A stretch of 64,000 nucleotides of DNA from Nothopassalora personata (taxonomy: Eukaryota; Ascomycota; Dothideomycetes; Mycosphaerellales; Mycosphaerellaceae): assembly GCA_033816765.1 (NCBI GenBank), contig CM066287.1, positions 4,836,001-4,900,000 on the forward strand, read 5' to 3'. Under the pieces are notes generated by a model that worked only from the letters and a program-made list of their open reading frames with translations, was not told where the DNA came from and did not search any database. This document shows positions 1 through 64,000 of this stretch, piece by piece. Position 1 is the stretch's first letter, and each line of letters opens with the position of its first letter. The translations under genes and the position numbers were made by a program.

Positions 1-3000
1 CTACTAGCTATCTAATAGTACTACGAGACTATTACCTTAGATATTACTAATATAGCTAGTTATAACATAGTATTAGGTATGCCTTAGTTAAGAAAGCATA
101 ATCTAGTTATCAACTAGAGAAAGGGAGTACTTACATTTAGGGAATACGATTACGTTATCGACATTTAGCCTACGTATTAATAGCGGACAATAGTAGATAA
201 GGTAAGGAAATAGCTTAATATATTCGAGCTTACGCCGAATAGAAGAAATTAAGAACTACCTTTAACCGGGATAGACACTAGCGTAGGGCCACCGGGTTAT
301 AAAGTTACTAGAAGTAATAGAGGTAATGTACTATCGAAGAATACTAACATCTTAGAGTTAAGTATTCCTAAGGAGTATCGTAAGTAGTCGCGACTCTTTA
401 AAGAGGAAAGAGGTAAGGATACCTTACCTAAGTACTAACTATAGGATTATAAGATAAACATTTAGCTAGGGAAAGAGCCTCTATAGGGACACCTATATTA
501 AATGTCTAAGAAAGAGCTATAGACCCTACGAGAATAGCTAAAGGAGAAGCTAGCTAAAGAATAGATAAGAAGATCTATCTTAAGTGTAGGAACTCTATAT
601 ATATTCGTTCTAAAAGCAAACGGGAAGTTACGACTCGTACAAGACTATAGAAAGTTAAACGAGATTACGATTAAGAACCGATACCCGCTACCTAACATTG
701 AAGAAGCATAAGATAGATTAACCGGATCGGACTAGTACACGAAGATTAACCTACGCAATGCCTTCTATACTATACGAATAGTAGAAGGAGAAGAATAGAA
801 AACCGCTTTTAGGATAAGATACGGACTTTACGAATTCTTAGTTATACTAATAGGATTAACTAACGCAGCCGAATCCTATTAGGACCTTATTAACGAAACA
901 CTTAGAGACCTACTCGATATATACGTTATCGCTTACATAGACGATATATTAGTCTATACGAAAGGATCCCTTTAGAATTATATAAAGCGAGTCTAGGACG
1001 TATTTAAACGGCTTACGCGAGTAGGCTTTAAGACGGCACCCGAGAAATGCGAATTCTATAAGAAAGAAGTTAAGTTCTTAGGCTTTATTATTAGTACTAT
1101 AGGAATATCTATCGACCCTATAAAGACACAATCAATTAGAGAATAGCTAGAGCCTAAAACAGTTAAGGAAGTACAATCATTCCTTAGACTAACTAACTAT
1201 AACCGGAAATTCATTAAGGATTATTTAAAGACAGCAGTACTAATAACGATACTTATAAGAAAAGACGCTAGCTAGAAATAGGGAAGAGAATAAGCCGATA
1301 CGTTTAAGCAACTTAAGCAACAATGCGTATTAGCCCCTACGCTTCGACTGTTCGATAGTAGTAAGGAAGTCTATATCGAGACCGATGCGTCTAATATAGC
1401 AATAGGCGCGTGTCTAATATAGATACACGATAGGTAGAGATACCTAGTAGCCTATTACTCCCGGAAAATAACTATAGCGGAATAGAACTACGACATCTAT
1501 AATAAAGAGCTTCTAGCTATTGTTACTACTATATAAAATTAGAGAGTATATATCGAGAGCCTACCGAAGTTAACGATTCTTTCTAACTATAAGAATCTTA
1601 CGTACTCTACGACGATAAAGGAACGTACCCGAAGGCAAGCCCGCTATTTAGAGCTACTAGAATAGTATAAGTTCGAGATTAAATATACTCTAGGACGAGA
1701 GAATAGCCGCGCCGACGCGCTAAGCCGAAGAAGCGACTATATAGAAGGAAAAGAACTAGTGCAACACAAAATACTAAAGACGAAACCCGACGGAAGTCTT
1801 AGTACTAACACGAGAGAATTTAATAATATCGTACGGATATTAGGCGATAAGGACGAACAATTCCCTATATCGTAAGGAAAATACTAAGTACTAAAGGATC
1901 GAGAAGAGGAATATATACGACAATATTACGACGGACCAACTTATAGATACCCTAGAACTTTAAAGACAATAGACCTAATATAACGTAGCTTCTTATTCCT
2001 ATAAATAAGACTTTAGGTGTTACGCTACATTAAACAATATGTATACTGCTAACGAAACAAGGCTACGAGACATACGAAATACGGTTACCTATAGTTTAGG
2101 ATACTACTAACGAAACCATAGGACGAAGTTACAATAGACTTTATTACGAAACTCCTACCGTTAAGGGATTAAGTTACGAAACAACTATATGACATAATAC
2201 TAGTTATAGTTAATAGACTTATAAAATACGTACACTTTATTCCTATATTAGAAACATACAATGTAGAGTAGCTCGGATACCTCGTACTAGATAGACTTAT
2301 CCGATACTACGGATTCCCTTAAGCGTTTATAACGGATAGAGATAAGCTATTTATATTAAACTACTAGAAGACGCTTATAGAAACAATCGGAATCAAACAT
2401 AAGCTATTAATAGCATATTATCCGGAGATAGACGGATAAACCGAAAGGATAAACTAAACGCTAGAATAATATCTACGATACTATATTAACTACGTATAAG
2501 ACAACTAGGTTTTATTACTACTAATAGCGTAGATTGCACTAAATAACTACAAATTAGAGACAACTTTAACGATACTATTTTATACGAACTTTAGTAAAGA
2601 TCCTAACCTATTTAGAACACCTAGATCCTACCTATAAGCCGAAAGAGCGATCGTAACGACGGATACTCTTAAGGAAGTGTATAAAGAAACACGTAAGGCA
2701 ATCAAAGATATATAACATAAACTATCTTAATAACGGCAAGACACGAGAAAAATAGCACCTCTACTAAAAGAGGGGGATAAGGTCTATCTCCTTATAAAAA
2801 ACTTAAGAATAAGAAGATAGACTAAGAAACTAGATTACGTTAAGGTTAGACTAATTTCTATTAATAAAGTTATAGGACTAGTTAACTACCGCCTACGACT
2901 ACTACCCGACGCTAAAATCTACCTAGTCTTCTATATCTCTAAGTTAGAACCCGCGGACGCTAAAACACCTTACTAAGAAAGCTCCTATTTCGAGCTAGAA

Positions 3001-3150
3001 GTAGAAAACGAATTCGAAGTCAAAAAAATCCTAGATAAAAAAGGTTAGCGATACCTTATTAAGTAGAAAGAATACGATAAATTAGAAAATACCTAGGAAC
3101 TAAAACAACACCTACGAAACTATTAGAAAAAGATCCAACAATACTAAAAA
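1..3150 (+). pseudogene. Gypsy A1 pol remnant (RIP-degraded)
   Basis: The plus strand keeps a long Ty3/Gypsy pol reading frame interrupted almost only by TAG. Read through those stops, it shows the protease C-terminus at the window start, then reverse transcriptase with the YIDD active-site box near 931-948. RNase H follows at about 1370-1700, then integrase at about 1900-2750 and a chromodomain-like tail at about 2930-3130. The TAG codons stand where related copies have CAG (Gln) or where TGG (Trp) is expected, which is what CpA-to-TpA RIP on both strands produces. The 5' end lies outside the window. The pol sequence is close to the copies at 47240-48579 and 53080-55855. It is a dead copy. 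The assignment is firm from motif order. Confidence 0.9.
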
Positions 3151-3197
3151 TAGGTCCGCCGATACGACCTACGATAATAGATCTCTCGGCCGACGAG

Positions 3198-3271
3198 CGA
3201 CTAGGGTAGGAATCGAACCTACGGCCTTAAGAGTTCAGGTAGCTTACGCTCTACTACTAAGCTATCTAGCC
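3198..3271 (-). tRNA. tRNA-shaped sequence at pol 3' end of element A1
   Basis: Read on the minus strand, this 74-nt stretch has a tRNA layout. It has a 7-nt acceptor stem (GGCTAGA with CCTAGTC; the last pair A-C would be G-C before RIP). It then has TA, a D arm GCTT/GAGC, and a perfect T arm GTAGG-TTCGATT-CCTAC that contains a consensus B box (GGTTCGATTCC). TAGCTTAGTAGT fits the A box. The anticodon arm does not fold into a standard 5-bp stem with a 7-nt loop, so no anticodon is assigned. It lies just after the pol chromodomain, antisense to pol and downstream of the antisense accessory ORF. It could be a captured tRNA gene or a tRNA-like structural module. A functional tRNA is unlikely here. 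Confidence 0.6.
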
Positions 3272-3361
3272 GATTAATAGAAATAGGAATATAACTTATA
3301 AATAAATACCCTAATAAGTTTCTACTCCTAGGGACTCGCCCTAGGGCTCCGCCCTAGAAAG

Positions 3362-3850
3362 CGCCGCCTAGTCGTTTACGGGCATCTCTAGGATATCCGA
3401 GAAAGAAACTAGCGAAGGTAATACCTCTACCCCTAATGCCTACTTAAGGGACGCTAGCTCCTCGCGCGCCTCTTCCTCCTCGAGCTTCTCTAACTCCTTA
3501 GCGACGGCGTCGTCGGTGCAATGCTTAGCTAAGCGTAGCTGTTTCTAAAGACGGATCTTACGTATCTTTAGCCGTAGCTCCTCCTCTTTAATCCTCTTAA
3601 GCTCTAGCTTAAGCTTATCGTGCGAATCGCGAAGATATTCCTACTCCGGACGAGAAAGATATACGTCGTAATCCCTATAGCCTTTTCGAATATAGGCCGA
3701 ATACTTCCTAGACCGAGAACCTACGATATACTTTACTACCGCGCCCGAGGATCGAGACTTCTAACAATTCGTATATAGAGCTATTTAAATACTAGAGATT
3801 TTAGTATCTAGAGCGAGTCGTTAACGGCGTTTATAGGAGGAAGAAGACAT
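3362..3850 (-). pseudogene. Antisense accessory gene of Gypsy A1 (Cys motif plus coiled coil)
   Basis: The minus-strand frame starts ATG-TCT-TCT-TCC-TCC (MSSSS) at 3850 and is broken only by TAG/TAA codons of RIP type. Around residues 45-65 it matches the D copy at 49000: KYIVGSRSRKYSAYIRKGYRDYD here against KCIVSPRSGKCSEYVRKGYSNCD there, so several Tyr codons here are RIPed Cys codons. A Lys/Glu-rich segment follows (KIRKIRL, KQLRLAK, AKELEKLEEEE) and looks like a coiled coil. It sits between pol and the 3' LTR, opposite to gag-pol. The function is unknown; metal binding by the cysteines is an inference. The natural stop is uncertain. Confidence 0.65.
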
Positions 3851-3889
3851 AGTTAACTATTACTACAAGAAATAATAACGGCTTATAAA

Positions 3890-3904
3890 GCTTCGGGACG
3901 AAGC
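3890..3904. promoter_or_regulatory. Palindrome between accessory ATG and polypurine tract (A1)
   Basis: This is a 15-nt perfect palindrome with a 3-nt centre (GCTTCG-GGA-CGAAGC). It lies between the A1 accessory ATG and the polypurine tract. TTTATAAG on the accessory strand lies between it and the ATG. The same element occurs at 63527-63541 and, with paired substitutions, at 48941-48955. Confidence 0.6.
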
Positions 3905-3910
3905 TAGGCT

Positions 3911-3924
3911 AAAAAGGGGGATAG
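3911..3924 (+). promoter_or_regulatory. Polypurine tract of Gypsy A1
   Basis: AAAAAGGGGGATAG directly abuts the 3' LTR. This is the expected plus-strand primer site for reverse transcription and shows that A1 runs on the plus strand. Confidence 0.8.
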
Positions 3925-4328
3925 TATTATAGAATAATTTCTATAGACCCTAGAATTATAATAACGAGACGAGCACGTAACTTATCCTACCTAAGCGCTT
4001 AGACTTAGGGCAATTAGACTACTTATACTTAGACTAATTAGACTACTTATACCTAGAATAATTAGACTAATTACCAAGATCTACGAATCTTCTTTATATT
4101 TAGAAACGCTAAGAATCCCTTATAGTCTCGATACGTTTAACTTACTGTTTAATATTACTGTTTGGAATATACTATAACCTAACCTCTACCTTATAGCTAC
4201 TTAGTCTCTACGAGACAAGATAGCTACTACTTTATTACTCTCCCTTAACTTCCTATCGGCCCGAGAATAAACCCGATTAAGCTTATCTTCTTAACTTATA
4301 ATATTATTAGGTTATACTAAACCTAACA
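3925..4328 (+). repeat. 3' LTR of Gypsy A1 (404 bp)
   Basis: It begins TATTATAGAA (RIPed TGTTATAGAA) after the polypurine tract and ends CCTAACA. A second copy of the same length is at 32294-32697. Differences between the copies are mostly transitions at CA/TG sites. The 5' LTR and left target duplication are outside the window. Confidence 0.85.
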
Positions 4329-4660
4329 AATAGGTACTTAAGTAAGCTATTAAATTGCGCTACTTAGAGTAGACTCTATAAGATAGCTATAGTAGGATAT
4401 AGAATACTAGTTAATAGTCTAATAGTAATATTACATATATATATAATCCCTAGATAACCTAAATCTTATTACGTAAGCCTATATCTAAGTATTACTATTA
4501 CTATAGTAACCAGTAATTACTATTATAGTAAAATGTTAATGGTAAATAGTAATAGTAAGACTTTCCCTAAGGCTATAGTAATAGGTATTACTATAGTAAA
4601 TAGTAATTACTATTAGTAAGTAGTAATTACTATAACTCTTACTATTACTCCCTTTGTCCC
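4329..4660. repeat. AT-rich low-complexity relic at the gene-island edge
   Basis: No coding frame is seen. From about 4480 the sequence is built from repeated AGTAATTACTAT-like inverted units and TAGTAA/TTACTA words. It may be a RIPed minisatellite or a small palindromic element. CA and TG dinucleotides reappear abruptly at about 4650-4670, marking the start of undamaged sequence. Confidence 0.5.
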
Positions 4661-6696
4661 AACACTGCGGACAGGGCACCACGGCGAAATGAAATCGGCT
4701 GTATCCATATACGCTCCTACATAGCAAGCGACGGGCGGCAAAGATTTTGAGATCTTGGACTACTGTGTCGAGCCAGCAAGTTATCCCCATGCGAATGCAA
4801 ACAGCCACAAGCCTTGCATATGCCTCTTATTAGACTTCGATACTCGTAGATGATAGACGGCACAAATTGACTGTCACCACCTCTAGAAGAGCGGCAAAAC
4901 ACCCGCCAGCTTCTTCAGTAGCATCGACACGCCTTCGAAACGACGGTACGCCCAGCCAAATGTCCGGAACCATGCTGTCACCATGTGCGCGGTCATACAT
5001 TTTCGTCATGTCTGCAGGCCCAGACTGCCTCCTGACAGCGGTAAGCCGCAGCGACGTGAGCGATATTACGGCCGTAGGGATCCGCTGTACATCTATCTGT
5101 GTGCACAATGACATCGGCAGCCTCTTCCGTAACCAGCAGGCTTCTAAATCCCCCTTCTTTCCAAGGACGACTTTGATAAATGTTGGACTGCCGGTAGTCA
5201 AGATTGATCAAACTATTGATTTCGGGCACCAACAGCTGTCAATCGTTGCCCAAGAACAGGCGTTGCCTGCTCTGAGACAGGGTCCTTCGAGACCCGCTCT
5301 CTACTACGGATCTTCCCGACGCTGGTTGCCGCAGATGCCGTGCCCAACTCGATCAGTTGGCTTTCGCCTAATAAAGCAGTCATCTGTTCTTTCGCCAATT
5401 ACCACTGTGAAGCCAACAGGAGCACCGTGCCCCGATCTTGACATGGGAATAATCGTCTTTGCGATCGAAGCATTTTCCACGACTGCCCGCAGGATCTTGA
5501 GACTCGATGGACACGCTCAGTGGCGGGGAGGCCATATGGACTCGGCCCTGCGTCGCAGAACAGTCGATGCGCCAATGATCATTACGGCCCATGGAAGCAG
5601 TGTGGGCAATGGCCATACCATTATTATTAGTGCTGATGTACATGCGCAGTGATGCGGCAGTCGTGATTGTGTACCTGGCACAGCGCCCCCGTAAAGCAAG
5701 GATAAGGTCATTGGATCACGATTGGCTGGATCGAGATCGATGCGTGTCTGTGCGCAAAGAATCTCGGCTGCACCACCACTTCGAAGACGTGGAGCGGGTG
5801 CTTGCATGATAAAGAATATTATGGAGTCACTTGGTGTCGCTTCTACGCCGCTGCTAGCCTGCTGCTACGAGCAACTCACCTGACGAAATGCTGCGACGGC
5901 CGCCGGTATTGTAGTGCTACCACTGCCGAGCTACACGAATTGCGTGAAGCGTGGACACCCAGTGGCGGCGCGATCGTGGCACGCTGGACAGTGGAGTGAT
6001 CAGTGTCTGGCCGATCGACATGGCCAGCCTGTGGCGCTGTGGACTTGCCAGTTGCAACACGACGGTGTCCAGCCGCAGTGATGGTCAAGACGCGAGTGCT
6101 GTACAGCAGTAGTAGTCATCAACATCATCCTCGAGGAGCATGAGCATAGCGATTATTTCGGACTAGTACGCTCATGCATCCATATCGCTCCCTGCACAGA
6201 GGCGCGGAATCTCCGATCATCACTCGCAAACAGCCTGCCCGTGTCCAATCTAGCGAGCACAGAACTGTACCTAGTCTAGCATGGCTTCTTGGTCCCGATC
6301 ACTCCGCTGCTAATAACCTCTTCCTACACTAGATAATCTGCTGACACCCTTCAGCCGGCCGCGCTGCTACGATCTGAATCTCAAACCATATACCAACCGC
6401 ATGCGAGCATCCCTACCTGCTGCCGCGTTTCGTTTCTCGCAGCCGGGCTCGCTGCACGCCTCTACCACTGTCTGACTGCACACTACAACCCTGACGGGTC
6501 GCCCCCGATCACGCTAACGACACTCGCCGTTTCGCACGTCTGGTCGCATGCATTCCTTGACAACGATATACCGATAGCCTTCCACGGATCGCCATCTACT
6601 TATCTCCCGTCATCTGGAGAAGGCACTTCGACGCTTCCGCATCCGATACCGTATACAGTCGCCTATAGTCGACACCCCTCCCCCATCCTCTGCGAT
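4661..6696. other. Long intergenic/leader region upstream of the GATA-factor gene
   Basis: About 2 kb of normal-composition sequence without a convincing gene. The longest open frame (4867-5652) has no recognisable domain and overlaps equally long frames on the other strand. The stretch before 6697 is pyrimidine-rich and contains several short upstream ATGs, consistent with a long promoter and 5' leader. I see no RNA gene or repeat. Confidence 0.5.
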
Positions 6697-8395
6697 ATGG
6701 ATCGAAGGTACGTCTTCAACACTCATCTTTCACAGCGCCTGGCCTCGTGCAATACGTACAACGAGGCGAACATGTCACTGACAAGTCTGCCCTTTAGACC
6801 TCAATTGCCTGCGCTCAGCTACCCCGAGGTGGACAAGGTGAAGCGTGAGGAAGACGCTTACCAGAACCGCAACACTGGCACGCCACAAAGTTTGTCGAGT
6901 GCCAGCGCCGCTCCCAGTCCGACCTATCAATACCCTACAGGACCACCTCCGCCGTACAGCCATTCTCATGGCGCGCCCCCTTCAGCACAGCAGCAGGCAA
7001 ACGTATGGATCGGTGCGCAATCAGGTGTGCACACCCCACCCGAGAGCCGTTGCACCAGCGAGCATGAGAAGGAAGGTGCCAAACAAGGCCCGAGGCAATC
7101 GCTGCCATCGATTTCGGAAGCGCTAGGCGTGGACAGTCAAACCGCCTTTGCATCTGCTCCTACTGCTCCGGCATCGTTGCAATCCACACATCTCCCGCCG
7201 CCGGCATCTGGCCCGCCAGCATCTCCGTCTGCTGCCTTGAGACGATCATATCCGATGGAGCCGCCCCAGGGCCCAGCAAGCTCGTTCACGAGCAGCAACA
7301 CCTATTCGCAGCACCCGCAGTATCGCTCGGAAGCGGCTCAACGACCTTCGTATCCTCCCCCAGCAGAGGCAGCCCGTGGTCCTGCGGCTTTTCCGCCTGG
7401 CCAGGACACCAAACCATTGTTGCATCAGTCCCCCGCACAACCGCAGTCTCGCCCACCACCACCACCACCACCACCTGCGAGCTTCTCACGTCCACCGGAG
7501 CCTTCGCCGGCGTATGACCACCAGCCAATTACGTCAACGGGCTCTATGGCTGCGCCAAGCAGCTTTCCATATGGCTATACGCCATATCCACCGAGATACG
7601 CTAATCCCACGTCACCTGCCAGCACATCCTCCGGGCCGATCTACCAACCTTCGACGGTGTACGGTGCACCGCAGACGTCGTCATCGTCCGGTTGGAAACC
7701 CGAAAACACGACTCGATATGACAGCCGACAACCTGAGCAGGCCAACTATGGTGATAACGTCAAGCGTCATTTGGACTTTTATGACTTGGAGCAAGCTCTA
7801 AACGAGGTGCGTTTTGATATCGTTGGCACCAGCTGCTATACACTGACTCTTCGATCAGATTAGTAGTGTCAGCGGACATCTGGGTGATTTCGCCCGTCGA
7901 TACGGAGACCGCATGCATCAGACTCAGCGCTCAGGGCCCTCGCCGTCTACTTTGCCGGGCATCGTGGAAGTGGACGACATGGTTTCTAAATTACGTGCGC
8001 AGCTTGAGTCCCTCCTCAAGATACGCGATGTGGTTCTGGCTCAGCAAGCGGTTTACGAACAGCAAGCCGCTGACCAACGACTCCAACACAAAGCGTTCAA
8101 TGAACCCCCGCAACCACAAACCGATCTCCAAGCTCCAGAGATGGACGAAAGCAAGGCTGGTGGTTTTGCAGGCGTTGATACCAAGAAGCGAAGAGGACGA
8201 GCTGCACCACCAGGTCGATGCCACAGCTGCAACCGCGCTGAGACACCGGAATGGCGACGAGGACCCGACGGTGCCAGGACACTGTGCAACGCGTGCGGTC
8301 TGCACTACGCTAAACTTACAAGAAAGAACAATGGCGCCAACAAAAATTCCAACGTTAGCAGCTCAACCCTGCGATCGAAGGAGAATATGCCATGA
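6697..8395 (+). CDS. nsdD: GATA-type zinc-finger transcription factor, NsdD-like
   Basis: Two exons are inferred, 6697-7806 and 7859-8395. The 52-bp intron runs GTGCGT to CAG and joins NE to ISSVSGHLGDF in frame, giving 548 residues. The first 370 residues are low complexity (Pro, Ser, Gln), including a poly-Pro run near residue 255. Next comes a helical segment (KLRAQLESLL) and, at about residues 491-516, one GATA finger CHSC-x18-CNAC ending in LHYAKLTRK. The 18-residue loop and C-terminal position match NsdD/SUB-1/LTF1, regulators of sexual development and light responses in ascomycetes. It should bind GATA motifs in the nucleus. A later in-frame ATG at 6772 (MSLTSLPFRPQLPALSYP) is an alternative start. 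Orthology is inferred from the finger and architecture. Confidence 0.85.
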
Positions 8396-10016
8396 ACGTA
8401 TGGCCAGGGCCTGCCAGGACCCTCACTGTCGCCACGCACACATTGATATGTTTGACCGCATTTTGAGCATGTTATGCTACTACTTATACTGCCTTTTCAG
8501 CGATACCCAAGATGCAATCGGCCTTTTTAGAGGCCCGGGCAGCAAGGAGATGGATGCTCCTGCGACGATGAAAAGTTTGCGAGCGTTATTAGACGCTATG
8601 ATTTTACATGTTGTGGCACAACATTTCGACGAAACTGGCCAGTGGCAACGAGTGTTCCGTGCTTCGGGCGATCTGTCACTTGGGGCTCTTATGATGGCTT
8701 TTACGAATATTGGACGGATCAGAGTGACGGCGTTGGCGGGAATTTGGAGAAACGATATACCACGAGGAAGTCTTTTAGGGCTCATCTGCATTGGGAGGAG
8801 TTTTTTTGTTTGCTTGTTCGAAATCGAAGCGGTTACCCCGGGAGATGGGGTGGTATCTCGAATGAAGCTGCAACAGCTATTAGGCTGCGATTGTGGCGTG
8901 CACGAAGGCAAGCATGTACGCTTCCTGGGTGGCAGTGTACATAGCATGGCAACATTGAGACTCGGCCAGAGTCGACGATTACTGAAGCGCCGATGCCCAC
9001 TATCTCACGCAGTACGACATAAGCGCAGGCGGAAGCCGATCTCGAGAAGGTGTGATGGAATGATGGTTCCCGCGCCTGCACCGAGCCTTCGACGTGACAA
9101 CTGCGTGGTGCAGCGATTCTGCCGTAACGTGCAACACAGCCGGCCTGTTTGGCCAGATCTGTGGGTAAGCGCGATACAGATCCGATGTAGCAAATAGATG
9201 GTGGTCATGAGCGAAGCGCTGTACGACCCACAAGCAGGTACTAGCTGTCAAGTCAGTGGCTTGCCGTAGGCCACGTCGGACGGCATCGCCTGCGATTCCG
9301 ACAAGCATCTGGCCGTACTTGACATGTAGGCTGTAGCGAGGGAGGTGACGTCCCCGATGAGCACGCCTTGAAAAGATGAAGGAACCGGGCTCTGTCATGT
9401 GCAAAAAATGCTGATGGGCGGAAAGGGATCATGGAGCCCGTGCTTGCATCATCATGTTTACTAATGCTCCATATGATGCAAAACAAAATAAAAAAAATCG
9501 TCAACGACGATGATGTTCGACGTCCAGTCGCGTCTCTTACACCCGTTTGCGTCCGACGACGTTCGTGTAGCATTATCGTCATCGTCATCGTCATATACCT
9601 ATCGACAGTATCCACCCGCACTCGCTCCTCGTGGCACAGGACACGTCCGCGTTCACGCCCGCTGGCAGGTTGCGCGGACCCCTCCCCCACCCCCCACTTC
9701 GACGAGAGTTGAGATTGTCAATTGCCTGTAGCGCGGCGAGGATGCCGAGAGCGACGATAGCCTGAAGCACGACAGCCGCTAGCGCATCAACGCCGCCTCA
9801 CACCACATCACCTCCACCACCAAGAAGACATCTCTCCGACACTCGCACCCACCACCGCCACGACCCAGTGAAAATCACTCCCTCTCGCGAGCCCTTCCAC
9901 GAACGGCGGATCACCTCAAGCTCCGGCCGCACCACATCATTGGGCACATGCAATTGCGGTAGCACAGTCGTCGTGCGCCACACTAGGAAGAGCGGGTGCA
10001 GCACTTGCAGCCAACG
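8396..10016. other. Intergenic region between nsdD and glutamate-cysteine ligase
   Basis: Several medium open frames cross this stretch on both strands, none with a domain or conserved composition. It probably holds the nsdD 3' UTR and the promoter and leader of the next gene. Short AAAATAAAAAAAATCG and GTCATCGTCATCGTCAT runs lie at about 9485-9595. Nothing else is identified. Confidence 0.5.
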
Positions 10017-12227
10017 ATGGGACTACTGTGCGCTCTCTTTGCATGTGCAGCTGCAGGGCATCTTGTTGACACGTGGAACGCAGAGCTGTCGGAACACCGC
10101 TAGACTGGCCGGAAGCGAAGAAAGTGGCCGGTCATGTGCGAGAGTGGGGCATCGAGGTGCGCATAGCCAAGCATGCACTTGCACTGAGGGTGAATGGTCC
10201 GGCTGATGATCTGTGTAGCAATTGCTGGCTATCTGGAAGCGAGCAAAAGGCAAGGAAAGAGATGCTCTGCTCTGGGGAGACGAGGTATGGTAAGCGCACA
10301 TAGCCGTATGCTTTCGATGGCGCTGACGGAGTCAAGATTGAGTACCTAGTTGTTGCCTTTGATGATGCGAAGAAGGAAGTCAAGCTGTCGCTGCGTCAGG
10401 CCGATATCCTCGAAGCACTGGCGAGCAACCCTCAACTGTTGAAGCAGGGAGGTGGCGTGCCCGATCTTGCTAGAGGTCAAACAACGTAGGACAACCTATG
10501 TCGTGCTCAACACGAAGCTTTTCTGACATTCTTGTAGGGCGAAGAGACCTGCGCCGACATTCCATCCGGAGTTTGGTCGTTTCATGCTCGAAGCCACTCC
10601 TGGGGCACCATGGGGTATTGGCTTCAAGGATCTGCTCGCTGTCGAGCAAGACATGAAGTGGAGGCGGAAGATTGCAAAGGAGCACATGCACGAGAATGAG
10701 TTCCCGATCACACTTACGACGTTTCCGCTTCTTGGAGACAGGAAATCCATCACACCTTACTACCCGCCATCTGGGCCTAGACTGCGATCACAGTTTGTTC
10801 CTGACGAGATTGCGAATCCGCATATCCGCTTTCCAACCTTGGCGGCGAACATACGGTGGCGGCGAGGGCGTAAGGTGGAGGTGAATGTCCCCGTCTTCCA
10901 CGACGAGAAGACAGCGAAGCCATGGAAGGATCCGACTGTCGATTATGATCTCCACAACTGGCCAGAGGATGACGATGTACGAAATGGCGCCGCCAAGGAC
11001 GATTTTATCCATATGGACGCTATGGCATTCGGCATGGGATCCTGTTGTCTGCAGATCACCTTCCAGGCGACTAATATCGCCGAAGGACGAAAGATGTATG
11101 ACCAGCTGTCACCTCTGGGACCAATCCTTCTTGCGTTGACAGCTGCTACGCCTATATACAAAGGCTTCTTGGCAGACACGGACGTTCGGTGGAACCAAAT
11201 AAGTGCCGGTGTCGACGATCGAACTCCGGAAGAGCTTGGCGAGAAGCCTTTGAAGCACGACCGATGGCGAATACCCAAGTCACGTTATGCTTGCAACAGT
11301 ACCTACATTTCTCAAGATCCACGATTACGGCCAGAGTATCTCGACCCGGATCTGGTTGTGGACGAGGACTTGAAAGCTCGTCTGGTTGAAGGCGGTATGG
11401 ACGACCTTCTTGCCACACATTTCGCACACCTCTTCATACGTGATCCGATTGTTGTCTTTGCAGAAGACCTGAAGAAGCTTGATCTGAATAGCACCGACAA
11501 CTTCGAAAACCTGCAGAGCACAAATTGGCAGCACATGCGGTTCAAGCCCCCGCCTCCTGGCAACGATATTGGCTGGCGAGTGGAAGTTCGGCCGATGGAG
11601 ATTCAAATCACAGACTTTGAAAATGCTGCCTTCTCCGTGTTTGTGGTCCTCATAACGAGAGCAATCCTGAGCTTCGACCTCAACTTCTACTTACCCATCC
11701 CGCGAACTACGGAAAATATGGAGACTGCGCACAGGCGGGACGCGGTCTTGAATGAGAAGTTCTACTTCCGAAGAGATGTGCTGCCAAAGCGTCACTCCAG
11801 GCCCAATGGTGGTTCTTCAGCTCCCGGCACGCCTCAGCCTAGCAGGCCTCATACACCAGGTCCCGTCGAAGATGAATACGAACTCATGACAGTGGACGAA
11901 ATCATCAACGGCAAAGCTGATGGCAGTTTTCCTGGCTTGGTGCCACTAGTTGAGTCATATCTCGACAGCATCAATGTTGACGTTGAAACCCGTTGCGAGT
12001 TGGCACGGTATCTTGCGTTGATCAGAGGTCGTGCCAATGGCTCACTTTGGACTGCTTCAAAATGGATCCGGCATTTCGTCCGTAGCCATCCGCGGTACAA
12101 GAAGGACAGCGTCGTACCCGATGATATTGCTTACGACCTCGTCAAAGCAGCTGAGCATATCACCGTCAACGAGGGGAGGGACGGATTCGCGAAGGAAATG
12201 CTGGGTGAGTGCCGGGAGAGTAGATGA
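10017..12227 (+). CDS. gcs1: Glutamate-cysteine ligase (gamma-glutamylcysteine synthetase)
   Basis: This enzyme makes gamma-glutamylcysteine from Glu, Cys and ATP, the limiting step of glutathione synthesis in the cytosol. Five exons restore the family N-terminus: 10017-10027, 10084-10156, 10219-10284, 10337-10485 and 10538-12227 (662 residues). The spliced start reads MGLLAVGTPLDWPEAKK, then VREWGIEQLLAIWK, DEIEYLVVAFDD and PTFHPEFGRFMLEATPG, all conserved in eukaryotic GCL. GMGSCCLQITFQ and the PLGPILLALTAATPIYKG segment support the active-site fold. The first coding exon is only 11 nt. The donor at 10486 (GTAGGA) is weak but is the only one I found that keeps the frame. The C-terminus (MLGECRESR) may be altered by a further intron at the GGTGAGTG near 12206. 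Family assignment is firm. Confidence 0.92.
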
Positions 12228-12447
12228 GTTGAGGCCTATTTGGCCTGAGGGATTCTCTATCCTCGACCCCTAGACCTACTCGTGCGGCAGCGGTATCTGC
12301 AAGTACCTAACATCCATTCCAACCTAGAAGAATGTAGGGGAGAGGCTTCGATATTCGATACATTGCAGCGCCCTCACCCAAGTCACTGCATTCGCAGAAG
12401 CGAGACCTGGCAAAAACAGAACGTCGCAGCGTGCGAGGCTGCCGTGC

Positions 12448-13380
12448 TTATGCCTTGCCAGCCGATCCACATCTACGCATCCACGTCTCCGTCAGGCCAA
12501 CAACCTTCTCCACGCCGTCCTCCATAAGCTTCGTAAGCACTGTCGTTGGCGCAGCAGCTTTGAGATACTCGTTATAATCATCCAAGACAAGCTTGTTAAC
12601 ATTGATTTTCGAGCAGCCGCCCTTGATACATTTCGTCATTATGTCTTCAGGAAAGTCGTTCGTTCCATGTAACACCACCCGAACATCTCGCTTCTTGCAG
12701 TCCGCATAGATCGAGTCGAGTCTGTCGAACTCCAGCTGAGGGCCTCGTGTGCCATACTCGCCATGCACGTTGCCAAAAGCAGGCGCTAGGAAGTCTACGC
12801 CCGTGTCGATGAACTCTTCCACTTCATCTGGAGTGGTGAGCATCCCGCTTAGGTCGGCCGTGTCGGCGATCCCGTCCTCGCCACCTTCAATTCGTCCTGG
12901 CTCGGCTTCCGTTGTTATACCGCGTTCGTGGCAGTAGGATACTAATTCTTTGGTCTTGGAGAGGTTCTCGGCTTTCTCGTGGTGGGACATGTCGACCATG
13001 ATGCTGTCGAAGGGGAGGTTGTCGGCGGCGTGGCGCACCATGGTTTCATCTTGGCAGTGGTCCAGGTGGATTGAGATTGGAACTGTGGCGGCTTTGGCTG
13101 CCGTTGCGGCTGTGTGGATTAGGAGGCCATTGCTGAATGTGATAGCCCAGGGGAAGAATTGGAGTATCAGTGGCGATCTGGTATTTTCGGCGGCTTTGAC
13201 CAGGGCTAGGATTTGTTCAATGTTGTACCTGAGCCCTCAAGTATGAGTGTCTGTGATGCTGAGAGAAGGCGGCTTCGATCCTACGTACGCAATGGCAGCT
13301 AGCACACCATAACCGCCTTTCTCTGCGTCTGACAAGATCTGGGCTGTCTTGTTGCTGGCCAGTGATTTAGCGGCAGGCAT
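12448..13380 (-). CDS. Class II ketose-bisphosphate aldolase family protein
   Basis: Two exons (13380-13289 and 13228-12448) are joined through a 60-bp intron (GTACGT to CAG) to give 290 residues. The start MPAAKSLASNKTAQILSDAEKGGYGVLA matches the N-terminus of this family. HLDHC at about residue 84 carries the catalytic Asp and a zinc-binding His. VLHGTND at about 218-224 and the NVNKLVL strand mark the phosphate-binding side of the TIM barrel. The family includes fructose-1,6- and tagatose-1,6-bisphosphate aldolases (FbaA, GatY, KbaY), which release dihydroxyacetone phosphate. At 290 residues it is closer in size to the GatY/KbaY type than to yeast Fba1, so a role in sugar or polyol catabolism is more likely than glycolysis. 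It is divergently arranged with the dihydroxyacetone kinase. The substrate is not determinable. Confidence 0.88.
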
Positions 13381-14021
13381 CTTGATGAGTGTGAGAGGAC
13401 CTTTCCAGAGACTCGGACGTGCCCAACAAAGCTGCAAGAATGAATGCTTCCTGTCTCTGCCAAATTGAAGCTAGATGTCGTCTATAACCTACCCATCGGC
13501 TGGCGGTGCAAGCCGCGAGGCGAGGCAGCTCTCGTGACGAGCCATTCTTCGATGGGGCCCAACAGCGTCGATGAAGGTCCCGCGGTCGCATCGATGACCC
13601 TAGTGAAGATATTAGAGTGGAAACATGCGATGAAGGTGGTTTCTTTTGGGCATCCAGCAGCCACAGAGCAGCACAGAGCTACGGCCAGGGGAAGTGAAGC
13701 CGCCAGGACCGCACAGACTAGTCAGTCCTATTGACCGAAAGCTCCTCTCCTCTCCACTTCTCCTTCTGACCTCACCACGCAACACGCAGCGGTGTAATTC
13801 TAGCTTCATGGCCACCAAACGGCAACTGAAAAGCGTACCTGAGAAGAGTAGCTATAACCGCCTGGGGAGAGCTCCAGAGGTGGGGTTTGACTGCCTGGCG
13901 AGTGAGGGCACGATGCGAAGACAGTCTCATCAGGTCTGGTAAAATGTCTGCTGTTTCTTTGCCTCTTGTGCCTGACGAGATCTCGCCGTTGTTCCCCTAG
14001 ATTTGTCGTCGTCAGCTAGTC
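13381..14021. promoter_or_regulatory. Divergent promoter between aldolase and dihydroxyacetone kinase
   Basis: A 640-bp gap lies between two divergent starts and would carry both promoters. It contains no credible gene. A shared control region fits co-regulation of the two enzymes, but I did not identify a specific operator. Confidence 0.5.
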
Positions 14022-15800
14022 ATGAGTACGAAACACTTCTTCCACCACACAGAGGGCGTCGTGGTGCAAGGTCTGGACTCCCTCGTCGCCAGGAACAGCC
14101 ATCTCGCCCTCGATGCCCCCAACAAGGTCGTCTACTCCAGGACGCATCATCCCTCGAAGGTGACCGTGATCTCTGGTGGTGGCAGTGGTCACGAGCCAGC
14201 ATGGAGCGGCTACGTGGGCGATGGTATGCTGGCAGCTGCTGTCAACGGTGAGGTCTTCGCCAGTCCCTCCACGAAGCAGATCATGGCAGCGATCAAGCAC
14301 GTGCCCTCAGACGCAGGAATCATTCTCTGCATTACAAACTACACTGGAGACAACCTACACTTTGGACTGGCGAGAGAAAAGTCAGAGGGTTTAGGATACA
14401 AGGTTGGAATATTGAGGATGACGGATGATGTAGCATTGGGTAGGAAACAGACCGAAAATACGGGACGAAGAGGGTTGGCCGCGAACATGTTTGTTCTCAA
14501 GCTTTGTGGTAGTGCCGCAGAGGCTGGGTACGACTACGAGAAGTGCATGAAGATTGGGCTTTCTGTCAATGCAAACGCAGTGACCGTTGGTTCGTCTCTG
14601 GATCACTGCCACATTCCGGGCAGAGAGCATCACCGAGCTATACCGCAGGAGGCGTATGTGCTGGGGATGGGCATACACAATGAGCCGGGTCTTCACGAGA
14701 TCTCGCCCATGCCACCCGTTGAGGACTTGGTTCGAGACATGCTGAAATACTGCTTGGATCCCAACGACAAAGATCGAGCTTTTGTTGAGTTCAAGCAAGA
14801 TGATATGGTCTGCCTCCTCATCAACAACTTCGGAGGAATGTCCAACTTCGAGATTGAGGCGTTGACGAGCGTCACTCGAAAAGTGCTGGGGCGTGACTGG
14901 AATATCACACCTACGCGGATATTTGCTCAGGACTTTGAGACATCTTTGAATGCTCCTGGATGGTCGATCTCTTTGCTCAACGTGTCCGGCATTGAACGTG
15001 AGACGAAGACAAGCGCGTTCACATTGCTCCACCTCCTTGACATGGACACGACCGCCCCAGCCTGGCCTCGGAACGGTTATAGGAACATAGTGCCAGTCAA
15101 GGAGAAGGCCAAGTTATCGGCAGATAGCGCTGCAGAAGCCGCCGCACAACAAGGACCCACGATGGATGCAAAACTTCTGGATTCGGCTCTGAGAGATGCA
15201 TGCAATGCTGCGATAGCGGCAGAACCAGACATTACCAAGTGGGACATCCAAATGGGAGACGGTGACTGCGGTGAGGCCGTTGTAGGCATGTGTCAGGGAG
15301 TGCTCAAGAAGCTGGATGCAGGGTTGACCAAACAGGGATCTTTCTTCCACATTCTGGACGAAGTCGGCGAAGCAGTGGAAGAGATTGGCGGTACTTTGGG
15401 CGCCATCATCAGCATCATTCTTGCATCTTTCACAACCAGCTTGAGGCAAGCGTACGCCAGAGCCGAGGGCGGCTTCTCTCTCGACACGAATAGTTCCAGT
15501 CAAGCTGCTAGCGCGGCTTTGAAGAATCTGATGAACTACACCAGCGCGAGACAAGGCGGAAGAACCGTCATGGATACGCTGATACCGTTCTGCGAGGTGC
15601 TTGAGAAAGAAGTCGACTGCGCCAAGGCCGTGCATGCTGCGGAGCAGGGAGCTCAAAGCACATCAGGCATGAAGGCTAGCTTTGGCAGAGCTTCATATGT
15701 TAGCGAAGGTGCTGAGACGAAGCAAGACGCACCTCCAGATCCAGGTGCTATGGCGGCTGCAATCTTTCTACGAGGCTTGCTTTCTGGCCTCAACCAGTAA
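14022..15800 (+). CDS. dak1: Dihydroxyacetone kinase (ATP-dependent, DhaK-DhaL fusion)
   Basis: A single exon encodes 592 residues. The DhaK domain (about 1-340) shows the ISGGGSGHEPAWSGYVG glycine loop and GMGIHNEPG, whose His (about 219) is the residue that binds dihydroxyacetone covalently in this family. The DhaL domain (about 385-590) has WDIQMGDGDCG, the acidic motif that holds Mg-ATP, and GGRTVMDTLIP. The enzyme phosphorylates dihydroxyacetone to DHAP; relatives also accept glyceraldehyde or erythrulose. No targeting signal is seen; it ends SGLNQ. Together with the neighbouring aldolase and dehydrogenases it would feed triose units into glycolysis. Family assignment is very secure. Confidence 0.95.
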   Translation: MSTKHFFHHTEGVVVQGLDSLVARNSHLALDAPNKVVYSRTHHPSKVTVISGGGSGHEPAWSGYVGDGMLAAAVNGEVFASPSTKQIMAAIKHVPSDAGIILCITNYTGDNLHFGLAREKSEGLGYKVGILRMTDDVALGRKQTENTGRRGLAANMFVLKLCGSAAEAGYDYEKCMKIGLSVNANAVTVGSSLDHCHIPGREHHRAIPQEAYVLGMGIHNEPGLHEISPMPPVEDLVRDMLKYCLDPNDKDRAFVEFKQDDMVCLLINNFGGMSNFEIEALTSVTRKVLGRDWNITPTRIFAQDFETSLNAPGWSISLLNVSGIERETKTSAFTLLHLLDMDTTAPAWPRNGYRNIVPVKEKAKLSADSAAEAAAQQGPTMDAKLLDSALRDACNAAIAAEPDITKWDIQMGDGDCGEAVVGMCQGVLKKLDAGLTKQGSFFHILDEVGEAVEEIGGTLGAIISIILASFTTSLRQAYARAEGGFSLDTNSSSQAASAALKNLMNYTSARQGGRTVMDTLIPFCEVLEKEVDCAKAVHAAEQGAQSTSGMKASFGRASYVSEGAETKQDAPPDPGAMAAAIFLRGLLSGLNQ

Positions 15801-16370
15801 CATATCATCGATGGCTATCGCCTGAGCTTCGACCGGGGGGGGGGGGGGGCTAGTGTCTAAAAGTTGACAAGGCTGCCATATACGTGACACCGGTCATTAC
15901 ATGCAGGGCGAACATGAGAGGGTAATCACTGAATCCCTGCCGTCTTAGAAACTCCTCGCAGGCGGTCCCTTGCATGCAGTGGGAAGAAACTACAAGATCT
16001 GGCCGGATGTCTCTGTGTTCCAACATCATTTTCCTCCCATCATTGTGCTCGCACTTCCTCCCGTACACAAACACTGACATGCCGAGATATGGCTAAAGGT
16101 TCGGCTCAGTGGTAAGTCGGCTACTGCTGCAACGATAGTGAAGTCGGACATGTTTTATTCCCAGAGCTCAAGGCCCACAAGGTAGGTGCTCCCCGCAATG
16201 AACGCAGAGAATGTTGCAGTTGCGGGGTCGTTCTCAAGAATCGAGGAGATGCGCGATGCGACTACTTAAGGTACTGCAGCCACCCTGACGTGCTGGCTAC
16301 CTAGGCATTGTAGTCACCTTGCCGGCCAGATACGTCGAGGTCGCTTTATTCGAGTTACTAAACAATCAAC
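15801..16370. other. Intergenic region with a 15-nt poly-G tract
   Basis: No gene is seen. A run of 15 G at 15835-15849 lies just after the kinase stop. The remainder is probably terminator and promoter sequence for the dehydrogenase at 16371. Confidence 0.6.
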
Positions 16371-17236
16371 ATGCCTGGCAAACTTGAGGGAAAGGTCGCG
16401 ATTGTGACTGGTGGCGCCGGAGGCTTTGGCAAGGGCATTGCGAAGAAGTATCTCGAGGAGGGCGCAAAGGTTATCATCGCCGACTTCGTGGAGGATGTGG
16501 GCCAGAAGACAGCGCATGAGCTTGGATGCGAGTTCCATCGCACCGATGTGACGAAAAGAGAAGACTGGGAGTCGATCAAGAAGTTTGTCGATGAGAAATT
16601 CGGCAAGTTGGATGTGGTTGTCAACAATGCTGGAACTACCTATCGTAACAAGGTAAGACTTAAGGATGTAGCGACGTTTTGTTGTCACTTCCGAGGCGCT
16701 GATGTCGAGACAGCCGACGTGCGAGGTCACGGAAGAGGAGTACGACAAGGTGTTCACGGTCAATGTGAGAGCGATCTATCTTTCCACTCAGGTGCTTGTG
16801 CCGTATCTGCAAGAGAAGAAGAATGGAGGGTCTTTCATCACAATCGCTTCTACTGCAGGTCTCCGGCCTCGCGGGGGACTGACATGGTACAATGCGTCCA
16901 AAGCTGCTGTCATCAACGCCTCGAAGTCCATGGCTGTGGAATATGCGCCAGATAACATTCGCTTCAACAGCGTTTGTCCGGTCGTTGGACTCGGGACTGG
17001 ACTGTAAGCACTTCCCAGTCTGCGGTGTGATCATCTATCTGTATGCTGACTGCACCCACAGGACCGACTTCTTCCTTGGCAAGCCTGAGAACGAGCAGGT
17101 CTTCATGAAAACTATCCCGCTCGGTCGAGGCTCGACGCCGTCGGATATTGGCAACACATGCGCCTTTTTGGGCAGTGAAGAGGCCAACTTCTTGACGGGC
17201 ATTGACATTCCTGTAGATGGTGGTCGATGTGTATAG
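16371..17236 (+). CDS. Short-chain dehydrogenase/reductase (SDR 1)
   Basis: Three exons (16371-16652, 16714-17003, 17062-17236) give 248 residues. The introns are GTAAG to CAG and keep the frame. VTGGAGGFGKGIA near the N-terminus is the TGxxxGxG cofactor loop. NNAG, the Ser of IASTAGL, and YNASK (the catalytic YxxxK) follow, and the protein ends GIDIPVDGGRCV as in classical SDRs. Asp at the end of beta-2 (IIADF) favours NAD over NADP. It resembles 3-oxoacyl-reductase-like and sugar/polyol dehydrogenases; the substrate cannot be read from sequence. Its position between the dihydroxyacetone kinase and two more SDRs suggests an oxidation step of the local pathway. Confidence 0.92.
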
Positions 17237-17904
17237 GCGATGCGTCGTGCCTTCTATCAGCCATGTAATGATGATTTGTCGCCGCATTTCCCCTGAGACT
17301 TCAGGACATTCCATTGCACTTGTGCCCGATGGTGGTGATGTCGTCGTCGGCAAGACATGCATAGCGCTGTTTGCCACGCTTCACTTCCATTGTTTACCCG
17401 GGACCGAGAAGTATGCCGATGCGCTCGCTGCCTTTCGCGGAAGAGAAGCTCCTCTGAAGAGTGTGCTGCCAGCACGCGAGCATGACACGGCCTTTTCCTT
17501 TGGGTGTAGACGATGGACGCTGTCGGCCGACTTGCTTGAACATGCAGACACAGTAATCCGTGCCTTGCCACTGCATCAGCCGAACCCCGAGACGGGCCCA
17601 GTAGCGACATGCAGTAATGTAATGTACCTTGGATATGCTCCACATGGAGCATCATTGATCAGTTTCCCGCTGCTAGCCACGCGCATACTCCTCGGTACGT
17701 GTTGCCGATCATGGAAGACCTGCTAGGCGACTGGCCTCAGTTCGTGTGGTGTCTGACAGCACTTTCGTCGCCCCGTCGTTTGTACTTATAACAACCGCCA
17801 CTCGCTCACAGTGAAAGTCTAAGTGTTGCCATACCTCCTCTCACGACGTCACCTAGCTTGGAGACCCAATTTCAACGTTGCTAGACACATCCTTCTTTCT
17901 GACC
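17237..17904. other. Intergenic region between SDR 1 and SDR 2
   Basis: Open frames here run on both strands without recognisable domains and are judged chance. The stretch probably holds the SDR 1 3' UTR and SDR 2 promoter. Nothing else is seen. Confidence 0.5.
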
Positions 17905-18894
17905 ATGGTCCAAGCAGTGCCTTTCGAGAACGGCGGTTCGGCCAACGGCCACACGAACGACAACATGGACGCGGAGCACAATGAAAACACACCAAACTTG
18001 TCGACCCTACCACCGCCGGACTTCAACTGGCAGATCTCTCTCAAGGAAAAGGTCATTGCCATCACTGGGGCCAACCGCGGCATTGGGCTCGGAATCGCCG
18101 AAGTATGCCTCGCCAACTCTGCCAAGATCGTGTACTCTCTCGACCTGATGGACCCATCCGAAGACTTTGCCGCTCTCGCAAAGAGGAATCCAGGACGAAT
18201 CGAGTACATCCAGACTGATGTGACGAATGAAGAAAGCGTGAAGAAGGCGGTAGACACTATTGTCGAGGCGCAAGGAGCGATCCATGGCATGGTCTGCAAT
18301 GCAGGTGCGTCTCCAGAGCGACGGTACTGCCGGTGCCGGGCTAATCGACTCCAGGCATGACCAAGCATCAACCGGCGCTAGACTTCTCGCTAGACCAAGT
18401 GAAGCAGCTCTTCAACCTGAACGTCTTCGGCGTATGGAACTGTGCCACTGCGGCAGCGAGGAAATTCATCGAGCTGGGAATCAAGGGCTCAATCGTGTGC
18501 ACCGCGAGCATGACATCCTACCGGCCGAACCGAGCGGCTCCTTCGGCACCCTACGGAGGCACCAAGGCCGCTGTTCGGAATATGTGCCACACCCTTGCCA
18601 TGGAGTGGGCGCAGCACGGCATCAGGATCAACAGCATCAGTCCGGGCTTTGTCAAGACCGCCATGACGTACTTTGTTGAGCAGGCACCAGATTGGGACAC
18701 CAAGATGAAGTACTACGGAGGCATGCCTCGTTTGGCTCTGCCTCAAGAGCTTGGTGGCGCTTACACGTATCTACTATCTGATTCGGCCAGCTACACCACT
18801 GGCATAGATATCCCGATTGCCGGTAAGTCTTATAAAACGTGGGTTCGTGGACTCTGCAGCTAACACGAACACAGGCATTGTGGGCGCTTGGTGA
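17905..18894 (+). CDS. Short-chain dehydrogenase/reductase (SDR 2), sorbose/xylulose-reductase-like
   Basis: Exons 17905-18304, 18355-18822 and 18875-18894 give 295 residues. The ATG lies in a good context (ACCATGG). An N-terminal extension of about 45 residues rich in Asn and Pro precedes IAITGANRGIGLGIA, the nucleotide loop. NAG, the Ser of TASMTSY and YGGTK (YxxxK) complete the active site; the last 20-nt exon supplies GIVGAW. The pattern resembles fungal Sou2/L-xylulose-reductase-type enzymes that interconvert ketoses and polyols. It is a close paralogue of SDR 3 at 19496 (shared KVIAITGANRGIGLGIA, SYRPN, SAPYG, KTAMTYxVEQxPDW, KYYGGxPRLA), so it is a tandem duplicate. The substrate is unknown. 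Confidence 0.92.
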
Positions 18895-19495
18895 TTGAAA
18901 TTTTCAACGAGTCAGGTCTGTTTGTGAGTATAGACACAGGGGAGCTTTGGAGATAGTACGGAGACGCCTATGATACTGCAGTGATCTCTTACCACCCATA
19001 TTGTGATCCTCCACTTCCATGAGTACTTCCATGATGACTTGATCCGATCCGAATCATTTCCCGCGTAAAGGGCGAAGCATCCTCCGTCACATGCCTAAGG
19101 GCAAGCCGAATGCTTCCTGAGTGTGTGTGTGTGTGTGTGTGTGAGAGGCAAAAGCCACAAAGCATGCACAACATTGGTACCTGCAGCTTGACAAGGGTGC
19201 ACTGTGTCACGAGACTGGCCTCGACACGAGTGAGATACAACGCACTAGTCCTTGCCCAGGTAGTGCCTGCACCCGTTGTGGAGTCGTTATACTGCTGAAC
19301 CATCATCCGAGCCGCATAGCCTGTTGAATAATCGAACCGAGCTGGAGACATCACAACTGGCAGTGTGGACATTGCCCTTAACGGAATCGTAATATATCGA
19401 AAGGAGCAAGACTCCGCACGTATAGACTATCGAACACCGACAGACCCCCAACCAGGACATACCATCCACGATTCCAGCATTCCAAACCCCCCACC
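18895..19495. other. Intergenic region between SDR 2 and SDR 3
   Basis: About 600 bp without a gene. It contains the GT microsatellite annotated separately and presumably the SDR 3 promoter. Confidence 0.6.
19121..19143. repeat. (GT)n microsatellite
   Basis: Eleven uninterrupted GT units lie between the two paralogous dehydrogenase genes. It is likely length-polymorphic. Confidence 0.95.
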
Positions 19496-20595
19496 ATGTC
19501 GAACTCATCCACGCCGCAGAAGCAGATCACGCTTGCTGGAAAAGTCATAGCCATCACAGGGGCCAACCGCGGTATTGGCCTGGGCATTGCAGACTGCTGC
19601 CTCTCGAATGATGCAAAAGCCGTCTACAGCATCGATATCGGCGAGGCAGGTGACGAATTCGACTCGGTGTCAAAGCAGTACCCGGGAAAGCTGCATGCCA
19701 TCAAGGCCGATGTTACCAAAGAAGATAACGTCACCGAAGCAGTCGACCAAATCATCAAAGAGGCCGGCGGCTTGCATGGTATGGTTGTAAACGCCGGCAG
19801 GACCAAGCATAAGCCGGCTCTTGACTTCACAACGGAAGAGATCGAGCAGCTCTGGAACATCAACGTAAGCCGATGAAACTGATGCTGGGGACGGAATACT
19901 GATGTCGACGTAGTTGTATGGATCATTCTACTGTGCCAGAGTCGCTGCCAGAGCATTCATCAAGCAGGATGTAAAGGGTTCGATCGTCTTTACTGCAAGC
20001 ATGGCTTCCTATCGGCCCAATAAGGTAACCCGGTCGAACGAACCGTGGTGTGTCTAATGCTGATCAAGTGACGCAGAGGGTGCCATCCGCGCCCTATGGA
20101 GCATCGAAAGCGGGAGTCCGCAATATGACCCACACTTTGGTGAGCAAAGAGGTCCCTCCTGTGCTGTTTTTGAGACCCGGCCTAATGGCATCTAGAGCAT
20201 GGAGTGGGCCAAGTACGGTATCAGAGTGAATTCCGTCAGTCCAGGACTGGTCAAGACAGCCATGACCTACTGGGTAGAGCAACAACCAGACTGGGAGCAG
20301 CAGCTGAAATACTACGGTGGCATCCCGAGGTTGGCCGAAGTCGAAGAGCTCGGAGGAGCTTACGTATATGTAAGGGACTCCCTTTCCAATGCATCTGGCG
20401 GCAGATGGCATGCTCGAAACGGGAGTGGCTCTCCAAGTTTTCTCCGGGCGCAAAGCTAATGTGCACATGTTTAGCTGCTCAGTGATGCTGCATCGTATAC
20501 GACAAGCATCGACATACCAGTCAATGGAGTCATAGGGAGTAAGTATCAAACACGTGTGTTCGAGACCTTCACTGACAGTTTTGGTAGTTTGCTAG
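19496..20595 (+). CDS. Short-chain dehydrogenase/reductase (SDR 3), paralogue of SDR 2
   Basis: Six exons (19496-19864, 19914-20024, 20077-20139, 20196-20369, 20475-20538, 20588-20595) give 262 residues; all junctions are GT-AG and keep the frame. The protein has the TGANRGIGLGIA loop, NAG, the Ser of TASMASY and YGASK as the catalytic Tyr-Lys pair, and ends IDIPVNGVIGIC. The last coding exon is only 8 nt, so the end rests on a weaker call. It lacks the long N-terminal extension of SDR 2 and has five introns against two. Two adjacent paralogues suggest related substrates or opposite steps of a polyol-ketose pathway. Confidence 0.9.
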
Positions 20596-20694
20596 CAGCA
20601 ACGCTATTGTGCGTTTGCGACTCTGCGCCGAAAACACTGAATCATACCAGAGAGTGTTCATGGTCATTCCATATCACGTCTGATTCAGGCAAAC

Positions 20695-22595
20695 TCAGCC
20701 AGACGTCCTCCATTCATGTCGCAACTCCTCGGCAAGATCGGTATTGACGGGCCATCCGGTATGACTTTGGTGGTCTTGAATGAGCTCCGCGATACAGTTC
20801 CGTTTGGCCGAATCGGTTGTATATAGTCCTGCGGCGAATAGACATTGTGTTGACATCAATCGAGACGCATCGTCATTAAGCTTCATTGCTATTCCGCCAA
20901 TCTCATCAACACACTCTTGGATAACCTTGTCGCGTGCCGTTAGTTCCAGATAGCCACCGGCCGATGGTTGGTGGACCGCCAGTAGTATCCGCGCCATGCC
21001 ATGCATCTGGAGAGATACGCCGAATGCAGGAGGGTGAATCCAAAGTGGCCTGAATGCTCGATTGGAAGGACCTTCGACGGGAAGCGGCATGAAGTGCACG
21101 CTAATGCTTTGTCTCCATTCAGCCAGCATGTTTAGAAGTGTGTTTGCTCGCAATATGCGCTGATTGATGTCCATGTCGTCCTTGTCACTCTTGGAGCTAT
21201 AGTTAACAGCCTGAGCCAGAATGTACACGACTCGCGAAGCCAGATCCCACATGTCCATAGTGTGATATGACTTCGTTGGTCTGAAGAAACTAAAGCATGG
21301 TCTGTGTTCTCGGAACGCGGCCCAGACATCCTGGCGGAGCCATGCCCACCAGACAGCCTGCTCGAGGCCTCCAGACTCGCCGTTGATCTCGCGACTTCGT
21401 TGAATCCAGAAGACTCCCTTGAGATGGCGCTCCCAGCCTTGACCGGCGTCGTCAATCATCTCATACATGCTGACGACAAGCACAGTAGCTAGGAGCTCGT
21501 CGCTGTTCTTGTATGACGTGAAGCGCATAGCTGACTGCAGATACTGCAAGGTCTCATAATAGTACTGCACAGCGGATGTGCGGTCAAGGCTGGCTTCTCC
21601 ACTGTGCTTCGGCTTGATTGAAAGATGACGAGCACCTAGCGCGAGTACAGCTTTCATCAGACCTTCATTGTGCAGAGCCAGGTGTGGTATTAGTGTAGAA
21701 AAGTGTCTCTTGGCGTCGAACAGATCAATCCACAAGCTGATGCCGGTGACAAATCTGTGGAAGATGTCGAATTCGTGGTCTTTGAGCTTGATCGCTTCGG
21801 AGGCTTGCCAGAATTGCCGTTCATCTATGCTCCCACCGGACCCATTCAGTGGTTCGGGAGAGATTGCGGAGATCTGTAGCAGCTTGGAAGCGTTCTGCAA
21901 AGCCACCCCTTCGACGAAACTAGGATTCGGGACACTGATTGACGATTGCGAATCCTACATTGTCAGTCAATGCTCCGTGTAGTCCTCAAGGCCCAGTATT
22001 ACAGCCGCTCCGTGCATTGAAGTCGTATGGATGTGACCCTACGGATCAGGAGCGTAGGCAGGACCGAAGGCACTTTGGACTTTGCAGCAACGCTTGGTCC
22101 ATGAGAGCATGTCGATATGACTTCAACACGCGAAGCGGTCGCACACGAGTCGCTTAGACTATAGCAATCATACCACCTACCTGATTGGAGGCTCCATCCC
22201 GATGGAAGTCGTAGCGTTGAGCTAGAGCAGCGTCGCTCAGCCTCTCCAGAGATTGCAGGTCCAGAGAACCTTGGGCCGCGTCTCCAGCCAGCAGACCGAA
22301 CCATCGGAGTGGAGCAACCTCTGTTCCGTAGACCGTTGAGTTGGAGTAGTTGCTTTGAGGACTAAAGGCGTGCAGGCTGTCGTCAGTGGGTGTTGTGGGC
22401 CATTGCTTCGATGATGGACGATTCTCCACAGTGTCTGAGAAGCTCGCATGCTTTGCAGCAGTAGCACCTGTATGACTGAAGCTACCATGTGGCCTGCGAT
22501 GATCTGGCGATGCGATCGAGGGCTCGGCGCGTTCAGGCTGCGAAGAGTTTCCTGCGGTCGAGGGCGTGTTGTCGTTGTCGTTGTCGTTGTTGTCG

Positions 22596-22635
<40 letters not shown>

Positions 22636-22783
22636 CCACAATTGCATGGTCGGTCGTGTCGATTCCGGAAGCTAGCGCGCTATACAGACACGCTCGATTC
22701 CCTTTAGCACATGGTCCACATACAGGTTTGACTTCGTCGCATTTCATGTGTCGCTTGCGGCAAATGGCACATCCAGTGGTTGT
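20695..22783 (-). CDS. Zn2Cys6 fungal-specific transcription factor (5' end unresolved)
   Basis: The supported exons are 22783-22181 and 21954-20695, separated by a 226-bp intron (GTAGGT to TAG) that joins SNQ to DSQSSIS in frame. They encode about 620 residues. The first begins with the complete binuclear cluster C-AI-C-RKRHMK-C-DEVKPV-C-GP-C-AKGNRA-C. A run of Asn encoded by a GTT/GTC repeat follows, then a long helical region like the fungal-specific transcription-factor domain 2. An intron acceptor (CTAAC branch, then GAG at about 22784) suggests a short upstream exon, which I could not fix in frame. The gene lies beside the SDR genes and is divergent from the MFS transporter, the usual place for a pathway-specific regulator. 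Confidence 0.85.
22567..22635 (-). repeat. (GTT)n/(GTC)n trinucleotide repeat coding poly-Asn/Asp
   Basis: It lies inside the Zn2Cys6 gene and encodes a long Asn run followed by an Asn/Asp mix just after the DNA-binding domain. Length changes in multiples of three would be tolerated. Confidence 0.9.
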
Positions 22784-23480
22784 CTCAGCGAATGTTAGCC
22801 CGCGTCAAAGACGATGGACAGGCAAACAGCAGCAGCAGCAGCATACCCTGAGTCCCCGCCCGCGTGACTTTCGCGGCTTGCGAACACCTGCATTGCTCGA
22901 TCCAGAGAACGATCTTGCCGCCGTCGCCTGCATCTCGCGACATTATTATCGACGTCCGTGACGATACTTTGTGGGAACACGGATGGCTCGCGTCGAGGGA
23001 GGAGACATGACAGAGCAAAATGCTGGGGCGGCAGGCTCTTCCGAGGCGGTGCTGACTTGGCGTGCGTGTCAGTAAGACTTAGAACTAGTTTTACCCCGAG
23101 GCGAGACGTGGCTCCAGCTTGCTTGCTGCACTCACCCACCGAGGAATCGCCTGCGAAAAGTGCACTCCAGGCGCCTGCGCCATCACTCTGAGTGGCCTCA
23201 ACGGTGGCGATGCAGTCACCAAGCATCAATCAGGTACCACCATGGGCCAACAGACCACATGGAGACGCACATGGTTCTCCACAACCACCGCTGAATCAGG
23301 AATCCCGTACGAGACACTTCAGACCATTCTACTACATCACAGGCGTGCACGAACGCAATCATTGCGGATATGTAATTCTGTAGAAGCGTAGGTCGGCATA
23401 CAGAACGACTGATCCCTCTCCGAACATTCACTCCCAATCCAGTGGCACGATTTCTTTTCGCACACGCCTTCGCGTCCATC
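22784..23480. promoter_or_regulatory. Divergent region between regulator and transporter
   Basis: It should contain the first exon of the regulator on the minus strand and both promoters. A short CAGCAG run lies at about 22829-22843. I see no independent gene. Confidence 0.5.
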
Positions 23481-25131
23481 ATGTCAGGTGAATACAGGAA
23501 AGCTTCGTTCGATATGGACAAACCGAAGGATGTCGAGCTCGTCGAAGAAAGTCACAGTCACGATGCGGACAGGGAGAAGGAAGAGAAAGCTCTTGTGAGG
23601 AAGATCGATCTGTTACTTCTCCCGACAATATGGTTGATGTATTTACTCTCCTACATGGACGTGAGCATACACAACGCCAACCTTGTGCACAGAGCCGCGG
23701 GACTGACATTCGTTCACAGCGCACGAACATTGGCAACGCCAAAGTTGCCGGGATGACCGATGACTTGGGAATGGACTGTAAGAGAACCCAACAGAAGCCA
23801 CACCCATCGAGCTTCCCAAGGAAAGAATGCTGACGGAGAGGACATTCCAGCCAACGATTACTCCATCTCTTTGGTAGTGTTCTTCATTACATACGTCCTC
23901 TTCGAAGTCCCATCAAACCTCATTCTCGCCAAAACAAGGCCGTCGGTATTCCTGGCCACGATAATGACGCTCTGGGGAGTGGTGACATGTTGTATGGTGA
24001 GTCGAAGAGCGGCAAGCTTGCCCAGAGCCACAAACTAAGACAACACACCATAGGCCAAAGTGCAGACGTATCACCAGTTAATCGCGCTGAGAGTAGTAGT
24101 TGGAATTCTGGAAGCAGGTTTTGCTCCAGGTATTCTTCTCATCCTCTCGTCATGGTACAAGAAGGCCGAGCAGTCGAAACGATTTGCAGTCTACATATCT
24201 GCAGCCGTCCTGTCGGGCGCTTTCGGAGGGATCATTGCAGGCGCAATCACCGACGGCCTCGAAGGGACATACGGTCTGCGTGGCTGGCGTTGGCTCGTGA
24301 GTCGGCCGTTGTGAAGGATTGTCGTCTTGGCATGATCTGACATACTCACAGTTCATCATTGAAGGAGCAGCCACAATTGGCTGGGCCCTCGTCGCTGGAT
24401 TCATCCTGCCCGACTTCCCGGCCAACACGAAGAAGTTCCACGCCCGAGAGAAGGAGCTCGCGATTTCGCGCCTTGAGGCGGATGAGCACTATACCAGAAG
24501 TGAGGACGCCCCTCACCTCAGCTCCATGGAGGCCATGAAGCAGGCCCTCACCTCATGGCGAGTGTGGTTACACATTGCTGGATACATGGTGATTGTCGGA
24601 TCGAGTACGCTGTCGTACTTCTATCCCACCTTGGTCCAAGGTCTTGGCTATACGTCACACATGGCTCAGTACATGGTGGTCCCGATATACGCCGTGGCAT
24701 TTGTCTGCGTGGCCATCACCGGATATTTCAGCGATCAGTACCCAGCACAAAGAGGGCTCATCGTCATGGGTTGGCTTGTCGTTGCCATGATATGTGCAAT
24801 CATTGTCTGTGCCGTGTACGACTTCACTGCGCGATATGCTTTGCTTGTCATCATGGCGGCTGGTCTGTGGTCCTCCAACGGTCTGGCGCTCAGCTATGCC
24901 TCGAGCACGTTTGCCAATATGCCTCAAGAGACCAGAGCAGTGTCATTGGCATTGGTTAACGCGCTGGGGAACCTGGCACAGATATATGGAGCATATCTCT
25001 TCCCCAGTGAGGACGCGCCGAAGTATCTCTTGGGCTTCGGAGTCATCGCTGGGATGACAGCATTTGGCGTGGGCACTTATGTTGCAGCGCATATTTTCCT
25101 GAGGAAGTACATTCCGAGGCAGACGTCCTGA
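23481..25131 (+). CDS. MFS transporter, Dal5-like anion:cation symporter family
   Basis: Five exons (23481-23660, 23720-23777, 23851-23996, 24054-24296, 24352-25131) give 468 residues, with all junctions in frame. An acidic N-terminus is followed by about twelve hydrophobic segments. MDRTNIGNAK after the first membrane segment is the signature of the Dal5/Tna1/Liz1 branch, whose members carry allantoate, nicotinate, pantothenate or sugar acids across the plasma membrane by proton symport. The GWRWL loop and a large central loop before helix 7 also fit. Its place next to the regulator and catabolic enzymes suggests it imports the pathway substrate, which by family would more likely be an organic or sugar acid than a neutral sugar. 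Substrate not determinable. Confidence 0.93.
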
Positions 25132-25496
25132 GTGGAAGCAGCAGTATCTCGGGAGGAATTCAAGGCGGATTTTGTAAATCGACAGCACGTAGAACCAGGC
25201 AGAATGGAATAGTCCCATCCAGTTCATAGGAGCTGGGCACGCTGCAGGTCCGTTCGTAATAATACGTGAGGAATATGATAGCATGTGATTGTGGAAGTGA
25301 GGAAAGGAGGAAGTTTCGGATCGTCCACGGCGATGTGAAACAGAGCTCGATGTGGGGGGGGGGTCTATGTGTCTCACCTTCAATTGTCGCGGCTGCAGGC
25401 TCACTTCGAGGTTTCACTGCAATTTCTAGCGCTGTCACCAGCAGCCACCCACCACGACGGTCACACCCTGCTCGACGACCACCAACGAGACCGACT
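25132..25496. other. Intergenic region between transporter and Cus2-like gene
   Basis: About 365 bp with no gene seen. A 9-nt G run occurs near 25355. It probably contains the transporter terminator and the next promoter. Confidence 0.6.
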
Positions 25497-27042
25497 ATGG
25501 CGCAGCGTGCGCCCTTCCCTACCGACCCCGAGACGTTCGACGGCGATGACCGCATCTCGTACTCCAAACAAGACGGCCGCTTCCTGCTGGAGGACGAGGA
25601 GGGCGAAGAGTGGGAGTGGCTGACGGGCCCCGGCAAATGGTCCAAGACGGTACGCACATCCAGATATCCTGTCCACCATGTCGACAGGCTCTGGCCTGCG
25701 TCTTGAACTGCCACGCCACACCATCAACTTGACCATGACGAAACACGTTGAGTGGAACACGAAGTCTGCAGACCTCTGACGTGATGCTGCGCGCAATAGA
25801 TGGATGAAGCTGCGATCCAGCAACAGCAAGAGATCTACAAGGTGCACGGCGTCGATGAGGACGCGCCGGCCCTGAACCCGGCCAAGAAGCGCAAGGAAGC
25901 CCAACTGGACGACGTGAGTGCCGCCGCGAACCCCCCTCCCCCCCCCCCCCACAGCCATCATACCGGCACTGCTGATGCACGACAGGCGGAGAGCAGGTCC
26001 AAGAGCGCCAAGACCAGCACCTCGAGCCATGCCGGTGCCGGAGCCACTGCGAAAGCGAATGCCACTGCTGCTGCCAAGCCACCTCGCCAGAACACCGCTG
26101 TATTCGTGACTGGCCTGCCGCAGGATGTTGACCATGAAGAAGTCAGGGAATACTTCACGAAATTCGGCATCATCGCTGAGAGCATCGATGACAACGAGAA
26201 GCGTGTGAAGCTGTACAACGACAAGAACGGCGACTTCAAGGGCGAGGCGTTGATCAGTACGTGTGCTCATTCACGATCGGCGCTCCATGCTCACTTCGCT
26301 GCGCAGTCTATTACCGTCCGGAGTCGGTCGACCTCGCCGTTAACATGGCAGACGGCGCCTACTTCCCGCGCCGCGAGCCTAGTGCACCGACACCACAGAT
26401 CTCAGTCGTCGCAGCTGATAGCAGCTTCAAGGCGCACAAGGATGACATTGTGGCAGAGGAGCGTCCAAAGGGCAAGCCGAAGGGATCTCGCGCCAAAGCC
26501 AAGCAGAAAGCGGAGGAGATGAACAGGTGCGCATGCGATATTCTCACCCGTGGTGTTATTTTCGAGCCACTGACTTTGCGACTAGTCGACTGGCTGACTG
26601 GTCTGATGACGAGCCATCAGCGATACAGCAGACATCCTCACGATTCGACAAGGTCGTGGTGATCAAGAATGTCTTCACCCTCAAGGCATTGGAGCAGGAC
26701 AAAGATTATCACGAGGATGTAATGGAGGACATGCGCGAAGGAGCAGAGGGACACGGGGAGATCAAGAACATCACCCTGTTCGACAAAGAGGAGGACGGAG
26801 TCGTGACGATTCGCTTCAGCAATGCCATGGCGGCAAAAGCTTGCGCAGAGGCCTTTGACGGCAGACTCTACGATGGTCGACGACTCGAGGCCTCGATTTC
26901 CAACGGCTCGGAGAAGTTCAAGAAGAGTCGTAAAGCCAAGACCGACGACGACGAGGAAGCGAAACGGTTGGAAGACTACAGCAACTTCATCGAAGGCAAA
27001 AGCGGAAATGGTACTTCTGCTGCTGGAGGTGGAGCGTCCTGA
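25497..27042 (+). CDS. cus2: U2 snRNP-associated splicing factor, Cus2/Tat-SF1-like
   Basis: Five exons (25497-25649, 25800-25913, 25986-26256, 26307-26526, 26586-27042) give 404 residues. The N-terminus (about 1-60) is acidic with a WEWLTGPGKW aromatic patch typical of Tat-SF1 homologues. RRM1 (about 125-205) begins TAVFVTGLPQDVDHEEVREYF, and the linker VYYRPESVDLAV-like strand is conserved in the family. RRM2 (about 268-360) begins KVVVIKNVFTLKALEQD, a U2AF-homology-type domain that binds SF3B1. The predicted role is assembly of U2 snRNP and the prespliceosome in the nucleus. The third intron carries the AC-rich flank of a poly-C run at 25931-25950. Assignment rests on both RRMs and their order. 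Confidence 0.88.
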
Positions 27043-27347
27043 GTAGGGAGGTTCGACCATTATTGGAAGACGCCATCACGAACGACGATCTTAAGCGGAG
27101 GCTTGGTCGAAGTGTACTGCTACTACTGCTCATCGGCTACCAGCTGTTTTGCACCGAACCTGCATTGTAAAGTGCAAAGGTTGGATTACTCGGGCCGAGC
27201 ATGGGTACAGCCCTGGACCACCAAGCGTCTCCATGCTTTGCGAAACCATGTATCCATAACGGAGCTACTACAAAAGATACTGCGCAGGATAGCATAACGG
27301 CAATTCGGACCTGACGCAGAAAGGCTCTGGATACACCTCGAATCGAA
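27043..27347. other. Convergent intergenic gap
   Basis: A short gap between the 3' ends of two convergent genes. It presumably holds both polyadenylation regions; nothing else is recognisable. Confidence 0.6.
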
Positions 27348-29258
27348 TCAATGGCCGCTACTGGGCTTCTTCGTCAGCTTCCTGGCACTGTCGATCCACT
27401 GTGCGCCGACCATCTCGATGTCGCGCTTTAGCTCCCTTTCGATCAGCTCTCTGACTACTCCGTTCTTCTCCTCCGCTTCTTCGAACGTAGCCGCGCGACG
27501 TCGTCCCAGGATGCAAGAGTTCCTTGTGCTTGGTATCCGTAGCACGTCCTCTTCTGGAACGAATCCAAGTTCGGTCGCTAAGCTGCATACATAAGAGCAG
27601 AGTGTGGAGTACGCCGATGGTGTCTTGCTCTGTGCTTCTGTTTTCTTAAGAGATCCCGTTTCGGCTGCTTGGTTCTTACACGATTGACCTTCACTGTTCG
27701 CGTTGCTGGCACTCCCTGCCAGCTGCTGCTGGGGAAGCCTGGCAGGCGGTTTCTTGCCCGCCTTCGTGGTCGCTGGCGCACGGAATCGGGCTCCTGCAAG
27801 ATCATGGCTGCAGCACGGGATCGCGATGAAAGAGGAGTCGTTGAGGTATGCCAGCAGTGGTGTCCAGGGTGTGAGTTCGTCTGCGTGGTTGGAGATGATG
27901 AAAGTTCCAGGCTTGAAGATTCCATTGTGCCATGCATCCTCGTGCTCGCAATCGCTTTCGGTCGTCAGGATCTTCGGAACGAGAATGCTCTGTTTTAGCT
28001 GGTGTTGTACAGATGCTGGGAAGATCTCCCAAGTCTTGCGTCGCCGGGCGTCAAAGCCCCACCCTTGATAGCCTTCGTTGAGAAGAATGTATGTCAGAAG
28101 CCCGTTGCCGCAGCCGATATCAACGAAGCCTGGAAAGGGCGGCTTTGACGTCGCTTCGACCTCTTCCGTCGATGAAGTATCCTGTCTTGAGCATGTCTCG
28201 AACATGTCGCGCCAGAGTTCAATGAGGAACGCTGCGATCCCAATGTCTTCGAAGACATGCTTGCCCGGGTCGGTGACTTCTACCCACTGCTCAGAAAGTT
28301 GCTTGCCATATTTCGCTTTCAACACCGAATACGTATCCTGGTAGCGCTTCTGCGGAATGATCCTGTCGAGATGCACACGCTTCTCGTAGCCCAGGAGTTG
28401 GCCTTGCCCATGCTTGTGAAGGGTCTGCAGGAGCTTCAGAGCCGTTCTCTCTTGCTTCATGGTGATGGGCGAGTTCGGGTACAGGCGGTATAGTAGAGTC
28501 ATTGTACCTTGCTGCTGATCGGGAGTCGAAGATGTGTCTTCTTCGAGTGATGCCCAGGTGTGAGTGAAGGCGAGATGTGAGACTGCAGGGTGGTAGAAGG
28601 GCATGTCGTCGGCCTTGTCAACGTGTGGCACGTACATGACGACAGTCTCTTCCTTTTCACCAACGAGGGTCTGGAAAAAGTGGACAGTCTGTATCAAGGG
28701 CCGGTCCAGTTGAGGATTGCGAGGGATCAGCTGGCGAACAATACTTCTTGTGAGTTGCGCTCCAGGCCATTGCGCTGAGCGAGGTTGATATTCTGCTTTG
28801 AGGTGCTTTGCCAGTCCTTTCGAAGGATACGCTGTCGCGGTCGGATCGAAGTATTGATCTTTATCGCTGTCGTAGAATATGTCTGCTCGGAAGAGATGGC
28901 TCGAGGTGACATTGGGGTTCTGAACCATGTTGAGCATGACCCTGTTGAAGATTTCTGGTGGAAAAGTGCAAGGACATTGCAGGATGGCGAGCCATAGTTC
29001 ATCTGGTAGTGGTGATGAGAATGTCATCCGTGCCCGCTCTCGTGCTTCGAATGCTGGCTTCTTCTGCGCGATTTGATTTGCACTGATATGAGCTGCTTTC
29101 GGTGACGATGCATCGTGAACTTTCTTGTTCTTTCGCGGCTGAAGTTCTATGTATGTCTTAGCTTGATGCTCGGATTGTTTGATGACGGGTCGTATCAGAC
29201 CATTCTGCAAGAAGCTGAAGCACGCTCGGTCATCTTTACTGTCAGTTGCTGTAGACAT
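27348..29258 (-). CDS. trm44: tRNA (uracil-2'-O)-methyltransferase, Trm44
   Basis: A single exon encodes 636 residues. The central FVDIGCGNGLLTYILLNEGYQGWGFDAR (about 378-405) is the S-adenosylmethionine loop characteristic of the Trm44/METTL19 family, followed by ISNHADELTPW and FIAIPCCSHDLAG. These motifs form the Um44 methylase of cytosolic tRNA-Ser. The N-terminal third is family-specific; the C-terminal insert of Ser/Lys-rich low complexity (about 495-545) is common in filamentous fungi. It is convergent with the Cus2-like gene. The start at 29258 is the first ATG with good coding sequence after it. Assignment is strong. Confidence 0.92.
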   Translation of the reverse strand: MSTATDSKDDRACFSFLQNGLIRPVIKQSEHQAKTYIELQPRKNKKVHDASSPKAAHISANQIAQKKPAFEARERARMTFSSPLPDELWLAILQCPCTFPPEIFNRVMLNMVQNPNVTSSHLFRADIFYDSDKDQYFDPTATAYPSKGLAKHLKAEYQPRSAQWPGAQLTRSIVRQLIPRNPQLDRPLIQTVHFFQTLVGEKEETVVMYVPHVDKADDMPFYHPAVSHLAFTHTWASLEEDTSSTPDQQQGTMTLLYRLYPNSPITMKQERTALKLLQTLHKHGQGQLLGYEKRVHLDRIIPQKRYQDTYSVLKAKYGKQLSEQWVEVTDPGKHVFEDIGIAAFLIELWRDMFETCSRQDTSSTEEVEATSKPPFPGFVDIGCGNGLLTYILLNEGYQGWGFDARRRKTWEIFPASVQHQLKQSILVPKILTTESDCEHEDAWHNGIFKPGTFIISNHADELTPWTPLLAYLNDSSFIAIPCCSHDLAGARFRAPATTKAGKKPPARLPQQQLAGSASNANSEGQSCKNQAAETGSLKKTEAQSKTPSAYSTLCSYVCSLATELGFVPEEDVLRIPSTRNSCILGRRRAATFEEAEEKNGVVRELIERELKRDIEMVGAQWIDSARKLTKKPSSGH

Positions 29259-29686
29259 GGTTGACTCTTTGAAACCATATATCGCTTGCGCGTGATGGTG
29301 TTGTCAATGAACCCAAAAAATGTTGTATGCACAACTTGGTGAAGATGAAGATGGATGCTCACTGAAGTTTCAAACTTCCGCTTGGCACGAACACGTCGTA
29401 GACACGAAGCATCGAAAGTCATGTTGATCCGCCCGATCCTGTACATCATGCATCTATCCTGTTGCCCTACAGAGCGCGACAGTCAGCCTATGGCAGAGCC
29501 GCCAGAAAGTGGCCTCCGTGATGGATGCCACTTTGCTGTCCTGTTTCTTATGTGGCTGTTGGCCTTCCGCCGCTTTTATATCCAACATGTCTTCTTCTTA
29601 TCACAATAGAAACCCCTCTTCTGATCCGCATCATTGCCTCTGGTGGCATGTGCTTGGCTGTGCTTCTTCATCTCGGACGACCTCCT
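29259..29686. other. Intergenic region between trm44 and gna1
   Basis: About 430 bp, both neighbours on the minus strand. It would contain the trm44 promoter and the gna1 3' end. Nothing else is recognised. Confidence 0.6.
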
Positions 29687-30270
29687 TCATGGACGACCGT
29701 AGTAATGCGCCATTTCAAGTCCCGCTCTCTTGAAGCCGCACTTCACGTAGAAGCCCTCGTTTGCCTCTGAGCAGTCCAGGATCGTCTTGTAGCAGCCCAC
29801 ATTCTCCGCAACATAGTCCAATGCCTGGATGATCCTAAGACCCAGCTTCTTGCCTTGTTGGTCCTTTGCGACGGCGATATCTTCGATGTGGCCAACAAGG
29901 CCAAGGTGGTGGATGCTGTATGGCACAGTCAGCGCCGAGCATGTATGTCATGTCGAAGTCCACAAGGTACTCACAACTTGCGCTCAACTATCAGAGCTCC
30001 CGTGCCCACGATCTTGCGATGCCCATCGAGAATGACCAGAACGTGGTATCCGCCGGCGCCTGCCTTCATTTGATCGAATCGCTCTTCGAATTCGGGCTTG
30101 GTGACTTCGCCGACATGTGTGAGGACGCGCAGAACATCGAGGAAGCCATAGTCGTAGTCAGAGCGCTCGAGAGGTCGGATCGAGTAGCCTTCTGGAAGGT
30201 CGGAGACGACCTTGGACGAGATCAAGGAGGGCGAGAAGAGTGGGTTTGCCTCGACTACCATGTTGCTCAA
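29687..30270 (-). CDS. gna1: Glucosamine-6-phosphate N-acetyltransferase (GNAT)
   Basis: Two exons (30270-29975 and 29915-29687) give 174 residues; the intron (GTGAGT to CAG) joins VERKF to IHHLGLVGHIEDIAVA. The motif VGHIEDIAV and the acetyl-CoA loop QQGKKLGLRII are diagnostic of Gna1, and LDCSEANEGFYVKCGFKRAG supplies the substrate-binding and C-terminal strand. It acetylates glucosamine-6-phosphate in the cytosolic UDP-GlcNAc pathway that feeds chitin, N-glycans and GPI anchors. Length matches the family. It is the last gene before the repeat block. Confidence 0.94.
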
Positions 30271-30690
30271 TAGTAATGGTAAGGCTGTGGAAGGTGACGA
30301 GAGCTGTGTCCAATGCCTGAGATTTAGCTAGCTGTGACGGTTTGGTTCAGGAACAAAAGACAAGATGCAGCATCAGGGGGTCTGGTGTAGGAGTGAAAGA
30401 GCAGCTACGATCGCGTGGTCTGCGTGGTAAGTACATGACTATTTCCGTCGACACGCACATGTGAGACCGGCCGTCTGGTAGCACTGCCCTGATTTGTGTG
30501 CGTATGAGTGCTGCGGCGCATTCTCCATCACTCTTCTTGTCGCCCAATTCGCGAAGCCGTCACGTCACACCGAAGGGAGGGCTGAATCGACTGCTACTAT
30601 TGGACTAGCGCAATACCCAACATGCAGGAACATCGATATCTATGTGGATGCTGTTATAGATAGGTATTTGACGAGTACAAGCTTCTAGAT
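30271..30690. other. gna1 upstream region and edge of the gene island
   Basis: No gene is seen. Normal composition continues until about 30690, where RIPed sequence starts exactly at an LTR end. Confidence 0.6.
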
Positions 30691-30826
30691 TGAAACGATA
30701 GGGTGGATTAGTAACCCTTATAAATTGCTATAGGGTATAAGACTATCTAGCTATAGAAACAGTGTAATATAGTATATATATACTAAGTCCTAACTAATAT
30801 AGCTATTAGTTGCCTAATTTATAATA
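30691..30826 (-). repeat. Copia-like LTR (136 bp), RIPed
   Basis: On the minus strand it runs from TATTATAAATT (RIPed TGTTATAAATT), directly preceded by the polypurine tract AAAGGGGGAG, to CCCTATCGTTTCA. The terminal TG/CA logic, length and short G-rich tract fit the 3' end of a minus-oriented Ty1/Copia element. No partner LTR was found in the window, so the superfamily call is tentative. Confidence 0.5.
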
Positions 30827-31266
30827 CTCCCCCTTTAGACTAACTACTATAAAGGTAGTCTAATTAACTTAATATTACCTATATTGCTATATTAGTCTCG
30901 AATACCTTTACTAGCTTTAGATACTAGATTAGCTATTAGTAAGTATATACTAAGGATAGCGATCTTATTAGATCTATATATATAAGAGATCTTTATAGAC
31001 CTACTAGTAGACATATTTAGGCCTTATCTTTCCGCTTTTAGAAGTAAATAGAAGGTTCTCTCGGCTTAAGAAGGCTCTTATAGCTAGGTAGTAATATATA
31101 GACCTTATAGGTATATATAAAAGAAGCTAGTTCTTTACTAAATAACTCTCTCTATATTATACTACTTTACGCCCCTCTTACCTACTTCTAGACTACTATA
31201 TATAATTATATATACTAACAACTACTATATATATACTCTTAAAGCTTTTTAAGAAGCTTTAGTAAG
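30827..31266 (-). pseudogene. RIPed internal remnant next to the Copia-like LTR
   Basis: AT-rich, almost free of CA/TG. Broken minus-strand frames fit the 3' end of an element polyprotein, but no domain is identifiable. It is interrupted at 31267 by a solo LTR. Confidence 0.4.
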
Positions 31267-31614
31267 TGTTAGGAACCGCTGTACGTTATCACAACTCGGA
31301 CTTGGATCTTTGCAGGGATGTCTCAATCAGTTATGAAGGTAGTGGTTCCAAACAGTATATAGTGTATACTTAAAATGAGTTGAGCACGAGGCTCCTATCT
31401 ACTCGTAAAGAAGCGTCGTCTATATAGTGCCATGTCTTGGCGTGATCTGTCCTGCTCTGCCCTGAGCGAGTCTGATCAACTGATCAAGAGTGATCAGGAC
31501 CGATCAGTCCTGATCGCTCTGTCACGTGACTCCCCAGGCATCCATGTCTGCAGCTTCGTCTGGTTTCCTGCTCCGTTGTCCAACCATTTGCACCGATAAC
31601 ACTGTTCCGTAACA
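31267..31614 (-). repeat. Un-RIPed solo LTR of the D family (348 bp) with target duplication
   Basis: It starts TGTTAGGAACC and ends CCGTAACA, flanked on both sides by GTAAG (31262-31266 and 31615-31619). It keeps normal CA/TG content (for example GCACGAGG, CAGGCATCCATG) inside RIPed sequence. The same LTR in RIPed form is at 48580-48921. Relative to that copy its sense strand is minus. A solo LTR arises by recombination between the two LTRs of a full element. Confidence 0.9.
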
Positions 31615-31619
31615 GTAAG

Positions 31620-32293
31620 GTATACTATACTATATATATAATAATATTTTAAGGGTGTTTACTAACTTATAAGTAGTATTATAGTAAATATCATTAAGTA
31701 GACTCCTATAAACTAGTTTAGTAACGCTAGTAACGTCTTTAGTAGTAGAACTAGCTCTAGTAACGGTAACGATCCTAATAAGCGTCCTCCTAGTAATAGT
31801 CGAAAGGGCCTACCTATATCTAGTAAGCTCTCTAAGCGTAAGACCCTTATTAAGGCACTTAGACTAGTTAAGTAGATTATCGATAGTAAGCGTAAGATTA
31901 CTAAGAGGAATATAACCTTATAGCTTACTATAGTATCTCTTAAGGTTACCTTCTATAAGAAGAAGCTTCTAACTACTAAAGGTAGTATTACTAACCTACT
32001 AAACTAGGGTTAGATTAACGTAGCTACCTAGGACTTCGATTATATAATAGTTAACCCTTAAGGTCGTATCGCTAATACTATAACTATAAACCTTAATAGT
32101 AGTTAGAACTACCTTTCTACCTTATAGGCTTCCGCTATAGACTATCTTATTTAGTACTTCGGTAGCGCCTATAACCGCTATAAGGAGAGATCTAACCTTC
32201 CCTTCTCTAGCTACTATACTATTCTAGGATAGTTTAAGGGCTACTATACTAACTACGCTCTTAATAATTACTACAATAAATATAGCTTCTTCT
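31620..32293 (+). pseudogene. RIPed unidentified reading frame
   Basis: A plus-strand frame from about 31720 to 32290 is broken mainly by TAG and is rich in Lys, Ser and Leu (SRKGLP, SKLSKRKTLIKALRLVK). It looks like a former coding region of a repeat, perhaps a gag-like or accessory protein. No motif was recognised. Confidence 0.35.
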
Positions 32294-32697
32294 TATTACG
32301 AAATGATTCTTATAGACCCTAGAATTATAACAACGAGACGAGCACGTAACTTATCCTACCTAAGCGCTTAGACTTAGGGCGATTAGACTACTTATACTTA
32401 GACTAATTAGGCTGCTTATGCTTAGAATAATTAGAATAATTACCGAGATCTACGAATCTCCTTTATATTTAGGAACGCTAAGAACCCCTTATAGTTTCGA
32501 TACGTTTAACTTACTATTTAATATTACTATTTAGAATATACTATAACCTAACCTCTACCTTACTACTACTTAGTCTTTATAAGATAAGACAGCTACTACT
32601 TTATTACTTTCCCTCGACTTCCTATCGGCCTAAGAATAAACCCAATTAAGCTTATCTTCTTAACTTGTAATATTATTAGGTTATACTAAACCTAATA
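32294..32697 (+). repeat. 5' LTR of Gypsy A2 (404 bp)
   Basis: Same LTR as 3925-4328, same length, RIPed. It is followed by GCTTTAAACGCCC; TTTAAACGCCC also follows the LTR of element C at 50814 and is a candidate primer-binding site. Confidence 0.85.
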
Positions 32698-32902
32698 GCT
32701 TTAAACGCCCTCTACGATAGGAGACCGATAGAGTAAACGGGGAACACCCGACCCTAGTAAAGTAAGTAGAGCCCGACGACCTTAGACTACGAACGATGCT
32801 ATTAATGCCTTAGCTACTTATATAGGCAACGACACCCTTAAGGTTAGTAAGCTAGAATACTACTATAGCGACCGAGATAAGTTCGACACTTAGGTCTCTT
32901 AG
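32698..32902 (+). pseudogene. Gypsy A2 leader and start of gag
   Basis: After the presumed primer site the plus frame reads ...YYSDRDKFDT, similar to FYRDRAKFDDWI in the gag start of element C (about 50998-51030). It is cut at 32902 by element G1. The gag resumes, with a gap, at 45316. Confidence 0.6.
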
Positions 32903-33094
32903 TGTCACAAGCAGGTGCAAGCACGTGGTCGGATAAGGTACAAGTCGAATAGACGGTCTATCTAAGAGAGGCGCGGAGGGCGCGAGGTAGATATACACGC
33001 GCCAAGCCCTCGGGCCGGCTTAGTCAGCGGCGCGCGCGGGATCCACGCACGTGCGCGCGGGTCCAAGTGAATGATGGGCGCCGGTACGGTGACA
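32903..33094 (-). repeat. 3' LTR of G1 (192 bp)
   Basis: It has TGTCAC...GTGACA ends and is identical base for base to 40127-40318. It includes the last codons and stop of pol. Confidence 0.95.
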
Positions 33095-36000
33095 CTACCC
33101 CCCCCTTTCAGAGTGCGCTCCGGAGCACTCTTTTCTCTCACATCCATCATTGCCATTGCAAATGTCTCATCATCCATCAGGTCGTTATCTATTACGTCCA
33201 TCTCATCGTCATTCGTAACCACTGTCGTTGTACCCACCTCGTGACCATCCATGATGCTACGTAACGCAGGTGGGTTGTCGCGGCGACACGGCACAGCAAC
33301 CTCAGTTACTGTCCGGACGGTGTCCTCTTCGGTGTGTGTACTGAGCTCGTCGCACAGGCGCCCTGTGCCATAGTGACTCGCGCCATCTAGGCGGCTGCAC
33401 ACTGTGTTCTGATGACCATCGGCAGTGTTGCTGCCATTGTGACTCGCGCCACGCAAGCGCTCAGCTTCAGGGACTCGGTCTGCTTGTCGAGAAGGATCGT
33501 TATCGCGACGCGTATCGCTCTCTTTCTCACAAGTCCGGAGGCCTGGTCCCACCGGCATCAGAGTCATCGCTGCTGACGACGTGGGTGCTGTGCGTGCTAC
33601 TCGCATGCCTGTGGCATTCTCATTTGCAACCCAGTCTGCAGGTGGTTGAAAACCAGGTGGTTTGGTCGCTCGCGGGTGGTTGTGGTGAAAGTCGGCCACA
33701 GAGGCGGCGGCACCCTCAATAACCTGATCCGCAGCTTCATAGGATGGCCGATTGTATCCAACGTACTTCACCAAGTATTCCCAATACGGCTGCTTCCCTC
33801 CTGCTGGTGCGCGTCCGCACGGCCATCTCTTCTTGCAATCCAGGATTTGCTCAACTTCCCAGTGGTCGGGTTCGGCGGGGTCGGTCTCGTGCTGTTCATC
33901 GTCGACAATGCGAATCGGCGGAGGAGCTGGTTGTACTTGTCCCTGGACTGGCGGGTGTACTGGTGCAAGAAGGTGCGAATGAAAGTGGTTGTCGATATTC
34001 ATGGTGGGTGGGAGATCCACTTTGTAAGCATTGCCCGGAAGCACCTCCGTGATCACGTGCGGGCCCGACCACCTGACATCCATCTTTCGTGAAGGTCTCT
34101 CCATGGTCCAGTTCTCGGTGCTAATCCACACCTCATCGCCTTCCTTGTAGAGCGGCGCTGGTGTGCGGTTCTGATTAGCATACTCGGCTTGCACGGCTTG
34201 GGCGAGAGCCATCTGTTGGCGAAGATATTGCTGCATGTCGTGCATCTTTGTTGCAAAGCGATCCGCTGCTTCAGCATCCAAGCGTTGCTTGTGGGGCATG
34301 AGTGGCATTGGAAGATCCAGCTCGAGTTCAGAGAACCTTGGGTTGCGGCCAGTGTTAGCATAGAACGGCGATACACCTGTTGTAGCTGACACGGCATTGT
34401 TGGCTGTGAACTCAGCGAGGGGAGTCCAGTCTGGCCAGTCATCCTGAGCGTAGTTGACAAACATGCGCCAATACTGCTCCATAGCCTTGTTCGTGTTCTC
34501 GGACTGTCCATCAGTCTCAGGGTGATATGCTGACGAAAGCTTCTGCTTGATTCCCAACAGGGCGCAGAGACGTCTCCAGAATGCGGACACCCATTGTGTG
34601 CCACGGTCAGAGACAATGCTCTTCGGGAGTCCATGCCTGCTGAACACATATCGCAGGTACACGAGGGCTGTGTGCTCTGCAGTCATCGATTGAACTGGGA
34701 TCATGTGTTTCTCCTTGGTAAGTCGGCATGTGACGGTCAGGGCATCTTCGTACGTTTGTCCATCCAGCGCACTCTTGCCTGGTGGCAGATGAGTCACGAA
34801 ATCCATCGCAACATCCTCCCATGCTGCAAAGGGAACTGGCAAGGGTTTCAACAGCCCTGGGTATTGGATGTTCGTACTCTTGTTCGTGCGACAGATGCGG
34901 CAGGCTCGCACATAGGACTTGACGAAACGTGCCATGCCAGGCCAGACGTAGTTGCGGGCTACCAGCTCGTACGTCTTCTCGTCACCTATGTGACCTGCAA
35001 CTGCGTGATCATGGAAGGCTTGGGTGATGCGGGTGCGTACTGGCACTTCACCGTCGTCGAGTGCTTCTTCTGACTCAGGAGGCACAAAGAGACTGTACCC
35101 ACCGTACACGTTCTTCATGTAGATCATGCCTCCTACTGGCACGGCGTGTCGGTCATCCAGACGGTGCTTGCGTAGCAAAGAACAGGGTAAGTCGTTCTCT
35201 AGCTGCCGTACTGCTTCCTCGGTCTCTGGCTGTGCGTACAGCTCTCGGATCGCAGTCGTCAACGGAGTGACCACGTCGTTCGCACTAATGTTCAGAACTC
35301 GCGACGACGACAGGTTGAGAATGCGGTCTGGTCCTAGTAGCACCTGGTGCTGCTGCTGATTGCGCGGGTCGCTCAGATCACCGTGGATTGGCAAGTCCTG
35401 AGATCTCCTGGTGAGGCTATCAGGCTTGGTGCCTTGCACCCCTGGTCGATACACGATCTTGAAGAAGAACTGAGAGAGGAACTCGGCCCACCTTGCTTGG
35501 CGGCGATTCAACTGCTTCGTGCTCATGAACCACTCTAGGTTCTTGTGGTCAGAGTACACGAGCGTCGGCTTGTCTTCTGCTGACTCTGGGTCAGGCAGGT
35601 TCTCGTAATCGTCCGTGCCGAACTCATTGACGGTGAGCTCTGGGCGCCATTCCTCAAAGGCTTGCACAATGGCCAGCAACTCTTTGTCGTAGATGTCATA
35701 GTTGCATTGTTGTGGGTCCATTTTCTTGGACATATATGCAATAGGATGCAGTACGCCGTTCTCATTACGCTGCGACAGGACTGCTGCTGTTACGTAGTCT
35801 GATGCATCCGTTTCAAGGATCGTCTCTCTTCCTGGATAGAAGTGCTTCAGCGTGGGCGCGTCGATGAATGCCTGCTTTAGGGCATCGAACGACTTCTGGC
35901 AAGCTTCTGACCATTCCCATGGTACGTTCTTGCGGGTCAACTTGGTCATCGGTAAGCAGATCTTGCTGAAGTTCTTGATGAATCTGCGATAGAAATTGGC

Positions 36001-37929
36001 GAACCCTGTGAACGACAGAATGTCGGTGACATTGGCGGGTGTGGGCCAGTTCTTGACGCATTCGATTTTCTTAGGATCCATCTTGATGCCCTCATTTGTG
36101 ATGATGACACCAAGGTATGTCGTCTCGTGTCTAAAGAACTCACACTTGTCGATGTCAAGCTGTAAGCCTGCTTTGTCCAGTCGTTTAAGAACTTTCATAA
36201 CATGCTCCACGTGTTCCTCACGAGTCTTGCTGAAAACGAGCGCATCGTCTAGGTAGCATGATACGAAGTCATCTAGGAACTCACGAAGCGTGTCGTTGAT
36301 GAACGACTGAAATGTGCCTGGGGCGTTACACAGGCCGAAAGGCATAACAACACATTCGAACTGCCCGTACCTCGTTGTAAAGGCTGTCTTCCATTCATCA
36401 CCCGCTGCGATGCGGATGCGGTTGAATGCGGCGATGACATCCAGCTTGGTGAACCATTGCGCTCCTGCAATGCGATCCAGTGTTTCTTGGAAGAGGGGGA
36501 TAGGATACCGGCTTTTCGTTGTGATCGCGTTCAATGCTCGGTAGTCGACACAGACCCGCAGCCCACCTCCTGGTTTCTTGACTATTAGGACAGGTGCTGC
36601 TGCTGGTGACACGCTGCGCTGTATTGCGCCTTTCTCGAGCTGATCATCGAGCCACTTCTTGATCACCTCGTTCTCTCGTGCAGAGAAGGAGTATGGTCGT
36701 CGAAACGGTGGAGTCTGGCCAGCCTTGAGTTTGATCTCATGATCTACGCCCGGTCGCCGTGGTGGCACTTTGTCTGCTTCCTTGCGACTGAATAGCCTGG
36801 CCATCTCTCGGAACTCTGGTGGCAACAAAGGTATGGGGTCCTGGTCCTTGTCCTTTGGGTTCATGAAGCGTTGGTAGTCGTCGGCCGAGATGGCGGATGC
36901 ATTCAGTGCGCAGGCGGACAGGGGATCGCGAGCCACCTGTCTGTTCAAGTCCTCCTTCGGATCAAACATCCACATCACGTGGATCTCACATCCCTTGAAA
37001 CCCTTGCGCCTACTCATGCGCCTCAATACCTCGGCAGTGATAGGTTGGATGTCGATCTCCGGCTCCGGCTGCACTGACGCCTTCTTGTCAGTGCGGCGTG
37101 CTGGTCGTTTCAAGGTCTCCGGGCTATCAGCTGGCAATGGTTGTCGGACGTGGTGTGATGGCTCCGACTCGTCTTGCATCTCCACCGGTGGCGCATGTCT
37201 CATAGCGGCTTTCGTGGAGTGCGTCTCTTGCACTACTGCTGGCTCTTCATCTTCGACATAGGGCTTGACGTATCCTGTCGAAGCTGGTGACGACTCTGGC
37301 ACGGGTATCTCTATCTGCAGGATGCCCACTGGCGTAACGCCCTTATCGTTGATAGACTGCACGCACACAGGCTCGTCGCCATGTATGCAGTTCTCTCGAC
37401 AGTATTGTGAAAACAGGGTCATAGTTCCTGACGCATAGTGGAACACAGGCTGATGCTCGTCGTGCCATGGACGGCCGAGGATAACATCATATTCCAGCGA
37501 TGTGCAGTAACCAACTCGCGTCTCAACGTGATTGCCGATTTGAATCTGTGCCGTTGTTTTGTGAGTAATCAGTTCACTAGCAGGTTGGCCATCTGCTAAC
37601 ATTAGTCCCATTGGGTTGGGCAGCTCGACCAAATCAAGGTCGTTCTTATGCGCAAAGTCGATGTCAAAGTACGTAGAGTTGGCACCATCATCATGGAAGG
37701 ACTGAGCAGGGATCTTTCCATTCACTATGCATGGCATAACCAGATGAGAAGCTATCACTGGGTTGTGTTCATCTACAGAATGGTTGGCTGCCAGCAGGGA
37801 GTGTGCCGATATGCTCAAATTCTTGCCCCTATCTGGAGGCTCCTTCTCATGTTCGTGATCTCGTAACTCTCGTACTGACTCGTCTCGTCCACTGTGTGTT
37901 GCGCTCACAGAGTGGACTATGCGTTTCCC
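32962..37929 (-). CDS. pol: G1 pol polyprotein (expressed by -1 frameshift from gag)
   Basis: The frame is open from before 37929; the first annotated codon (37908) would be GTG, so pol lacks its own ATG there and is best read as a gag-pol fusion. The domains run in Gypsy order, numbered from 37908. An aspartic protease (about 50-150, with DDGA in place of the usual DSGA) comes first, then reverse transcriptase with CYLDDALVF near 547. RNase H follows (ETDASDY near 700), then integrase with an HHCC finger (near 960-1000) and DDE core (MDFVTHL, SDRGTQW, HPETDGQSEN, about 1035-1135). A chromodomain (WEVEQIL...YLVKYVGYNRPSYE, about 1348-1400) would target insertion to heterochromatin. A C-terminal extension of about 240 residues runs into the 3' LTR. 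About 1650 residues. Confidence 0.95.
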   Translation of the reverse strand, partial: GKRIVHSVSATHSGRDESVRELRDHEHEKEPPDRGKNLSISAHSLLAANHSVDEHNPVIASHLVMPCIVNGKIPAQSFHDDGANSTYFDIDFAHKNDLDLVELPNPMGLMLADGQPASELITHKTTAQIQIGNHVETRVGYCTSLEYDVILGRPWHDEHQPVFHYASGTMTLFSQYCRENCIHGDEPVCVQSINDKGVTPVGILQIEIPVPESSPASTGYVKPYVEDEEPAVVQETHSTKAAMRHAPPVEMQDESEPSHHVRQPLPADSPETLKRPARRTDKKASVQPEPEIDIQPITAEVLRRMSRRKGFKGCEIHVMWMFDPKEDLNRQVARDPLSACALNASAISADDYQRFMNPKDKDQDPIPLLPPEFREMARLFSRKEADKVPPRRPGVDHEIKLKAGQTPPFRRPYSFSARENEVIKKWLDDQLEKGAIQRSVSPAAAPVLIVKKPGGGLRVCVDYRALNAITTKSRYPIPLFQETLDRIAGAQWFTKLDVIAAFNRIRIAAGDEWKTAFTTRYGQFECVVMPFGLCNAPGTFQSFINDTLREFLDDFVSCYLDDALVFSKTREEHVEHVMKVLKRLDKAGLQLDIDKCEFFRHETTYLGVIITNEGIKMDPKKIECVKNWPTPANVTDILSFTGFANFYRRFIKNFSKICLPMTKLTRKNVPWEWSEACQKSFDALKQAFIDAPTLKHFYPGRETILETDASDYVTAAVLSQRNENGVLHPIAYMSKKMDPQQCNYDIYDKELLAIVQAFEEWRPELTVNEFGTDDYENLPDPESAEDKPTLVYSDHKNLEWFMSTKQLNRRQARWAEFLSQFFFKIVYRPGVQGTKPDSLTRRSQDLPIHGDLSDPRNQQQHQVLLGPDRILNLSSSRVLNISANDVVTPLTTAIRELYAQPETEEAVRQLENDLPCSLLRKHRLDDRHAVPVGGMIYMKNVYGGYSLFVPPESEEALDDGEVPVRTRITQAFHDHAVAGHIGDEKTYELVARNYVWPGMARFVKSYVRACRICRTNKSTNIQYPGLLKPLPVPFAAWEDVAMDFVTHLPPGKSALDGQTYEDALTVTCRLTKEKHMIPVQSMTAEHTALVYLRYVFSRHGLPKSIVSDRGTQWVSAFWRRLCALLGIKQKLSSAYHPETDGQSENTNKAMEQYWRMFVNYAQDDWPDWTPLAEFTANNAVSATTGVSPFYANTGRNPRFSELELDLPMPLMPHKQRLDAEAADRFATKMHDMQQYLRQQMALAQAVQAEYANQNRTPAPLYKEGDEVWISTENWTMERPSRKMDVRWSGPHVITEVLPGNAYKVDLPPTMNIDNHFHSHLLAPVHPPVQGQVQPAPPPIRIVDDEQHETDPAEPDHWEVEQILDCKKRWPCGRAPAGGKQPYWEYLVKYVGYNRPSYEAADQVIEGAAASVADFHHNHPRATKPPGFQPPADWVANENATGMRVARTAPTSSAAMTLMPVGPGLRTCEKESDTRRDNDPSRQADRVPEAERLRGASHNGSNTADGHQNTVCSRLDGASHYGTGRLCDELSTHTEEDTVRTVTEVAVPCRRDNPPALRSIMDGHEVGTTTVVTNDDEMDVIDNDLMDDETFAMAMMDVREKSAPERTLKGGGSVTVPAPIIHLDPRARAWIPRAPLTKPARGLGACISTSRPPRLS
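33095..33109 (-). promoter_or_regulatory. Polypurine tract of G1
   Basis: On the sense (minus) strand GAAAGGGGGGGGTAG abuts the 3' LTR. A hairpin (GAGTGC/GCACTC, 33111-33130) lies beside it. It lies inside the pol reading frame. Confidence 0.85.
37888..37929 (-). promoter_or_regulatory. Programmed -1 ribosomal frameshift signal of G1
   Basis: On the sense strand the gag frame reads G-GGA-AAC (37929-37923), a canonical slippery heptamer, then a 6-nt spacer GCATAG that contains the gag stop. Next is a stem of TCCACT/AGTGGA and TGTG/CACA with one C-C mismatch and a 7-nt loop (37916-37888). Slipping back one base enters the pol frame GGG-AAA-CGC, which is open. Confidence 0.8.
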
Positions 37930-39968
37930 GAACCGCCGCCGGTGTTATTGCCGTTGCGTCGGTTGGTGCTTGGGTTGTAGCCTGGCGCGTATGGACGCCG
38001 GCTAACGTCCTTCAGTGGGCACTGGTCGTAGTCGACACGGCGGTGACCCACTTCCTCGCACTTCATGCATTTGTTCTGATCAATGCACTCTTGCGCCTTG
38101 GCAGCATCCAGTGGCTGCAGGTGCTGGTACTTCTGCGGACGGTCGGCCCACTTGGTCTTGGAGTTGGGGTTGGCAGGAGCGTCAGTGCTTCCACCTCTAC
38201 CTCCACCTGTGGCACCGTCCTTCTTGTCGTCGTTGCCCTTAGTGTTCTTGGGCTTGTCAGCGGACTGCTTCTTGTGCTTGAGGTCGTACTGCTCGAACTT
38301 GTCCTCATAAGTGTACAGCGCAGACACGACCTGATCAAGGGTCATGTTGGCCGTGTTCTCACTCATGATGCGGTTGTCGTATCTCGCGTTCAGCTTGCGC
38401 AGCAGGAAGTCCTTCTCAAGCTTCTTGTCGGCAGCACCGGCGTCCAGGTTGACAATGTCTGCGTTCTCGCGGAAGATAGGGTAGAACTCGCTGAACTTCT
38501 GCTTCTCGCCCTGGTCCAGTGTAGTGAGCTTGGTCATAGCAGTGGCGTGCGCATTGCGAGTGCCGTAGCGGGCTGCCAGATCGTCCATCATGTCATCAAC
38601 CGAGGCGTAAGCTGGTGTCGTGCCGCTTGTGACCTTGGTGAGACTGGGAATCTTGGAGTCGACATACTTCCAGGCTGAGTTCTTGAGCCAGCTTTGGACA
38701 TTCTGCAGTGAAGCCGTGACAGTGCGGTACTTGGACGCTGCCAGCCTGGCTTCGGCGGCACGCTGCCACTCTTCGAACTTAATGCCCTTCTCATCCAGTG
38801 GGTCGAACTCCTTCGGTGCCTTCGGCTCACTTGACGACTTAATGCCAGTGGTCATCGTGGAGTCGTATGTGGTGTAGCGGGACTGCGGCTCCTTGCTCTT
38901 CGAGCCCTTCTTCTTGGACTTAGAATTCTTGCGCTTGCTGCCACGACGGTGACCGCGCTCGTCATCGCTGTCGGAGGATTCGGAGTCGGAGGAGTCTGAT
39001 GATGGGTTGTCGTCTTCTCCAGTCGGCTTTGGCTTGTTGCCATTGCGACGACGCTCCAGCGACTCCTCGGATTCGGTGCGTGGAGGTGGTGACTCCTTGC
39101 GTGAGTCCTTGCGTTGCTTGGATCGCCCACGCTTCTCACGTCTCTCCTTTTCCTTCTTCTCAAGCTCCTCGATGCGCTTCTCAGCATCAACAAGCTTAGC
39201 CTCAGCTGCCTTGCACTGGGTGCGATACAGCTTCCTCGCTTCCATGGTCGTGGCCAACTCGGCTTTGACCTTGTCCAGCTCATCCGGGTCGATAATGACT
39301 TTGTCGGTGTGCTTCGCAAGTTCTGCCTTCAGCTTGTCCACCTCAGCTTGTCTCTGGTCTGCTTCAGCTTGTGCAGTACCAGCTTCGTCCTCGAGTCGAT
39401 CCATCTGCTCCTTCGCATCCTTGGCCTTGCGAATATTGATGCGGTTAGCGAGTTGGAGAGCCTCAATAGTCTTGTGTGCTCGTCGGTGGTCGGACTCGAT
39501 GTCGACAAGGATCTTGTGGACCTCCTCAGGGTAGTCGTTGACTCGCTTCTTGAGCTTCTCCGAGCTTAGCCCATTGAGAGACTCGAAGGTGTCTTGAAAC
39601 TGGTCAACAGTGACCCTCCTCTTCTTCGCACCTGGAGCAAGAGCCTCGCTCTCATCCTCAGTAATGTCCTCGATGTACTCATCCCCACACAGGTCAGCCA
39701 AGTTGAGCTCGGTCTCAACATCCTCCTCCTCGATCTCTTGGAGTCGGTCGAAGACCTTCTTGTGCTGCTTGTGGTAGGTGTTGTCTTCAGCCGTCAGCTG
39801 CTTCAGAACCTCCTCTTCTCTGCCTTGAGTCTGTGTCGCATCGCCGTTTGCGTTGTTTGTCGCGTCGGGGGGTAGGACGAAGAGGGAGGATCTGGTGATG
39901 TTCGCGCGATGTACGCGGCGGTCAGTAGTCGCCATGTCGTCGTCGTTATTGTTGTTCTTTCTCGCCAT
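37917..39968 (-). CDS. gag: G1 Gag polyprotein
   Basis: It has 683 residues starting at 39968. The N-terminal half is charged and helical with long coiled-coil segments and a Ser/Asp/Glu-rich stretch (about 290-350). The core gag region (about 390-560) contains W and L positions typical of retrotransposon capsids. Near the C-terminus (about 633-655) a zinc knuckle CMKCEEVGHRRVDYDQC has C-x2-C-x4-H spacing with a longer last gap than the usual CCHC. It forms the virus-like particle and binds element RNA. It ends in the frameshift site. The long coiled coil is unusual compared with typical fungal Gypsy gag. Confidence 0.9.
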   Translation of the reverse strand: MARKNNNNDDDMATTDRRVHRANITRSSLFVLPPDATNNANGDATQTQGREEEVLKQLTAEDNTYHKQHKKVFDRLQEIEEEDVETELNLADLCGDEYIEDITEDESEALAPGAKKRRVTVDQFQDTFESLNGLSSEKLKKRVNDYPEEVHKILVDIESDHRRAHKTIEALQLANRINIRKAKDAKEQMDRLEDEAGTAQAEADQRQAEVDKLKAELAKHTDKVIIDPDELDKVKAELATTMEARKLYRTQCKAAEAKLVDAEKRIEELEKKEKERREKRGRSKQRKDSRKESPPPRTESEESLERRRNGNKPKPTGEDDNPSSDSSDSESSDSDDERGHRRGSKRKNSKSKKKGSKSKEPQSRYTTYDSTMTTGIKSSSEPKAPKEFDPLDEKGIKFEEWQRAAEARLAASKYRTVTASLQNVQSWLKNSAWKYVDSKIPSLTKVTSGTTPAYASVDDMMDDLAARYGTRNAHATAMTKLTTLDQGEKQKFSEFYPIFRENADIVNLDAGAADKKLEKDFLLRKLNARYDNRIMSENTANMTLDQVVSALYTYEDKFEQYDLKHKKQSADKPKNTKGNDDKKDGATGGGRGGSTDAPANPNSKTKWADRPQKYQHLQPLDAAKAQECIDQNKCMKCEEVGHRRVDYDQCPLKDVSRRPYAPGYNPSTNRRNGNNTGGGSGNA

Positions 39969-40114
39969 CAGCTGTCGTGTTAGCCTTGGACTTACTCAAG
40001 GTGCGACTCGATTTGAGTCTGGCACCTAATATCTCAGCACTCCTAGGTGCTGTCGCGTTTGCTTATGCGATCTCCCGATCGCAGCTTCTCGTGTCTTTCT
40101 ACACGTTGGTAATG

Positions 40115-40178
40115 GTCTATTCGAAGTGTCACAAGCAGGTGCAAGCACGTGGTCGGATAAGGTACAAGTCGAATAGAC
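40115..40178 (-). promoter_or_regulatory. Candidate self-priming pair at the G1 5' LTR junction
   Basis: Just inside the 5' LTR the sense strand has TCGAATAGAC (40124-40115), complementary over ten bases to GTCTATTCGA within the LTR (40178-40169). No PBS complementary to a tRNA 3' end (starting TGG) is seen. Tf1/sushi-type chromoviruses prime from their own RNA 5' end in this way; use here is an inference. Confidence 0.45.
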
Positions 40179-40318
40179 GGTCTATCTAAGAGAGGCGCGG
40201 AGGGCGCGAGGTAGATATACACGCGCCAAGCCCTCGGGCCGGCTTAGTCAGCGGCGCGCGCGGGATCCACGCACGTGCGCGCGGGTCCAAGTGAATGATG
40301 GGCGCCGGTACGGTGACA
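40127..40318 (-). repeat. 5' LTR of G1 (192 bp)
   Basis: Identical to the 3' LTR at 32903-33094, with 6-bp inverted ends TGTCAC/GTGACA. Confidence 0.95.
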
Positions 40319-43300
40319 AACGCCTTATAGTCGGCTACTATACGATCCGCATTCGCGAGGCCCTCCGCCGGTTTCTAGCTATTATACTCCTCTAGCTAGT
40401 CCTTCTACTAGACTAGATACTATAGCTTACCCTTACGCTTACGCCTACCTAGTACTACCTCTACCTTATACTCTCCGTCCTTATTAGCTAGAGGGGGTAC
40501 GGGTCTATCCTTATCGCTACCGATATACGGCTCGAGGAGAGAGATATAGAAGACGTTATAGAGCCTTAAGTCGGCTAGTAGCGCTAGGCGGTACGCCTAC
40601 GAACCGATAGCGTCCGTAATGCAATATAGGCCGATAAACTTTGGACCTATCTTCTTCTTTAGTACTACTAACTTAAGGTTCTTCGTTAATAATAGGACTA
40701 AGTTACCTACGCGGTAGGTCTTAGCTTAGTAGGTCTTATTATAGTAGCGAGCCTAGCTTTCTACTATAGCCTTCTATCGCTCCTCGAGTGTAGCGCGTAG
40801 TTTTTGTATACGACTCGTAGCTATTACCGCTACTAGTACTTCCCCCCCCTAGGTCTCGTCTCGAGATTTAGTTAGTATAGGGGTAATCTTAGGTCGCTAA
40901 CCGTACGCTATTTCGAACGGACTTATCCGTAGTGTTAGGTAGATACTGTTATTAGCTACGAATTTAGCAACTATAAGCTACTTAGCCTACTTAGTTTAAT
41001 TGTCACTATAGTAATAACGAAGGTATTATTCGAGGGTTTAGTTTACCCTCTTAGTTTAGCCGTTAGTCTAAGGGTGAAAGGCCGTAGATAGCTTACGCTT
41101 TATACGCGCCTCGAAGTAGAAGTCACTCTAAAACTAACTAGTAAAGACCGGACCTCGGTCGCTTACTATGCCTAACGGGATACTATAGTGTCGCACGACT
41201 TTGTCTCGTAGGAGCCTCGTAAGCTCTACGGCTGTATAAGTCTTCGTCGTCGGGATATATAAGCTCATTTTTAAGTAGCGATCGACTATTACTAGGATCG
41301 CATTATACACGCAACCGGCTCGCGTGCTTAGAGGTAGGTCCGTAATAAAATCCATAGTAATTTCCTACTACGGTCGCTCCGGTCTAGGAAGCGGTTATAG
41401 CCTACTATAGGGTCGATAGCGTTTAGCCTTCGAACCCTAGTAGGTTCTATAGGCTTAGACGTATTGCTTTACGTCCGTACTAAGTAAGTCCTACTAATAA
41501 TTACGTCGTAATAGCTCTTTAGTCTTAGTCCTTCTAAAGTAACCCGTGAGGACGTCGTCGTAGTATATACGAATTAGATACGACCTAATTGCGTAATCCC
41601 TAGGTACTACGATCGCGTCTCCGTAGTATATAAGGTTATCCTTTATATACTATCCCTTAGCGTCCCTCGCGCTTAGCGCCTACGCTAAGTATACGATACA
41701 CTAGTCGTCTTACTACTACGCGATCTTTATTAAGAGTAGGATTAACTCACCCGTCGAGCTATAAGCTTAACCCTATATTACTGTAGCGTATACTACTACT
41801 AGTAACGACGGCTTATCTTAATAGGGAAGGTTACCTCTCCGTACTACTATTACCGCGCCTATGTCGCCCTATATCGTCTCGTAGGTAGTAAGCGCGCGCT
41901 TTACCGTCGGCTCGCTTATCCCTTCTAGAGACTCCTTCTAGAAAGATAGCTTACTTTACAAGGTAGGTAGTAAGTTCGAAGTTTGTTACGTTATAGCTAC
42001 GTAGTTACTACGTCTCGAAGGCGCGTCGGCTAGGTTAGTCTTACCTAGCCGATGCTCTACTATAAAATTAAAAGACTATAGGAACGTAGCCTATTGAGCT
42101 TACCGCCTATTTAGCTACTTTACTATTATAAAGCCCTATAGGTTAGCGTAGTCGACTAGTACTCGCACCGTATACGTAGCGCCCTCTAAGTATAGCCTCT
42201 AATGCTTAAAAGCCTTAACTACTGTAAGTAGCTCCTAATCGTACGTCTCGTAGTTACACTCGGCCAGTATTATCTTACGTAAATAGAACACGATAGGATG
42301 CTACTTAGTACTAAACAATTAGGATATAATACCTACGATCGCGAAACCTAAGGCATCCGTCTCGACTCGCGTACGTAGCGTAGGATCGAAGTGCCTAAGT
42401 ATTAGTACACCTAAGAATCCGGCCTTAAGCTATCGAAACGCCTACTCTTCGCTTAAGGTCTACGTAAGAGGGCCGTGCTTCTTACCGTTCTTAGATCCCT
42501 TTATTAGGTCCGTTAGGGGCTTGTAGACCCTTAAGTATCCTTCTATAAAACGCCGGTAGAAGTTATAAAACCTAAGGAAGGACTAGACCTTATAAAAGGT
42601 CGTAGGTATAGGCTATTCCTCGATAGCGGCTACCCTACTCCTATCTATCGACACGCCTACGGCGCTTACGACAAACCTAAGGAACTCTACACTCTCCTAG
42701 AAGAAGTGACACTTCTTAGGGTTTACGAATAGGGTAAACTTTCGTAGCCTCTCTAGTACCGCGCGTACGGCTCGTACGTGTACCTTACGCGTCTCGCTAT
42801 AGATAAGGATATTATCTAGGTAGACTACGTAAATGTTATTAACTAAGCCGGTTAGCGCCTTATTAATATACCCTTAAAAGGTTACTAGTACGTTAGTTAA
42901 CCCAAACGGTATTACTAGGTACTCGTAGTGTCCGTATCGCGTATGAAACGTAGTCTTCTACTTATCGCCTCGCTTAATAGGGATACGATAGTAGGCGTTC
43001 TTTAAATCGATTATAGTAAAGAACCTAGAGCCTAATAGCCTATCTAGCGTCTCGCTAATTAGGGGTAGGGGGTATCGGTTCTTTACTATAATCTTATTTA
43101 AGCCTCTATAGTCTACATAGAGCCTAAGGGTACCGTCTTTCTTTAGTACGAATAAGATAGGCGTACCCGCCTCGCTTACGGACCGCTTAATCTAGCCCTT
43201 CTCTATCGCCTCGGTAATATACTTCTTTAAAGCCTCTAACTCCGTAATAGATTAATAGTATAGCGGCTTAAAGGGGGGTTTCTTTCCTTTAACGAGATTA

Positions 43301-45315
43301 ATCGTATACTTAACCCCGTCGGGTAGCTTACGCTTCGTACGCTTATTAGGTGCGTACACATCTCAGAAGTTAGCGAACTCTTTAGGCTAGTTTAAGCCTT
43401 CTCCTTCGTCGGACGCTATAGTAACCGTACGAACACTTATAGTATACACCTACTCTAAGTCGCCGAGATCCTTAAGGAACTCGCTTACGCTACGCTACTT
43501 TACCGCATACGTCTCCGCGCCGTAGAACTACTAGTCCTTATAATCGCTCTTTACGATCCGATTGCGGTACCTCTAGGTTCTACCTAAAATTACTAATAGC
43601 CTACCTATAGGTACCGCGTAGTAGATAGCGTTACTTACGCGCTCTACTCCCGCGTTATTAGCGAGTCGTAGCTAAACCGTAAAGGCGCCGTAGCAATACC
43701 CTAGGTTATGCGTATACGACTCTAACTTCGGTAGCCTTACCCTATTAATAGGTTATATTTAATGTCGGAGTATATACTTATACGACACTAGGCTAAGATC
43801 CGTATAGTTATCTAGGAGAAACGTAGCCTCGCGAAAGCCCTTACGAGTCTCGACTACGCCTCGTAAGTGACGCACTAGACATACATCTACTCGCCTTAAA
43901 GGGTCGACTTTAGGAAAACTCGGACTTAGGAGCGACCTACTTCTAGTCCTCTACCTTTTCCCTAGTCGCTACCCTTCTTAGTTAGAGCCTTCGTAGCGTC
44001 TACCCTACGAACCGCTTACGCGTTACGGTCCTTCTATAGGTGCCTATTTAGGCAATCCGTCTTAATGTAACCCTTCTTATAGCATCTATAGCACTCCGCT
44101 TTAGTCCTATCGAAGGTTATAGACGATCCGCCGGCGTCCCGCTAGTAACTCGTACCCGGGTCGCGCGACGCCTAACTATACTTCTACTACTTTGAGCTAC
44201 GATCGCTTCGCCCTTAGTCTCTCGCCTACGGCGACTATGCTACCCGCGGTCGTGCCCTCCGCTACTACGCTCCGTACTTTTAATACGCGAAGCTAGGATT
44301 ACTAGTTCCTCTTTAGTTATTAGGATGTTATAAAACTTAACGATTGCGGACCGTAGGCTAGGCGTAAGCTTAGCAAGTATATGTCGTACGCGTTACGCCT
44401 CCGTATAGTCCCCTAACTAATCCTCTATAACATCTAGCTTAGTTATAAACTAACGTACTATCTAGTTATCCTTCTATTTCACCGCCTTATACTCTAACAT
44501 TACGTTAAGTATACGGTTTATAGAGTTACCGTATACGTCTCGATAGAACTCCTTAAAGTCCTAGTATATATACCCTTTAAGGTTAAGGACGCTATAGTTA
44601 GCGTACTATCGCTTACTTACCTCTCCGCTTAGGTACATAACCCTATATAGGACCTTTAACTCGTTCGTCGTATACGTGCCGCCTAAGAGGGTAAAGATAA
44701 GAGAGAGCTCCCTTAGGAATACCCGTGCTTTCTTAATCGAGTCCCCTCTAAAAGGCGTAGGTTCTTTAAGACGTAAACGTATCGTATGCGATACGACCGC
44801 GCCTCGAGCTACGATATTATCGTTAGTTACTATAGATAGAGGAGGGGGAGGGGGAGTAGGGGATAGTTCTCCGCCGGATTCGCCCTAAGGGTCCGCCGGC
44901 GGTACGCTTACGTCCCGTAAGATCTCTAACTGTTTAATCTCCCTCTATATCTCCTTCTCCTTAACCTCTACCCGAAGGGCATCCCTCCTTACGACTAAGA
45001 CTACACGCCTCGCTTATTACTAGGCCCTAGGGCTTAGGGGAGCCGTAGGCGTAGCGCTACTATCGTCGCGTTCGGACTCTATAGCGTGTATAGATTGTAA
45101 CGAAGAGAAGAATTAGAACTATTAAGGGATGTCGTAATATATAGCACGCCTATGACCTACTAGTTGTAGATAAACTAATTCTTGCCTTTTATTTAAGACG
45201 TATCGCGCGTCGCAAGGTGTACGTATACGTGTTACGTGCGGCTTAGTAGCCGGTCGCGACCGCATGTTATATATAAGGCTACATGTAAGGGTTAGCTACT
45301 AGGCTACCCCTTATA
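40319..45315 (-). mobile_element. Gypsy B1, truncated at its 3' end and RIPed
   Basis: Colinear with B2 at 57446-62443 (constant offset of 17127-17128), with differences mainly at CA/TG sites. On the minus strand it retains pol and gag remnants and the 5' LTR. Integrase core survives as an open fragment at 41134-41355 (MDFITDLPLS...IVSDRGPVFTS). The 3' LTR, polypurine tract and antisense accessory gene present in B2 are missing; the break coincides with the G1 edge. It was inserted into A2 gag, which resumes at 45316. Confidence 0.9.
45120..45315 (-). repeat. 5' LTR of Gypsy B1 (196 bp)
   Basis: TATTAAGGGATG...CCCCTTATA, matching both B2 LTRs. RIPed form of TG...CA ends. Confidence 0.85.
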
Positions 45316-48300
45316 GACGGAATCTTTAGGTTATATAACTATCTTAAGTATGCTATAAAGAGCGTCTTTAGTGTCTCTAATAAGATTGCTACTACCGTTT
45401 ATGTTATTTAGCATTTAACCTAGAAGACATCTACTACTAAATATACTACTAAATTCTAAGAATACGCGTAACTTACCAATTAGGATAACGAAGCACTTTA
45501 AGTTATATACCGAAGAGGACTAAAAGAGTATATTAAGGACGAGTTAATAAGGGACGGTCGGAAGATCGATAGCTTAGGCGACCTCGTTAGAGTTACGATT
45601 AATCTTAACGATAAGCTCTACGAGAGAGCTATAGAACGACGATACGACTCTAAGGTATCCGGAAAGGCTAGATACATACTAGGTTACGATAACCGTAATA
45701 GAGGCTTCTACGATAACTATAATAATAAGCCTAGGGATAAACCGTACTACGGACTATAGCTAATAGAGCTCGACGTTACCGAGAAAGGTCGTAAGATTAG
45801 GAACAGTAACGGGAATAGAGTATCCCGGAGTTCGAAAGAAACACGAACTTACTATAGATATAGTAAACCTAGCTACCTAGTAAGGGACTACCGCGGTAAG
45901 AATATAGTACACCGCGAATAGTTTAATATAATATAACCCTAAACTAGTAAATCTAGGAGTAGCGTTAGATCTCGAGGAGATACCGACTATACTCGGAGAG
46001 TAGGGGAGAGAGCTAGTAATAGAAGTACGACGCCTCTCCTAGACCCCTTAGAAGGACAAGGAGGGTACTATAGGCAGTAAATAGTAGTTATTCCATTTAA
46101 TGCAAAGAACTAACTACGACAGTTTAATATAATAACACGAAGAGTCGACTACGAGATCAAATCCGAATCTCGAAATAGTTATAGAAGCCTTTATTAGCGA
46201 TTCTATTACTAAGACTCGTATTAAGTTTACTACGCCGCGAAATTAGGCGTAAGGTATTAGCCTTAGTAACTAAGAGAAACCCTAGGAGTACTGTATAGGT
46301 AAAGCGCTACGCTCCGAGAAGTAGATATCGACGAATTCTACTTTAACGATAATAGAAGCGATAAAGAAAACTAAGACCTAGGATAGAACGGATCGTAGTT
46401 ACCGGAACTATAGGAAGAAAGTTAAGAAACTACCGGGCTAGATACTATCGAGGAAGATTAGGATCCGGAAGAATTAAGCGAAGAAGATTCCTCCGAAGGA
46501 GAAGAGAGTAATACTAACGATAATAATAAACAACTAACCTTTACGATTAATACACCTAAGAAATTACATAATATAATCTGATACCTATAAAGAAGGCACG
46601 AAGAATTCCTACCTAAGATAGGCGGACAAAGAATGCTATACTCTATTAAGTTTTAATAAGACACTCGACATCCTACGAGGTATAGCCTAGGAATACCTAC
46701 TTATAGAAATAACCGAGAATTTAGTAACTACTATTACCGAACGACCGCCAATAGGGAGCCGAATAATAGAAACCGGATACCTTATACCGTTAGGAACATT
46801 TATATCGAATAAATTACGTAACGTAGTATAATACGTACGTGTACTCTACTTAGAAACGTAGAAGATCTAGGAACGTTACCGAATATAGGTGCGGATATAG
46901 AAAGGCTCGCGCTAGGTTTAAGCGGAGGCCTCGAGATACGAAGTACGACGTTCTATATATAAATAGGGAAAAAGATCGACTCCCTATAAATAAGCGACCG
47001 AAGGGAGTTATACGATAAAGAAAAGGCTTAAGCATTACTAACGATAATAGTGTTTCGAACTAAGATTGTCGTTAACGGGTATAAGATAGATACTATAATA
47101 GATTCTAGAGTAAGCGGGAACTTTACCTCCGAATTATTTATTATAAGACATAGGATCGCTACCTATAAGAAGAAAGAGGGTTACAAATTAATCGCGGTAG
47201 ATGAATTATCCTTACCTAGTATAGAGCGCGAGACGATACCGCTACTACTTACTATCTAACGGTACTACGAGGAGATTATCTTAGATATTACTAATATAGC
47301 TAGTTATAACATCGTACTAGGTATGCCTTAGTTAAGAAAGTATAATCTAGTAATAGACTAGAGGAAAGAAGTACTTATATTTAGGAAATACGATTATATT
47401 ATCGATATTTAGCCTACGTAGCGGTAGCGTTCGCTAGTAGATAAGGTAAAGAGATAGCTAAATAGGATATAGCTTACGCCGAATAGAAGGATAGAAGAAC
47501 TACCTTCGACCGGGATAGATACTACGTAGGGCCGCCGGGTTACGAAGTTACTAGAAGTAATAGAAGTAACGTACTATCGAAGAATACTAATATCTTAGAG
47601 TTAAGTATTCCTAAGGAGTATCGTAAGTAGTCGCGACTCTTTAAAGAGGAAAGAGGCAAAACCGCCTTACCTAAGTACCGCCTATAGGATTATAAGATTA
47701 ATATTTAGCTAGAGAAAGAGCCTCTATAGGGACCCCTATATTAAATGTCTAAGAAAGAGCTATAGACCCTATAAGAATAGCTAAAGGAGAAGCTAGCTAA
47801 GGGATAGAGAAGGAGATCTACCTTAAGTATAGGAACTCTATATATATTCGTTCTAAAAGCAAACGGGAAGTTACGACTCGTATAAGACTATAGGAAGTTA
47901 AACGAGATTACGATTAAGAACCGATACCTACTACCTAATATCGAAGAAGCATAAGATAGATTAACCGGATTAGACTAGTATACGAAGATTAACCTACGAG
48001 ATGCCTTCTACACTATACGGATAGCGGAAGGAGAAGAATAGAAAACTGCTTTTAGGATAAGATACGGACTTTACGAATTCTTAGTTATACTAATAGAATA
48101 ACTAACGTACCCGTATCCTATTAGGACCTTATTAACGAGACACTTAGAGACCTACTTAATGTATACGTTATCGCTTATATAGACGATATACTAGTCTATA
48201 CGAAAGGAATCCTATAGGAACACGTAAAACAAGTCTAGGACGTCTTTGAACGACTTACGTAATTAGGATTTGAGACGGCACCCGAGAAATACGAATTTTA

Positions 48301-48579
48301 TAAGAAAGAAGCTAAATTCTTAGGCTTTGTTACTAGTACAATAGGGATAATAATCGACCCTACGAAGATATAGTTAATTAGAGAATAGCTAGAACTAAAA
48401 ACAGTTAAGGACGTATAATTATTCCTTAGACTAGCGAACTATAACCGGAAATTCATTAAGGATTATTTAAAGACAGTAGTACTAATAACGATACTTACGA
48501 GAAAGGACGTTACTTAGAAATAGGGATAGGAATAGATTAAAGCATTTAAGAAACTTAAGGAATAATGTATACGCTTTAG
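45316..48579 (+). pseudogene. Gypsy A2 gag-pol remnant, interrupted
   Basis: The plus-strand gag continues after B1 and is followed by protease. A short undamaged frame at 47050-47259 (FRTKIVVNGYKIDTIIDS, then VSGNF) is the protease active-site region with DS. Reverse transcriptase follows from about 47800, with the YIDD box near 48180. The copy is cut at 48579 in RNase H, where C has CGCTTTAGCCCCTACG uninterrupted, by the D-family LTR. Stops are mostly TAG of RIP type. Confidence 0.85.
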
Positions 48580-48921
48580 TGTTAGGAACCGCTGTACGTT
48601 ATCCTAACCGGGCTTAGATCTTTATAGAGATGTCTTAAACTCGTTAAGAAGGTAGTAGTCCTAAACAGTATATAGTGTATACTTAAAATGAGTTAAGCAC
48701 GAAGCTCCTATCTACTCGTAAAGAAGCGTCGTCTATATAGTGCTATGTCTTAGCGTAACTGATTAAACTAATTAGACTAATTACTAAGTACACTAATTAG
48801 ACTAATTACTAAGCACACTAATTAGACTGAGCGCTTAGTTACTAAGGTCTCTAAGCTAATTAGTTCCGGATTCTTCCGTAAAATAAGTAGTTATAATTCC
48901 TTAGAATCTCGGACCGTAACA
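48580..48921 (-). repeat. 3' LTR of a Gypsy D element (342 bp), RIPed
   Basis: Same LTR as the solo copy at 31267-31614 but RIPed. On its high-coordinate side lies CTATCCCCCTTCTAG, the reverse complement of a polypurine tract, so the element runs on the minus strand and this is its 3' LTR. The first 8 bases of the sense LTR (TGTTACGG) equal those of element C. Confidence 0.8.
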
Positions 48922-48940
48922 CTATCCCCCTTCTAGCCTA

Positions 48941-48955
48941 GTTCCGTCCCGGAAC
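48941..48955. promoter_or_regulatory. Palindrome upstream of D accessory gene
   Basis: GTTCCG-TCC-CGGAAC. It has the same position and TCC centre as GCTTCG-TCC-CGAAGC in A1 and C (accessory strand), with two base pairs changed on both sides so pairing is kept. TTACATAAG follows at 48957-48965. Confidence 0.6.
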
Positions 48956-48999
48956 TCTTACATAAGCCCGCTAGTCCTCGTCGTTACCTAGGTATCGTA

Positions 49000-49500
49000 A
49001 TGTCTTCCTCCTCTAAAAGTTCCCTTCGTCGACAAGCCCTCGCTATCGATATACAACGATCCGGTATTAAGATAGCCCCCTACTATTACTGTCGGTCCGC
49101 TCGAGTTACTACTACCGAGCGGCGCCTAAAATGTATCGTTTCGCCCCGGTCGGGAAAATGTTCGGAGTACGTAAGGAAGGGTTATTCTAATTGCGACGTA
49201 ACCCTATCCGCACCCGAGTAGACGAGGTTTCGCGATATTCGTAATAGCCTCTAGCGAGATCTCGATCGTACGGAGGAGAAAGAGCTAGAGCTTCTCTATT
49301 AGTAGGCCGAGCTCGCTTAGCGCATTATTTGCTAGAAGGCGAAGAAAATCCGTCTTCGTAAGCAACTTCGCCTCGTATCCGGCAAGGCCGACAATGCTAT
49401 AGTAAAGGAGCTCGAAGACCTTAAGGCAGTAGAAGAGGAAGAGATAAGGGAGTCCGCTAGTGTAGAAAGCGTACCGTCGTCTAAGGAGTTCGATCCTTAG
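49000..49500 (+). pseudogene. Antisense accessory gene of Gypsy D (Cys motif plus coiled coil)
   Basis: It starts MSSSSKSSLRRQALAIDI at 49000. Cysteines occur at YYYC, LKCIV, GKCSE and NCDV, so the ancestral motif is K-C-x2-C-x6-C, with one Cys now Tyr. After a TAG at 49219 the frame continues with KIRLRKQLRL, AIVKELEDLKAVEEEE and other charged helical sequence that aligns with A1 (KIRKIRL, KQLRLAK, AVAKELEKLEEEE). It is on the strand opposite to the element's sense. The function is unknown. Copies in A1 and C establish it as a family. Confidence 0.7.
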
Positions 49501-50181
49501 TAGATATTAGTTTAGGACTAGGAGCAGTTATACGATCTCTCTTTTCCTTAGGTCGTGCCTCCTCTAGCCTTATCGTCGTAAGTCGTTATTCTAGTAGTCT
49601 TTTATCCGTTACTATTAAGATGTAGCATCTTAAGGGGAGCTAACAGTTAGGTTATTATAAGGGGCGGGCCCCTGTTTCTTAGTATAGGCTACGCCTATAC
49701 GTTTGGATTGCTTTCCGACACCTTTTCTTCGGACAGCGTGTAACTTCCCCTTTCTTCTATATCGAACTTATTATAAACTTTATAGAACTTTAGTATATAC
49801 GTCGTTTACCCGTAATATTAAGTTCGATCCATTCGAATTAGCTAGGCACCTACTATTAAAGAGACGGGATACGTAATAACGTCGCCGGGTAGCGAGAACC
49901 CCGGGACTAGTGCCCCGAATAAAAACTTCTAACTTATACTATAGTAACTATACTAGCGATAGGAAGAGATGTAAGCCAAGTTAATTGTAACGCGCGCCGC
50001 TTTAAAAGAATCGGAAGACGCTCGACGTTAGTTAACACCTATAGTCTCGCTACTAGTTTATAATAAGACGACTACTAGTAACCTAATAAGACAGCTACTA
50101 TAGACGCTAAACGCCGCCGCGCCCTCGCCGCGTACCGGAGAAGAACCGTCGGGTCCTAGAGGTTAGAACCCCCCTTCCTAG
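49501..50181. other. RIPed junction region between D and the E gag fragment
   Basis: No assignable coding region. A palindrome TAAGATG-TAG-CATCTTA lies near 49618. It may contain the end of the D accessory gene and the LTR and leader of the element to which the downstream gag belongs, but I could not delimit them. Confidence 0.4.
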
Positions 50182-50430
50182 GACAGTAAGGTAGAGACAT
50201 TCCGCGATTACTTCTTAAGGTTAAAGAGCTCTTTTAGGGTGCGATCCGCCCTAAAACCGACGCTCTCTAAGGAGTATTACTAGGACGCGATTAACGACAC
50301 CTTACTAGCGAGAGAGCGTACTAGGATGCGGCACTTCTAGGATAAGGGAGACGGCGAACTTAGGAAGGACCCCGTTACTTTCTTTACGTAACTCGATAAA
50401 GTCTTCGGTAATAGCAACGAGCGCGCTAAG
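50182..50430 (+). pseudogene. Gag fragment of element E (5' part)
   Basis: The plus frame DSKVETFRDYFLRLKSSF...TRMRHF...DPVTFFT...LDKVFGNSNERAK is gag-like and interrupted only by TAG/TAA. It is cut after AAG at 50430 by element C. It resumes in the same frame at 63950 (ALE-LTKIKHTNG), which confirms both the frame and the insertion. Confidence 0.7.
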
Positions 50431-50814
50431 TGTTACGGTTCGGATTGAGCTACGACGGCACGCCTAACTATTAGCTATAGAGATTACGTGCGCTGCACGA
50501 GATCACTCGCTCACTAGTAACTTAGTAATTCGAGATTACTCGCTTACTAGTGACCTAGTGATTCGAGATTACTCGCTCACTAGCGATTGAGTGATTAAGA
50601 CTAAGACTAGCAATGTCTCCTTTGTATTTAGGAACGCTAAGAAACCCTTATGGTTCTAATGCGTTTAACTTATGTTACTATCTTACTAATTAGAATATAA
50701 CTCTTATTCCTATTATTCATCTTTGCTTAGCTTACTTTAGCCTCTCTAAAGAATACCGCTACGTAACTTAACTTATCTCTCTTTTAAGACTAGCCCTAGA
50801 ACGAGATAATAACA
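50431..50814 (+). repeat. 5' LTR of Gypsy C (384 bp)
   Basis: TGTTACGGTT...GATAATAACA. It contains three diverged copies of a GAGATCACTCGCTCACTAG-like unit. Followed by CTTTAAACGCCC. Confidence 0.92.
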
Positions 50815-50929
50815 CTTTAAACGCCCTTAGGATAAGCGCTACTTAAGTAGCTAGTAGGGGAATACCCGCCCCTAGCGAAGTAGGAAGCATCCGCCGTGCG
50901 CTACCATAATAGACTACTACGAAGGACGA

Positions 50930-51900
50930 TAAGTCTAATGACGATAACGAGCCTACTCCGAGGAAGAACGACGTTAAGGCTGCTAAGCTAGACCTCTTCT
51001 ATAGAGATAGGGCTAAGTTCGACGACTGGATTAACTAAATGGATATGTACCTTATGTTTAACCTAGTCGATGCCGATAAAAGAACTATCTTCGCTATTAC
51101 GTACCTTCGCGGAAGTGCGCAGAACTGGATTAAACCTTACCTTAAGGAATACCTTAAAGGTATAGGACGATTAGAGCCTACCGGAATGTTTAGGAGCTAC
51201 ACCATTTTTAAAGATAAGATAAAATCAATCTTTAGAACCTCGAACGAAGTCTAATAGGCTATACGAATCATTTAACACCTAAAGCAGAAGACGTCTACTT
51301 TAGAGTATGCCGCCAAATTCGAAGAATACGGACAAATTACCGGATGGGACTAGACGGCGTTAATAACTATGTTCCGACGTGGACTTAAGGACTCCGTTAA
51401 GGACGAGTTAATAAGACACGGGGGACGGATCACTAACCTCGAAGAGCTAATAAAGGCGTCGATCAATATCGATAACTAGCTCTAGGAACGATACTAGGAA
51501 AAGAAATACGACTCTAAAGTAGGAGGTATAGTAGGATACGCTCCGGATCGTAGACCCTTAGGAGGGTACGTTACGAAGGGAGAATTTCTACGATAAAGCT
51601 AGCCCTACTATAGACTACAGCTAATAGAACTGGACGTTACCCAACGAGGACGGAGGATCGATAAGAGTAGGGGCTACGGAAAGCCCTTTAAAGGAAAAGG
51701 AAAACTTACATACTATGCCTATAGTAAAGAAGGCCACATGGCGCGGGATTGCCGCGGTAAGAATATAGTGCGCCGCGAGCAGTTTAATATAATGTAACTA
51801 AAGGTAGGCAAATCTAGGAGCAGTGTTAGACCCCGACAATTCAACTATACCTAGAGAGTAGAGGAGAAGGATAGCAACCGGGTTGCGATGCCTCTCCTAG
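50930..51900 (+). pseudogene. Gypsy C gag remnant
   Basis: An open stretch at 51039-51254 (MDMYLMFNLVDADKRTIF, then AQNWIKPYL) is the capsid-like core. Near 51720 YYAYSKEGHMARDC is a CCHC zinc knuckle in which the first Cys codons have become Tyr by RIP (TG to TA). Further stops are TAG. Confidence 0.8.
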
Positions 51901-52849
51901 ACCCCTTATAAGGACGAGGAGGATACTATGTTTAACGACATACACTACTACCGAATAACTAACAATTAAAGACTATTAGATTATTTAGCATAATAGCACG
52001 AGGAGTCAACTACGAAGTTGAGAAAGAATCTCGATACGGTTACGGAAGCCTTCATTAGCGATTCTGTTACTAGGACTCGTGTTAAACCTACTACGACGCT
52101 AAGTTAGGCGTAGGGTACTAGCCACGACAACTAGTAGGAACCCTAGGAGCTTAACACGGACAAAACAAGCTCTAAGAAGTAGACATAGACGAATCTTACT
52201 TCGACGACGACAATAAAGAAAACTAGGATCTAGAATGGGACGGACGCTAGTTACTAGTACTAGAACAATAAACAAATGAACTAGATACTATCGAAGAAGA
52301 TTACGTACCGGAGGAGTTAAGCGAGGACTCATCCGAAGAAGAAGAGAGCAACACCGACGACGAAAACGAAGTATATACATTCACGGTAGATACGCTAAAG
52401 AAACTCTAGAAGTTAATTATCTATCTCTAACGGAGGCACGAGGAATTCCTACTAAAGTTCTTAGGGAAACGATACCTAAACCCTAACGAATTCGACAAGA
52501 CACTCGATATAATAAGGGGCATAGTATAGGGCTACCTAACTATAAACAATACTAAGAACTTAGCTAAAGCGGTTATCGAACGACCACCTATAGGAAGCTA
52601 AATAACGGATACCGGATACCTAACACCGGTAGGAACTTTCGTCTTAAACGAACTACGAACAGTAGTATAGTATATACGGGCTCTCTACTTAGAATCGTAG
52701 AAGATCTAGGAACGTAATAGACTATAAGTGTAGACATAGGGCAACGGGCTACAGGTTCTAGCCGAAGCCTCTAGGCACGAAGCATAGCGAACTACATACC
52801 ATTTGGGAAAAGGATTAGCTCCCTAGGAATAAGCGACTAAAGGGAGTTA

Positions 52850-55800
52850 TGCAACACTTAGGCTTACGCATCGACATTAAACACAGTTTTCTAGACATAA
52901 GCAATCGTTAACGGACATAAGACTAGTGTTATAATCGACTTAGGAGTAGCGGGGAATTTTATCTCCGAGTCTTTTATAAGAAGAAACGGGTTAGCTACCC
53001 TAAAGAAGAAATGGGGGTACGAGTTAATCGCGGTAAACGGATCATCGTTACCTAGCGTAGAATAGGAGACGATACTATTGCTACTAGCTATCTAACAGTA
53101 CTACGAGAATATTACCTTAGATGTTACTAATATAGCTAGTTATAACATAGTATTAGGTATGCCTTAGTTAAGAAAGCACAATCTAGTAATCGACTAGAGA
53201 AGAGGAGTACTTACATTTAGGGAACGCGATTGCGTTGTCGACATTCAGCCTACGTAGTAGTAGCGTTTACTAGTAGATAAGGTAAGGAAACAGCTAAACG
53301 AGATACAGCTTACGCCGAATAGAAGGATAGAAGAACTACCTTCGACCGGGATAGACACTAGCGTAGGGCCGCCGGGTTACGAAGTTACTAGAAGTGATAG
53401 AAGTAACGCACTATCGAAGAATACTAACATCTTAGAGTTAAGTATTCCTAAGGAGTATCGCAAGTAGTCGCGACTCTTTAAAGAGGAGAGAGGCAAAACC
53501 GCCTTACCTAAGCACCGCCTATAGGATTACAAGATTAACATTTAGCTAGGGAAAGAGCCTCTATAGGGACCCCTATATTAAATGTCTAAGAAAGAGCTAT
53601 AGACCCTATAAGAATAGCTAAAGGAGAAGCTAGCTAAGGAATAGATAAGAAGATCTACCTTAAGTGTAGGAACTCTATATATGTTCGTTCTAAAAGTAAA
53701 CGGGAAGTTACGACTCGTATAAGACTATAGGAAGTTAAACGAGATTACGATTAAGAACCGATACCCGCTACCTAACATCGAAGAAGCATAAGATAGATTA
53801 ACCGGATCGGACTAGTACACGAAGATTAACCTACGAGATGCCTTCTATGCTATACGAATGGTAGAAGGAGAAGAATAGAAAACTGCTTTTAGGATAAGAT
53901 ACGGACTCTACGAATTCTTAGTTATGCTAATGGGATTAACTAATGCACCCGCATCCTACTAGGACCTTGTTAACGAAACACTTAGAGACCTACTCGACGT
54001 ATACGTTATCGCCTACATAGACGACATACTAGTCTATATAAAAGGATCCCTATAGGAACACATAAGACAAGTCTAGGACGTCTTCGAACGACTTACGCAA
54101 TTAGGATTTAAGACAGCACCCGAGAAATGCGAATTCCATAAGAAAGAAGTTAAATTCTTAGGCTTCATTATTAGCACTATAGGGATAACGATCGACCCTA
54201 CGAAGACATAGTCAATTAGAGAGTAGCTAGAACCGAAAACAGTTAAGAACGTACAATTATTCCTTAGACTAACGAACTATAACCGGAAATTCATTAAGGA
54301 CTATTTAAAGATAGCAGCACTAATAACGATGCTTATAAGAAAGAACGTTACTTAGAAATAGGGAAAGGAACAGATTAAAGCATTTAAGAAACTTAAGGAA
54401 TAATGCGCTTTAGCCCCTACGCTTCGACTATTCGATAGTAGTAAGGAAGTCTACATCGAGACCGATGCGTCTAATATAGCAATAGGCGCGTGTTTAACAT
54501 AGATATACGATGGGTAGAGACACCTAGTAGCCTATTACTCCCGGAAAATGACTATAGCGGAACAGAACTACGACATCTATAATAAAGAGCTTCTAGCCAT
54601 TGTTACTACTATGCAACATTAGAGAGTATATGTCGAGGGCCTACCGAAGTTAACGATTCTTTCTAACTATAAGAATCTTACGTACTTCACGACGACGAAA
54701 GAACTTACTCGAAGGCAAGCCCGCTGGTCGGAGCTGCTAGGACAGTATAAGTTCGAAATTAAATATACTCTAGGACGAGAGAATAGCCGCGCCGACGCGC
54801 TAAGCCGAAGAAGCGACTATATAGAAGGAAAAGAACTAGTGCAACACAAAATACTAAAGATAAACCCCGACGGAAGTCTTAGTACTAACATAAGAGAATT
54901 TAATAACATCGTACGGATATTAGACGATAGGGACGAACAATTCCCTATATCGTAAGGAAAATACTAGGTACTAAAGGATCGAGAAGAAGAATGTATACGA
55001 TAACATTACGACGGACCAACTTATAGGTACCCTAGAACTTTAAAAACAATAGACCTAATATAGCGCAGTTTCTCATTTCTATAAATGAGACTTAAGGTGT
55101 CACGCTATATTAAACAATACGTACACTACTAACGGAACAAGGCTACGAGATATGTAAGATACGGTTACCTACAGTTTAGGACACTACCGACGAAGCTATA
55201 GGACGAAGTTACAATAGACTTTATTACGAAACTCCTACCGTTAAGAGACTAGGTTACGAAACAACCATACGACATAATACTAGTTATAGTTAATAGACTT
55301 ATAAAATACGTACACTTTATTCCTACATCGGAAACATATAATGTAGAGTAGCTCGGATACCTCGTACTAGATAGACTTATCCGATACTACGGATTCCCCT
55401 AAGCGTTTATAACGGATAGAGATAAGCTATTTACATTAAATTACTAGAAGACGCTTATAGGAACGATCGGAATTAAACATAAGCTATTAATAGTATATTA
55501 TCCGGAGATAGACGGATAAACCGAAAGGATAAATTAAACGCTAGAACAATACCTACGACACTACATTAACTACGTATAAGACAATTAGGTTTCATTACTA
55601 CCAATAGCGCAGATTGCACTAAATAACTACAAATTAGAGACAACTTTAACGACGCTATTCTATGCGAACTTTAGTAAAGATCCTAACCTATTCGGAACAC
55701 CTAGATCCTATCTATAGGCCGAGAGAGCAATTGTAACGACGGATACTCTTAAAGAAGTGCATAAAGAAGCACGTAAGGCGATCGAAGATGCATAACGAAA

Positions 55801-55855
55801 ACTATCTTAATAACGGTAGGACACGAGAAAAATAGCACCTCTACTAAAAGAGGGG
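52850..55855 (+). pseudogene. Gypsy C pol remnant, part 1
   Basis: The plus frame broken by TAG holds protease (about 52890-53160), reverse transcriptase with AYIDDILVY near 54013-54035, RNase H near 54440-54760 and integrase near 55000-55790. It is interrupted in the linker after integrase by B2 and resumes at 62449 in frame. Confidence 0.88.
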
Positions 55856-55860
55856 GATAA

Positions 55861-56057
55861 TGTTAAGGGGATGTCGTAAAATATAGCACGCCTACGACCT
55901 ACTAGTCGTAGATGAACTAATTCTTGCCTTTTATTTAAGACGCATCGCGCGTCGTAAGGTGTACTTATACGTGTTACGTACGGCTTAGTAGCCGGTCGCG
56001 ACCGTATATTACATATAAGGCTATATATAGGGGTTAGCTACTAGGCTGCCCCTTATA
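55861..56057 (-). repeat. 3' LTR of Gypsy B2 (197 bp)
   Basis: TGTTAAGGGG...CCCCTTATA; inverted ends TGTTAAGGGG/CCCCTTA(A/T). Confidence 0.9.
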
Positions 56058-56094
56058 ATTGCCTCCCCTCCCGTGCGAGCTGTCCTTAGCTCGC
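56058..56094. promoter_or_regulatory. B2 polypurine tract and adjacent hairpin
   Basis: ATTGCCTCCCCTCCC is the reverse complement of the tract. The inverted repeat GCGAGCT (56075-56081) and AGCTCGC (56088-56094) with centre GTCCTT follows. It occupies the same place as the palindromes in A1, C and D. Confidence 0.65.
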
Positions 56095-56230
56095 TAGTTA
56101 CTACGTAGAGGCTCCTATGTACTTCTAGAACTATAGTTACTATACGGCCTATATACGGGTTGCGTACGTGTCGTTATGTAGGTGTAGGTGAGTGAGGCTT
56201 AGTTACTATGCCGACGTAGCTAGTTAGGGG

Positions 56231-56237
56231 TATAAAA
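56231..56237 (+). promoter_or_regulatory. TATA-like box for B2 accessory gene
   Basis: TATAAAA lies 128 bp before the accessory ATG at 56359, on the strand opposite to the element's sense. Confidence 0.45.
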
Positions 56238-56358
56238 CTCTAGCCTAACCTAGCCCTTTCTTAGTACGCTCCCTAGCTTATTACCTTCGCTACACTACTA
56301 CTACGCACCCCTACCGCACTATTATCGTAAGCGCCTTGCTAGTATTATTATTATTATT

Positions 56359-57350
56359 ATGTCTACCGTGCCCTCCCCGCTACTGTTCTCCGGCCGCTCC
56401 GCCTCCTCTAGTAGTACTAGTAGCGATAGTACTACTAACACCGTAGAAGACGAGCGCCGCTAGGCGGCTCTAGTACGCGACGCCCCTAGAACGCCTAGTA
56501 GTCGCAAGCGACTAGCATCACCCTCGTAGCTACCAACCCCTCGCTAGCTACTAAGCTCTCGTAGAGAATTAATATATATATACGGTGCCTCCCATACTTC
56601 GTTAGGGGTAAGTCTCTACGCGCGTCGCCTACGATTCGTATACTAACCACTTACTAGACGAGGCCGATAACTGTAATAGTGTTACTACCGGCAAGCTCCT
56701 AAAGAAGTGTAGCCGCTATAGGCGTAGTAAATATAGCTACGTGCCTAACACTAGCTACGCTATCGCCTCGCTAGTAAGCCGCCTACGTGCCGCGCGGTCC
56801 TAGCGCGACTTCCTTACGGCTATAATGGGCTAGGCGCCTATAGACCTCTAGTAGTAGGAGCTAGTAGAGTAGATCCGCCTATATGCCTAGCTAGGTAACG
56901 ACATTAAGGAGGTAAGTCGCTACTTCGCTCGTGCGAGTCGACTACTACTCGCGGGGGAGGGCTCTAGTGCGTCCCCTATGCTTCGGCTAACCCTTTCTAT
57001 AGGCTATTAGGCAGTTTAATGCCTATAAGCACAAGCGTGCCGGGGAGACCCGTATACGTACCTCCGCCGCCGCCGCTACTACTGCCGCCGCCCCCGCCGC
57101 CGAAGCCCTCGCGCTCTAGTAGGAGTAGAACCGCGCCCTTAATAGGCTGTTCGAACTCGGCCGCGCCGTAAGTCGTATGTTCCTCGCCTACGTGTACCCT
57201 ACTAACCGTAGTCCCAGTTCCTATAGGCGTAGAACATCGATACTACCGCCGCCGACTAGGCATTCTTACCTAAGTTACTACGTAACGACAACTAAGGCGC
57301 TCGCCTTATACGCTACTCGCGGGCTCCTCGCCTACTACTACTCTACGTAG
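56359..57350 (+). pseudogene. Antisense accessory gene of Gypsy B2 with two introns
   Basis: The plus strand is antisense to B2 gag-pol. Exons are inferred at 56359-56607, 56663-56911 and 57015-57350. Intron 1 starts GTAAGT and has a TACTAAC branch site at 56641. Intron 2 starts GTAAGT, has GCTAAC near 56986 and ends GGCAG. Both are phase 0. Exon 1 is Ser/Thr/Arg-rich (MSTVPSPLLFSGRSASSSS). Exon 2 carries KKCSRYRRSKYSYVP, a RIPed C-x2-C-x5-C motif, then a helical segment. Exon 3 is Ala-rich with NRALNRLFELGRAVSRM. Internal TAG codons are of RIP type. The protein is unidentified. It is analogous in place, strand and Cys motif to the A1, C and D genes, though their overall sequences differ. Confidence 0.65.
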
Positions 57351-57445
57351 CCCCTAGTAGGCGCGCTACTCTTTAGCTTTTGTTTTGTTTATAGTTAAGA
57401 AAAGTTTTATTTATACTCTAGTACTAGTCTTATTTACTTCTCCTT

Positions 57446-60400
57446 AACGCCTTATAGTCGGCTACTATGCGATCCGCATTCGCGAGGCCCTCCGCCGGTT
57501 CCTAGCTATTATACTCCTCTAGCTAGTCCTTCTACTAGACTAGATACTATAGCTTCACCTTACGCTTACGCCTATCTAGTACTACCTCTACCTTATACTC
57601 TCCGTCCTTATTAGCTAGAGGGGGTACGGGTCTATCCTTATCGCTACCGATATACGGCTCGAGGAGAGAGACATAGAAGACGTTATAGAGCCTTAAGTCG
57701 GCTAGTAGCGCTAGGCGGTACGCCTACGAACCGATAGCGTCCGTAATGCGGTATAGGCCGATGAACTTCGGACCTATCTTCTTCTTTAGTACTACTAACT
57801 TAAGGTTCTTCGTTAATAATAGGACTAAGTTACCTACGCGGTAGGTCTTAGCTTAGTAGGTCTTATTATAGTAGCGAGCCTAGCTTTCTACTATAGCCTT
57901 CTATCGCTCCTCGAGTGTAGCGCGTAGTTTTTGTATACGACTCGTAGCTATTACCGCTACTAGTACTTCCCCCCCCTAGGTCTCGTCTCGAGATTTAGTT
58001 AGTATAGGGGTAATCTTAGGTCGCTAACCGTACGCTATTTCGAACGGACTTATCCGTAGTGTTAGGTAGATACTGTTATTAGCTACGAATTTAGCAACTA
58101 TAAGCTACTTAGCCTACTTAGTTTAATTGTCACTATAGTAATAACGAAGGTATTATTCGAGGGTTTAGTTTACCCTCTTAGTTTAGCCGTTAGTCTAAGG
58201 GTGAAAGGCCGTAGATAGCTTACGCTTTATACGCGCCTCGAAGTAGAAGTCACTCTAAAACTAACTAGTAAAGACCGGACCTCGGTCGCTTACTATGCCT
58301 AACGGGATACTATAGTGTCGCACGACTTTGTCTCGTAGGAGCCTCGTAAGCTCTACGGCTGTATAAGTCTTCGTCGTCGGGATATATAAGCTCATTTTTA
58401 AGTAGCGATCGACTATTACTAGGATCGCATTATACACGCAACCGGCTCGCGTGCTTAGAGGTAGGTCCGTAATAAAATCCATAGTAATTTCCTACTACGG
58501 TCGCTCCGGTCTAGGAAGCGGTTATAGCCTACTATAGGGTCGATAGCGTTTAGCCTTCGAACCCTAGTAGGTTCTATAGGCTTAGACGTATTGCTTTACG
58601 TCCGTACTAAGTAAGTCCTACTAATAATTACGTCGTAATAGCTCTTTAGTCTTAGTCCTTCTAAAGTAACCCGCGAGGACGTCGTCGTAGTATATACGAA
58701 TTAGATACGACCTAATTGCGTAATCCCTAGGTACTACGATCGCGTCTCCGTAGTATATAAGGTTATCCTTTATATACTATCCCTTAGCGTCCCTCGCGCT
58801 TAGCGCCTACGCTAAGTATGCGATACACTAGTCGTCTTACTACTACGCGATCTTTATTAAGAGTAGGATTAACTCACCCGTCGAGCTATAAGCTTAATCC
58901 TATATTACTGTAGCGTATACTACTACTAGTAACGACGGCTTATCTTAATAGGGAAGGTTACCTCTCCGTACTACTATTACCGCGCCTATGTTGCCCTATA
59001 TCGCCTCGTAGGTAGTAAGCGCGCGCTTTACCGTCGGCTCGCTTATCCCTTCTAGAGACTCCTTCTAGAAAGATAGCTTACTTTACAAGGTAGGTAGTAA
59101 GTTCGAAGTTTGTTACGTTATAGCTACGTAGTTACTACGTCTCGAAGGCGCGTCGGCTAGGTTAGTCTTACCTAGCCGATGCTCTACTATAAAATTAAAA
59201 GACTATAGGAACGTAGCCTATCGAGCTTACCGCCTATTTAGCTACTTTACTATTATAAAGCCCTATAGGTTAGCGTAGTCGACTAGTACTCGCACCGTAT
59301 ACGTAGCGCCCTCTAAGTATAGCCTCTAATGCTTAAAAGCCTTAACTACTGTAAGTAGCTCCTAATCGTACGTCTCGTAGTTACACTCGGCCAGTATTAT
59401 CTTACGTAAATAGAACACGATAGGATGCTACTTAGTACTAAACAATTAGGATATAATACCTACGATCGCGAAACCTAAGGCATCCGTCTCGACTCGCGTA
59501 CGTAGCGTAGGATCGAAGTGCCTAAGTATTAGTACACCTAAGAATCCGGCCTTAAGCTATCGAAACGCCTACTCTTCGCTTAAGGTCTACGTAAGAGGGC
59601 CGTGCTTCTTACCGTTCTTAGATCCCTTTATTAGGTCCGTTAGGGGCTTGTAGACCCTTAAGTATCCTTCTATAAAACGCCGGTAGAAGTTATAAAACCT
59701 AAGGAAGGACTAGACCTTATAAAAGGTCGTAGTTATAGGCTATTCCTCGATAGCGGCTACCCTACTCCTATCTATCGACACGCCTACGGCGCTTACGACA
59801 AACCTAAGGAACTCTACACTCTCCTAGAAGAAGTGACACTTCTTAGGGTTTACGAATAGGGTAAACTTTCGTAGCCTCTCTAGTACCGCGCGTACGGCTC
59901 GTACGTGTACCTTACGCGTCTCGCTATAGATAAGGATATTATCTAGGTAGACTACGTAAATGTTATTAACTAAGCCGGTTAGCGCCTTGTTAATATACCC
60001 TTAAAAGGTTGCCGGTGCGTTAGTTAACCCGAACGGCATTACTAGGTACTCGTAGTATCCGTATCGCGTGCGAAACGTAGTCTTCTACTTATCGCCTCGC
60101 TTAATAGGGATACGATAGTAGGCGTCCTTTAAATCGATTATAGTAAAGAACCTAGAACCTAATAGCCTATCTAGCGTCTCGCTAATTAGGGGTAGGGGGT
60201 ATCGGTTCTTTACTATAATCTCATTTAGGCCTCTATAATTAACATAGAGCCTAAGAGTACTATTCTTCTTTAGTACGAACAGGATAGGCGCACCCGCCTC
60301 GCTTACGGACCGCCTAATCCACCCCTTCTCTATTACTTACGTAAGGTACTCCTTTAAGGCCTCTAACTTAGTTAAGGACTAGTAGTATAGCGGCTTAAAA

Positions 60401-62246
60401 GGGGGTTTCTTTCCTTTAACGAGATTAATCGTATACTTAACCCCGTCGGGCATCTTACGCTTCGCCTACTTATTAGGTGCGTATACATCTCGGAAGTCTA
60501 TAAATGCTTTAGGCTACGAGGGGCCCTCTCCTTTAGGTACTACTATAGCAATAGCCCGAACACTTATCGTATAAACCTGCTTTAAGCTCTCGAGATCCTT
60601 AAGGAACTCGCGTACGTTACGCTACTAAACCGTAGGCGTCTCTATACCGTAGTACTACTAGTTATCCTTATCGGCCTTTACTATCCGATTACGATACCGC
60701 TAGGGTCTACCTAAAATCACTAATGGCCTACCTATAGGCACCGCGTAGTAGATAGCGTTACTTACGCGCTCTACTCCCGCGTTATTAGCGAGTCGTAGCC
60801 GAACCGTAAAGGCGCCGTAGCAATACCCTAGGTTATACGTATACGACTCTAACTTCGGTAGCCTTACCCTATTAATAGGTTACATTTAATGTCGGAGTAT
60901 ATACTTATACGATACTAGGCTAAGATCCGTACAGTTATCTAGGAGAAACGTAGCCTCGCAAAAGCCCTTACGAGTCTCGACTACGCCTCGCAAGTGACGC
61001 GCTAGACACGTATCTACTCGCCTTAAGGGGTCGACTTTAGGAAAACTCGGACTTAGGAGCGACCTACTTATAGTCCTCTACCTTTTCCCTAGTCGCTACC
61101 CTTCTTAGTTAGAGCCTTCGTAGCGTCTACCCTACGAACCGCTTACGCGTTACGGTCCTTCTATAGGTACCTATTCGGGCAATCCGTCTTAATGTAACCC
61201 TTCTTATAGCATCTATAGCACTCCGCTTTAGTCCTATCGAAGGTTATAGACGATCCGCCGGCGTCCCGCTAGTAACTCGTACCCGGGTCGCGCGACGCCT
61301 AACTATACTTCTACTACTTTGAGCTACGATCGCTTCGCCCTTAGTCTCTCGCCTACGGCGACTATGCTACCCGCGGTCGTGCCCTCCGCTACTACGCTCC
61401 GTACTTTTAATACGCGAAGCTAGGATTACTAGTTCCTCTTTAGTTATTAGGATGTTATAAAACTTAACGATTGCGGACCGTAGGCTAGGCGTAAGCTTAG
61501 CGAGTATATGTCGCACGCGTTACGCCTCCGTATAGTCCCCTAACTAATCCTCTATAACATCTAGCTTAGTCGTAAACTAACGTACTATCTAGTTGTCCTT
61601 CTATTTTACCGCCTTATACTCTAACATTACGTTAAGCACGCGGTTTATAGGATTACCGTATACGTCTCAATAGAACTCCTTAAAGTCCTAGTATATATAC
61701 CCTTTAAGGTTAAGGACGCTATAGTTAGCGTACTATCGCTCACTTGCCTCTCCGCTTAGGTACATAACCCTATATAGGACCTTTAACTCGTTCGTCGTAT
61801 ACGTGCCGCCTAAGAGGGTAAAGATAAGAGAGAGCTCCCTTAGGAATACCCGTGCTTTCTTAATCGAGTCCCCTCTAAAAGGCGTAGGTTCTTTAAGACG
61901 TAAACGTGTCGTATGCGATGCAACCGCGCCTCGAGCTACGATATTATCGTTAGTTACTATAGATAGAGGAGGGGGAGGGGGAGTAGGGGATAGTTCTCCG
62001 CCGGATTCGCCCTAAGGGTCCGCCGGCGGCACGCTTACGTCCCGTAAGATCTCTAACTGTTTAATCTCCCTCTATATCTCCTTCTCCTTAACCTCTGCCC
62101 GAAGGGCATCCCTCCTTACGACTAAGGCTACACGCCTCGCTTATTACTAGGCCCTAGGGCTTAGGGGAGCCGTAGGCGTAGCGCTACTATCGTCGCGTTC
62201 GGACTCTATAGCGTATATAGATTGTAACGAAGAGAAGAATTAGAAC
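57446..62246 (-). pseudogene. Gypsy B2 gag-pol remnant
   Basis: Minus strand. An integrase fragment is open at 58261-58482 (MDFITDLPLS...IVSDRGPVFTS), identical to B1. The remaining frame is broken by RIP stops; pol occupies roughly 57450-60600 and gag roughly 60600-62200. The domain limits in gag were not resolved. Confidence 0.8.
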
Positions 62247-62443
62247 TATTAAGGGGATGTCGCAATGTATAGCACGCCTACGACCTACTAGTCGTAGATG
62301 AACTAATTCTTGCCTTTTATTTAAGACGCATCGCGCGTCGCAAGATGTACTTATGCGTGTTACGTGCGGCTTAGTAGCCGGTCGCGACCGCATGTTATAT
62401 ATAAGGCTACATGTAGGGGTTAGCTACTAGGCTACCCCTTATA
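62247..62443 (-). repeat. 5' LTR of Gypsy B2 (197 bp)
   Basis: TATTAAGGGG...CCCCTTATA, followed by the second GATAA. Confidence 0.9.
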
Positions 62444-62448
62444 GATAA

Positions 62449-62830
62449 GGTCTATCTCCTCATAAAAAACTTAAGAACAAGAAGATAGACTAAAAAACTG
62501 GATTACGTTAAGGTCGGACTATTTTTAATCGATAAAGTCGTAGGACTAGTTAACTATCGACTACGACTACTACTAGACGCAAAAATCCACCTAGTCTTCT
62601 ATATCTCTAAGTTGGAACCCGTAGACACCGAAACACCCTACTAGGAAAGCTTCCATTTCGAGCCGGAAGTAGAGAACGAATTTGAAGTCAAAAGAATCCT
62701 AGATAAGAAAGGTTAGCGATACCTTATTAAGTGGAAAGGATACGACGAATTAGAAAATACCTAGGAACTAAAAGAGAATCTACACAACTGTTAGCAAAAA
62801 ATCTAGGAATACTACAAAAAGAAACGGCCA
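62449..62830 (+). pseudogene. Gypsy C pol remnant, part 2 (chromodomain end)
   Basis: Resumes GGTCTATCTCC in frame after B2, with KVYLLIKNLR-type linker sequence and a chromodomain (YLIKWKGYDELENT near 62719-62761). The pol ends before the tRNA-shaped sequence. Confidence 0.8.
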
Positions 62831-62869
62831 GCCGACTAAGTTACCTATTAGCGACTAGTCGGCCGGGAA

Positions 62870-62945
62870 TAGCTAAGGTAGGAATCGAACCTATAACCTC
62901 CTTTCCGAATGGCGGAACGACGCTCTACTATTAAGCTACCTAACT
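62870..62945 (-). tRNA. tRNA-shaped sequence at pol 3' end of element C
   Basis: It is 76 nt on the minus strand. The acceptor stem is AGTTAGG with CTTAGCT (seven pairs, two of them G-U), then TA and a D arm GCTT/GAGC. A short hairpin TTCCG-CCATT-CGGAA stands at the anticodon position. The T arm is ATAGG-TTCGATT-CCTAC (A-C mismatch explained by RIP). A-box and B-box matches (TAGCTTAATAGT, GGTTCGATTCC) are present. Same place and strand as the one in A1 at 3198-3271. The anticodon arm is not canonical, so no isotype is given. Confidence 0.6.
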
Positions 62946-62997
62946 AATTAATAAGGGTAAGGGGAGACTTATAACTTATATTCCCTACTACAACGGG

Positions 62998-63483
62998 CTA
63001 CCTAGTAGAACTACAAGGGACGGAGAAGTCGATCGCGTTGTTAATAAAGTTAATCGAGGACTATACCGTAGAAGAAAGGCTAATAGTCGCATCAGCAGTA
63101 GGATAATCGACGTCCTTAATCTCTCTAGAGGCCTCCATTTCGGCCTCTAAACACTGCGCCTTCTTACGCGCGCGCGCCTCCGCTTAGCGAAGTATTGCCT
63201 TATCCCGCATTAACCGTACTAAGATCTCCGTAAGCTCCTCCTTATCCTTTTCGACCTTTTTCCGGTACTCCTCCCGAGTCCTGTTAAGAGACTCCTAGGA
63301 TAGGTTTACACACTTACGCCCGCGACGAACACACTCCGAACACCGAAGCCGAAAGTTGCCCTCTATAGCGACATAGAATAACCCGTTAAAAAAGCAATAG
63401 TCGTACGCGAGATCCACTAGACGACCGTGTTCGTTAATTTCCTTAGCGAGCCGGAGACGATTTTTAGAAGAAGAAGAAGACAT
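62998..63483 (-). pseudogene. Antisense accessory gene of Gypsy C (Cys motif plus coiled coil)
   Basis: It starts MSSSSSKNRLRLAKEINEHG at 63483 and is open for 62 codons before a RIP-type TAG; total length to the last plausible stop is about 161 codons. YDYC is followed by RCSECVRRGRKC, an intact C-x2-C-x6-C motif and the best-preserved member of the family. The rest is charged and helical (TREEYRKKVEKDKEEL, EARARKKAQCLEAEMEAS). It lies opposite to gag-pol between the tRNA-shaped sequence and the polypurine tract. The motif recalls half of a fungal zinc cluster, but DNA binding is not shown. Function unknown. Confidence 0.72.
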
Positions 63484-63515
63484 CGTTATAGGCTACGAAG
63501 AGGGGACATCGTGTT

Positions 63516-63541
63516 ATCTTATATAAGCTTCGGGACGAAGC
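63516..63541 (-). promoter_or_regulatory. Palindrome and TATA-like sequence upstream of C accessory gene
   Basis: On the accessory strand, GCTTCGTCCCGAAGC (63541-63527) is followed directly by TTATATAAG, then the ATG at 63483 about 45 bp on. This is a plausible antisense promoter. Confidence 0.5.
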
Positions 63542-63547
63542 TAAGCT

Positions 63548-63560
63548 AGAAGGGGGATGG
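63548..63560 (+). promoter_or_regulatory. Polypurine tract of Gypsy C
   Basis: AGAAGGGGGATGG abuts the 3' LTR. Confidence 0.85.
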
Positions 63561-63944
63561 TGTTACGGTTCGGATTAAGCCACGACGGCACGCCTAACTA
63601 TTAGCTATAGAGATCACGTGCGCTACACGAGATCACTCGCTTACTAGTAACTTAGTAATTCGAGATTACTCGCTTACTAGTGACCTAGTGATTCGAGATC
63701 ACTCGCTTACTAGCGATTAAGTGATTAAGACTAAGACTAGCAATGTCTCCTTTATATTTAGGAACGCTAAGAAACCCTTATAGTTCTAATGCGTTTAACT
63801 TATGTTACTATCTCACTAATTAGAATATAACTCTTATTCCTATTATTCATCTTCGCTTAGCTTGCTTCAGCCTCTCTAAAGAATACCGCTACGTAACTTC
63901 ACTTATCTCTCTTTTAAGACTAGCCCTAGAACGGGATAATAACA
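63561..63944 (+). repeat. 3' LTR of Gypsy C (384 bp)
   Basis: Same length and ends as 50431-50814; flanked on the right by CTAAG. Confidence 0.92.
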
Positions 63945-64000
63945 CTAAGGCCCTAGAGTAGCTTACTAAGATTAAACATACGAACGGTTAACCTTAGTAC
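63945..64000 (+). pseudogene. Gag fragment of element E (continuation)
   Basis: After the duplicated CTAAG the frame reads ALE-LTKIKHTNG with TAG interruptions, continuing 50182-50430. It runs out of the window. Confidence 0.65.

Follow-up and report, generated by a model that had tools for sequence, protein, structure and literature searches.

The question raised by this locus is whether the frames that lie antisense beside the 3' LTRs of several Gypsy elements are remnants of a gene carried by those elements and, if so, what its product does for them. The window, by which we mean the whole 64,000-nucleotide stretch of the Nothopassalora personata genome analysed here (C1:4836001-4900000), was compared with the remainder of the same assembly (54.5 Mb, 40 contigs). 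Element C spans 50431-63944 and has 384-bp LTRs that were read directly from the sequence (5' LTR, 50431..50814, plus strand; 3' LTR, 63561..63944, plus strand, repeat family D6). It is flanked by a 5-bp target duplication, CTAAG (50426-50430 and 63945-63949), and holds a nested element at about 55861-62454. Its antisense gene (62998..63483, minus strand) lies 77 nt from the 3' LTR on the internal side; it is RIP-damaged, with three internal stops, and is a relative of the canonical-type cluster described below, with public relatives P0033 and P0044. Element A1 carries a RIP-damaged copy of what we call the L047 type, with seven stops (3362..3850, minus strand), and gene D (49000..49506, plus strand), which sits in a truncated element of minus orientation, is RIP-damaged with eight stops. 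A further element of the window (32901-40318), with identical 194-bp repeats and long open frames of 1591 and 683 aa, has no room for an antisense gene beside its lower repeat. The window also contains a dihydroxyacetone-kinase gene that is 90% identical to its counterpart in Dothistroma septosporum, the best named sequence among the best 120 of 4821 matches; Zasmidium, Pseudocercospora, Zymoseptoria and Cercospora follow in the same set, a ranking that makes the Mycosphaerellaceae the likely family of the host.

An earlier note on this DNA had described such antisense frames in four elements, and for three of them (A1, C and D) the observation holds. The features said to unite these three were borne out in part: all begin with MSSSS and all end in a Lys/Glu-rich stretch, but the motif C-x2-C-x6-C is found literally in C only. 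Compared with intact relatives, which have six cysteines, C and D have each lost two and A1 five. The fourth candidate, the B2 stretch adjoining the LTR of the nested element (56359..57350, plus strand), was not confirmed, either as an antisense frame or as a member of the family. Its MSTVP start and its Cys-rich piece (56660-56800) are in different frames, and no copy with more than 78 open codons around the Cys-rich piece was present among the best 150 of 489 candidates, so that its coding nature is unproven.

Undamaged relatives of A1, C and D exist in the same genome. A 62-aa stop-free piece of C gave at least 121 genome matches (among the best 150 of 172 candidates) and a 73-aa piece of D at least 150 (the best 150 of 438 candidates), in both cases with uninterrupted frames included; given these genome-wide matches, the frames of C and D exceed chance. 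Between A1 and its intact relative L047 there are 77 substitutions, of which 60 are C>T or G>A and 32 stand in a CpA context. Since 60 of the 77 run in the RIP direction, A1 is a RIP derivative of the L047 type. On the small contigs C20, C21, C30-C34, C39 and C40 and at the start of C9, the D protein matched 15 stretches of 68 codons (45%) that all scored alike, possibly a subtelomeric repeat.

Twelve distinct intact antisense proteins of 166-217 aa were read in this genome. The loci read show two kinds of element: gag-only mini-elements, and autonomous, pol-bearing elements such as L047. The mini-elements measure 2438-2501 bp, have LTRs of 317-355 bp and encode a 330-aa Gag (Retrotrans_gag plus a zinc knuckle) and a convergent antisense ORF; no pol ORF was seen in those read. 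The two LTRs were identical in seven of the eight mini-elements that were cut out (the LTR ends of the eighth, 215_L049, were wrongly set, and its R-U5 and leader values were left out), and a 5-bp target duplication was seen in five of the eight as cut and in two more when one end was shifted by one base. L047 is the intact form of A1: its pol ORF converges with a 179-aa antisense ORF and scores above the Pfam cut-off for RVT_1, RT_RNaseH, Integrase_H2C2 and Chromo, with a protease match and with rve at 30.5 bits against a cut-off of 32.6. With reverse transcriptase, RNase H, integrase and chromodomain, L047 is a Ty3/Gypsy chromovirus. Tandem arrangements were noted for gag copies (six at C12:1356314-1367583, spaced by exactly 2056 bp, a mini-element array) and for integrase-bearing frames of 1677 codons (C1:5719179, 5729954 and 5740729, spaced by exactly 10,775 bp, copies of a larger element).

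The linkage of the gene to these elements was followed in both directions. Seventy-eight matches to the C and D pieces were open over 186 codons or more without a stop; a convergent Gag was listed within 2.2 kb for 52 of them, 16 were convergent with the end of pol (all of the L047 family, and all 16 members of that family), and 10 had neither a convergent Gag nor pol among the matches listed. Conversely, at least 52 of the best 121 gag copies (from 1045 candidates) had the antisense gene among the matches listed, and all four that we read of the remaining 69 carry an intact antisense gene of further subfamilies. Intact antisense homologues beside Gypsy 3' LTRs, which the earlier note had asked to be looked for, thus do exist, adjoining chromovirus pol or within gag-only mini-elements. 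In the pol-bearing Gypsy elements examined here, the gene lies antisense between pol and the 3' LTR.

Selection on the antisense frame was estimated from 36 pairs of intact genes, of which two had dS below 1, the remainder being saturated or nearly so. For L048/L049, dN/dS was 0.05, with 4, 5 and 50 substitutions at the first, second and third codon positions; for L019/L045 it was 0.09, with 13, 16 and 72. The sense-strand frame whose third positions coincide with those of the antisense frame also gave low values (0.07 and 0.13), but it contains stops. All five other frames have stops in both sequences of L048/L049; the same is true for L019/L045 except for one frame, which is interrupted in a single sequence of the pair. 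Because the alternative frames, even the sense frame of low dN/dS, hold stops, the antisense frame is the coding frame, and it is under purifying selection. The ratio near 1 that would have spoken against a gene is far from the values found in the two unsaturated pairs. Taken together, the intact copies and the low dN/dS support the view that the elements themselves encode a protein and that selection maintains its gene.

A six-cysteine zinc-cluster pattern, which occurred in none of 12,000 shuffled sequences, is present in each of the 12 distinct intact proteins. Five of them (190, 205c, 166a, 166b and 186) have exactly the Gal4 (Zn2Cys6) spacing, C-x2-C-x6-C-x(5-13)-C-x2-C-x(6-9)-C, and in the other seven the first loop is longer than that of Gal4. 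In AlphaFold models of two proteins a long helix (74 residues in one, 85 in the other), which includes a highly conserved basic stretch, comes after the cluster and is followed by a tail; in the larger subfamily the tail has a conserved LEMPxxxW-like motif. Of 29 proteins (9 of our own and 20 public ones), 28 carry a net negative charge over their last 60 residues, and the N-terminal part is net positive in all 29. The five PDB fold matches of the canonical-type model were Pho7-DNA (two), Leu3-DNA (two) and CBF3, all of them zinc-cluster proteins or complexes, with E values of 1.4-4.7, none of them significant. VIA-align returned no fold match for the first AlphaFold model, PDB sequence searches returned no zinc-cluster chain, and none of the 21 proteins scanned reached the 21-bit cut-off of Pfam Zn_clus (PF00172), the best scoring 20.4. 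Since the proteins stay below that cut-off and the fold matches are individually weak, we do not file them as members of PF00172; they nevertheless look, and likely work, like Zn2Cys6 regulators. The earlier note had proposed a regulator or an RNA/DNA-binding factor. The look of a nucleic-acid binder stands, but RNA binding is less likely than a DNA-binding regulator, because the cysteine motif that it quoted is half of a six-cysteine cluster of the Gal4 type.

Profile searches brought up two sets of public proteins, 27 and 44 in number, with four members in common. The named homologues, known from protein sequences alone, come from Xanthoria, Oleoguttula, Rachicladosporium, Ramularia, Penicillium, Aspergillus chevalieri, Sporormia and Pyricularia; homologues are thus present in several Pezizomycotina. 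They are called hypothetical or Zn(2)-C6, some being listed in UniProt as Zn(2)-C6 fungal-type domain, and under such names they may be mistaken for host transcription factors.

We favour, with somewhat better than even confidence, the reading that chromovirus-type Gypsy elements of this fungus, and gag-only mini-elements, carry beside the 3' LTR a selected antisense gene for a predicted Gal4-like regulator, which likely binds U3. The protein would bind zinc through its cluster, dimerise as a coiled coil and bind DNA. Its gene would be transcribed leftwards out of the U3 of the 3' LTR, which would make U3 a two-way promoter like GAL1-GAL10, and the zinc-cluster dimer would act on U3 and so regulate the element's own sense promoter. 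Activation is our first choice and repression the second, because most Zn2Cys6 proteins are activators and the tail is acidic.

The comparison of whole elements revealed that this 3' end is exchangeable. Seven distinct mini-elements were compared in all 21 pairs. Their gag genes agree at 95-99%, but between gag and the LTR identity drops to 42-59% in 19 pairs (the two others have 81 and 88%). For the stretch of U3 that precedes the TATA box, identity is 22-63% in 20 pairs and 73% in the remaining one (a shuffled control of another pair gave 31-38%). R-U5 is again similar, at 88-98% among five mini-elements, while that of 202_L019 is truly different, with 46-59% identity to those five. The same pattern recurs in pol-bearing elements. 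Element C of the window and L047 are 88.8% identical in a 3.28-kb stretch of pol, and their R-U5 parts are 89% identical; in the interval that separates the U3 start from the antisense-gene start they have a DNA match of about 100 bp only (81%), and none was found in the remainder of either U3 or the antisense gene. L027, of a third pol-bearing family, is 95% identical to L047 over the end of pol and into a tRNA-like gene (by BLAST over 338 nt, used in place of a 59% value that compared unequal lengths) and 97% identical in R-U5; both its U3 and its antisense gene, which is in pieces in this copy, differ from those of L047. That antisense genes and U3 regions differ so strongly where gag is 95-99% identical means that the 3' end of the mini-elements has been exchanged, and bodies that stay constant while their ends diverge require recombination and not fast divergence. 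We conclude that an end made up of antisense gene, polypurine tract and U3 has been swapped on a nearly constant body.

The tRNA-like sequence, which had escaped the earlier note, lies between pol and the antisense gene, on the same strand as the latter, in element C (62870..62945, minus strand; Rfam RF00005, 38 bits, gathering score 29), in A1 (3198..3271, minus strand; RF00005, 47.7 bits) and in L047 (L047:1646-1719, plus strand). DNA similarity between element families runs from pol into this gene and ends there. It is present in all 16 intact copies of the L047 family (15 at 100% identity, one at 99%) and in three of seven C-type copies searched, and it was found in none of the four mini-element loci searched. 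Unlike Rfam, ARAGORN with the bacterial code predicted no tRNA in the window; a permissive run allowing introns gave 333 predictions, far too noisy to be used. The tRNA-like gene likely marks or insulates the boundary between pol and the antisense gene. It is unlikely to be the replication primer, because in seven of seven elements the 16 nt that directly follow the 5' LTR (for example 50815-50830 in the window) include an 8-nt complement to the element's own R region, where the matching 8 nt lie 37-39 nt past the TATA box. The elements thus look self-priming, as Tf1-type elements are, and judged by this complementarity they likely are.

Beside the polypurine tract of element C, 18 nt ahead of the 3' LTR, there is an inverted repeat with a GGA loop (63526..63542). 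Comparable repeats, whose loop is GGA, GGGA or AGGA and whose arms measure 7-9 nt, lie 17-18 nt ahead of the LTR in 11 of 16 intervals, and three more have one with 5-nt arms (not significant); over the element loci read, the distance is 15-18 nt, and the LTR start was not located for L031 and window A1. The arms vary between families and pair within each. A role as family-specific operator of the antisense protein was ruled out, because elements with very different proteins (179, 184, 186 and C) have identical arms.

U3 holds candidate binding sites. Repeated hexamers, such as CTGATC/CTGAGC or AAGAGAGC arrays, are significant in six of nine U3 regions (p <=0.04) and not significant in the other three or in any of four control segments, and the motif G[AC]TCAG is enriched in five of the nine; both are candidate sites as judged from their recurrence. 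Similarity of U3 and similarity of the antisense gene correlate (exact Mantel test, 23 of 5040 permutations, p 0.0046), a correlation that physical linkage alone may explain, since the two adjoin. L050 and L052, with identical U3 and unrelated antisense proteins, count against a strict pairing and show that exchange also occurs between U3 and the antisense gene. We put forward only tentatively the view that the antisense Gal4-type gene and the U3 that it controls form exchangeable regulator-promoter modules, a swappable end that would confer new specificities on the same body and be a counterpart of phage immunity modules. If this pairing is real, it would show how a retrotransposon governs its own promoter and how swapping one end makes that control more diverse.

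That U3 and antisense gene diverge strongly while gag hardly changes, and that their similarities correlate, would also be expected if the protein were a repressor that shuts down additional copies by binding the U3 of its own element. Elements with a new pairing of U3 and gene would then evade the resident copies and spread, in the manner of phage immunity regions. We hold this to be unlikely, as the acidic tail fits an activator and L050 and L052 combine one U3 with unrelated genes. A more doubtful alternative is that the zinc cluster and the basic helix bind element RNA or cDNA, or a host partner, and not the LTR promoter, making the protein a particle, RNA or integration factor. While the highly conserved basic stretch and the retention of the gene with gag in mini-elements without pol would suit such a role, Gag has a zinc knuckle of its own, five of the 12 proteins have Gal4 spacing, and the sole fold matches, none significant, are to DNA-binding zinc-cluster proteins. 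Passive capture of a host transcription-factor gene is a plausible origin, Zn2Cys6 genes being abundant in fungi, but a captured gene with no function for the element is very improbable given its fixed place in many element types, its presence in four of four sampled gag copies and the purifying selection on it. Just as improbable is that the antisense transcript itself matters, through double-stranded RNA control, with the protein incidental, as discussed for plant antisense ORFs in PMC7264820: selection acts on amino acids, third positions accounting for 50 of 59 and 72 of 101 substitutions.

The predicted Gal4-like regulator can be set beside several known systems. A fungal precedent for an antisense gene in a Gypsy element is brtn of the Boty-like elements of Botrytis cinerea (Zhao et al. 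2011, as cited in PMC7264820, PMC8365987, PMC4227169 and PMC5987419). In the descriptions given there it resembles ours in being antisense in a fungal chromodomain-bearing Gypsy element, between pol and the 3' LTR (its position according to PMC7264820); a zinc cluster or exchange is not mentioned for brtn in those descriptions, by which alone the two were compared. No Botrytis name occurs among the 27 and 44 public matches. Plant elements have antisense ORFs as well, namely Grande gene23, RIRE2 and Retand TRP28, which according to PMC7264820 and PMC11963269 are likewise conserved and placed between pol and the 3' LTR, with non-autonomous copies in existence; the Grande protein is described there as nuclear and TRP28 as a predicted DNA binder. 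TRP28 is a different protein, and none of our proteins scanned with Pfam matched PF04195. Our searches of the open-access literature brought up no zinc-cluster antisense gene of a retrotransposon; measured against those papers, the kind of protein, its wide occurrence and the 3'-end exchange look new. Both PMC7264820 and PMC11963269 describe the role of antisense genes in LTR retrotransposons as unknown. The genes described here offer many intact copies, a recognisable DNA-binding design, some elements of 2.4-2.5 kb and candidate target sites in the adjoining LTR, and with these intact copies, small elements and LTR sites their function is directly testable in yeast.

Helenus elements, which also occur in fungi, share with ours a tRNA-like sequence within an LTR element; theirs is in the LTR, according to PMC10886601, whereas the one described here is internal, antisense and placed where pol meets the antisense gene. 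Gal4-type Zn2Cys6 factors such as Pho7 and Leu3 have in common with our proteins the six-cysteine cluster, the helix after it and the acidic tail; ours are much shorter, element-borne and below the Pfam cut-off, and mostly have a longer first loop. HBZ of HTLV-1 is a bZIP protein, and we claim no homology between it and the antisense protein. The likeness is one of arrangement: HBZ, which PMC11963269 mentions, is likewise a regulator encoded antisense at the 3' end of a retroelement.
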